34,691 nt of DNA, taken from the IMG/VR virus record IMGVR_UViG_3300014501_000047, positions 1 to 34,691 of that record. The stretch is one strand, 5' to 3'. The stretch comes from a virus. A program made the translations under genes and the position numbers. Below, piece after piece: positions 1-34,691 of the stretch. The notes beneath the pieces are model-generated. The model was not told the DNA's origin and did no database searches. It saw nothing but the letters and a program-made list of their open reading frames with translations. Numbering within the stretch: the stretch's first letter is position 1; the number at the start of each line of letters is the position of its first letter.

Positions 1-935
1 GACAGCTCGCCGAGCGGCGTCGTGAGCGGTGTCAGGCCCTCAACAAACACAGTGAAAATCTTGCCGCCGGCAAGATCTAGCTCGCGCTGAAAGTCCTGCC
101 ACTTTCGGCCGGTCTCGTTGTCGATATTTAGAGTGCCCTTGTCACCCCCAAATTGCTTTTCCATCTTATCGCGCTCGGATTGCGGTGCGGCCATGTAGCG
201 CGCTGCATCCTGACTGCTGATGCCGAACTGATCGAGGCCCATTGCCTCCATAACCGGCCCAATCATCTCTTTCGGCCTGCCGCCCAACAGAGACGGAAGC
301 CGCTTCAATATCTCAACAGATACGTCGGCAGCGCCGTGGCTCTGGCTGTAGCCAAGCAGGCCGGCTTGGGCCAAGCCGGCATAGCCGCGACTGCGGATGT
401 CATACTGCGCGTTGGCGACACCGCTGAGCATCGCGCCAGGATCGACATAGCGGCCGAAGTTGAGACCGAAGGCGCGCTGCTCGCCGACCGAGCCGCCGAG
501 GCCCATCGAGGTGCGGCGCATGCCCGACACCGTATCGGCCATGCGGTCGAGGCCGAACAAGGTAGCGCCCAGGAGCCCGGTGAAGACCGATGTCAGGCTT
601 GTCCAGCGAACAAGCGAGCGCGTGATCTCGCCGACGTTACGTGCGACCGTTGAGCTTGCGCTTCCGGTCTTCTGCCATGCCGTCGCGATGTTCTGCGTCT
701 GGTTTGCGACCGCGCGGTGCTGGCCGATCATTCGCGCCAGAGTTTGCGTCTGCGTCAGCATCGTCGCGAGCAAAAACTGATTGGACTTTTGCGAGGCCGC
801 CGTCGCCTTGTTCACCGCGCCCCACGCGGCCGGCGTCTTCGCGAGCGCCGCCTGATACTTGTTGAAGAGCGTCAGGTACGCCTGGAATTGCTGCGTGTTG
901 ACGTTGACGCTGATGATTGACTTTGGGCCGCTCAT
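1..935 (-). CDS. Tail tape measure protein, N-terminal part (runs off the left edge)
   Basis: About 311 codons are visible from ATG at 935; the C-terminus lies outside the window. The start (MSGPKSIISVNVNTQQFQ) overlaps the stop of the upstream chaperone frame by ATGA, indicating coupled translation. The N-terminal 110 residues are Ala/Gln/Thr-rich and probably helical. A short hydrophobic stretch (about residues 112-130, LTSVFTGLLGATLFGL) follows, then a Gly-rich region containing FGLNFGRYVDPGAMLSG. Tape measure proteins set tail length, fill the tail lumen and lie directly downstream of tail assembly chaperones, as here. The call rests on position plus composition, not on a catalytic motif. 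A baseplate or other tail-associated protein is a less likely alternative. Confidence 0.7.
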   Translation of the reverse strand, partial: MSGPKSIISVNVNTQQFQAYLTLFNKYQAALAKTPAAWGAVNKATAASQKSNQFLLATMLTQTQTLARMIGQHRAVANQTQNIATAWQKTGSASSTVARNVGEITRSLVRWTSLTSVFTGLLGATLFGLDRMADTVSGMRRTSMGLGGSVGEQRAFGLNFGRYVDPGAMLSGVANAQYDIRSRGYAGLAQAGLLGYSQSHGAADVSVEILKRLPSLLGGRPKEMIGPVMEAMGLDQFGISSQDAARYMAAPQSERDKMEKQFGGDKGTLNIDNETGRKWQDFQRELDLAGGKIFTVFVEGLTPLTTPLGEL

Positions 936-1255
936 AGCTCGATCCCTTGTGACGCCAAGAATCGCCTAAGCAGGTGGACGATACCACGCTGCCGCCATTC
1001 GTGCGCTGAGCTGTAGGTAAACTCTGGTTCGGCCGACCGCATCCAAGGGACGAAGCCGGGGCCGGCGAGCCAAGTCAGTATGCTATGGGCGATGGTGTCG
1101 CCGTCTCGCCAGAAGTCTCGGCCTTTGTCGATGTCTTCAATGAACTCATGTACTCCGTACAATTCAATGATGTAGTCTCCGCACCCCAAATTGCTGAAGT
1201 AATCCCGAGCATCGTTGCCGTGTTCTGTTTCCGCGACATGGCAGAGATCAAGATA
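932..1255 (-). CDS. Tail assembly chaperone, C-terminal extension reached by -1 frameshift
   Basis: This frame has no good start of its own; a late TTG at 1189 is the only candidate. It joins the upstream chaperone frame if ribosomes slip back one base on the eight-T run at 1255-1262. The joined product (about 239 aa) would read AVVFF-YLDLCHVAETEHGN across the junction and continue through DYFSNLGCGDYIIELYGVHE to the stop at 932. This -1 frame looks like ordinary protein. The continuation of the zero frame is Ser/Thr-rich, like an off-frame reading. Tail assembly chaperones upstream of tape measure genes are a classic site of programmed frameshifting (lambda G/GT, P2 E/E'). Confidence 0.72.
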   Translation of the reverse strand, partial: YLDLCHVAETEHGNDARDYFSNLGCGDYIIELYGVHEFIEDIDKGRDFWRDGDTIAHSILTWLAGPGFVPWMRSAEPEFTYSSAHEWRQRGIVHLLRRFLASQGIEL

Positions 1256-1650
1256 AAAAAAACCACCGCATTTTCCACCTCCGAGATTTCATCCTCGTCG
1301 ATGACGTTGCGGGTCTTGGCCTCGTCGAGCGTGATGGTATCCCAGCCTCCGCCGGTCTTTGGCATGATGATGAAGGTCATGCGCCGGATTTCAGCCATCA
1401 GGCCGCGCTCGACACCGCCCTCGTTGTCCCACACGCCCATGTCCACGGCCGCTTCCTTGAGCAGCATTGCGGCCACGCGCGGGCCGGCGAGCGCGCCGAG
1501 CTGCTGTGCGAAGATCGACGCATAAGCCCGGCCGATGACCTTGAAGTACCGCTCGAACATCTCGCGCGAGATCGGCGTCGAGTGGACGTACATCGTCCCG
1601 GTGTCGCGCTCGACTGGCACGACCAGATTGAGCTTACGGTTGAGCTGCAT
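1075..1650 (-). CDS. Tail assembly chaperone (unshifted product)
   Basis: A 191-aa frame starting MQLNRKLNLVVPVERDTGTM, with its ATG overlapping the stop of the tail tube gene by one base (TGATG). Such chaperones coat the tape measure protein while the tube polymerises and are not part of the virion. The first about 132 residues look like genuine protein (VHSTPISREMFERYFKVIGR, helical, acidic near 115-128). After the eight-T run the zero frame becomes Ser/Thr-rich and continues 59 residues to the stop at 1075. The position between tube and tape measure supports the call. Either both products are made by frameshifting, or the T run is miscounted and the gene is one continuous frame. Confidence 0.72.
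   Translation of the reverse strand: MQLNRKLNLVVPVERDTGTMYVHSTPISREMFERYFKVIGRAYASIFAQQLGALAGPRVAAMLLKEAAVDMGVWDNEGGVERGLMAEIRRMTFIIMPKTGGGWDTITLDEAKTRNVIDEDEISEVENAVVFFILISAMSRKQNTATMLGITSAIWGAETTSLNCTEYMSSLKTSTKAETSGETATPSPIAY
1255..1263 (-). other. Candidate -1 ribosomal slippery site
   Basis: On the minus strand the zero frame reads GTT TTT TTT ATC. The eight consecutive T residues (1262-1255) provide a T TTT TTT heptamer on which both tRNAs can re-pair in the -1 frame. The frame entered stays open for 107 codons to the tape measure start codon. A downstream stimulatory structure was not resolved by eye. Confidence 0.68.
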
Positions 1651-2093
1651 CAGGAATTATACAACGCGCTGTTGACGGGGTAGTAGCCCTCGACCACCAC
1701 CATATAGCTCGGATCGTCGCCGGCAAAGCTCAGCTCGTCAACCGACACGATGGACGCATTGAGGATCACGAACGATTGCAGCGTGGCGGCATCGGTCCTC
1801 ACCGTCACGTCGCCGATCTGCGCATTGTCGAGAATTTGCTGCTCGTAGGTGTTGGCGAGACCCTGCGACTTCAGCAAATTGATGTGCGCGCCCATCTTCT
1901 GATAGGGCTCGCCGGATGGCACGAGGCCGGTCAACGCATCCAGGTTCTCGACGAAGCGGCCGTCGCGCGAGAGGCGAATGCTGCGCCGTCCCATGAACGA
2001 CGGCGTAACCGTGAGCGCCGGGAAGTTTGGCACGAACATATAGGTGCGAAGGCGATTGAGGGTGCCCAGCGGGACCGCGATGTTATTCGGCAT
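1650..2093 (-). CDS. Tail tube protein
   Basis: A 147-aa protein between the sheath gene and the chaperone, the standard place for the myovirus inner tube subunit. It begins MPNNIAVPLGTLNRLRTYMF. It carries an R-L-S-R-D-G-R-F stretch near residues 40-47 and a C-terminal beta-type segment (DPSYMVVVEGYYPVNSALY). Length and mixed beta composition suit a small tube subunit forming hexameric rings around the tail lumen. The stop overlaps the next start (TGATG), so translation is probably coupled. I see no family-diagnostic motif; assignment is by length, composition and neighbours. Confidence 0.72.
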   Translation of the reverse strand: MPNNIAVPLGTLNRLRTYMFVPNFPALTVTPSFMGRRSIRLSRDGRFVENLDALTGLVPSGEPYQKMGAHINLLKSQGLANTYEQQILDNAQIGDVTVRTDAATLQSFVILNASIVSVDELSFAGDDPSYMVVVEGYYPVNSALYNS

Positions 2094-2108
2094 CGTCTAT
2101 TTCTCCGA

Positions 2109-3740
2109 TCAGCCGCCGAGCACGAGCGGGACCGCTTGCAGGTTCACGATGATCTGCGTGAACCCGGTCTGCGGCGTGAATGCGACAGCAAGGCCGCCAT
2201 AGAGACCCTGCCCATAGTTCGACGGATTGAGCGACGTATAGATGGCGAACGGCACGGCATTGATCACCACCTGCCCATCATAGACGCCGTTCTCCACGTT
2301 GGTCGCGAACGTGCTCGGGTCAAGCTCGGTGAGCGCCAGTGAGCCGAGCAGAAGACCCTTGCCGATGCCGGTCTTGCACACGCCCGCGAGCACGCTTTGC
2401 AGCGTGTTGATGCCCTGCTGATTGTAATACAGCGGGTCTTCCGAGTTGTTGGAGCCGACGATGACGGCATTGGTGACGTTGAGCTGACCTTGGATTTGCA
2501 TCCAATCGATCGCGTACCAATAATTGAATTGGTTGCCGTCAGCGGTCTTGCCGTAGAAGATGATCGACGTGGAGATGCCGCCCTCCGCGCCAGTGCCGAC
2601 GTAGCTCACGTTCGCAGTCGCCAGCGTCGAGAGAAGGGCCGCATTGCCCTTCAGCGGGAACGGAGTTGCGCCGAACATATAGTTGAATTGCAGAGGCGGG
2701 ACGAGGTTGTTGAGGCCCCAGCTCAAGATCGTCCACATCGTATCGGCCAGATCGAACTCGGTCGTGCCGATCCCGGTCGATGATCCCGACGATGCGTTGA
2801 GCGTACCGAGCACCGATTCCGCCGTGGGGTCTGCCGGCACTGCCGCAACGAGAGAGTTGGTCGCGGTGCCTTCCTTCGCCTTGAACCAGCCGTTGTAGCC
2901 GGCAGGCGTGAAGCCGCTCATGTTGAACCACTGACCGATAGCAACGCCGTGGTTGGTCGTGGTCGTGAAGGTGATGAAGCCATCCGAGTAGGACGCGGCC
3001 GTAACCACGTTCGCCGGCCAGATGCCTTGCGCGGGAGCCTCGATCAGCGGCAGCGCGCACTTCATCGCCGCCGTCACCCCGCTGTAGTTCTGCAAGGTCA
3101 GCGTGGTGAGGAAGTAGGTCTTGCTAGTGAATGCCTCGTAGCTCGCCATGAGCGTGAGGAAGGTCGGCTCGGCTCCCCAGGTGCGCGGCACGAGATACAG
3201 ATAGAATTGCTGCGGCAACGTCTGAGTGATGAAGTTGCTGAGCGCCGTCACGCCGTTGGCCGGCGATCCGGGACCAAGCTCCAGTACGGAGACCGCGACT
3301 TGCGATCCCATGCCGAAGAAGGTCGTCCCCATCGCCAACAGCTCGGCGACATCCTCTTCGGTGTAGGTGCCAGGGGTCGTCTCGCTGCCCGGATTGGTCG
3401 CGAGCTGATAGGTGAACGTGCTCGCACCAGTAATCGTGCAGAGGAAATTGCCGTTGTAGCCCGCCGGCACCGCGCCAGCGATGGTCAGCCACAGTGAACC
3501 GGCGAGGCCATGCGGCGCGGCCGTCGTCGCGGTGACGGTGTTGGCGCTGTAGGAGAGCGATGAGAGCGCCAGCGCGCCGTTGAGGATCGCGGTCAGGTCC
3601 GCAAGCGCCGTGAGCAGCGTTGTCTGCCCTACCCCGAGCGTAGTCGCGCCTTGCGAGATCAGCGCGCCCTTTTGCTGCAACAGATTGGGCGTGGGTGCCT
3701 GTTGAACGGAGCCGGTGATCTGCGTGATCGGATTGGTCAT
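2109..3740 (-). CDS. Contractile tail sheath protein with two Ig-like insertions
   Basis: A 543-aa protein, the right size for a sheath subunit, followed by the tube gene after 15 bases. The C-terminal third has sheath-like content: VENGVYDGQVVINAVPFAIY near 480-500, then a Thr/Gln-rich end with strand-like IIVNLQAVPLVLGG. Two internal segments (about residues 60-130 and 248-320) share HG-(L/V)-A, an S/A-G, PAGYNG and an LGT/GTYT ending, so the gene carries a duplicated small beta domain probably exposed on the sheath surface. The sheath contracts around the tube to drive DNA injection. Confident from size, order and C-terminal character. Confidence 0.78.
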   Translation of the reverse strand: MTNPITQITGSVQQAPTPNLLQQKGALISQGATTLGVGQTTLLTALADLTAILNGALALSSLSYSANTVTATTAAPHGLAGSLWLTIAGAVPAGYNGNFLCTITGASTFTYQLATNPGSETTPGTYTEEDVAELLAMGTTFFGMGSQVAVSVLELGPGSPANGVTALSNFITQTLPQQFYLYLVPRTWGAEPTFLTLMASYEAFTSKTYFLTTLTLQNYSGVTAAMKCALPLIEAPAQGIWPANVVTAASYSDGFITFTTTTNHGVAIGQWFNMSGFTPAGYNGWFKAKEGTATNSLVAAVPADPTAESVLGTLNASSGSSTGIGTTEFDLADTMWTILSWGLNNLVPPLQFNYMFGATPFPLKGNAALLSTLATANVSYVGTGAEGGISTSIIFYGKTADGNQFNYWYAIDWMQIQGQLNVTNAVIVGSNNSEDPLYYNQQGINTLQSVLAGVCKTGIGKGLLLGSLALTELDPSTFATNVENGVYDGQVVINAVPFAIYTSLNPSNYGQGLYGGLAVAFTPQTGFTQIIVNLQAVPLVLGG

Positions 3741-3749
3741 CGGGCTTTC

Positions 3750-4118
3750 CTATGCGGCCTTGCCGTACTTCCAGCCGTGCGAGCCGAGATACGCGGCCGT
3801 GAATGCCATGCGCTTGCCGTCGCGGTTGACCGGCATCCAGGCCGGGCCGTTCGCGACGTACTCACAGAGGATCGACTTATGCCCGCCGGGCGGGAGCAGA
3901 TAGTGCTGCGAGCCGGGCTTCGTCCCGGCCGGCGCTTCGCAATTCGTGTTGAGCGTGCCCCGGATCAGCGCATGGTGCGGCGTCTTCACGCTGCGCGTCT
4001 GCGGCTCATTCATGATCGCCGGATATTTTGTGTACCCCACCTTGGGCATGAACATGCAGAGCGTCGGCGAGGTGCGCGCCTCACTCGACTTGACCTTCCT
4101 GATCGCCTCTGCCGCCAT
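3750..4118 (-). CDS. Hypothetical small protein upstream of sheath
   Basis: I do not recognise this 122-aa protein. I chose ATG at 4118 because GAGGGG lies 5 bases upstream; an ATG at 4151 would overlap the previous gene by 17 bases. The start reads MAAEAIRKVKSSEARTSPTL. The protein is basic, has a Pro/Gly loop (LPPGGHKSILCEYV) and ends in aromatic residues (LGSHGWKYGKAA). Its place between a tail-completion-type gene and the sheath gene suggests a virion or assembly role, but nothing in the sequence shows which. Confidence 0.6.
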   Translation of the reverse strand: MAAEAIRKVKSSEARTSPTLCMFMPKVGYTKYPAIMNEPQTRSVKTPHHALIRGTLNTNCEAPAGTKPGSQHYLLPPGGHKSILCEYVANGPAWMPVNRDGKRMAFTAAYLGSHGWKYGKAA

Positions 4119-4134
4119 CTGGCCCCTCGAAGGA

Positions 4135-5169
4135 TCACACCGCTCGAACAATGTAGGAGGGTATAGCTGATTCGATCAACTGTCGCGCGACGTTGCGGAC
4201 AGTGCTTTGCAGATAACTTACGTCATAGTCGATGGTTTTTTTCTGAGCCAAAATTCCGAACTCGACTTGCGTGCGCTTCTCATCCCGCACGATGGGCATG
4301 TTCATCATGCCGAGCCTGTCGAAGTTCTCGGAATAGAAGTTCACCACGTCCTGAAAGGTCAGGGCCTCGGCGTTGCGCAACCCGTAGAGCGTGATCCGCA
4401 CCCGATCCTGCACGAGCTGGTCATGGCCGAGCGTGCGGCCGAGCAGCGGGGCACCCTGGAGCGCCTGGGTTCCGTCCGGGAAGATATGCACAACCCCGTA
4501 GGGAGGCTCCAGGTTGTCCGGGACCAGGAAGGACGAATAGAGCTGCACCGGACAGTAGAGCCCGCCAGGGGGCAGCGTAAGCGTGTTAAGGGCCAGCCAG
4601 AGCGGCAGGCTGTTCGATACCACCGGCTCGGCTTGGTTGAATTGGGCCGGATCGTCCACGATCTGCGAGGCCAGCGCCGGGTAGAGCGCCGTTCCGACGT
4701 AGTGGAACAGGTCGGCCTGCCGATAGAACCGCTGCCGGCGCGAGAAGGCGTACCGGACATTCTCCGCGCCCACCGTGGCGATGAACATCGTGTTCGGGCC
4801 AACCGCATTAAAATCCGTCACTTCCTGGAGCGACGTGAAAATCACGACGTTGGTGGCGAGCGTCTGATCTTCCTCTTGGCTTTTCGTCGTCTCCCAATGC
4901 AGCGAGCCCTTAACCGTGGCAGTCGGCGCGGCCGTGAGCAGGATTGGACCTTGGTTGTACGCCAGCGCGTTGTAGCGCGCGGCGTTGAGCAGCGCGGACT
5001 CGCTGAGCAGATTTGACTTCACCCAAAACACCGAGCCGTCAATCGGCAGGATGACCTTGGTGTATTGAACAAACTCAACAGTTTGATCGAACGAGATCGC
5101 ATCGACGCCGGCCGCCAGATCGGCGGCCATCTCATTCTTCGCGAATTGCGCTTCATCGACGCCGGGCAT
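4135..5169 (-). CDS. Putative virion structural protein (tail/neck region)
   Basis: A 344-aa protein with no recognised motif. It begins MPGVDEAQFAKNEMAADLAA, has many strand-like segments in the middle and ends in a helical stretch (QSTVRNVARQLIESAIPSYI). Its ATG shares one base with the stop of the preceding 68-aa gene. It lies between a connector-like gene and the sheath, where myoviruses encode tail terminator or neck proteins, so a structural role is likely. The length exceeds usual tail terminators. A baseplate or fibre-associated protein cannot be excluded. Confidence 0.6.
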   Translation of the reverse strand: MPGVDEAQFAKNEMAADLAAGVDAISFDQTVEFVQYTKVILPIDGSVFWVKSNLLSESALLNAARYNALAYNQGPILLTAAPTATVKGSLHWETTKSQEEDQTLATNVVIFTSLQEVTDFNAVGPNTMFIATVGAENVRYAFSRRQRFYRQADLFHYVGTALYPALASQIVDDPAQFNQAEPVVSNSLPLWLALNTLTLPPGGLYCPVQLYSSFLVPDNLEPPYGVVHIFPDGTQALQGAPLLGRTLGHDQLVQDRVRITLYGLRNAEALTFQDVVNFYSENFDRLGMMNMPIVRDEKRTQVEFGILAQKKTIDYDVSYLQSTVRNVARQLIESAIPSYIVRAV

Positions 5170-5375
5170 CAGTGAGCCATCGCCTTTTTCAGATTGGAGA
5201 GCGCCTGCGCCCTGGTGGCACCAAACTCGACGAACGCATCGCTATCGACATCGAGCAGATCGTCGCACGGTCTTCTGGTGGCCCATGCGATGTACCGCAT
5301 CGCCAGCTTGCCGATCCGAGCGCGGCGGCAAAGCGGCTTCACCGTGTAGTACCACAGCTCTGATTTCTCTGACAT
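5169..5375 (-). CDS. Hypothetical 68-aa protein, 5' end overlapped by HNH gene
   Basis: The frame starting at ATG 5375 (MSEKSELWYYTVKPLCRRAR) gives 68 aa and ends one base into the next gene (TGATG). The same frame stays open further upstream to 5597, but that part is read out of frame through the HNH gene and is not protein-like. The acidic C-terminal half (DDLLDVDSDAFVEFG) suits a small soluble assembly factor. Function unknown. About two thirds of it overlaps the 3' end of the HNH endonuclease gene in another frame, a sign that the endonuclease arrived later. Confidence 0.6.
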   Translation of the reverse strand: MSEKSELWYYTVKPLCRRARIGKLAMRYIAWATRRPCDDLLDVDSDAFVEFGATRAQALSNLKKAMAH

Positions 5376-5997
5376 GGCTCCGCTCAGCCTCTCTGCGAAT
5401 CCACTCATCATAGGGTAACACGTACTTCCGCGCGTTGCATGGCCGGCACAGCCATTGAAGATTGTCCGCTGAATTGGAGCCGCCGCGCGAGAGTGAAATG
5501 ACATGATCAAGTGCTCTGTTGCCACCACGGAGATCAGCTCTGCAATATGGATTGGCGCAAATTTGATCCTGATCTTTAAGTATTTGGATCGCCTCATCAG
5601 CCGTATATGAACCTGGAGCGCCTAGCTTAATTGCTTTCCTCCTATGCTCCTGTGCTCTTCTCTTTTCTGGATTTCTAATGCGCCAATGATGCGCGTTCTC
5701 GGCTCGCTGTTTCTTTTTCTGTTCTCGTTTTCTTGCCAGTGCGACAGCTTCTCGCTTGCGGTACTCGATGCCCTGCTGCGCCAGCTTCTCGCGGTTGGTG
5801 GCATTGTAGGCCATCTGTCTGCCGCGATTGGTAGCGCGATATTGTCTGACATGATCCGCGTTCTTGGCCGACCATTTCTTGATGTTGGCGCGCTCGCATC
5901 CACGACATGAAGCACGATGCCCAATGCTTTGCTTGTATTTTCTGTTGCCGAAGCTATCGAGCGGCTTAGCGAGGCCGCAAGTCGAGCATGTCTTCAT
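5242..5997 (-). CDS. HNH homing endonuclease
   Basis: A 251-aa HNH nuclease. The N-terminus has a CxxC...CxxC zinc finger (C4, C7, C31, C34). A Lys/Arg/Gln-rich DNA-binding linker follows (about 40-120). The HNH core near 145-195 contains CANPYC, RALDHVISLSRGGSNS and CRPCNARK: paired Cys, DH and N-x-C elements. The start overlaps the preceding stop by ATGA. The last about 45 residues are read out of frame through the 5' end of the downstream 68-aa gene, so the nuclease C-terminus was probably acquired on insertion. Such free-standing enzymes spread by nicking or cutting related phage genomes. Confidence 0.88.
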   Translation of the reverse strand: MKTCSTCGLAKPLDSFGNRKYKQSIGHRASCRGCERANIKKWSAKNADHVRQYRATNRGRQMAYNATNREKLAQQGIEYRKREAVALARKREQKKKQRAENAHHWRIRNPEKRRAQEHRRKAIKLGAPGSYTADEAIQILKDQDQICANPYCRADLRGGNRALDHVISLSRGGSNSADNLQWLCRPCNARKYVLPYDEWIRREAERSHVREIRAVVLHGEAALPPRSDRQAGDAVHRMGHQKTVRRSARCR

Positions 5998-6494
5998 TCC
6001 TCAACCCATGCCCTAAATGATGCCATATATAAGCCGCTGTCCCTAAAACTTGGGCGTGGCGCACGCTTGACGTAGGGCCGCTTCAGCCGATGGTTGACGC
6101 CGCTCATCGCAGCTTGCGTCGGAACGCCTGGAATGCCAAGCCGGTCGAACTCGCGTTCCGAGATTGCCTTCTTGAACATCGCCTCGATTGCGCCCGTCGC
6201 CGTCGCAAGAGATAGCTGACCAGGACCGCCAGCAAGAAGATTTTCAAGGCTACCTGCAACGTCGCTCGCCAGAGCATCGGCGATGTCCTGTGAATGCGCG
6301 TCGAAGAAGTGCTGCATCACGCCGTACCGCTCTTCGAGCCAGCCCGCGACATCGCCTGTCGAGACTATGCCACGACCCTTGCCGCGTTTGCGGCGAGCAC
6401 GGCGCTTTTTGCCCTTGGTCGCCTTGTGCGCATTGGAAGATGGTGGCGTTGCGTAGAGCTGATCGATGACGCCTAAATGAAGCGTCAAGCCCAT
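5994..6494 (-). CDS. Putative neck/head-tail completion protein
   Basis: A 166-aa protein. It has a very basic stretch near 25-42 (KGKKRRARRKRGKGRG), a helical middle and a C-terminus RPSFRDSGLYMASFRAWVEE that resembles the end of phage minor tail or virion-morphogenesis (HK97 gp10/Mu gpG-type) proteins. That likeness is from memory, not a search. The start codon lies inside one unit of a 34-bp tandem duplication, and the bases just upstream (GACGGTAGTA) give only a weak ribosome site. A second ATG in the other repeat unit leads into a different frame. It probably helps join tail to head. Confidence 0.55.
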   Translation of the reverse strand: MGLTLHLGVIDQLYATPPSSNAHKATKGKKRRARRKRGKGRGIVSTGDVAGWLEERYGVMQHFFDAHSQDIADALASDVAGSLENLLAGGPGQLSLATATGAIEAMFKKAISEREFDRLGIPGVPTQAAMSGVNHRLKRPYVKRAPRPSFRDSGLYMASFRAWVEE

Positions 6495-6556
6495 TACTAC
6501 CGTCCGGTTTCAAATGGTGGACGCCCATTACTACCGTCCGGTTTCAAATGGTGGAC
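6489..6556. repeat. Exact 34-bp tandem duplication
   Basis: Two identical 34-bp units abut at 6489-6522 and 6523-6556, beginning GCCCATTACTACCGTCC. Each unit holds CGTCC...GGACG as an inverted repeat and one CAT (minus-strand ATG). Because 34 is not a multiple of 3, the upstream gene is read through the two units in different frames and stops at 6497. Confidence 0.95.
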
Positions 6557-6895
6557 GCCGTTCGATGGGCCGCCCTGCACTTGTGCAGAGACTTGTGCCC
6601 GCACGCTTTTCAGTGTCTCCCGCGCATGGTCGTCAGGCAGCAGCATCAACGCCCGATTTATCATCATGATGTCGATCAGCGAGAGACCGACATTGAATCC
6701 TCCGGCATGCCCAGAGCCTTTGTCAATGCTTTGACCGCTATCGGTTTGAAAGCGCCCCGCCTTGGCGACGCCCATCTCAGAGCGCGCTGGTAGCCACGAC
6801 TGAATGTTTTCGACAAACGATTTTGGCGTCGTATGCGTCATAATCCATAAGACGACAAACGCCGCAAATAGCAGGGTGCCTCGCCACTTCTTCAT
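6497..6895 (-). CDS. Membrane-anchored or exported small protein, tail altered by duplication
   Basis: I chose ATG at 6895 (MKKWRGTLLFAAFVVLWIM) since GGAGAGG lies 6 bases upstream; in-frame codons at 6916 and 6910 lack a good site. This gives 132 aa. Residues 5-20 form one hydrophobic segment after two lysines, a signal anchor or uncleaved signal. The rest is soluble and ends in a helical part (LLPDDHARETLKSVRAQVSA). The last about 24 residues come from the 34-bp tandem duplication, read once in each of two frames (GVHHLKPDGSNG, then RPPFETGR), so the C-terminus is probably not ancestral. Function unknown; it follows genes for exported beta-rich proteins. Confidence 0.6.
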   Translation of the reverse strand: MKKWRGTLLFAAFVVLWIMTHTTPKSFVENIQSWLPARSEMGVAKAGRFQTDSGQSIDKGSGHAGGFNVGLSLIDIMMINRALMLLPDDHARETLKSVRAQVSAQVQGGPSNGVHHLKPDGSNGRPPFETGR

Positions 6896-6920
6896 GGATC
6901 GCCTCTCCATCAGCATATAG

Positions 6921-6983
6921 TTAGATCAAGACGAGATTGCCTGCGACAAGAATCTCAAGCGAAACCAGAAATGCCAGCTTCAT
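6921..6983 (-). CDS. Tiny hydrophobic peptide (20 aa)
   Basis: ATG at 6983 preceded by AGGAG at a spacing of 9 opens a 20-codon frame ending in TAA. The peptide starts MKLAFLVSLE and is almost wholly hydrophobic after the lysine, like a single short membrane segment. Its first residues resemble the signal peptide of the upstream gene product (MKLRFVAF), so it may be a remnant of a duplicated signal sequence. Function unknown. Confidence 0.4.
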   Translation of the reverse strand: MKLAFLVSLEILVAGNLVLI

Positions 6984-7002
6984 CTTAGGTATCTCCTAAA
7001 TA

Positions 7003-8739
7003 CTAAGGGTTGCCGCCGTCAGCGCCAATATTAAAGCCAGTGCCGACACCATGAGGAATCGTGTTGCCATAGTAGTCTCGCGTTCCAACGTTGAGGCTGT
7101 ACGGCGGTTGCGTCAGGTCAATCCCAATGCCAATCATTGGCGAACCACCCTGTAGAACATAAGGACCTGGGCAACCTACGGGATTGTTCTGCGGCCCGGT
7201 GGGAACAACACCCCCCGGATAGCAAGTGCCGCCATTCCCGGCGCTGGTTAAATTCGGGTTCTCAGACACGCTATTCGCTTCCTGACTGATAGCCGCCTGC
7301 CAAGCCGCGAGGCCTATGACTATGGTGCCAGTTATAGGCACCTTGAACGTCAGTGATCCTCCGCTAGTTCGGTAGTAATTGTTCCCGTTCATCGTCGCGT
7401 GGAACGCACTCACGTTGCTATATACAATTTCGTTCGCGCCAGTCGTTTTCCAGCAAATGTTGTTTGCGAAGATGATGTCGCTGTCGTCCAAGAAATAAAG
7501 GCAGACCGTGGCCGTGTAGATTGTGAGGTTGTAGATAGCGCCATGCGTGCTTATGTTGGTCGCGCCTCCTATGGAAACCGCGCCCGATTGTAACGTGTCG
7601 TCGTTCTCGCTTATGCTGTAGCGATAGATATTGTATTGAAATGTGTATCCGCTCTCATTGGCCTGAAACCAGTTGAACGCAGGTCCATAATTGCCGTGCG
7701 AATAAAGGTATTGAGCAGTGACATAGGATGAGCCGCCGTCTATGTCGAAGCCGTCCCAATCGCAGCCGGTCGTATAGCTTGTCGGCCCTCCATTGTAGCT
7801 CTCGTCAAACTGCATTGTGACGTTGCTCGCCTCGTAGGTCCAATTTCCAGCGGGGCCGCCACAGGAGTTCGTGTTTGCTCCAAAGTTGCTCGTTACGTTG
7901 AATTGGTCGGTCCAGTTCGCGCCGCCATTGGAAAGAAGGATTCCGTTACCGCAACAACCGTCATAATACCCAGAAACCGAATCGACGTGACCACCGATAT
8001 TGGTGATGCGATTTCCTTGGATGACATTGCTGCCGCCCGTTGCGCCTTGGAGCAGGAAGCCTGCGTCCACAGTTGCGGAAATGGTTGACCCATGCAGATA
8101 GTTGTTCTCGAACGTCATATTGTTGAATTGACCGCTTGCGGTACGCATAAAGAATAGAACGGAGAAATCCACAATTTCGTTATTGCTAATCGTACAGCCG
8201 CTGTTCGTGCCGCTGTGATTGTCGAAGTAAAATCCTCCCGACGCGCTATTGCCGATGTTCAAAGCCAGCGCGGCTGTCGTACCCCCAAGAATACGGAGAT
8301 TATTGAATGCGCAGCTAGCGAGATTAACTCCGATGATCGCCTGTGTGAGACTACCGCTAACTTGGATCGTCGCGCACCCAGCGGTCACACGAGCTAGAAC
8401 GTTGCACGATCCAGAGCCGTAGTTCGTAACGGTAATAGCGCCATCGACGTTTTGACCGCTCGCTCCTGGTCCATTCAATTCCAAGGCTGCGGTGATCGTA
8501 AATGTATCGCCACCCAGAAGCGCGATGGTCGATCCAGTCGGATAAGTGATCGAGTTGAGCTTAGTGATCGTCTGACACGGCGTCGATGTTGTCGTGCAGT
8601 TGTTGCTATCATTCCCCAACGATGACGAAAAATAGTAGCAGTTGCTCGTGCATGTCGGCGCTAGTGCGGTGCCGTGCGGGAACCAAGCGCCCAGGATGAG
8701 CGCAAGAACAGCCGCGAAAGCTACGAACCGCAGCTTCAT
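7003..8739 (-). CDS. Secreted right-handed beta-helix protein
   Basis: A 578-aa protein with a typical Sec signal peptide: MKLRF, a hydrophobic core AAVLALILGAW, and a likely cleavage after ALA near residue 27. The mature part contains NDSNN/GGDTFTI elements and many Asn-rich turns typical of parallel beta-helix (pectate-lyase-like) proteins (NNEIVDFSV, FENNYLHGS, IQGNRITNIGGH, FANNICWK). More than 15 cysteines suggest disulfides formed in the periplasm. Phage beta-helix proteins are often tailspikes or depolymerases, but virion tailspikes do not normally carry signal peptides. No catalytic residues can be assigned. Start and preceding stop overlap by ATGA. Confidence 0.72.
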   Translation of the reverse strand: MKLRFVAFAAVLALILGAWFPHGTALAPTCTSNCYYFSSSLGNDSNNCTTTSTPCQTITKLNSITYPTGSTIALLGGDTFTITAALELNGPGASGQNVDGAITVTNYGSGSCNVLARVTAGCATIQVSGSLTQAIIGVNLASCAFNNLRILGGTTAALALNIGNSASGGFYFDNHSGTNSGCTISNNEIVDFSVLFFMRTASGQFNNMTFENNYLHGSTISATVDAGFLLQGATGGSNVIQGNRITNIGGHVDSVSGYYDGCCGNGILLSNGGANWTDQFNVTSNFGANTNSCGGPAGNWTYEASNVTMQFDESYNGGPTSYTTGCDWDGFDIDGGSSYVTAQYLYSHGNYGPAFNWFQANESGYTFQYNIYRYSISENDDTLQSGAVSIGGATNISTHGAIYNLTIYTATVCLYFLDDSDIIFANNICWKTTGANEIVYSNVSAFHATMNGNNYYRTSGGSLTFKVPITGTIVIGLAAWQAAISQEANSVSENPNLTSAGNGGTCYPGGVVPTGPQNNPVGCPGPYVLQGGSPMIGIGIDLTQPPYSLNVGTRDYYGNTIPHGVGTGFNIGADGGNP

Positions 8740-9743
8740 CGCAGCGCGGCCTTTCGGACCAGCATTTGCTCAATATAGAAGCGCGGATCATTGTCGTTGG
8801 CAGCACGGCGTTTGTTACTGTTCATGCCGCAGATGATGGCGGGTCCGGCAGGCGGGCATGTACCACCGCTCGGTCCACTGATAGTCAGGCCGCTGTTGTT
8901 GCCTAAATTGAAGCTGTTGGTGGCAGTGAAACCAGAGCCTGCGCCAGAAAATGTTATGCCGGAAAAGGCCGTCCACGTCAGGGACGGACTATTTGTGAGG
9001 GAAATCGTTGCAGGATTCCCCGGAGTCGATGATAAAATGCCAGCGGGGGCCGATGACGATACGCCGCTGACAACCAACGTTGCAACTGTTTGAGTTACAG
9101 CGCTTGGAAGCGATACAGCAATGCCGCCGCTGACTGTGAGGTTCGAAAATGTGTTTGTTGCGCTTGCGACAGTCGCAGCAGCCGTAAATGTCACGTTATT
9201 GTAGGTCAATCCGCCGCCAGAAAACGTTCGACCACCGGTCGAACCGTAAGAAATAGTAGACGTACCGGCGTTGAAGGTGAGGTTGGTCGTTGTTCCCATA
9301 CTCCATGGCGTTCCACCCCCGGACCAGGTGATAGTAAAGGTGCCGCTGCCGAGTTTAATTGTTCTCGTTCCAGTCCCCGTGCAGTTCCAACTGCCGCCAA
9401 CGGTCGCCGTAGCAATGGTGACGTTAGTGTTATTGGCGCTCCAATCCAGTGTTCCGGTAAATGCCCCGCAAGTGATGCCTGCAATGGTGAGATTGAAGTT
9501 CGGCGTAACCGTGCCGCCGCCTGAATTGGCATCAAAGATGCAAATGTCGGTGGTAGTTGCTCCGCAATAGTTTGCAGTATTGCAAGTCCCAGCGGTGCCT
9601 CCAGTCGACGATGCCCATGATGTTATGTTCGACGTGCTCCACGTTCCAGTGCCGCCGACCCAAAAGCATGACGCAGCAGATGCTGTGTTTGGCAGCAAGC
9701 CAACAAACAGCAGCGCGACGATTCCGACGATCCAGTTGCGCAT
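8736..9743 (-). CDS. Secreted beta-rich repeat protein
   Basis: A 335-aa protein with a signal peptide (MRNWIVGIVALLFVGLLPNT, likely cleaved after ASA near residue 23). The mature part has Trp near the start (CFWVGGTGTWSTSNITSW), paired cysteines, and Gly/Thr/Ser-rich strands reminiscent of autotransporter or beta-helix passenger domains (TFSGGGLTYNNVTF, NTFSNLTVSG). The final about 30 residues change abruptly to a charged tail (NSNKRRAANDNDPRFYIEQM), possibly a short soluble domain or fused small gene. It lies between two other signal-peptide genes, with an ATGA overlap to the next. Role unknown; an adhesin-like or surface-decorating function is an inference. Confidence 0.65.
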   Translation of the reverse strand: MRNWIVGIVALLFVGLLPNTASAASCFWVGGTGTWSTSNITSWASSTGGTAGTCNTANYCGATTTDICIFDANSGGGTVTPNFNLTIAGITCGAFTGTLDWSANNTNVTIATATVGGSWNCTGTGTRTIKLGSGTFTITWSGGGTPWSMGTTTNLTFNAGTSTISYGSTGGRTFSGGGLTYNNVTFTAAATVASATNTFSNLTVSGGIAVSLPSAVTQTVATLVVSGVSSSAPAGILSSTPGNPATISLTNSPSLTWTAFSGITFSGAGSGFTATNSFNLGNNSGLTISGPSGGTCPPAGPAIICGMNSNKRRAANDNDPRFYIEQMLVRKAALR

Positions 9744-9746
9744 CGC

Positions 9747-10895
9747 TCAGTATCCCTTGAAGCCCTGAGCGTTGCAGTAGACGGTGGTAATAGACGCACT
9801 CGATGTGAACGTGAATGCCGTAGCCGCAGCCGTCACTATCGGCACGTTGAAGGTTTTGTTGTTGCCGCCGCCGCCGCCGCCGTTCGGCAATACGAGTATT
9901 GTCGAGGCGCTGTCGTTGAACGTCACATAGGCGGCAGTTGACCCGGCATCCGTTCTGCCACATTCGACATCGGTGATATAGTTCTTAAGCGATCCACCAG
10001 CCGAAGCTATGACCGTTGTTGCTCCCGTTCCCGTCGCGCTTGCTGCCCCACGCACCATGTTTTCGCGATTGGCGTAGGGCGATGTGACCGCCTTGCCAGC
10101 GAGATCGCGCAAAGCTCCGACTGTATCTCCAGTCGTTGTCGCCGTTGGCTCACTGGATGACGCAAGGCCGCCATCATAAAAAGCGTTAGCCGGCACCGCG
10201 CTACCAGTTGCGCCAACACCCCAATTTGCGGCAGTGCCCGGATTGACCGTCCACGGCGCACTTCCCTGATTGACAGAGCCGATGTTGTTGGAACCGGCAG
10301 GAATTGCGCTCGTTGCAGCAGACAGTAACGCAGCCGAATTATCGTCCAGCGTATGCAACGACCGATTGGCTGTGAGCGCAAAGGCTCCTTGCTGCCCGGA
10401 CGCGAGTGCCGTGATCGATGAATTGTAGAAGCCACCACCTGGGGTAAAGGGCGACGTGCCGTAGGTGAAGGGCGCTTCGTCAACGACACTTAGGCCACCA
10501 CCACCGCCTGTACTACCGCCACCGCCCGCGAACGTCGTGCCGCAAGAGGTGATCTGCGTGATCCGCAGATTCGCCGAGCTGCCGCCAGTGATCGCCGCAA
10601 CGTTGGTGTTGGGGCCGATATTGACGCAGATGCCGCCTGATGGCAGCGATGCGCTCGTCGTTGCCGCCGTCACCGAGCCGTTGCCGAGCTTATAGAAAAT
10701 CTCGACCGTGGTGCCGAAGGCCGGCGCGATGATCGCCGAACTAAACTGCCCTACCGGAAGCACAGGAAAGGCAACATTGCTGGTCGATCCTGAGACCGAC
10801 AACGAGGCATTGCCGCCGATGGATTGCGCGAGAGCTTGAGCGCCCCCGATCAGGAGGGCCGCGACGAAGACAACGATCCGACCAAGGTGCCGCAT
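9747..10895 (-). CDS. Exported phage surface/tail-associated protein with glycine linkers
   Basis: A 382-aa protein with a signal peptide (MRHLGRIVVFVAALLIGG, cleavage likely after ALA near residue 23). The N-terminal domain (about 25-125: NASLSVSGSTSNVAFPV...) has a beta character common in small phage decoration domains. A GGGGSTGGGGG linker near 130 follows. The C-terminal domain (about 300-382) contains an ECGRTDAGSTAAYVTFND stretch, a six-Gly run encoded by a GCC/GGC microsatellite near 9862-9881, and ends in YCNAQGFKGY. Similar C-terminal domains occur in phage tail or decoration proteins. The signal peptide on such a protein is unusual. Three bases separate its stop from the next ATG. 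Confidence 0.62.
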   Translation of the reverse strand: MRHLGRIVVFVAALLIGGAQALAQSIGGNASLSVSGSTSNVAFPVLPVGQFSSAIIAPAFGTTVEIFYKLGNGSVTAATTSASLPSGGICVNIGPNTNVAAITGGSSANLRITQITSCGTTFAGGGGSTGGGGGLSVVDEAPFTYGTSPFTPGGGFYNSSITALASGQQGAFALTANRSLHTLDDNSAALLSAATSAIPAGSNNIGSVNQGSAPWTVNPGTAANWGVGATGSAVPANAFYDGGLASSSEPTATTTGDTVGALRDLAGKAVTSPYANRENMVRGAASATGTGATTVIASAGGSLKNYITDVECGRTDAGSTAAYVTFNDSASTILVLPNGGGGGGNNKTFNVPIVTAAATAFTFTSSASITTVYCNAQGFKGY

Positions 10896-10914
10896 CAGGT
10901 CACTCCCCGGCAGA

Positions 10915-11133
10915 TCAAGCTGCCTTCTTTGGACGCTTCAGTAGGATGTGCAGGCCGTCAGGCCACACGCCGACGATCTCCCACCCGTCGTCGCCCATAG
11001 TGTTGAGACTGGCGACAACCAGATCGAGCGTGTCTTCTCGCGGTCGCCCCGCCAAGCGATGAAGCTGATATTCCCACTTCTGCATGATCAATTCTGGGAT
11101 GGCTCCGGACGGAGCCTGCACATTGCCGGGCAT
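10915..11133 (-). CDS. DUF4177-like small protein
   Basis: 72 aa; ATG directly follows the previous stop (TGAATG) with AAGGGGCG upstream. After a short leader the sequence MQKWEYQLHRL, then LNTMGDDGWEIVGVW and LHILLKRPKK, shows the pattern of DUF4177-type proteins: an initial KWEY strand, an LN..G..GWE motif and a terminal (L/F)KRP. These small alpha/beta proteins occur in phages and bacteria and have no established function. An internal ATG at 11085 would give just this domain but lacks a ribosome site. Confidence 0.65.
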   Translation of the reverse strand: MPGNVQAPSGAIPELIMQKWEYQLHRLAGRPREDTLDLVVASLNTMGDDGWEIVGVWPDGLHILLKRPKKAA

Positions 11134-11331
11134 TCAGCGCCCCTTGATAATTGTGCGCGGCACACCGCCAGAAAGCGCCGGCACGATCATGGCACCGAAG
11201 TTCGCAAACACCACCGGGCCGCCTGGATTGCCGACCGCGACCATGCGACCGGCACCGAGATTGATCTGCTCTTGCAGGCCAGTCGGATTATCCGGCGCAA
11301 CGGTCATGAGCGGAACTGCGTTCTGCGGCAC
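11134..11331 (-). CDS. Hypothetical 65-aa protein, GTG start
   Basis: GTG at 11331 is preceded by AAGGAG at a spacing of 8, which supports it over any later codon. The peptide (MPQNAVPLMTVAPDNPTGLQ) is hydrophobic and Gly/Pro-rich with no charged core, as in small virion decoration or spacer proteins. It is tightly packed between the beta-helix gene and the DUF4177-like gene. Function unknown. Confidence 0.55.
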   Translation of the reverse strand: MPQNAVPLMTVAPDNPTGLQEQINLGAGRMVAVGNPGGPVVFANFGAMIVPALSGGVPRTIIKGR

Positions 11332-11343
11332 GGATCAGGCTCC

Positions 11344-12282
11344 TTACGTCAGCTTGAGGCCGATGCCCCAGGTCGTCGCGCCGGCCGCGCCAGCCGCGCC
11401 ATAGACCGGGCCGGTCGTGGCGATAGCGGTGGCACCGATGCTGATGCAGGTCGGCGTGAGGATGATGCTGCCACCGGCAGCGGCGTCAGCCAAGATCGCG
11501 GCAGACATCGCGGTGCCGGTCGAGTCCACCGCGTTGAAGAAGGTCACGCCGTCGAGCAACAGATACCGATCCATCCCACCAGCGCCGACCTTAAGGTGAC
11601 AGTCGGCGGCATCGCTGACGAGAGCCTGGAAGACGCTGTTCCTGATCGTGTTGCGCGGCGTGCCGGCCAGCAACTCCATCGTCGCATTGGCGTTGGTCGC
11701 GCGCACCACCGTATCGAGGCCGAACGTGCAGCCCACGAACAGGTTTTCCCCCGACCCGGCAATCGTAATCGATCGCATGGCCGCAAGCGCCGCCATCAGC
11801 GCGTCGCCGCCGCCGAGGAATTGGACATTGCTGTAGAGGTTGCGACCGCCGTTCTCGACCCAACAGATCGGCGCAGTCGGTGGCGTGAGCACGCCGTTGA
11901 AGCCGTAGAACGTGCCGATGTTCACGAACGAGCAGCCCTGCGCCGTGACATCGACCAGGGGAGCGAGCGCCGTGACCTGCGTCTGCGTGAGCCCGGCAGC
12001 GACCGAGATACGCGCCCGGTCATTGTCGGACGGCGAGGCGAGACCAACCAGCGACACGCCGTTCTTGGCCCACAAAAGCGGCGCTGACAGATGGCACGAT
12101 CCGCTCAGATAGACGACATCGTTGTTGTTCGCGACCGCCGCCGCCTGTGCCGCCGCGAGACTGGCGAACGGCGATACCGCATTGCCGGCGTTGGAGTCCT
12201 TCCCGGTCGCTTCATTGACGAACCAGGAATTTCCGATTGCGGCGCTGTTGGTGACGCGGACTGCGACCGGACCTTGCGGCAT
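11344..12282 (-). CDS. Beta-helix structural protein (tail fibre or capsid surface)
   Basis: A 312-aa protein starting MPQGPVAVRVTNSAAIGNSW with AGGAG 8 bases upstream. The segment NSWFVNEATGKDSNAGNAVS, then SPFASLAAAQAAAV, matches the start of many pectate-lyase-fold proteins (xVNxxtGsDsNxG...PFaTlaaA). VVYLSGSCHL and IRNSVFQALV rungs and a Gly/Ala-rich C-terminus follow. Unlike the next three large genes it has no signal peptide. That fits a virion protein such as a fibre or head decoration. No enzymatic residues can be named. Confidence 0.65.
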   Translation of the reverse strand: MPQGPVAVRVTNSAAIGNSWFVNEATGKDSNAGNAVSPFASLAAAQAAAVANNNDVVYLSGSCHLSAPLLWAKNGVSLVGLASPSDNDRARISVAAGLTQTQVTALAPLVDVTAQGCSFVNIGTFYGFNGVLTPPTAPICWVENGGRNLYSNVQFLGGGDALMAALAAMRSITIAGSGENLFVGCTFGLDTVVRATNANATMELLAGTPRNTIRNSVFQALVSDAADCHLKVGAGGMDRYLLLDGVTFFNAVDSTGTAMSAAILADAAAGGSIILTPTCISIGATAIATTGPVYGAAGAAGATTWGIGLKLT

Positions 12283-12347
12283 CTGAAGGCTCCTAAATTT
12301 TCATGCGGCGACATCAGCCGCTCGGCGAATCACTCTGGCATCATACC

Positions 12348-12827
12348 TCAAGAAAGTCCCCAGGTTGTCGATCCGTACTTTTGAGCGATCCCGAGATAGA
12401 CCCGGCCCCACGGCGTCTTTGCCAGCTCCAGGTCGGCGAATGTCAGGGTCTCGGCCGCTTCCGGCACCACGAAGGAAGATGACGTACCCTCGTCGCTGGT
12501 CGATTGGATCGTGCCCGAGACGTAGCTGTTCATCAGGAATTGCTTCCGCGTGAACTGGAAGTACGGCATCGGCGGCTTGCTGCCCTCCACATCCGGCGCA
12601 CCGTTCAAGTCCTGCGCGAATTGGATGAGGTTGGAGCCGCCCAGGTTATAGACTGCCAGCGTGTAGATGCTCGGCGCGACGAGGCAGAGGGCTTGGTTCA
12701 CCAGACAGATCGCGTTGTCGTAGGCATAGGTCAACCACACCGAATCGTCAGGCAGCACCTCGGTCGAGATGCCCATGCCGTTGCGAACGAAGGTGAGGAA
12801 GCCTGCCGGCGTCGGTGTAGGCCGCAT
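12348..12827 (-). CDS. Hypothetical connector-region protein (159 aa)
   Basis: Begins MRPTPTPAGFLTFVRNGMGI and has helix-rich content (SVWLTYAYDNAICLVNQALC, FADLELAKTPWGRVYLGIAQ). It lies two genes downstream of the major capsid gene, a usual place for head-tail adaptor or completion proteins. I recognise no specific motif, so the structural role is inferred from position. It is followed by a 65-base gap that contains the next ribosome site. Confidence 0.58.
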   Translation of the reverse strand: MRPTPTPAGFLTFVRNGMGISTEVLPDDSVWLTYAYDNAICLVNQALCLVAPSIYTLAVYNLGGSNLIQFAQDLNGAPDVEGSKPPMPYFQFTRKQFLMNSYVSGTIQSTSDEGTSSSFVVPEAAETLTFADLELAKTPWGRVYLGIAQKYGSTTWGLS

Positions 12828-12839
12828 TGCGCCTCACCT

Positions 12840-13394
12840 TTAGGCCGCCTTGCGACGGCTCCTGCGCTGAGCTGGCGCTTGCGGATCGACGCGATCATCG
12901 CCATCGGCAACAACGCGCACGCCCTCATTGAGCGGCTTGTCTTCGGAGACCAGTGTGCCGGATTTTTCCTCCTGCACCGATGTCTCCATCATGCTGTGTG
13001 TGGGCAGGCCGTCCATCTGCGCCATCTCCGTCGCGCGCTTGTCGATGGCAATGGCCGCCGCCTTGCGGCGCTCGTCGCCCTCCTGCCGCATCACGCCCTT
13101 GTTGCCGTTGATGGTGTCGATCAGCACTCGCCGGTCCACCGGCTTGCCAATCGAGAAGAGCAGAGTAACCTTTTTTTGTGGATGACGCGAGATTTCATTG
13201 GAGCCGACGAGACCGTAGCGACGAAGTTGGCGGATCGCCTCGTCAACCTGCGGCTGGTTCATGCCGTCATTGCCAAACATGATCTGGCCGCCAGCCGGAA
13301 CCTTCTGCGTGACGATGCCATTCACTTCCGGGATGCGGACGTTGGCAATGAAGTCCTGCGCGGTCGAGTTTGCGAGATACAAACGCACGATCAA
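12840..13394 (-). CDS. Hypothetical protein downstream of capsid gene (184 aa)
   Basis: The first about 95 residues are a compact domain (MIVRLYLANSTAQDFIANVR, VPAGGQIMFGNDGMN, IRQLRRYGLVGSNEI). The rest is charged and low-complexity, ending QAPAQRRSRRKAA, and is probably disordered. ATG at 13394 has AAAGGGAG upstream. Phage proteins with a folded head and a basic tail next to the capsid gene often bind capsid or DNA. That is only an inference here. Confidence 0.58.
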   Translation of the reverse strand: MIVRLYLANSTAQDFIANVRIPEVNGIVTQKVPAGGQIMFGNDGMNQPQVDEAIRQLRRYGLVGSNEISRHPQKKVTLLFSIGKPVDRRVLIDTINGNKGVMRQEGDERRKAAAIAIDKRATEMAQMDGLPTHSMMETSVQEEKSGTLVSEDKPLNEGVRVVADGDDRVDPQAPAQRRSRRKAA

Positions 13395-13452
13395 ATCTCC
13401 CTTTGCCAGCTCGCCGGGTCATCCTGCTGTCGCGTCGCCGGCAAGGTTATGA

Positions 13453-13469
13453 AGGCGGAACTACCGCCT
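13453..13469 (-). terminator. Hairpin just after the major capsid gene
   Basis: AGGCGG (13453-13458) and CCGCCT (13464-13469) pair with a 5-base loop 4-20 bases past the capsid stop codon. It lacks a U-rich tail, so it may be a weak terminator or an RNA 3'-end stabiliser that separates high capsid expression from the genes below. Confidence 0.35.
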
Positions 13470-13472
13470 GGA

Positions 13473-14495
13473 TCACTGATATTGCATCGAGAGCAGCGAG
13501 ATGCTTTCCGGACGGACGCCCCATCCGCTCGTGATGCGCCACTCCGAGAGCACGTCGGTCGCGCCGCCAGCGAGCGGCGACACGATCTCGCGCGGCGCCG
13601 GCATGTCCGCGTACATATTGGTGCAGATGTCGATGCCGGGCTCCAGGCGGGCGAACTCGTTGGTGTTGATCCGCGCGCCGGCCGGCTTCTCGACTTCCGG
13701 CATCACGATGATCACCAGATCGGTGCCGCCGCTGCCTTTGCCGATCAGCGTGTCGTCGTAGGCCCAGATGATTTGATCGCCGTTCATCATCAAGGTCTCT
13801 TTGACGACGCCGGCCGTGGTCGTGGTGCCACCGCCGGGGCGCTGGAACTGCACGAGCTGCACGATGCCCGGATACTCGAATTGCTCCAGCACCCGCTGCG
13901 GGCCGAGGATCGTGAACTTGCGGCCAATGCCGAGCTGATTGGTGCGGGTCTTCAGATTGCCGATCTGCTGCAACAGGAACAGCGCCATCTGGCCGTTGTC
14001 GTAGGTGACGACCGTATCGTTGTTGTTCGAGTCCGGTGGCAGATTGACCGCAGTGGCACCGGCAGCGTTGATCAGGCCCTCGCCGTTCTGCGGCTGGAAG
14101 CCGTAGAGCAGCGCGCCGCGCGCAAGCTGGAAGTGGCCCTGGCGCATGCCCAGGCGGTACGCCTCGGGGAGCGACACGCCCCAATGCCCGGCCGCCGCGA
14201 CATCGTGATGATCGTAGTCCGCGCGCACCCGCATCAGGTAGCTCGGCGTCGAAATCTGCGACATCGCGATGGCGACACCGGGGAGCTGGTTGTAGCTCGA
14301 CTGACCGGAGGCCATCTGCGTGCGCAGGTCGATCCGCTTCATGTAGACGAAGAGATCGTCTTCGCCGAGGCGGATCAGCGGAGCGCCGTCCCGAAGCGTG
14401 TCGAACGCGCCGGATGCCTGCGCATACGGCAGGATCAAGCCCGGCTCGATATATGACGGGCTGACAGTGACGAAGGCAGGTGCCAGAAGCGGCAT
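13473..14495 (-). CDS. Major capsid protein (DUF2184-like)
   Basis: A 340-aa protein. It follows the protease/scaffold and the cement-like gene, the usual order for major capsid genes. It shows long-range features of the HK97-fold group often labelled DUF2184: an N-terminal arm (PLLAPAFVTVSPSYIEPGLI), acidic/basic strands (VYMKRIDLRTQMASGQSSYN), a helical region with LFLLQQIGNLKTRTNQLGIG, and a late PEVEKPAGARINTN. It forms the icosahedral shell of the head. Confidence rests on gene order, size and overall resemblance. Confidence 0.8.
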   Translation of the reverse strand: MPLLAPAFVTVSPSYIEPGLILPYAQASGAFDTLRDGAPLIRLGEDDLFVYMKRIDLRTQMASGQSSYNQLPGVAIAMSQISTPSYLMRVRADYDHHDVAAAGHWGVSLPEAYRLGMRQGHFQLARGALLYGFQPQNGEGLINAAGATAVNLPPDSNNNDTVVTYDNGQMALFLLQQIGNLKTRTNQLGIGRKFTILGPQRVLEQFEYPGIVQLVQFQRPGGGTTTTAGVVKETLMMNGDQIIWAYDDTLIGKGSGGTDLVIIVMPEVEKPAGARINTNEFARLEPGIDICTNMYADMPAPREIVSPLAGGATDVLSEWRITSGWGVRPESISLLSMQYQ

Positions 14496-14508
14496 GGGGC
14501 TTCCCTCT

Positions 14509-15414
14509 TCAGATTTGGATTACAGCGGCGGAGCCGTTGCGGTTCCAGGTGTAGTTGCCGTTCACATCGGGACCAAGCACGGTCATGCAGTTGGTCGTCT
14601 TGATGCGAAGGATTTTGCAGGGCAGCGCGCCGCCGGCACCGGCCACCGTGCCACCGCTGGAGTAGGTGCCGAGCGAGGCGCTGGCTGGCGCAGTAACAAC
14701 GATGGTGGTGGAGCTGACAGAGACAACCACCCAATTCCCGTTGAAAGCCCCCGCGCTGGCACCGCCAGTGTTGACCACGCCCGACACGTCGATGACGGAG
14801 CCGGCCGACAGATCGGCGCTGAGATCGCTACCGACCGTGTAGGTGGTCTGCCCACCAGCGGTCGAGGCCCACACCGCATTCGAGATCGATGCGCTGGCAT
14901 AAGCCGGCGTGTATGGCACAAGCTCCTGCGCCACGAAGTCCCAGCTCACTTGCTGCGTGATCAGGCCGCCTTCATCCGAGACAAGCCCCGTAGCGCATGC
15001 CACCGCGATGCGCGCGTTCGAGCCGAGCCGGTAGAAGTTCACCTGACCGAAACTGCCGATGGTCGGCACCGGGCTCTGCGGCGTGTTGATCATGGCGTAG
15101 TCCTGATCGAACGCGGAGAAGCCGGTGAGCGCCTTGGAGCCGGTGAGCGCCGTGGCGCGGCCGACGTTGCCGCCGAGCGCAATCGGCGTGCCGGGCGATG
15201 GCGTCGTGACGGCCGGTGGCACTTGCTCGAAGATGCCAACGCCGCCGTACATCACCAGCGTCTCGGTTGACGCCAAAAGGCCGCCAGCAAGCGCGAACCT
15301 CGTCGCCGGATCGGGGAAGGCGGTGCCCTGAATGAGACCGTCCCAATCGATGCCGAACGAACCGGCAGCAACCGTGGTGAGCCCGGGGTTGAAGGCGATG
15401 CTCGGAGTGGTCAT
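14509..15414 (-). CDS. Structural cement/decoration-like protein with C-terminal Ig-like insert
   Basis: A 301-aa protein directly upstream of the capsid gene. It has the composition of capsid cement proteins: Gly/Ala-rich strands and LGGNVGRATALTGSKALTGF, then VNFYRLGSNARIAVACATG. Residues about 180-262 form a small beta domain with VIDVSGV, AFNGNWVVVSVSS and SLGTYSSGGTV. This resembles the two inserted domains in the tail sheath, suggesting a shared surface module. The last about 35 residues (PCKILRIKTTNCMTVLG) return to the main fold. It probably sits on or between capsomers. Confidence 0.65.
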   Translation of the reverse strand: MTTPSIAFNPGLTTVAAGSFGIDWDGLIQGTAFPDPATRFALAGGLLASTETLVMYGGVGIFEQVPPAVTTPSPGTPIALGGNVGRATALTGSKALTGFSAFDQDYAMINTPQSPVPTIGSFGQVNFYRLGSNARIAVACATGLVSDEGGLITQQVSWDFVAQELVPYTPAYASASISNAVWASTAGGQTTYTVGSDLSADLSAGSVIDVSGVVNTGGASAGAFNGNWVVVSVSSTTIVVTAPASASLGTYSSGGTVAGAGGALPCKILRIKTTNCMTVLGPDVNGNYTWNRNGSAAVIQI

Positions 15415-15460
15415 TGGCCTGTGCGCCTTTCTTCAAGAAGCTCGGGGATGCGTTCGCCCT

Positions 15461-17011
15461 TTACAGCGAGCCGGGCTTCAACTGATTGATCTTGGTGACG
15501 TACCGGCGGTTCGACGAGAACGAGTTCATCCAGGCGCTCGGATGCCCGTAGAACCTCGTCTCCTTGTGGCCGCTCGGGAGATCGCGCGTCACCGCGCGCA
15601 GCGAGCCTTCCGGCACCAGATCGGGAGACTGCGCCGCCATACCGGCATCGCTGTAGATTTGCTGCTCGGCGATGGCGAGCGCGGCGTCGTTGATCTTGCT
15701 GAGATCGATTTCCTTCCAGGTCTTGCTGTGCTTCTGCAAGTCCTTCGCAAGACGGCGGCGGTAGACCGGCGGCGTCTCGCCATTCATCGCACGCGGCGCT
15801 CGCGAGCCAAGCTGCGCGAACACATTGTCGGCGCGGGCCTGGATGTCGGCCATCGTGTTGTAGTCCTCGTCGGACACCTGCATCGGAATGCTGGCTTGCA
15901 GCGCCGGCAGCTTCTTCTGAAGGTCGGCGATGGCGTCGCGAACGCTCTGATCGGAGTCGGCCTTGGCGTCCACCTTTGCGTCCTCCTTTTTCTCTTCCTT
16001 TTTGTCTTCGGCTTCGGCGTCCTTGCGCCTGTCCTTGCGGGCCTCGCCTTCCTCGCCCTTGGTCGGCTGTTCAGCCTCGGCGTCCTTCTTCTTCTCTTTT
16101 TCTTTGATGCGCTCGGCCATCTCTTCGCGCTCGGAGGGCTCGTCGGTGCGCTTCTTGCCGGCGGCGTCGGCCTTCTTCTTCTCTTCCTCCATCGCGTCCA
16201 TGCGCGATGAGACCGAGTCGCACTTCTCGCCAAAGGCATCCATCTTCTTCACGCAGTCGTCGAGCTTGGCGTGGAGGCCGGTCAAGAGCTTGTCGAGCTG
16301 TTGCCCGCCCGACTCGCCGCCGCTGCTCTCCTTCGCCGGCTCGTTGTGCATGTCAGCCTTTGCGTCCTTCTTCTCTTCCTTCTTGTCTTCGGTCGCGTCG
16401 GCCTTCGTGCTCATCTGCGCGTCTCCAATGGCTTCGACAGGAACCCCGGCGGGGTCTTCACCTTTGTCCCACACCCCGACCGGACAGATCGCCACATGGT
16501 CGAGAAGTAGCAGCTCGCCTTCAAACAACAGCGCCTTGCCGTCTTCGAGCCCGACCTTCAGGCTCTCGCCCTTACGCAACACCACGGCCGGCGAGGTAGA
16601 CGCTGTATTGAGCTGCATCATCGCCGCAGCCCCGGCATCGTAGATACGCGCGATGCCCCACACCTCGTCGCCCTTGATGTAGGGCAACATGATCGACCCG
16701 ATATTCCGATCCGCGTACTCCTGCGAATCAAGGGTCGCCTTCTTCGGATGCTCTACTATAACTGGAAGACCATTGCACCTAGCGAGAAAGTCCGGCGTCA
16801 GGTAAATCTCGGGTTTCCTGAAGACGAACTCCTTGTGCTTGGTGCGATATGCGACTCCAGTCCCGGTGATTCGCAGCGCGAACAGCCACATATTCTCATA
16901 TTGCTGCGGCGATGCAAGCGCGCCGTCTCTGATCGCGCGAGCAACATCAAGCTCGTTCCAGTTTATTTTTTGGAGCGCGATGGCACAGCCTGGATGGATC
17001 GTTCCGATCAT
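15461..17011 (-). CDS. Prohead maturation protease fused to scaffold (DUF2213-like)
   Basis: ATG at 17011 overlaps the upstream GIY-YIG stop by ATGA and is preferred to an in-frame ATG at 17041; this gives 516 aa. Residues 1-195 look like a DUF2213-type prohead protease; H88 (PVIVEHP), S138/S140 (NTASTSPAV) and H172 (LDHVAICPVG) are catalytic candidates only. Residues about 200-365 are very rich in Lys, Glu, Asp and Ala, likely a long coiled coil acting as scaffold. A C-terminal domain (about 370-516) follows. Such proteins template the procapsid and then digest it. The N-terminal protease plus scaffold arrangement matches the position just before cement and capsid genes. Confidence 0.75.
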   Translation of the reverse strand: MIGTIHPGCAIALQKINWNELDVARAIRDGALASPQQYENMWLFALRITGTGVAYRTKHKEFVFRKPEIYLTPDFLARCNGLPVIVEHPKKATLDSQEYADRNIGSIMLPYIKGDEVWGIARIYDAGAAAMMQLNTASTSPAVVLRKGESLKVGLEDGKALLFEGELLLLDHVAICPVGVWDKGEDPAGVPVEAIGDAQMSTKADATEDKKEEKKDAKADMHNEPAKESSGGESGGQQLDKLLTGLHAKLDDCVKKMDAFGEKCDSVSSRMDAMEEEKKKADAAGKKRTDEPSEREEMAERIKEKEKKKDAEAEQPTKGEEGEARKDRRKDAEAEDKKEEKKEDAKVDAKADSDQSVRDAIADLQKKLPALQASIPMQVSDEDYNTMADIQARADNVFAQLGSRAPRAMNGETPPVYRRRLAKDLQKHSKTWKEIDLSKINDAALAIAEQQIYSDAGMAAQSPDLVPEGSLRAVTRDLPSGHKETRFYGHPSAWMNSFSSNRRYVTKINQLKPGSL

Positions 17012-17655
17012 AGTGATGCGCCAAGGTGAGTTTCGCGCCAAATACGGGCCATTTTAGCACCATGAGCGGCACGCTGTTCCTTGGTCCATTCCCGTTTTTT
17101 GTTTCTATCGGCCACTCTCTTGCGGGCTTCCTCAGTCCCAAACAGCGCCTTTGCCCGCGCCCTCTGCGCCTCGCGCGCCTCTGCGGACAGGCGTTTCTTC
17201 TTGCCGCGCGTGCTAACGCTTATCCTATTCCGCGATTCGTCGCTCCAAATTCGACTGCCGCTTGTCTTGCGTAGGATAGCTCTATGCTCATCAGAAATTA
17301 TTTTTCCCTTGTGTACCGCGCTGATTGCGGCCCTCCTTTCTGGTGAGAAGACGATGCCTGATGTGCCGTCGCCACCATCCGTCTGGTTGACCAGCGGCCC
17401 GTTGCGGCCTCGACCAATCGCCGAGATCAGGGCTATCTCGATCTCAAATGCAGCCTGCTCTGACAAATTTTCTCGGATTTTAACAACAGGCAAACTCCAA
17501 GTCGCATCCTGAATGATGCGCATCAGCTTTCTATTGTCGTGTTTTGCTCCCTTGTAGAAATGCACTCGATGACGGTAGCCGCGTCCCTTGCCGATGTAGC
17601 ATGGCGAGCCATCAGGGCGGAAGATCGCATAGATATAGAAATCATTGTGGGGCAT
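17008..17655 (-). CDS. GIY-YIG homing endonuclease with NUMOD3-type repeats
   Basis: I chose ATG at 17655 ([12 protein letters not shown]), which overlaps the Nudix gene by 14 bases; this gives 215 aa. The catalytic core shows YIYAIF...CYIGKGRGYRHR (GIY-YIG variant), an Arg-rich helix, an E in EIEIALISAIG, and a Gly-Asn loop (LVNQTDGGDG). The C-terminal half has two short repeats of the NUMOD3 type (SPERRAAISAVHKGK, SDESRNRISVSTRGK) that bind DNA. It ends with ATGA over the protease start codon, so its insertion left the downstream start intact. Confidence 0.88.
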   Translation of the reverse strand: MPHNDFYIYAIFRPDGSPCYIGKGRGYRHRVHFYKGAKHDNRKLMRIIQDATWSLPVVKIRENLSEQAAFEIEIALISAIGRGRNGPLVNQTDGGDGTSGIVFSPERRAAISAVHKGKIISDEHRAILRKTSGSRIWSDESRNRISVSTRGKKKRLSAEAREAQRARAKALFGTEEARKRVADRNKKREWTKEQRAAHGAKMARIWRETHLGASL

Positions 17656-17989
17656 CGGTGCCTTCCAGGGCCTCATCGATGTTGACCCACAGGTATGCCG
17701 TGTGCTCCCCGTTCAACTGAGGGAGAAATTTGTCTGATACCTTTTGCAAGTATGTCGTGAAGTGAACACCCGCCATGTTTGTTTCGCAGAACTTGCTGCG
17801 CGTCCCCTCTGGTAGAAACCCGATTTCCTCGATGGTCTCTCGCTTGGCGGTGTCCTCTGGCGTCTCCCCATCCTCCAATGTACCGCCTGGGAAACACCAC
17901 TCCCCGGGATGATCCCCTCCAGGACCGCGCTTGAGCAACAACACCTGTTGATCTGGCGCGATGAACAATATGCCAGCGCCACGGATCAT
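17642..17989 (-). CDS. Nudix hydrolase
   Basis: A 115-aa protein. The Nudix box is near residues 35-58: [20 protein letters not shown] followed by EIGF, fitting Gx5Ex7REUxEExGU with E/E as metal ligands. The fold begins [20 protein letters not shown], typical of Nudix strand 1-2. These enzymes hydrolyse nucleoside diphosphates linked to another moiety; the substrate here (dNTP variants, NAD-type or capped RNA) cannot be read from sequence. The start overlaps the previous stop (ATGA). The C-terminus may have been clipped by the GIY-YIG insertion, since the last residues lie inside that overlap. Confidence 0.85.
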
Positions 17990-18249
17990 TTTGATCGGGC
18001 CACCGCATCACACTTCGCCGCAAACTCATCGATCTTATCCACCAGTGCGGTGAGCATGTGCGGGTGGAGTGGGTTGTCTTTGCCGATGGTGGCATCCGGC
18101 ACCGCAACGCTGCGATCCCAATCGACGCGGCTCCTGCCGGCCTTGTGCATCGCGATGGCGATAGCCTGTTTTTGAGGATGGTTTGAGTGAACCAGCTCTG
18201 ATATATTTTCTGAAATCGTTTTTTGGGACTTACCCGAGGCTAGAGGCAT
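17986..18249 (-). CDS. Small phage protein with KSxxxISxNI...QKQAIAIA motif
   Basis: 87 aa beginning [20 protein letters not shown], then [15 protein letters not shown]. This motif (polar SxxTISxNI, then P(Q/K)KQAxAIAxxxA) is common at the N-terminus of small phage proteins of unknown function. The start codon shares the CATG palindrome at 18247-18250 with the start of the divergent HNH gene. The first about 70 bases are AT-richer than the rest, like the HNH gene, suggesting the 5' end came in with that element. See the fragment at 18821-18903. The C-terminal half ([19 protein letters not shown]) is helical. Confidence 0.62.
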
Positions 18250-18820
18250 GAAGAAAACCTCAAAACTTTTGCGATGTCTGCACTGTCACGAATCAGTGCG
18301 CGTCCCAGCGTACAGGCTATTAACATTTCGGTTCTGTTCGCGAAAGTGCGGATGGCGCTATAAGGCCGCTCATGATCGCGTCAAAAAGCGATGCCTGATA
18401 TGCCGCTCAATGTTCGAGGCGATCCGCTTCCGGGCATCATCGGCCAAGTATTGTTCTCGCCCATGCTACTACAAGGCCATGAAATTTAAGGGCTCAATTA
18501 TTTGCAAATGTCGGCATTGTCAAAAGACCTTTCGCGCATCCCCGTCGCAAAATCGAAAATACTGTAGCGTCGCCTGCGTCGGCAAGTCCAACATAGCGAC
18601 GTGGCGAGCGCGATCCTTCACCGCTGTTCGGAAGGCTATGAAGCGGCGTGGTTTAATCAAGGCGTGTGCTGGGTGCGGCTACAATGCCGAGCCTCGCATT
18701 CTTGGGGTCCATCACAAAGACCAAAATAATAAAAACAACGCGCTTTTTAATTTGATAGTTCTGTGCCCGAACTGTCACTCTCTAAAGCACATCAAACACA
18801 TTGCCCATTGCGGCGGATAG
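18248..18820 (+). CDS. HNH homing endonuclease, inverted relative to neighbours
   Basis: A 190-aa HNH enzyme on the plus strand amid minus-strand genes. It has several zinc fingers: CLHCHE/CSRKC, CLICRS/CSRPC and CRHCQK/CSVAC, each a CxxC plus CxxxC pair. The C-terminal core is [25 protein letters not shown] and [13 protein letters not shown], a clear HNH arrangement (HH, N, C-N-C-H). It is AT-richer than its surroundings, a sign of transfer. Its ATG overlaps the start codon of the adjacent minus gene, and its 3' end abuts a fragment of the same gene family. Confidence 0.88.
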
Positions 18821-18903
18821 CCGTCATCACCTGCCGGGGCGTGCATCTCCGTCGAGATATTTTTGCTGACGGTGGCGTTGGATGAACCAGAGGCGAGCGG
18901 CAT
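18821..18903 (-). pseudogene. 5' fragment of the MPLASG-family gene, cut by HNH insertion
   Basis: From ATG at 18903, with AGGTGA 6 bases upstream, the frame reads MPLASGSSNATVSKNISTEM, then HAPAGDDG, and runs antisense into the HNH gene until a stop at 18775. The first about 22 residues match the start of the intact gene at 18249 (MPLASG, (T/I)(V/I)S-NIS), but nucleotide identity is only partial. It therefore looks like the original gene start stranded by the HNH element. A short hairpin (ATCACC/GGTGAT) covers its ribosome site. Confidence 0.6.
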
Positions 18904-19010
18904 GGCGAATCACCTGTTGCGGTGATCGCACCTTATCATGCAAATTCCGCTAGGCGTTTCCGGCCGGGGGCACAGGCGCGGCGATCAGGCTGCGAATAAA
19001 CGAGCGGCGG

Positions 19011-19265
19011 TCAAGCATTTCTCTGGTATCCAGTCTCGCCGTCTATCTTCGCTTCTTCTACACGCATTGCCAGAATTTTTTGATAGCCCAGCTCAGCCCG
19101 CGCTTGCGCCTCGGAAATCGTATCAAAGACATCGATCAGAGCGCCCTGAAGCCGCAGCGCAAACTTCTTCGCGCCGCCGACTGACGGCCTGATGGTGTAC
19201 CTGCCATCCCCGATTGTATCAGCAAACAAGTTTGGCCCGACCAAGCCCCACACAAGATCGGTCAT
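19011..19265 (-). CDS. Hypothetical 84-aa protein
   Basis: Begins MTDLVWGLVGPNLFADTIGD, with its ATG overlapping the ParA-like stop (ATGA). The middle (ALRLQGALIDVFDTISEAQA) looks like one strand plus a helix of a small alpha/beta domain. Translationally coupled to the ParA-like gene, so it could be a partner, but no DNA-binding motif is visible. Function unknown. Confidence 0.6.
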   Translation of the reverse strand: MTDLVWGLVGPNLFADTIGDGRYTIRPSVGGAKKFALRLQGALIDVFDTISEAQARAELGYQKILAMRVEEAKIDGETGYQRNA

Positions 19266-19981
19266 CGCACCAGCGGACCCACGACGCGATCAAAGCTCGC
19301 ATGAACATCGTTGAGCCACGCGCGGACGTACCCGCGCAGCACGCGCGAGTTTTTGTTGTCGGCGATGAACGCGGCGAACATCTCGCCGGCACGGTCCACC
19401 GCCTCGCACGATGTCTCGTCGAGGTTTGGGATGTCGATGGATGGCTGCACCGGATCGTCCACGAAGACTGCATCCTCGTTGACGTAGTTGCGCACCTGCA
19501 CCAGATGCGCGCCGTGAAGCGCGGCGACCACGGCCGGCACCTCGCTGGTCGAGGCCACGGTCGGGCCGATGACGTGCAGCACCATCAGGCGCAGCGCGCC
19601 ACGGCGCACGTCGTCCATGATGTCGATCTTGTGGAACGACTTCAGGATCGGGCTGAGCAGGTTCGCGTGAGCATCGACCACGGTCACAGCCTTCGCGGTG
19701 GCCGAGTCCACCATCTTCATCTGACCCGGCACCGAGTTGATGTTGAGCATGTCGGCGCGCGGATAGAACCGCTTGAGCACGCCGGTCTCGCCCGGCTCGG
19801 TGTCGATGGCGCGGATCGGCACCTCGTTCTTTTCGAGGTAATCGAGCAGCGCCCTGGTCACGGTCGTCTTGCCGACGCCACCCTTGTCGGCACCGACGAT
19901 CATGATCAGCGGGCTCTTCGCTGCCGGCGTGCCTTGCGGGATCGGGCCGGGACCGCCTGCCGCTTCTTCAACGCTGACCAT
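19262..19981 (-). CDS. ParA/MinD-type P-loop ATPase
   Basis: I chose ATG at 19981 (MVSVEEAAGG), with GGAGG 5 bases upstream, over a GTG at 20005 that lies in the operator repeats; this gives 239 aa. A deviant Walker A (GADKGGVGKTTV, residues 30-41) with both lysines marks the ParA/MinD class. AIDTEP (D60) and VVDAHA (D103) fit the switch and Walker B positions. Relatives segregate plasmids or place cell structures, and some phages carry them for prophage-plasmid partition or as orphan ATPases. Its place between head genes is odd. It has its own predicted promoter with three GTGCCA repeats. Confidence 0.8.
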   Translation of the reverse strand: MVSVEEAAGGPGPIPQGTPAAKSPLIMIVGADKGGVGKTTVTRALLDYLEKNEVPIRAIDTEPGETGVLKRFYPRADMLNINSVPGQMKMVDSATAKAVTVVDAHANLLSPILKSFHKIDIMDDVRRGALRLMVLHVIGPTVASTSEVPAVVAALHGAHLVQVRNYVNEDAVFVDDPVQPSIDIPNLDETSCEAVDRAGEMFAAFIADNKNSRVLRGYVRAWLNDVHASFDRVVGPLVR

Positions 19982-19999
19982 TGGTGCCTCCGTTGGGGA

Positions 20000-20035
20000 T
20001 GGCACGATACTGGCACTGATTTGGCACGATGTCTA
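20000..20035 (-). promoter_or_regulatory. Promoter a with three 11-bp-phased GTGCCA repeats
   Basis: Minus strand: TAGACA (20035-20030), 17 bases, CAGTAT (20012-20007). GTGCCA occurs at 20027-20022, 20016-20011 and 20005-20000, an exact 11-bp period covering the -10 and the expected start. The TAG of the 55-aa gene is the first half of the -35 box. It would drive the ParA-like gene. Confidence 0.55.
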
Positions 20036-20200
20036 TGGTGCCGCTTCTTCCTTGTCCTCGGATGGCACCGCAAATCTGATCTCGCCATCGTCGAATACGA
20101 TCTTGATCAGCTCGGCGTCCTTCTGCTCGGCCGGGTTCATGTCCTTGGTCAGATATGCCACGGTCGCCTTGCGGCCGTCGATCTCGGTTCGCACGATCAC
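20033..20200 (-). CDS. Hypothetical 55-aa protein, GTG start
   Basis: GTG at 20200 overlaps the metallopeptidase stop (GTGA), giving a 55-aa acidic protein: IVRTEIDGRKATVAYLTKDM, then AELIKIVFDDGEIRFAVPSE. The alternating pattern suggests a small beta-rich fold. Tight coupling to the preceding gene and protein-like composition support it being real. Function unknown; an inhibitor or partner of the metallopeptidase is possible but not shown. Confidence 0.58.
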   Translation of the reverse strand: MIVRTEIDGRKATVAYLTKDMNPAEQKDAELIKIVFDDGEIRFAVPSEDKEEAAP

Positions 20201-21219
20201 TTGAACATCTCCGGGAGTTCCTTCTTCATCTTCTGCATGAATTTTTCGTCGAGGTCACGCTCTCGATTTTCATTCTTTTCGATGGCCTCGTAGAGCTTCT
20301 GCACTCGCTTATACCACTTGCGCCATTGCGGCTTCACCGCGACCAGCTTATCGACGCCAACGCCGAACTTCTGCTCCAGGTGGGCGATCTCGGCAAAGGT
20401 CTCGTGGACCGTCTGAGTGGATGTCGCCTCGCCCTTCTCGAATGCCTTCCACCAGTCTCGACTGTACTCGGTGACGCCATCCTCTTCTTTCAGATCGGTC
20501 ACGCTGAAATCGACGAACAACTCGTAGATCGGATACTTCTTATCGAGCGGCGGCCGTAAATGACCGTCAGGCTTCATGCCATCGACCTTGCGGCCGCCCG
20601 GCATCTCCCACTTCTGTTCTTTGATCTCCGGGTCTTGCATGACCGCCTTGTTCTCGGCGGCCCATACCTCGGAGACCTTCTGCCACCGCTGGTGTTGAAT
20701 TTCGTGGGCGACCACGCCCTCGATTTCCTTGGCGCTGGTGCCGATGGAAATCCCGAGCGGGTATATCTCGATCTCGCCCTTGCGGTTGCCCTCCAGGTAT
20801 GCCGCGCCAGCGTAGTCGAATTGGCGGCCGTTGAGCGTGAAAGTTTCCTTCCGTTTGCTGATCGTGATCTTCTCGATGGGGTAGTCCAGCCGCTTCGCCA
20901 CCTTCTTGACCGCATCGCGTATTTCCGGGATTCGATCCAGCCGCGCGGCCTTCTGGGCTTTTTGAGCTGGAGTCTCTTCCGGCAAATCCTTGATGAACTT
21001 GCGAAGCTCTTTGATCTTTCGCGTCGTCTCTTCGACGAATTTTGATTGCTCTTCCCGCGACAGACCCGGCTTATCGATAGTGACGTTCTCGATCTCTTTG
21101 TTCATCTCAGCAATGCGCTTCGAGAGAGTTCGCGCAAGCTCCTGGTTGGCGGGGCCTTCATCCTCCGGTTCCTTGGGGGCGCGCTCGGGAGACTTCGATG
21201 GGGCTCTTGCTGGCGACAC
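20197..21219 (-). CDS. Zinc metallopeptidase-like protein, overlapping the head morphogenesis gene
   Basis: A long helical N-terminal part (SREEQSKFVEETTRKIKELR) leads to EGVVAHEIQHQRWQ with an HEXXH zinc motif (20706-20692). About 100 residues later comes VHETFAEIAHLEQ, whose Glu residues could be the third ligand; spacing resembles anthrax lethal factor-like or SprT-like peptidases. The start is uncertain. GTG at 21219 (340 aa) has GGGCGG upstream. ATG at 21105 lacks a site. The frame could also be entered by +1 slippage at CCC C near the end of the preceding gene. It may be a head-packaged effector or a maturation peptidase. Confidence 0.6.
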   Translation of the reverse strand: MSPARAPSKSPERAPKEPEDEGPANQELARTLSKRIAEMNKEIENVTIDKPGLSREEQSKFVEETTRKIKELRKFIKDLPEETPAQKAQKAARLDRIPEIRDAVKKVAKRLDYPIEKITISKRKETFTLNGRQFDYAGAAYLEGNRKGEIEIYPLGISIGTSAKEIEGVVAHEIQHQRWQKVSEVWAAENKAVMQDPEIKEQKWEMPGGRKVDGMKPDGHLRPPLDKKYPIYELFVDFSVTDLKEEDGVTEYSRDWWKAFEKGEATSTQTVHETFAEIAHLEQKFGVGVDKLVAVKPQWRKWYKRVQKLYEAIEKNENRERDLDEKFMQKMKKELPEMFK

Positions 21220-22117
21220 CCTGGCCGCCCTTCTCGCCACCCTTGGCGCGGGGATGCTCGCTTTCCTTGAAGTCGGCGTCGTCGGCGCGCTCTTTGATCT
21301 CGGCTCTGACCTCGCGGAGCTTTTCCCTGCCCTTCTCCGTGAGCATGTCGCGCGGCAGATCGCGGAGATTATAAATCCACTGCATGTAACACCGACAAAA
21401 AGGCTCGACGCCCGCTGCGGTGATCTTGTCGTAATACCCGGCACCGCCCGCCTTCACCAGCCCGGCCTTGAGCGCCCAACTGTCCCGCATCAGATAGATC
21501 AGGCCGTCACGTTCCTTGTGATCCTCGCGGTAATTGTAGTTCGCCTCGCGCCAGTGCGAGTGCCAGATGCCGGCGATTGCGCCTTGGTCGTTGGCGATGA
21601 TCTCTGAGATTGAGGCTGTGAGCTTGTGGCCCTGGTCGATGATGACGCGGCGCTCGATGAACGGCAGGCTTGCGAGTGACTTGCGGAATGTCTCGTTCTC
21701 CTTCTTGCGGTTCACCGTGTCGCTGCCGCCCTTGGGGATCGAGGTTGACCAGCCGGCGAAGCGCCGCAGGGTCTTCTGGATCGCCTCTTCGCGGTTGAGC
21801 TTGATCAGATCGGCCGACGCCATGATGCGGCGGTCCAGCTCCGCGCGCAGCGAGGGCTTGAGCTTCTGGATGGTGAACTTGGCGACGCCGGGATGGAGCT
21901 TGGCGATCTGGCCGTTGTCGATCAGCCTCTTGTAGATCGCCGCCAGCGCGTCGCGCAGCATGCGCTCCATCGTGCGCTGAGACTGCATCATCGCCTCGGC
22001 GGCGTCTTTCAGCGCCTTCATCCAATCGTTGATGCGCTTCTGCGAGTCGAAGCCGTGCTCGGATACGTCCTTGATCGCGGCGCCCAGCACCTCATAGAAC
22101 GATTTTGGTCGCGCCAT
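21158..22117 (-). CDS. Head morphogenesis (MuF-like minor capsid) protein
   Basis: A 319-aa protein following the portal and a 70-aa gene, the normal place for MuF/SPP1 gp7-type proteins. The N-terminal 130 residues are helical. The domain core has VIIDQGHKLTASISEI, IAGIWHSHW, NYNYREDHKERDGLIYLM and, near the end, AAGVEPFCRCYMQW. It retains the (C/H)xxxC-type terminal motif of this family. The C-terminus (HPRAKGGEKGGQG) is Gly/Lys-rich. Members sit inside the procapsid at the portal and are sometimes fused to effector domains. Its last 61 bases overlap the next frame. Confidence 0.75.
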   Translation of the reverse strand: MARPKSFYEVLGAAIKDVSEHGFDSQKRINDWMKALKDAAEAMMQSQRTMERMLRDALAAIYKRLIDNGQIAKLHPGVAKFTIQKLKPSLRAELDRRIMASADLIKLNREEAIQKTLRRFAGWSTSIPKGGSDTVNRKKENETFRKSLASLPFIERRVIIDQGHKLTASISEIIANDQGAIAGIWHSHWREANYNYREDHKERDGLIYLMRDSWALKAGLVKAGGAGYYDKITAAGVEPFCRCYMQWIYNLRDLPRDMLTEKGREKLREVRAEIKERADDADFKESEHPRAKGGEKGGQGVASKSPIEVSRARPQGTGG

Positions 22118-22330
22118 CTAACTAGCCGCCGCATTCCGCTTGTAGGCCGCCGCGATATGAATGAAATAACTATCGATGGCAGCAACGGCATCGAAGTGCG
22201 CCGCCGCAGCATCCTTCCAGTTTCGCGAACTGCATGCCGCACTGAAGCGCAGCAGCGCCTCGTTGTAGACTTTCATGCTCCCCGTCGCGGCGTTGAAAGA
22301 CTTCATCACGTCTTCTGGCAGGTCGCTCAT
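22118..22330 (-). CDS. Hypothetical 70-aa helical protein between portal and head morphogenesis genes
   Basis: Begins MSDLPEDVMKSFNAATGSMK and is Ala-rich and helical to the end (FDAVAAIDSYFIHIAAAYKR). Its ATG overlaps the portal stop (ATGA) and its TAG is followed at once by the next ATG. No motif recognised. Position suggests a head assembly helper. Confidence 0.6.
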   Translation of the reverse strand: MSDLPEDVMKSFNAATGSMKVYNEALLRFSAACSSRNWKDAAAAHFDAVAAIDSYFIHIAAAYKRNAAAS

Positions 22331-23892
22331 TGCACCCGCTCCTGCGCGTCGCGGATCACACGCGCTGGCAGCTTGGGCGCGAGCGCGGCGACCGACTCGC
22401 GAAGCTCCCTGGCGGTGGCGCTATCGGCGAATGGCTTGGGTGGCTTTGGCGTCTCGCTCGCCGCCGCGTTGCCGGCCTTCTGCGCCTCCTTGAGCTGTTC
22501 GGCCTTCTCTTCAAGGAAGCTCCGCATCGCGTCGGGATCGAGAATGAGCGGCGACTGGAACAGCAACTTCAGCTCGTTGAATTGCTCGCATCCCCACTGG
22601 ATCAGGATGATCTTGTTCTCGTCGTCCATGTTCGGCATCAGCACTTCCATCAGCGCGATCACGGCGCGCAGCTTCACGTCGTCCACCTTGATCTGCTCGG
22701 ATGGCGGCTCCTTCAGCAACGAAGGCCACTTCGCCGTGTACGAGTTCGCCCAGCGATAGAACGCGGCGGCGAATGTCATCTTGCCGTACTGATCGGGGAA
22801 GTCCTCCTGGATCAGCTTGTAGAAATCCGGCGTCCAGGCGCGGCGCTGCACGATCATGTCGAAGAAATTGTAGAGCGGGGCCATCTCTTCGCGGATGCCG
22901 TCAATGAACCGCGCGACATACTTCGCATCCTCGGTGCCCTCACCGAAACCCTCGGCAAAGGTCTCTTGCAGCAATATCTTCGCCGGCATGTCGCCGCCGG
23001 TCGCGATGTTCTCGATGATGTTCTTGCGCGCAATCGTGTACGGCGCGTCGAGGTTTTGCAGGTTGAGCGACTCGATCTTCTCGGACTCGCCGATGGAGAT
23101 CACATTGTCGGTCTCGGCTTCCTTCAGTATCGCGCGCTTGATCCCGGCGATCTTCGACATCACGTTGTCGATGATCGAGCCCGGCGACTTCAGCATGGCG
23201 ACCAGGACGCCGACCTTTCGCACCACCAGATCGTCGGTGATCATCGTTTGCACGAAAGACTTCAGCGGATAGAGCGGGCGCTGGTACACCGACCGGCCGA
23301 CGAAGCCGAAGGCCGCCTGCGTGTAATCGATGTAGACCGGCTCTTCGTTGAGGATGATCCGCGTGCGCGAGCGATGATAGGTGCTGCCGTTCACCCTGAT
23401 GCTGCCGCTGGTCTTGTTGAAGTCCATCGCGTTCGGGTTCTGGCTGAGCACCAGCGATCCCGCCGTGTTGAGCGGATCGAAGACGTTGAAGCTGATGTCC
23501 TTCTTCCACAGGTCTTCAAGCGGAAGCGCCGGGCTCCCGAGCGGCGCGTTGGTGTCCACGCCATCGACCAGCATCGCGACGGAGGCGACACCATAGGCGC
23601 GCGAGAGTTTCATCGTGTTGCGGATGATCTTGTCCGCACCGATGGCCTCCCACTCTTTTTGAAACGCTTCTTTGCACCGCTCTTCGGGACTGTCCGGGAT
23701 CGCGATCTCGCGCTTGTCGCTCTGCGCCAGCTTGATCGGCGCTTCTGCCATCTTCGCGCCGATGGGGTGCAAGGTTAAAATAACTTTGCACATCTGATAA
23801 CTCGGTTGCTCCCCTGGCACGATTGCATCGCACATCAAGAGTTCCTGAAGCCCGTTTCCAACGGGAGTGCCGCCCAAGGAAATCCTGGTCAT
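22327..23892 (-). CDS. Portal protein (DUF1073-like)
   Basis: A 521-aa protein between terminase/accessory genes and MuF. It contains portal-like sequence: PIGAKMAEAPIKLAQSDKRE and IGADKIIRNTMKLSRAYGVA near the N-terminus, NVFDPLNTAGS, then PLYPLKSFVQTMITDDLVVR and NIATGGDMPAKILLQE in the central helical part. The C-terminal tail (EEKAEQLKEAQKAGNAAASE) is charged. Portals form the dodecameric vertex ring through which DNA enters and leaves. The ATG follows the GIY-YIG stop directly (TAAATG), so the nuclease inserted just upstream. The N-terminus looks slightly short but the body is complete. Confidence 0.82.
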   Translation of the reverse strand: MTRISLGGTPVGNGLQELLMCDAIVPGEQPSYQMCKVILTLHPIGAKMAEAPIKLAQSDKREIAIPDSPEERCKEAFQKEWEAIGADKIIRNTMKLSRAYGVASVAMLVDGVDTNAPLGSPALPLEDLWKKDISFNVFDPLNTAGSLVLSQNPNAMDFNKTSGSIRVNGSTYHRSRTRIILNEEPVYIDYTQAAFGFVGRSVYQRPLYPLKSFVQTMITDDLVVRKVGVLVAMLKSPGSIIDNVMSKIAGIKRAILKEAETDNVISIGESEKIESLNLQNLDAPYTIARKNIIENIATGGDMPAKILLQETFAEGFGEGTEDAKYVARFIDGIREEMAPLYNFFDMIVQRRAWTPDFYKLIQEDFPDQYGKMTFAAAFYRWANSYTAKWPSLLKEPPSEQIKVDDVKLRAVIALMEVLMPNMDDENKIILIQWGCEQFNELKLLFQSPLILDPDAMRSFLEEKAEQLKEAQKAGNAAASETPKPPKPFADSATARELRESVAALAPKLPARVIRDAQERVQ

Positions 23893-24594
23893 TTACGATG
23901 GTCTCCCGCGCATTGCTTCAATTGTTGCTTTGCTTATCAGCACCGACCGATCTCTCTTTTGTTGATCGGTCATGGAGGCGTGCCACTGAAGAGCTGACCT
24001 ACGACGCCGCTCTCGCCCCTCTGGACTTGAGGCCGCTGCCTTCATGGCCGCACAATACTCTGGCGACATCTTCTTGCCACGACGCGCGATGCTGCGGCGA
24101 CGCCTAGTTTCCTCGGATATAATTGCCCCAGCCAACCCGTTACCACCGTCCGTCATGTTGACCAGTGGACCGCCGTGAGCAACACGTCCTATTTTTGCGA
24201 TAAGCTCGCGCTCAAATAGGCATGCCCCATCATCGGTCATACCCCATTTGACTAGCTCGATTGGCAAATCCCCGAACTTGGCGAATGCCGCCGCCAACGA
24301 CTTGTTGTGAGTGCCCTTGGCGTGCCTCAGATACCGGATGCCGCGCCCCTTGCCGACATACAATGGTGTGCCGTCCGGTAGTTTAATCAGATAGACATAG
24401 CTGATTGGCTCAAGCTCAGCACCGGAGCGCGGCGCAAACCGCTCTCGGGGAGGTCGGCCGTCATAGCGGTTAGCCATATAATTGAGGAAGCACCGCTTGC
24501 ACTCAGGTCGATGACCATCGCGACACTCAGCGTTCTTATAAAATTCAGAACGCGGCTTTTCCGACCCACATTTTGAACAGACCTTCCGCGCCAT
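23893..24594 (-). CDS. GIY-YIG homing endonuclease with N-terminal zinc finger
   Basis: A 233-aa protein starting MARKVCSKCGSEKPRSEFYK with GGGAG upstream. C6/C9 and the later ECKRC form a zinc ribbon like that of the HNH enzyme at 5.2 kb. The GIY-YIG core starts near residue 66 (YVYLIKLPDGTPLYVGKGRG), with RYLRH next and ERELIAKIGRV carrying the metal-binding Glu. A conserved LVNMTDGGNG loop follows, then a NUMOD3-type segment (SEETRRRRSIARRGK). Zinc finger sharing between HNH and GIY-YIG elements suggests domain swapping among homing genes. The stop is directly followed by the portal start. Confidence 0.88.
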   Translation of the reverse strand: MARKVCSKCGSEKPRSEFYKNAECRDGHRPECKRCFLNYMANRYDGRPPRERFAPRSGAELEPISYVYLIKLPDGTPLYVGKGRGIRYLRHAKGTHNKSLAAAFAKFGDLPIELVKWGMTDDGACLFERELIAKIGRVAHGGPLVNMTDGGNGLAGAIISEETRRRRSIARRGKKMSPEYCAAMKAAASSPEGRERRRRSALQWHASMTDQQKRDRSVLISKATIEAMRGRPS

Positions 24595-24630
24595 GCTCGC
24601 TCCCTCGAATCAGGGGCGATGTTAGCATGC

Positions 24631-24665
24631 AAAAGGCCGCCCCTGGTTTCACCCAAGAGGCGGCC
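24631..24665 (-). terminator. Rho-independent terminator
   Basis: Minus strand: GGCCGCC (24665-24659), a 17-base loop, GGCGGCC (24641-24635), then TTTT. The stem is 7 GC pairs. It lies 31 bases after the small membrane protein gene and before the GIY-YIG/portal genes, separating the accessory block from the head genes. Confidence 0.6.
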
Positions 24666-24695
24666 CTCCGCGCACGGCGGGCTCGGCAGGTTGGT

Positions 24696-24962
24696 TCAGC
24701 GATGAGGCATCAACGATGGAAAGCCGCCGGCAAAGCTGATCAGGCAGGTGATCAATTCGAAGCAAACAATAACCACAACGATTGTGATAACTGCCCACAG
24801 GACGATCCTGAGCGCCCCCACAATGACGGCCCATCCCTCGCCCATTGCAACGCCGAGCCTGCGGATGACGTAGGGGATCACAAGCTGAAGGATGCCGATG
24901 ATTGCAACGATAATAATGGCCCAGATCAGAATTGCCTTTAGCCAGTCGAGCGAGAAGCACAT
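24696..24962 (-). CDS. Small two-segment membrane protein (holin candidate)
   Basis: 88 aa with GGAGG 8 bases upstream. Two hydrophobic segments, about residues 10-33 (AILIWAIIIVAIIGILQLVI) and 46-75 (IVLWAVITIVVVIVCF), flank a short loop containing RR and GEG. Size and topology suit a holin-like or other inner-membrane phage protein. No lysis gene is recognised nearby, so the lysis role is inferred only from shape. It is the last gene before the terminator at 24631. Confidence 0.58.
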   Translation of the reverse strand: MCFSLDWLKAILIWAIIIVAIIGILQLVIPYVIRRLGVAMGEGWAVIVGALRIVLWAVITIVVVIVCFELITCLISFAGGFPSLMPHR

Positions 24963-25003
24963 GGTCGTGGCCTCCTATGGCTGCGGCATCAACTCAGTGG
25001 CGA

Positions 25004-25195
25004 TCAAAAAGTTCCCTTCGCGTGACGGTCACGCCCCGACATGCCGGCGTTCCTGCAAATAAAATACATGGCCGCATGCGTGACCCCGTAGACCGCCGCG
25101 ATGTATTCGAGCGGCCACCTCGGGCGACCATCGCCCCAACACTGTGATGCGATGTTGATGATTTCAGATCGCTGCGCTGGCGTCAGCTTCGTCAC
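25004..25195 (-). CDS. Small helix-turn-helix protein, GTG start
   Basis: 63 aa from GTG at 25195, which overlaps the previous stop (GTGA). Residues about 28-50 (PLEYIAAVYGVTHAAMYFIC) fit a helix-turn-helix (Gly-Val at the turn) like those of small DNA-binding proteins; the N-terminal SEIINIASQCWG is also helical. It could be a small repressor or terminase-like DNA-binding factor. It is the only obvious small HTH in the window and thus a candidate for binding the GTGCCA operators, but no evidence links them. Confidence 0.58.
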   Translation of the reverse strand: MTKLTPAQRSEIINIASQCWGDGRPRWPLEYIAAVYGVTHAAMYFICRNAGMSGRDRHAKGTF

Positions 25196-25422
25196 CGGCC
25201 GCCGGCCTTCTCCGCTTCCTGCACCAGACGCTCCAACACGCCGCGCTTGGCGACCATCGTGATCTCGGCAAACCCGCGCAGCTTGCGGATGTTGTTCAAC
25301 TCGCTCTCGGCCTTCGACATCGCCTCTTCAGCTCCGCGCTCTTGCTGGCGCAGGGTACGGAGGATGTCGGAAAGTCCAGCGATCTCTTCGCGAATAGCCT
25401 TCGTGCCGTCGAATGTGGTCAT
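25192..25422 (-). CDS. Coiled-coil protein (76 aa)
   Basis: Begins MTTFDGTKAIREEIAGLSDI and is nearly all helix with heptad-like spacing (LRTLRQQERGAEEAMSKAES, ERLVQEAEKAGG). The start shares a base with the previous stop (TAATG). Probably an oligomerising small protein; no enzymatic motif. Function unknown. Confidence 0.6.
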   Translation of the reverse strand: MTTFDGTKAIREEIAGLSDILRTLRQQERGAEEAMSKAESELNNIRKLRGFAEITMVAKRGVLERLVQEAEKAGGR

Positions 25423-25739
25423 TACTTGCCTCGCATCCGATCGATCTGGGCGAACACGCTCAATAGACCTTGGACGTTTCTCTGACCAACATGGCGCAGC
25501 GTCTCGTTGCTATAGCGCAGCGCCGACACAACGAGTGGCGGCACGGCAGCGTTTTCAGCCCGCGCCTTCGCGGCGCTTTCCCGATGAGCATGGTATGACT
25601 TCTTCCATGTGGCGGCGTCTTCGACCGATTTCTGGAGACACACCTTGCACACATAGGCACTCGGCCCAGAGAACTCGTGGATCTGCAGCCGTATCTCGCA
25701 ACGAACGCAGCGCCTTATTTGCTCGGTCATGGCCGCCAT
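25422..25739 (-). CDS. Zinc-ribbon protein (105 aa)
   Basis: CVRC and CKVC pairs (residues 11-14 and 31-34) flank a short loop (EIRLQIHEFSGPSAYV), giving one zinc ribbon. The C-terminal part is helical (SVEDAATWKKSYHAHRESAA). A second ATG at 25730 overlaps the stop of a possible 21-aa frame and may be the true start. Phage zinc ribbons often bind nucleic acid or protein; nothing more specific is visible. Confidence 0.6.
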   Translation of the reverse strand: MAAMTEQIRRCVRCEIRLQIHEFSGPSAYVCKVCLQKSVEDAATWKKSYHAHRESAAKARAENAAVPPLVVSALRYSNETLRHVGQRNVQGLLSVFAQIDRMRGK

Positions 25740-25792
25740 CCAATCCCGCGCGACGAGACGAAGAAGATGATCGTCGTTGTTCTGTTGATCAT
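25727..25792 (-). CDS. Possible 21-aa coupled peptide
   Basis: ATG at 25792 overlaps the preceding stop (ATGA), and the frame's own TGA overlaps the ATG at 25730 of the next gene, so it tiles the gap perfectly with ATGA at both ends. The peptide starts MINRTTTIIFFVSS. It may serve only to couple translation. Confidence 0.3.
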   Translation of the reverse strand: MINRTTTIIFFVSSRGIGWRP

Positions 25793-26127
25793 CGCGGCAC
25801 CGCCGTCATTGGCGCTTGCGGTTGCGCCGGCATCGGTTGCGGCTTGATGCTGTTGACGCCATCATCGAATGCCTTCTTGCACTCGGCGCGCATCTTCAGG
25901 ATCGGGCCTAGATCGCCCATGCCGAAGCTCATGCCGACGATCCTGCCCATCTGCCGGCAGATCGCCATGAGCATCACCTGCGGCGGTATGTTGGCGAGCG
26001 AAGCGGACGCGCCGCGCGTCAGGCAGTTGAACATCGGGAACAGCATCGTATCCAGTTGGTCGGTGAGGGTTGGTGCCCGCGGCGCCGCGCCGTTTCCTGC
26101 CGGCTGATCTGGCGTGTCTTCGCTCAT
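25789..26127 (-). CDS. Hypothetical 112-aa protein
   Basis: Begins MSEDTPDQPAGNGAAPRAPT (disordered), has a Met-rich helical core (MLMAICRQMGRIVGMSFGMG) and a Pro/Gln-rich end (KPQPMPAQPQAPM). The start overlaps the upstream stop (ATGA). The core could be a small helical bundle. Function unknown; it is in the block of small, probably early genes. Confidence 0.55.
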   Translation of the reverse strand: MSEDTPDQPAGNGAAPRAPTLTDQLDTMLFPMFNCLTRGASASLANIPPQVMLMAICRQMGRIVGMSFGMGDLGPILKMRAECKKAFDDGVNSIKPQPMPAQPQAPMTAVPR

Positions 26128-26555
26128 GCGTTTCCTCCTTCGACTGCCTGGATGACGGCCTTCGACCCGATGCCGTCCTCACCGCCGAGCGCCGCCTTCA
26201 GTTGCTCGCCGATGATCTGGCAGGTGAAATCGACGATCTCGGGGTTCGCTTTCTTATGGTTCAAGCCGGCCACGTTCATAATTGCAGAGGTGCAAATAGT
26301 CGCAACCGCATGGCACAAGTCATCGTGCGCGGTGTGCCTGTTCGCCTCGGCGGCGATGGCCGTGATGACCGCCCCGTTGACCGCGATGCACATCCGCGCC
26401 TGCGCTCCGATGTGATCGTCAAGGTCTTTCAGCGGCTCCATTACCTTCACGCCGTCCTCGATCAGCTTGAGAATGTCGCTCTCCAGGAAGTGTGACGGAC
26501 GGCGTGGTGCCTCACTGTCCCTGTCTTGTTTGTTGCTCACGTTCCTTTGCCTCAC
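26124..26555 (-). CDS. Hypothetical 143-aa protein, GTG start
   Basis: GTG at 26555 or 26540 could serve, each preceded by AAAGGAA; both lie in the 15-bp tandem repeat, so the true start is unclear. The charged N-terminus leads to a helical domain with Cys (MCIAVNGAVITAIAAEANRH, DDLCHAVATICTSAIMNVAG). No family recognised. It overlaps the 3' end of the preceding gene by 44 bases. Confidence 0.5.
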   Translation of the reverse strand: MRQRNVSNKQDRDSEAPRRPSHFLESDILKLIEDGVKVMEPLKDLDDHIGAQARMCIAVNGAVITAIAAEANRHTAHDDLCHAVATICTSAIMNVAGLNHKKANPEIVDFTCQIIGEQLKAALGGEDGIGSKAVIQAVEGGNA

Positions 26556-26910
26556 GTTCCTTTGCCTCTCTCTGCCGTCGATACCATGTGCGCCTCGACA
26601 TTGGCGGGTCCATCGACTTCCACGGCTCCAGCTCGGTCAAGGTCTTATCGCCGCTGCCGATGCGGCGCGGGCCTGTCTTGTAGATCGGCTCTACCTTGGC
26701 CTCGAAGACGCGAGGGCGACCCGTATGCTTCGATCCGTTTCCCGCAGCAACCTTGCGTGGCGTCTTGCCGCGCTTGCGGCTCTTCGGCTTTGGTGCGCTA
26801 CGAGCCTTCGCAGGTCGGGGCTTCGCAACAGCATCGCGAGGCGGGCTTGTGCTGATAGCACGAGGCTTGCCTTTCTCACGGAGCGCACGGAGCGCATCGA
26901 GCTTGCTCAC
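26512..26910 (-). CDS. Basic DNA-binding-like protein (132 aa), GTG start
   Basis: GTG at 26910 has AGGAGG 10 bases upstream and lies 17 bases past the predicted +1 of promoter b. The N-terminal half is very Lys/Arg/Pro/Ala-rich (AKPRPAKARSAPKPKSRKRG), similar to histone-like or disordered nucleic-acid-binding tails. The C-terminal half has PMSRRTWYRRQREAKEREAK, which resembles the recognition helix of a small homeodomain-like HTH. A 15-bp tandem repeat encodes AKERE twice. Confidence 0.52.
   Translation of the reverse strand: MSKLDALRALREKGKPRAISTSPPRDAVAKPRPAKARSAPKPKSRKRGKTPRKVAAGNGSKHTGRPRVFEAKVEPIYKTGPRRIGSGDKTLTELEPWKSMDPPMSRRTWYRRQREAKEREAKEREQQTRQGQ
26536..26565. repeat. 15-bp tandem repeat (2 copies)
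   Basis: CTCACGTTCCTTTGC occurs exactly twice in tandem (26536-26550, 26551-26565). It encodes a repeated AKERE on the minus strand and carries two copies of the AAAGGAACGTG ribosome-site/GTG unit at the start of the next gene. Confidence 0.9.
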
Positions 26911-26926
26911 TACAACAATCCTCCTG

Positions 26927-26962
26927 CGGCACTAATCTGGCACAGTCTTGGCACAAGATCAA
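26927..26962 (-). promoter_or_regulatory. Promoter b with three 11-bp-phased repeats
   Basis: Minus strand: TTGATC (26962-26957), 17 bases, CAGATT (26939-26934). GTGCCA at 26954-26949 and 26943-26938 and GTGCCG at 26932-26927 repeat every 11 bp. The TGA stop of the upstream gene lies inside the -35 box. It precedes the GTG-start basic protein. Confidence 0.55.
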
Positions 26963-27552
26963 CAGAGCCCAGGCAGCACCCGCTTATTTGCGTTCTTCAG
27001 CGTCGCCTTTTCGTCAGTCTCTAACGCGATCTTCTGCGCCAGCATACGGTCGCCGACGATGCTGCCTGGACAGCCGATTGGGATAAAGCATAGCTCCATG
27101 ACAGGCGTGAGCGTCTTCGTGCCGAGCGCCTTGACGCCGTGGCTGTACGCCTTCGTGATCAGATATTTCTTCTTGCTCGCGTTTCCGATCACGGTGAATT
27201 GCCCGTCGCGCTCGAACTCGGCGCGCTGATCCGGCGTGAGCCAATCCTTCAAAAGCTCGATGCTTCGGTCGTTGGCCTCTATGGTCTCGGCTCCTGGAAA
27301 GACACAAAGCGCTGGGATCGACACTCCCGCGCCGCCGCTGCCGCCGCTGAACACCTCGGCGATTGTCTGCGTGCGCTCTGGCTCGGGGAGCGCTGCCAAT
27401 GCGCGCATGGCCGCTTGCTCAAGTTCGGTTGGTGGCGACATTTGATAGCTGACTCCGTAGGCCCCCCGCTCGACCAGACACATCAAAACGCAACCGCCGC
27501 AGCCGACGAGCATGCCGGCCACGGCGGTCCACAAAAAGATGACATCGAGCAT
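26959..27552 (-). CDS. Membrane-anchored protein with conserved C-terminal domain (197 aa)
   Basis: The N-terminus (MLDVIFLWTAVAGMLVGCGG) is one hydrophobic segment and could be a signal anchor. After a Gly-rich linker (about 68-80), residues 95-190 form a domain with DRSIELLKDWLTPDQRAEFE, DGQFTVIGNAS, KKKYLIT, LCFIPIG and GDRMLAQKIALETDEKATLK. This domain (LTxxQR, F.V.G..S/G..Y.I, C..P, P..D..LAQK..LE) recurs in phage and alphaproteobacterial proteins of unknown function. No catalytic motif is clear. Its stop codon forms part of promoter b. Confidence 0.6.
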   Translation of the reverse strand: MLDVIFLWTAVAGMLVGCGGCVLMCLVERGAYGVSYQMSPPTELEQAAMRALAALPEPERTQTIAEVFSGGSGGAGVSIPALCVFPGAETIEANDRSIELLKDWLTPDQRAEFERDGQFTVIGNASKKKYLITKAYSHGVKALGTKTLTPVMELCFIPIGCPGSIVGDRMLAQKIALETDEKATLKNANKRVLPGLC

Positions 27553-27553
27553 C

Positions 27554-27588
27554 GGTTAATTACCGGGGTACTTATGGGGTAATTACCC
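27554..27588. promoter_or_regulatory. Pair of AATTA palindromes (operator candidate)
   Basis: GGTTAATTACC (27554-27564) and the perfect 12-bp palindrome GGGTAATTACCC (27577-27588) are centred about 23-24 bp apart, between a 74-aa gene and the 197-aa gene. Two helical turns of spacing suit a dimeric repressor. Confidence 0.4.
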
Positions 27589-27807
27589 GCCGACGTTATG
27601 CGGGAAGACCAGCGAATCGTCCTTGGTCGGATCGAAGGTCTTCGACACCGTGTAGTCCGTCTCGCCGGCCTTGCGGGTCGCAACGCGCCCGCCACTGGCG
27701 AGCATCGTGTTGACGCGAGCCATCGCCTCGTCGATCTCCACCTTGGTCGCGGTCGAGAGATCGATGGTCGAGTGCCCGGTGCGATCCATGATTTTCAGTA
27801 GCGGCAT
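27583..27807 (-). CDS. Small protein (74 aa)
   Basis: I chose ATG at 27807 because AGGAGG lies 7 bases upstream; earlier in-frame codons run through the structured leader. The sequence MPLLKIMDRTGHSTIDLSTA, then VEIDEAMARVNTMLASGGRV, suggests a small alpha/beta fold. It is the first gene after promoter c and its stem-loop leader. Function unknown. Confidence 0.62.
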   Translation of the reverse strand: MPLLKIMDRTGHSTIDLSTATKVEIDEAMARVNTMLASGGRVATRKAGETDYTVSKTFDPTKDDSLVFPHNVGG

Positions 27808-27833
27808 TGCCTGCCTCCTGGGTTGGATGAGTC

Positions 27834-27900
27834 GGGCGCGAGAGGCGTCGGCTGGTGGATGCGACCGAACCGGACTGAGGAAACGGCACCTCTCGCGCCC
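27834..27900 (-). ncRNA. 5'-terminal stem-loop leader RNA (promoter c)
   Basis: GGGCGCGAGAGG (27900-27889) pairs perfectly with CCTCTCGCGCCC (27845-27834), a 12-bp stem closing a 43-base loop. The stem starts where the promoter c transcript is expected to begin (about 27902-27900) and ends 26 bases before the ATG at 27807. Within the loop only weak hairpins (GTCG/CGAC, CCG/CGG) are seen. It may protect the mRNA 5' end or regulate translation. Confidence 0.5.
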
Positions 27901-27901
27901 T

Positions 27902-27938
27902 TGGCACGAATTTGGCACAGATCGGCGCGGCTGGTCAA
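27902..27938 (-). promoter_or_regulatory. Promoter c with two 11-bp-phased GTGCCA repeats
   Basis: Minus strand: TTGACC (27938-27933), 18 bases, CAAATT (27914-27909), with GTGCCAAATTCGTGCCA at 27918-27902. The upstream gene's TGA (27937-27935) lies inside the -35 box. The predicted transcript begins with the 12-bp stem at 27900. Confidence 0.6.
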
Positions 27939-28117
27939 GGCTTTGTCGTTTCCCTCTCGCAAATCGCCGTGCCGTGCACGCCGTACATCCGCTTGCCGGC
28001 CAGCTCGATGCACGCGGCCTCGCTCGACAAGCCGGTGATCACCGTATGCTCGACGGCGAAGCGCGGCGGATCGGATGACACCATGATCATTGCGACGATG
28101 GTGAGCGTGTAGAGCAT
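27935..28117 (-). CDS. Small exported or membrane-tethered protein (60 aa)
   Basis: MLYTLTIVAMIMVSSDPP has a short hydrophobic start like a signal anchor. The remainder (FAVEHTVITGLSSEAACIEL, then AICERE) has two cysteines that could pair. It follows the DUF551-like gene by 7 bases. Function unknown. Confidence 0.52.
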   Translation of the reverse strand: MLYTLTIVAMIMVSSDPPRFAVEHTVITGLSSEAACIELAGKRMYGVHGTAICERETTKP

Positions 28118-28124
28118 GGGCTAA

Positions 28125-28520
28125 TCATTCCTTGACGGCGGCAGCGTTCTCGCTGGTCTCGGGATTTGGCTCCTTCTTCGGCGGCGTGATCGGCTTCCAA
28201 TGCGTCGCGCCATCCCATTCGCCAGCCTCAAAGCACGGCTTGTTGTCACCCCCTTCGATCAACCGCCAGTATCCTTCGCAGCAGCACCATATGATACAGG
28301 CGAACACTTTCTCTTTCTCTGCCCACGTCAGGATCGGCGTGCCGTCCTTTGGCGCGGTCTCGATGGGCCGCCAGTCGTCATCATCTCGACGGATGATCAA
28401 ATAACCGGCATCCGCAAGGTCATCGATGATGTCGCGGACGTAAACTTGTTGGGAGAGGCCGAATGGTATGGCGCGAGCAATAGCTTCGCGCGGGGACTGT
28501 GTTCGCGTTACCTCTGCCAT
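28125..28520 (-). CDS. DUF551-like protein
   Basis: I chose ATG at 28520 (MAEVTRTQSP), with GGAG 5 bases upstream, giving 131 aa. The C-terminal half has the DUF551 pattern: DWRPIETAPKDGTPILTWAE, then EGYWRLIEG and GATHWKPITPPKKE. N-terminal residues 10-45 look like a small helical domain (FGLSQQVYVRDIIDDLADAG). DUF551 proteins are frequent in phage accessory regions and have no known role. Upstream lie a 19-codon frame and the structured leader after promoter d. Confidence 0.7.
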   Translation of the reverse strand: MAEVTRTQSPREAIARAIPFGLSQQVYVRDIIDDLADAGYLIIRRDDDDWRPIETAPKDGTPILTWAEKEKVFACIIWCCCEGYWRLIEGGDNKPCFEAGEWDGATHWKPITPPKKEPNPETSENAAAVKE

Positions 28521-28522
28521 GT

Positions 28523-28582
28523 TCACTCCTTCCAGAGCACGTCGCCCGCGCCGCCTGGAAGTGGCGAGATGATGTGGCGCAT
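28523..28582 (-). CDS. Possible 19-aa leader peptide
   Basis: ATG at 28582 with GAGG 6 bases upstream opens 19 codons (MRHIISPLPGGAGDVLWKE) whose last codons form the ribosome site of the DUF551-like gene (stop 2 bases before its ATG). It lies between the structured leader and the main gene, as leader peptides do. Real translation is unproven. Confidence 0.35.
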   Translation of the reverse strand: MRHIISPLPGGAGDVLWKE

Positions 28583-28596
28583 TTTTGCCTCGTTTG

Positions 28597-28686
28597 CCTC
28601 GGGGGCGGCAAAGCCCTACGTCACCGCAGGGCCACCCTCACCCAACTTGCCAACGGATGAGCGGCCGGTAGTCGCCGCCCCCGAGG
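28597..28686 (-). ncRNA. 90-nt structured leader RNA (three-stem)
   Basis: Outer stem: CCTCGGGGGCGGC (28686-28674) with GCCGCCCCCGAGG (28609-28597), 13 perfect pairs. Inside are two hairpins: CTCATCC/GGGTGAG (7 pairs, 11-base loop) and GCCCTGCG-GTGA-CGTAGGGC (8 pairs including a G-U, GNRA-type loop). The expected start of the promoter d transcript (about 28687) is the first base before the outer stem. This fits a cis-regulatory element or small RNA; no known family is recognised. Confidence 0.55.
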
Positions 28687-28723
28687 TAGCACTAATTTGG
28701 CACAAACGGCCGAGAGGCGTCAA
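28687..28723 (-). promoter_or_regulatory. Promoter d with 11-bp-phased GTGCCA/GTGCTA pair
   Basis: Minus strand: TTGACG (28723-28718), 18 bases, CAAATT (28699-28694), with GTGCCA at 28703-28698 and GTGCTA at 28692-28687. The upstream TAG (28728-28726) ends 2 bases before the -35 box. The structured RNA starts right after. Confidence 0.6.
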
Positions 28724-28725
28724 GG

Positions 28726-28899
28726 CTACTGCGTCTCCAGCTTATCGTTCGCCACCTCTTCCCGGATCGCCTCGATGCGGCTCTCCAGATCAGCGATGAT
28801 CTGCTCCATAAATTCTACGGCATTGGCTTTCGTCATCGCAGGCCACGTCGCCGTGTCGATTATCTTGAGCACGTCATCGACTGTCATGGGTTCAGACAT
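28726..28899 (-). CDS. Hypothetical 57-aa protein
   Basis: ATG at 28899 overlaps the preceding gene by 8 bases. The product (MSEPMTVDDVLKIIDTATWP, then FMEQIIADLESRIEAIREEV) is acidic and helical, with a likely coiled coil in the second half. A later ATG at 28887 is possible. Supported by composition and tight packing; function unknown. Confidence 0.55.
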   Translation of the reverse strand: MSEPMTVDDVLKIIDTATWPAMTKANAVEFMEQIIADLESRIEAIREEVANDKLETQ

Positions 28900-29134
28900 C
28901 GGTCAGCCCCAACGCGCGCAGTTGGTTCTGTAGCTCGGCGATGGTCAAGTCCAAGAGGCGCTTCGCCAAGACCGCATCAGCGATCTCAAAGTTGTGCTCC
29001 AGTGCGCACTCGCCCTGGGACGACGCCAGATAAAGATTATGGCCGAGACCCTTGTCGAGTTGCTTGCGTAGCCCTCTGGCGGCGTAGAGTTTTGCCAATA
29101 GCTCTGCCGCCTCTTTTACCTTCTCGGATTTCAT
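28892..29134 (-). CDS. Hypothetical 80-aa protein
   Basis: Begins MKSEKVKEAAELLAKLYAAR and is helical throughout (ADAVLAKRLLDLTIAELQNQ), with a short loop LGHNLYLASSQGE. Coupled to the upstream gene by ATGA. No motif recognised. Confidence 0.57.
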   Translation of the reverse strand: MKSEKVKEAAELLAKLYAARGLRKQLDKGLGHNLYLASSQGECALEHNFEIADAVLAKRLLDLTIAELQNQLRALGLTDV

Positions 29135-29328
29135 GTGATCCCCTTCGGTGCAGGATACCGCTGTTCAAGGATGCAGATCGCGAGCGCGTACTCGCCGGCC
29201 GACAGATCACGCGACGCCAGCACGACCTTATCGCTCCTGTTGGTTGGCATGTCGTGCGGCCACTTCTCAGGCTCCGGGCCGCGCAGACCGCGCACCCACA
29301 CGAACTTGCCGCCTTCGGGACCAATCAT
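29131..29328 (-). CDS. Hypothetical 65-aa protein
   Basis: MIGPEGGKFVWVRGLRGPEP, then SDKVVLASRDLSAGEYALAI, suggests a small beta-rich fold. Start and stop overlap neighbours (ATGA both sides), supporting a real gene in a translationally coupled string. Function unknown. Confidence 0.55.
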   Translation of the reverse strand: MIGPEGGKFVWVRGLRGPEPEKWPHDMPTNRSDKVVLASRDLSAGEYALAICILEQRYPAPKGIT

Positions 29329-29534
29329 TGCACGATCCCCTGATGCGTGATCGTGATCGCGATCACCTCAATAACGAGAGCGATCATAATGGCGCACCAG
29401 CAAATGAATATGCTCACCGCGCCCCTGCTCTCCATCGTGTTCGCGGCTCGAAAGAAGCCGGCCACCGCCGCCATCCCCGCGATGATCGTCAGGAAAAGAA
29501 TGAGCCCGAAGAGGTGCGCTTGCTGTTGCGTCAT
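29325..29534 (-). CDS. Small membrane protein (69 aa), holin candidate
   Basis: I chose ATG at 29534 (MTQQQAHLFG), which overlaps the previous stop. Two hydrophobic segments (LFGLILFLTIIAGMAAVAGF and VSIFICWCAIMIALVIEVIA) flank a short loop with R and E. With the next upstream membrane gene it forms a pair of tiny overlapping membrane proteins, the layout of holin/antiholin pairs. No endolysin is seen, so this is tentative. Confidence 0.5.
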   Translation of the reverse strand: MTQQQAHLFGLILFLTIIAGMAAVAGFFRAANTMESRGAVSIFICWCAIMIALVIEVIAITITHQGIVQ

Positions 29535-29722
29535 TGCGTCACCACCCATGCGACCAGCGCCAGCGCCGGGCCAGCGGCAATAAGAAGCGTGACGCCGAGA
29601 GAGTTGTGCCAGCGGCTCGGGCGGTCAATCGCTTCCGCATAATGCCGACACCAAAACATGATCCAGCAAAGGTAAAGCGCGGAGACACCGAAGGCTTGCG
29701 CGGCGCGCGTGAAGTGATCCAT
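29531..29722 (-). CDS. Small membrane protein (63 aa)
   Basis: MDHFTRAAQAFGVSALYLCW, a charged middle (CRHYAEAIDRPSRWH) and a C-terminal hydrophobic segment (GVTLLIAAGPALALVAWVV) give two membrane segments. It overlaps the next membrane gene by ATGA. Possible partner of that protein. Function unknown. Confidence 0.52.
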   Translation of the reverse strand: MDHFTRAAQAFGVSALYLCWIMFWCRHYAEAIDRPSRWHNSLGVTLLIAAGPALALVAWVVTQ

Positions 29723-29723
29723 C

Positions 29724-29954
29724 TCACCAATCCTGGTTCGGCACGCGGTCGCGGATCAGCCAGCCGTCGCCCGACCACGTTGCGTTGAAGTATGCCTTGA
29801 AGTCGCTGCCCACCGCTTCGGCGACGGCGGCATCAGGCTCGAACAGCACGACATTCCTCACCGAGCCGTTACCGTATGCCATCCACGGTCCATCGGTCGG
29901 CTTGGTGCCGTCCGGGGTGAGCGGACGCTGCACCTTGATAATCTCGATTGTCAT
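29724..29954 (-). CDS. Hypothetical 76-aa protein downstream of promoter e
   Basis: ATG at 29954 (MTIEIIKVQRPLTPDG), with GAGG 4 bases upstream, is chosen over upstream codons that run through promoter e. The sequence has paired strands (PWMAYGNGSVRNVVLFEPDA) and aromatic residues (FKAYFNATWSGDGWLI). Function unknown. It is the first gene of the run of small genes. Confidence 0.58.
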   Translation of the reverse strand: MTIEIIKVQRPLTPDGTKPTDGPWMAYGNGSVRNVVLFEPDAAVAEAVGSDFKAYFNATWSGDGWLIRDRVPNQDW

Positions 29955-29976
29955 TTGCCTCGTGCCTCTGTCTCGG

Positions 29977-30012
29977 TGGCACGAATATGGCACAGCGCCG
30001 GGAGCGTGTCTA
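29977..30012 (-). promoter_or_regulatory. Promoter e with two 11-bp-phased GTGCCA repeats
   Basis: Minus strand: TAGACA (30012-30007), 17 bases, CATATT (29989-29984), with GTGCCATATTCGTGCCA at 29993-29977. The HNH gene's TAG (30012-30010) is the first half of the -35 box. It would drive the 76-aa gene and those below. Confidence 0.6.
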
Positions 30013-30399
30013 CTTGCCGGAAGCCGCCTTGGCGCGGATGTCCCCTGCGAGCCATGACGCATAGATCGATGCGATGGTGGGGCCTTTGTATGGGCGACGG
30101 TGAGCGTACTTCAGGTCCGCTTCCATCTTGTGCTTGATCTCCAGCATGATGTCGAGGCGACAGGCGCGGCCGGCGCGAACAGCGATGTACTCTTCGTGTG
30201 TCAGGTTGGCCTTGTCGCTATTGCAGTGCCGGCAGACGACGTGGATGTTGTTGCGCAACCCCGCACCGCCTCGGCACTTCGGTATCTTGTGATCTCGGCT
30301 CGGGGCGTCGGGATGATGAAGCCCGAGATCGCGGTGCATCTTCACACCGCAGTACGGGCACGGCTTGCCCAGGAACAGCTTTATGTTCGGCGATGACAT
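30010..30399 (-). CDS. HNH endonuclease next to terminase
   Basis: The real frame starts at ATG 30399 (MSSPNIKLFL), 9 bases after the large terminase stop; upstream codons overlap the terminase. In 129 aa it has CPYC, then SRDHKIPKCRGG, NNIHVVCRHCNSDKANLT: a complete small HNH core with paired Cys. Some cos phages need an HNH protein beside the terminase for DNA packaging, so this one may be functional in packaging rather than a homing enzyme. Confidence 0.85.
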   Translation of the reverse strand: MSSPNIKLFLGKPCPYCGVKMHRDLGLHHPDAPSRDHKIPKCRGGAGLRNNIHVVCRHCNSDKANLTHEEYIAVRAGRACRLDIMLEIKHKMEADLKYAHRRPYKGPTIASIYASWLAGDIRAKAASGK

Positions 30400-30407
30400 G
30401 ACACAAC

Positions 30408-31685
30408 TCAAAAGCCCTCGACGTTGCCCAGCGCGATAGCAATCCCATAGGTGAAGCAATCGAGCAAGTCGTCTTCGTCCTGGTCCTTGTCGCCGACCCG
30501 GAAGCCGATCACCTGACTGAGCAGATGGTTTTGCGTCGTGCCTTTGTAGATATAGGACTTGTTGAACGCATTCTCGGTGAGCTTCACCGAGCCACGATAG
30601 ACATACCCCGACACGCTGATGGCGCGCTCCGACTTCCCCACGCTGGTCAGCTTCGAGTCGATGGCCTGCGCCGGCAGGCCGCGCCGCTTGGCCTGTTGCA
30701 GCAAGATCATGCCGCTGGCCTGATCCTCGATCCAGATGCCCGATGATCCCATGCGAGCGCCAGTGCGTTTTGCCAGCAGCTCCAGGTGCGAGGCCACCGA
30801 TGGCAACCACCGTTCCAGCACGGCACCCTCGATCTGGATCAGCTCGTGGTCGAGGATCGTCAGTGGGTATGCCGTTCGGCCATGCCGTTCGAGCGCGAAG
30901 TAGACGACGCCAGTGCCGTCGTTCTCATTCTTCGTCTTGGTGGCAGTGTCGATCACCGCGAACACGGTATCGCACTTCACCGGCTCTGGCACCGGCAGAT
31001 CGTTCACCAGCATGTTGGTGAGCGCGAAGAAGGCGACGCCGCTCCAATCGACGAACTCGGCAAGGTACTCTTGCTGGTACACCAGCGGATGATTGTTGGC
31101 CTGGAGCGCCGCCAACTCGTCGGCCGGCAGATACGGATTGTTGTGCGTCGGCGCGTGGAAGACGCGGAAGCCATGCTCGGGCTGATTGCAGATGCGCCAG
31201 AAGAAATTCTCCGGGTCGATCCCGTTGGTGTTCGAGAGCACCAGTGCCGAGCCGCGATAGTCGAGCAGCGTCGGCTTGATCGCCTTCGTCCAGATGTCCA
31301 TCATGTCGTCGTCGGTGAACGCCGCCTCGTCCACGATGACTCGGTGATACTTCCGCGAGCGACCGGCGCGCTTGTTGCCAAGCGTCCAGAAGTCCAAACG
31401 CCCGCCCGTTAGCGTGCGGTACACCATCGCCACGCGCGACGAGGCTTGCTTGATCGGCGACAGTATCTCGTCCAGCTCGTTGAACGCCTCAGACGAAATC
31501 TTGTAGTCAGGCGCGAACCACCCCACGCTCCTGCCGCGTGCCAGATCATCGCACGCAATCGTCTTCGCCAGATCGGTCTTGCCCCACCGTCGCCCGCAGC
31601 GCACGGCCTTGAAGCGCCCAGGCAACAGGAAGGCGCGGCACTGACCCGGATGCAGCTCGGGGATCGGCAGCTCGATGTCCATCAT
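30408..31685 (-). CDS. terL: Terminase large subunit
   Basis: ATG at 31685 overlaps the small terminase stop (ATGA), giving 425 aa. ATPase: Walker A CGRRWGKT (30-37) and Walker B RVIVDE (115-120, E120). Nuclease: acidic residues D246 (AVIDTA), E320/D321 (IWIEDQ) and D409 (LLDCF) fit the RNase H-like metal site. It pumps DNA into the procapsid through the portal and cuts concatemers. Length is normal or slightly short. The neighbouring HNH gene fits a packaging module. Confidence 0.9.
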   Translation of the reverse strand: MMDIELPIPELHPGQCRAFLLPGRFKAVRCGRRWGKTDLAKTIACDDLARGRSVGWFAPDYKISSEAFNELDEILSPIKQASSRVAMVYRTLTGGRLDFWTLGNKRAGRSRKYHRVIVDEAAFTDDDMMDIWTKAIKPTLLDYRGSALVLSNTNGIDPENFFWRICNQPEHGFRVFHAPTHNNPYLPADELAALQANNHPLVYQQEYLAEFVDWSGVAFFALTNMLVNDLPVPEPVKCDTVFAVIDTATKTKNENDGTGVVYFALERHGRTAYPLTILDHELIQIEGAVLERWLPSVASHLELLAKRTGARMGSSGIWIEDQASGMILLQQAKRRGLPAQAIDSKLTSVGKSERAISVSGYVYRGSVKLTENAFNKSYIYKGTTQNHLLSQVIGFRVGDKDQDEDDLLDCFTYGIAIALGNVEGF

Positions 31686-32152
31686 CCATCCTTCGGGATC
31701 GACGCCGCGATCTCTTCCGCTGTCGGTTTGTATTTCTCCCAATCCTGCGGGAGACCGCCAGTGATGATGACCCGCTGCTCATGCTGGCCGCCGCCTCCAC
31801 CACCGCCCTCGAACGGCGAAGCATCGGTCCAGCCCATCCGGTTCTTCTGATACCAGATGATCGCCGTCATGTTGCCCTTACGCACGTTCGCCATCAGCGC
31901 GCCCAGCACAATCGCATCGACGTTCGCCTGCCCCTCGTCCAGCTCGCGACGGAATACCTTCTCCAACGTGTCCTTCGAGATCGGTGCCTTCGTGTCTTCG
32001 TTGATGATCGCAAAGCGAATGCGCTCATGCGTCATGCCGCCGGCCACCATCAGCGTGACCGCGTTGCGCTGGCCCTCAGTCGGCACAAACTCGGGCTTGC
32101 CCGGCTTGGCCCGTTTTTTCAGGGCAGTATTTGAGGGTGCACGCTTGCTCAT
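31682..32152 (-). CDS. terS: Terminase small subunit
   Basis: ATG at 32152 is preceded by AAGGGG; another ATG lies one codon earlier. 156 aa. PTEGQRNAVTLMVAGGMTHE, RFAIINEDTKAPISKDTLEK and FRRELDEGQ form the HTH-containing N-terminal part, then MTAIIWYQKNRMGWTD is typical for small terminases. A seven-Gly linker near residue 118 leads to the C-terminal segment likely contacting the large subunit. It recognises the packaging site on phage DNA. Confidence 0.8.
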   Translation of the reverse strand: MSKRAPSNTALKKRAKPGKPEFVPTEGQRNAVTLMVAGGMTHERIRFAIINEDTKAPISKDTLEKVFRRELDEGQANVDAIVLGALMANVRKGNMTAIIWYQKNRMGWTDASPFEGGGGGGGQHEQRVIITGGLPQDWEKYKPTAEEIAASIPKDG

Positions 32153-32184
32153 CATCCCCTTACTTCACCACCCGGCCAAAGCCT

Positions 32185-32228
32185 GTGCCAAATCTGTGCC
32201 ACAAGTCACCCTGGCACGAATATGACAC
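32185..32228. promoter_or_regulatory. Inverted pair of 11-bp-phased repeats (operator f)
   Basis: GTGCCA at 32185-32190 and 32196-32201, then TGGCAC at 32212-32217 and TGACAC at 32223-32228: two direct-repeat pairs facing each other across 10 bp. It lies upstream of the small terminase and of the divergent DUF488 gene. A CATATT -10 is present on the minus strand (32224-32219), but no -35 match. Confidence 0.5.
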
Positions 32229-32301
32229 TACCATGATTCCTCCTGGCACAACCCCAGCAAGCCCAGGTTTCATGGGCTCAACCCTGCACAAGACCATTGC
32301 C

Positions 32302-32330
32302 TTGCACCATGTTCCAGGTGGCATTATATT
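32302..32330 (+). promoter_or_regulatory. Promoter for the DUF488 gene
   Basis: TTGCAC (32302-32307), 17 bases, TATATT (32325-32330). Expected start is about 28 bases before the ATG at 32365, which has AGGGAAA as ribosome site. It points right, opposite to the terminase genes. Confidence 0.5.
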
Positions 32331-32364
32331 TTTGTGGATCAGTGATTTGAGGCAGGGAAACAGC

Positions 32365-32811
32365 ATGGCACTCCCACGAACGAAGATATGGACGATTGGG
32401 TATCAGAGCATGACGCCTGCCGCGATCCTGCGGTATGCCACCGCGCTCGACGCCGTGGTTGTCGATTGCAGGTTCAATCCCATCTCCCGCATTCCCGGCT
32501 TCGGCCGGCGACAACTCGTGGGATCAATGGGCGACCGCTACTGCTGGTCGGGCGACATGCTCGGCGGTCGAGGCCACACGACGGAGGTGGGCATCGGCTA
32601 CCTGCGCAACGTGAAGTCTCGCGTTCTGCTCATGTGCATGGAGCACAGTCCTGTTGATTGTCACAGACACACCACGATCTGCGGGCCGCATTTTCCCAAC
32701 GCCATCCATATATTTGAAGACGAGCTGATCACTGCCAAGTCCCTGTCTCACGCGCTACGCTATGACACCGATTACGATGTCGAAGCGCCTTCATCCCTGA
32801 TTTTCGAGTAG
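32365..32811 (+). CDS. DUF488 family protein
   Basis: 148 aa from ATG 32365. KIWTIGYQSMTPAAILRYAT, then AVVVDCRFNPISRIPGF, GDMLGGRG and VLLMCMEHSPVDCHRHTTIC match the DUF488 pattern: (T/I)GY/H at the start, VDxRxxPxSR, LGGR and a CME...CHR end. The conserved Cys and His residues hint at redox or metal chemistry, but the function is unknown. It is the only sizeable plus-strand gene before the right leader and overlaps the next minus gene tail to tail by 21 bases. Confidence 0.8.
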   Translation: MALPRTKIWTIGYQSMTPAAILRYATALDAVVVDCRFNPISRIPGFGRRQLVGSMGDRYCWSGDMLGGRGHTTEVGIGYLRNVKSRVLLMCMEHSPVDCHRHTTICGPHFPNAIHIFEDELITAKSLSHALRYDTDYDVEAPSSLIFE

Positions 32812-33081
32812 CCCACACAACCTCATGATGTCGTCGCCGGATTGATACCGGCTATCCTCCAGCTTGGCGCGCTTGAGGAAGCCGAGCATCGAGCCCTCGC
32901 TGCGGAATACCACAACCAGATAGAACTGATCCGAGTCCCGCGAAGTCTTGTCGGCGATCTTGGCATAGTGATCACGCGCCGACCGCACCTTGTTCGCAAA
33001 CTCGTCCAGGGGATCATCCACGCGATCCGTCAGCACACCCTCGCCGAAGATGCTCAGTGTTTCACTCAAGGCATTACTCAT
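32791..33081 (-). CDS. Hypothetical 96-aa protein
   Basis: MSNALSETLSIFGEGVLTDR, a helical part (DPLDEFANKVRSARDHYAKI) and a strand-rich end (QFYLVVVFRSEGSMLGFLKR) suggest a small alpha/beta protein. Its 3' end overlaps the DUF488 gene on the other strand. Function unknown. Confidence 0.58.
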   Translation of the reverse strand: MSNALSETLSIFGEGVLTDRVDDPLDEFANKVRSARDHYAKIADKTSRDSDQFYLVVVFRSEGSMLGFLKRAKLEDSRYQSGDDIMRLCGLLENQG

Positions 33082-33106
33082 TGCGGGACGCTACAGCGAG
33101 CGGGAA

Positions 33107-33202
33107 TCAAGTGCCGCTGCCGCCCTTCTTGCTGCCCTTCTTGCCGGCGTTCTTCTTCGCCTTGGACGACTTCGTTTTCTTGGCTTTCTTCGCCATGATC
33201 AT
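33107..33202 (-). CDS. Very small Lys-rich protein (29-31 aa)
   Basis: ATG at 33202 or 33196 after GGAG starts MAKKAKKTKSSKAKKNAGKK and ends GSKKGGSGT. It resembles histone tails or basic nucleic-acid-binding peptides. The coding is unusually repetitive. Several phages carry such small basic proteins; the role is unknown. Upstream GTGCCA copies (33310-33315, 33295-33300, 33287-33292) are irregularly spaced. Confidence 0.45.
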   Translation of the reverse strand: MIMAKKAKKTKSSKAKKNAGKKGSKKGGSGT

Positions 33203-33336
33203 GGTCTCCAGATCGGGAGCCATTCCCGATTCGCATTGCCACTCTAAGCGATTGCCGCCGAACGCGCCACCGAACGCGCCGGGGCATGGCACCCTGGCAC
33301 CCCCTGCCCTGGCACAAGCTGATTCCCCTGGCAAAA

Positions 33337-33353
33337 GCCCATATTGCATGGGC
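33337..33353. promoter_or_regulatory. Inverted repeat upstream of the right promoter
   Basis: GCCCAT (33337-33342) and ATGGGC (33348-33353) form an inverted repeat with a 5-bp centre, ending about 32 bp before the -35 box of the plus-strand promoter. AAATCAC follows twice (33354 and 33374). Candidate operator. Confidence 0.35.
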
Positions 33354-33385
33354 AAATCACTGATTTCACTCATAAATCACACCTA

Positions 33386-33415
33386 TTGCACTATACCTAT
33401 TATTTGTGCCATAAT
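33386..33415 (+). promoter_or_regulatory. Promoter for the right-hand genes
   Basis: TTGCAC (33386-33391), 18 bases, CATAAT (33410-33415), with one GTGCCA (33406-33411) touching the -10. TTGCAC is the same -35 box as at 32302. The expected start is near 33422, immediately before a 9-bp hairpin. Confidence 0.5.
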
Positions 33416-33967
33416 TCCCTTGCCCTGGGAGCAGGTCAGCAAGCCCCTCCCAGGGGACAAGAGGCAAAGAGGCAAAAGCCACTTCCCCTTGGGTTGTTTG
33501 AAAACAGAATAAGACTGAAGGATAGGGGCATTTCCCCATTGGGGAAGCATGTTGCCCGATCTGATTAGGTGATGCTCGGACCGTACAGGCGAGCCGTTAA
33601 GCTGAAAAGATCAAATGTCATCCTTGGATGGCAGTAGCCAATCCAAACCCTGCCGATGAAGTCACACAAAGTCATAAGCCAATTTTGAAGCGCGCGGTGC
33701 GATTGCGCGTTTCGATTGGTGGCAACCTAGACCTGCTCATGAGAGATGGGCCAATCATCGAGCGCCGAGTCGTTACGACGACCGCACGCGCAATCGACAT
33801 AAGCCAAGCAAGCATCCCGCATATCATCCCAGACTGTCGCGACAGTAGCCATTGAGCCGAACACACCGCGACTGCGAATGCCTGCCGCATCAACAAGCGC
33901 AGCTAGGGCGACGCCTCGTGCGTCGCCTCATGGTGCGCTTCTGCACCGAACAGCAAAAGGGAACACC
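33416..33967 (+). other. Non-coding leader with a chain of hairpins
   Basis: No convincing gene is seen here; short frames lack ribosome sites. It holds CCCTGGGAG/CTCCCAGGG (33423-33455, 9 pairs), TTCCCC/GGGGAA (33532-33546), TTGGATGGC/GCC-A-ATCCAA (33624-33646), the 14-bp palindrome ACTGTCGCGACAGT (33833-33846) and the two hairpins at 33907-33947. It could be a regulated leader, an RNA gene or a packaging/replication site. Confidence 0.45.
33907..33947 (+). promoter_or_regulatory. Two tandem hairpins before the first right-hand gene
   Basis: GGCGACGC/GCGTCGCC (33907-33914, 33920-33927; 8 pairs, loop CTCGT) and GGTGC/GCACC (33932-33936, 33943-33947). They end 20 bases before the ATG at 33968, just before its AAGGGAA site. 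Possible mRNA stabiliser or terminator read-through control. Confidence 0.4.
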
Positions 33968-34093
33968 ATGCCACGCAATCGCAAAGACATCATCGCCGAC
34001 ATCGAGTTGGAAATCGAGTTGGCGCGTGAGGACGGCGACGACGATCTCGTTGCCGATCTCGAAATCGAACTTGACGAAGCGATGGAGGGCTGA
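33968..34093 (+). CDS. Acidic 41-aa protein
   Basis: ATG at 33968 with AAGGGAA upstream. MPRNRKDIIADIELEIELAR, then EDGDDDLVADLEIELDEAME, contains two similar acidic helices (IELEIELA, LEIELDEA). The extreme negative charge suggests DNA mimicry or binding of a basic partner, unproven. First of three rightward genes. Confidence 0.6.
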   Translation: MPRNRKDIIADIELEIELAREDGDDDLVADLEIELDEAMEG

Positions 34094-34096
34094 ACC

Positions 34097-34363
34097 ATGC
34101 GCGACCGTTTTGAAGGAAAGTTCACCGCAGCGCATTCCTACCGCTGCGCCCCCGTCATGATGGATGGCGAGAAAGTGACTAGCTCCAGCGATGGTTTAGT
34201 TGGCGCGTTGAACGGCAGCTATCTGTTCAAGACCGAGGCGGCGGCGCGGCGCGCTGGCCGCAAGCGGCCGAGTGACGCCCGCAAGGGCAGCAAGGTCAAG
34301 GTCACGATCCAGAAGTGGCTCCCCGGATACCGTTCCATCGTCGTTGATCGCTTCACCATCTGA
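34097..34363 (+). CDS. Basic 88-aa protein
   Basis: ATG at 34097 with GGAGGG 7 bases upstream (which overlaps the end of the acidic gene). MRDRFEGKFTAAHSYRCAPV, then AAARRAGRKRPSDARKGSKV and TIQKWLPGYRSIVVD, suggest a small beta-type protein with a basic loop. Function unknown; coupled to the acidic protein gene. Confidence 0.6.
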   Translation: MRDRFEGKFTAAHSYRCAPVMMDGEKVTSSSDGLVGALNGSYLFKTEAAARRAGRKRPSDARKGSKVKVTIQKWLPGYRSIVVDRFTI

Positions 34364-34379
34364 AAAACGGAGACGTACC

Positions 34380-34583
34380 ATGCTCGACATCAACAAGAGC
34401 CGTTCCTACGCGAACGAGGGGCTTCTGCGCGAGGCCCTGGTGAAGCGCGGCCTCCGGGACATGAGGCCGCTGGTCGTGCGTAACTTCGAGGGACGCTGGA
34501 CCGCAGTGTTCGGCGCTGACCTGATCCCCGACCGCACCGCTGTTCGCAGCATCGCGGAACAGGGCTTCATGGTGATCGACTGA
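34380..34583 (+). CDS. Hypothetical 67-aa protein
   Basis: ATG at 34380 (MLDINKSRSYANEGLLREAL) is chosen because GGAG lies 7 bases upstream; upstream in-frame codons overlap the previous gene. The middle is basic (VKRGLRDMRPLVVRNFEGRW) and the end has alternating hydrophobics. Function unknown. It is the last gene before the low-complexity tail. Confidence 0.58.
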   Translation: MLDINKSRSYANEGLLREALVKRGLRDMRPLVVRNFEGRWTAVFGADLIPDRTAVRSIAEQGFMVID

Positions 34584-34588
34584 TCTTC

Positions 34589-34691
<103 letters not shown>

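What the first reader, a model, noticed from the sequence alone, without database searches (positions are those of the whole stretch)
28597..28686. Candidate new structured RNA: 90-nt three-stem leader starting at the predicted +1
A perfect 13-bp stem closes two internal hairpins, one with a GNRA-type tetraloop (GCCCTGCG-GTGA-CGTAGGGC) and one of 7 pairs. It begins at the first base after the repeat operator and lies upstream of a 19-codon frame and the DUF551-like gene. A multi-branch RNA this compact is unlikely by chance and could be a riboswitch, thermosensor, protein-binding leader or processed small RNA.
Basis: partly seen in the sequence, partly recalled or inferred. Interest (0 to 1): 0.72.

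Follow-up and report, generated by a model that had tools for sequence, protein, structure and literature searches.

The report
Phage mRNA capped by stable hairpin
An uncultivated bacterial virus starts at least two of its messenger RNAs with a very stable RNA hairpin that sits right at the predicted first base, most likely to protect the message from decay; it looks like a new example of a known kind of element rather than a new riboswitch, and no relatives were found with which to test it.

Summary
The minus strand at 28597-28686 folds into one dominant structure: a 15-bp outer stem (13 Watson-Crick pairs, then G-U and A-U), an 11-bp arm and a 9-bp GUGA-loop arm (-63.6 kcal/mol; 1 of 20,000 shuffles as stable; most stable of 6,920 100-nt windows for its GC). 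It starts 2 nt after a promoter/operator (TTGACG-18-CAAATT inside TGTGCCAAATTAGTGC).

New here: a second leader at 27834-27900, unrelated in sequence and inner fold, sits flush behind a near-identical promoter. These two stems have the most pairs of all stems of 40-120 nt span in the window, so the flush position is unlikely to be chance. What they share is only a paired 5' end. I therefore favour 5'-terminal mRNA-protecting stem-loops, perhaps also RNase III substrates.

The start site is inferred. Function is unproven.

The parts
28597..28686 (-). Leader A: 90-nt three-way-junction RNA (15-bp outer stem, 11-bp arm, 9-bp GUGA arm)
28674..28686 (-). Leader A outer stem, 5' arm (CCTCGGGGGCGGC)
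28597..28609 (-). Leader A outer stem, 3' arm (GCCGCCCCCGAGG)
28689..28704 (-). Operator repeat TGTGCCAAATTAGTGC overlapping the -10 region of promoter A
28694..28723 (-). Promoter-like TTGACG-18-CAAATT (predicted +1 about 28687)
   Evidence: and sequence; start site inferred, not mapped
28523..28582 (-). 19-codon frame MRHIISPLPGGAGDVLWKE with a GAGG ribosome site at 28588-28591; its stop lies 2 nt before the next ATG
   Evidence: accessibility
28125..28520 (-). Gene downstream of leader A (131 aa, orphan; WRPIETAPKDGTP motif)
27834..27900 (-). Leader B: second flush hairpin, 17-nt arms 88% complementary (14 continuous pairs in the fold)
27904..27919 (-). Operator repeat TGTGCCAAATTCGTGC of promoter B
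27909..27938 (-). Promoter-like TTGACC-18-CAAATT of leader B; 50 nt 70% identical to the promoter A region
27583..27807 (-). Gene downstream of leader B (74 aa, orphan; AGGAGG site outside the hairpin)

Best explanation
Leader A is the 5'-terminal stem-loop of a phage mRNA. Transcription starts at about 28687 from a TTGAC-18-CAAATT promoter under a GTGCCA repeat operator, so the first or second base of the transcript is already the first base of a very stable closed helix. With at most one or two free 5' nucleotides the end is a poor substrate for RNA pyrophosphohydrolase and for 5'-end-dependent RNase E/G entry, which prolongs the life of the short message for the 19-codon frame and the 131-aa gene; the ribosome site lies in the open linker just after the stem. 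Leader B does the same for the next small operon. Shown: the fold, its excess stability, its flush position behind two near-identical promoter modules, and the open ribosome site. Inferred: the start site, the protection, and that the virus needs it.
For: Fold and stability. The two stems with the most pairs in the window (16 pairs each) are leaders A and B, both beginning 2-3 nt after the GTGC of the operator, in the same register to 1 nt. By my own estimate random placement of the 4 minus-strand stems of 14+ pairs would put two of them flush with six promoters with probability about 3e-6, or about 2e-4 if stems are confined to intergenic DNA. A and B promoters share 50 nt at 70% and the same TTGACx-18-CAAATT, while the hairpins share neither sequence nor inner fold, so a property independent of sequence (a paired 5' end) is what they have in common. 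RBS linker open; fold survives 20-75 C. Literature: RppH and RNase E need single-stranded 5' ends, and 5' stem-loops stabilise mRNAs such as papA and bla fusions (PMC3997798).
Against: The start site is predicted from a weak -10 (CAAATT). Four other operator promoters in the window have leaders without a flush hairpin, so the phage does not need it everywhere. No enrichment of flush stems at promoters in 131 non-redundant related loci (8 of 381 stems against 1.2% in controls). A plain hairpin would do for protection; the branched inner part is unexplained. No homologue, so no evolutionary evidence of constraint.
Confidence: 0.45

Rival explanations
1. The leader is an RNase III processing site: the 9-bp GUGA arm stacks on the 15-bp outer stem to give about 24 continuous pairs, which host RNase III cuts, giving a processed mRNA 5' end and a small stable RNA.
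For: In the fold pair 54-75 stacks directly on pair 15-76 with no bases between, making a helix of about two turns; RNase III processing of leaders is common in phages (general knowledge).
Against: Leader B has only 14 continuous pairs before an asymmetric loop. The stability would equally serve an intact leader. No processing data.
Confidence: 0.2
2. The fold has no RNA function: an inverted repeat in GC-rich intergenic DNA that happens to follow a promoter, or a DNA-level feature.
For: A 13-bp perfect inverted repeat arises in 13% of control windows; stems of 14+ pairs are common in this phage group (381 in 1.8 Mb); no conservation found anywhere.
Against: Whole fold reached by 1 of 20,000 shuffles; minus-strand RNA folds about 12 kcal/mol better than the plus strand at the same place (-64.7 against -52.3); two leaders flush with the same promoter module.
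Confidence: 0.2
3. A binding site for a phage or host protein, or a put-like nascent RNA that acts on RNA polymerase (antitermination), as HK022 putL does just after its promoter.
For: Position directly after a promoter and size of 70-90 nt resemble HK022 putL (about 70 nt, two stem-loops just downstream of PL; PMC9378689).
Against: putL is two separate stem-loops, not one closed three-way junction; leaders A and B share no motif that one protein or RNA polymerase could read; no terminator-like site on the minus strand was found between leader A and leader B.
Confidence: 0.1
4. A riboswitch or thermosensor controlling the 19-codon frame and the 131-aa gene.
For: Multi-branched compact leader upstream of a gene.
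Against: No Rfam match at any useful score; single dominant fold; no terminator; ribosome site outside the stem; fold intact to 75 C; no homologues upstream of any gene.
Confidence: 0.03

Closest known systems
5'-terminal mRNA-stabilising stem-loops (E. coli ompA, papA; engineered bla leaders)
   Same: Stable stem-loop at the extreme 5' end, few free 5' nucleotides, ribosome site downstream and open
   Different: Here in a phage, a branched three-way junction, far more stable than protection would need, behind a repeat operator; half-life effect not measured
HK022 putL antitermination RNA
   Same: About 70-90 nt of structured RNA directly after a phage promoter
   Different: One closed junction instead of two stem-loops; sequence relation not tested directly; activity untested
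Phage leader RNase III sites (T7, lambda)
   Same: Long GC-rich helix in a phage leader; about 24 stacked pairs in A
   Different: B lacks a continuous helix of 20 or more pairs; no cleavage data
Chronisvirus/PdC23-like myophages (structural module)
   Same: Terminase and portal 44-51% identical to Klebsiella Chronis, Pantoea PdC23 and Shewanella QDWS
   Different: In many relatives terminase and portal are side by side; here 6.5 kb of orphan genes, both leaders included, lie between them

Membership tests
5'-terminal mRNA-stabilising stem-loop | Stem-loop flush with the transcript 5' end (few unpaired 5' nucleotides) | tested here: inconclusive
   Stem starts 7 nt after the -10, i.e. at predicted +1/+2; start site itself not mapped
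5'-terminal mRNA-stabilising stem-loop | Ribosome binding site outside the stem and accessible | tested here: met
   Linker bases after the stem mostly unpaired; GAGG of the 19-codon frame touched only by a 3-bp local helix; leader B has AGGAGG outside the hairpin
5'-terminal mRNA-stabilising stem-loop | Lengthens mRNA half-life through 5'-end pairing | not testable with these tools
   Needs half-life measurement
Riboswitch | Match to a known aptamer family | tested here: not met
Riboswitch | Expression platform (terminator or RBS switch) | tested here: not met
   no terminator-like site, RBS outside the dominant fold
RNA thermosensor | Melts in the physiological range and frees the RBS | tested here: not met
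   same fold from 20 to 75 C
Conserved structured RNA family | Compensatory base changes in homologues | not testable with these tools
   No homologue found:
HK022 put RNA | Two adjacent stem-loops just after the promoter | tested here: not met
   Fold is one closed three-way junction against two stem-loops (PMC9378689)
HK022 put RNA | Antitermination activity on RNA polymerase | not testable with these tools
   Needs in vitro transcription
RNase III site | About 20 or more continuous base pairs | tested here: inconclusive
   A: 15 + 9 stacked pairs; B: 14 pairs then a loop
Intrinsic terminator | GC-rich stem followed by a U run | tested here: not met
   Stem followed by CAAACGAGG; not listed by the scan

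The most novel reading that the evidence does not exclude
The two leaders are founding members of a phage-borne class of promoter-coupled nascent RNAs that act on transcription or on the host decay machinery by shape alone, with small cargo operons carrying their own operator-promoter and hairpin cassette.
Probability: 0.1. Interest if true: 0.6.

Novelty: new member of a known kind. Interest (0 to 1): 0.33.

Why it matters
If right, an uncultivated phage fits short cargo messages with built-in 5' protection under a shared operator, which would show how phages tune the life of individual small transcripts. It is directly testable in a laboratory E. coli reporter. As it stands it is a single genome with no homologues, so it is a good hypothesis rather than a discovery.

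Tried and rejected
Rfam at gathering and relaxed thresholds: nothing real. blastn of the leader against phage records, exact 20-mer of the GNRA hairpin in viral contigs, single-sequence covariance model over the terminase-based loci, 160 portal and head-protein loci, nine handle genomes or records and 385 class-level genomes: nothing but itself (the plus strand of the same site scores 25.5 bits, as expected of an inverted repeat). Operator pattern in viral contigs: 99 stretches, none with the same regulon or a flush leader, many of them one recurrent prophage sequence. Operator-promoter pattern in 385 genomes: none. Homologues of the 131-aa gene (two weak hits near E 0.01), of the leader B gene and of the 197-aa gene: none useful. 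Terminase scan of bacterial genomes with one protein: none; with an alignment: 24 loci, none with the leader. Closest relative with cargo between terminase and portal (L142, portal 68%) has different cargo and no such leader by stem scan. General test that flush stems follow promoters in this phage group: negative. Second very stable window at 24582-24681 turned out to be an intrinsic terminator. First z-scan with shuffles timed out and was replaced by a GC regression.

Full report
What is there. The window is a 34,691-base virus record with a Chronisvirus/PdC23-like myophage module: terminase large subunit at 30408-31742 and portal at 22327-23892 on the minus strand, 44-51% identical to cultured phages and up to 65-68% to viral contigs. 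On the minus strand at 28597-28686 the sequence forms a 15-bp outer stem enclosing an 11-bp arm with a 9-nt loop and a 9-bp arm with a GUGA tetraloop, at -63.6 kcal/mol, with MFE and centroid identical.

Is it more than chance? Of 20,000 dinucleotide shuffles one is as stable. Among 6,920 overlapping 100-nt windows on both strands it has the lowest energy for its GC content. The minus strand folds better than the plus strand in the same place (-64.7 against -52.3 kcal/mol), as expected of an RNA with G-U pairs. On the other hand a perfect 13-bp inverted repeat somewhere in such a window is seen in 13% of block-Markov controls, and long stems are common in related phages, so the stem alone proves little. 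With about 700 non-overlapping windows the shuffle result is worth roughly p = 0.03 to 0.05 for the whole window (my estimate).

The stronger argument is position. The window holds copies of a tandem operator GTGCCA-N5-GTGCC: 8 exact, 11 with one mismatch against about 1 expected. Six places on the minus strand combine it with a -10-like sequence and mostly a TTGAC/TAGAC-like -35 (28689, 27904, 29979, 26929, 20013, 32214). A scan of all stems of 40-120 nt span shows that the two with the most pairs in the whole window are the leader at 28597-28686 and another at 27834-27900. Both start 2-3 nt after the GTGC of an operator. Their promoters are alike (TTGACG-18-CAAATT and TTGACC-18-CAAATT; 50 nt at 70%), each -35 lying at the stop codon of the gene before. 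The hairpins themselves share neither sequence nor inner fold. By my own estimate, four minus-strand stems of 14+ pairs placed at random would put two flush with six promoters with probability about 3e-6, or about 2e-4 if they are restricted to roughly 4 kb of intergenic DNA. The other four promoters have leaders without such a hairpin.

How it most likely works. If transcription begins 6-8 nt after the -10, at A28687, the transcript has one free base before the helix. RppH and the 5'-sensing entry of RNase E need single-stranded 5' ends, which is why 5' stem-loops stabilise mRNAs (PMC3997798). The ribosome site of the 19-codon frame (GAGG, 28588-28591) lies in a mostly open linker after the stem, and that frame ends 2 nt before the ATG of the 131-aa gene, so the two are probably translationally coupled. 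I therefore favour a protective 5'-terminal stem-loop (0.45). Shown: fold, stability, flush position, open ribosome site. Inferred: start site, protection, benefit. An RNase III site is the main rival because the GUGA arm stacks on the outer stem for about 24 pairs; leader B does not offer that. A put-like or protein-binding role cannot be excluded, but A and B share no motif and the HK022 put RNA is two stem-loops (PMC9378689). Riboswitch and thermosensor are disfavoured by the absence of Rfam matches, of a terminator, of RBS sequestration and of melting up to 75 C.

Homologues. None found. The terminase is followed directly by the portal in many relatives (for example L002), while here 6.5 kb of small, mostly orphan genes lie between them; of these only one small gene (25789-26127) and the GIY-YIG gene have relatives in the fetched loci (L142 at 43%, L233 at 30%). 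L142, the closest contig with cargo at that place, has no such leader. The single-sequence covariance model finds nothing in the related loci or in 385 genomes of the class of one relative's host bin; a single-sequence model is weak and the host is unknown, so this is no proof of absence. A general test, whether flush stems follow promoters in this phage group, was negative, so the arrangement is particular to this genome as far as can be seen.

Verdict. A real, well-placed structured leader and a second one beside it; probably a new phage example of a known kind of element; unproven.

Noticed in passing
20001-20027, 26928-26954, 27903-27919, 28688-28704, 29978-29994, 32185-32229: A regulon of GTGCCA-N5-GTGCC direct repeats (11-bp period) over the -10 regions of six minus-strand promoters; no contig in IMG/VR with the same set was found.
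   Followed up: partly
23893-30408: A 6.5-kb block of small, mostly orphan genes lies between portal and terminase, which are adjacent in many relatives; L142 has different cargo at the same place and shares one gene (25789-26127).
   Followed up: partly
24631-24666: Strong intrinsic terminator (GGGCCGCC..GGGCGGCCTTTT) just upstream of the GIY-YIG-like gene 23893-24594; the second most stable fold of the window.
   Followed up: yes
17008-17676 and 23893-24594: Two related GIY-YIG-type endonuclease genes (37% identity over 129 aa), plus an HNH gene at 5242-5997 and an HNH-like frame near 30010-30400.
   Followed up: partly
19262-20005: ParA/CobQ-type ATPase gene with three operator repeats directly upstream (20001-20027), perhaps a partition or regulator gene linked to the operator regulon.
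   Followed up: no
27839-27849 and 28711-28721: Exact 11-mer CGAGAGGCGTC shared by the stem of leader B and the promoter spacer of leader A; may be chance.
   Followed up: no
about 34590-34650: Poly-G/low-complexity run near the window end (glycine run in the ORF list), possibly an assembly artefact.
   Followed up: no
L014, L016, L018 and many other prophage loci: TGTGCCATATTTGTGCCA recurs in one conserved sequence context across many prophages in viral contigs; unrelated to this operator by context.
   Followed up: no
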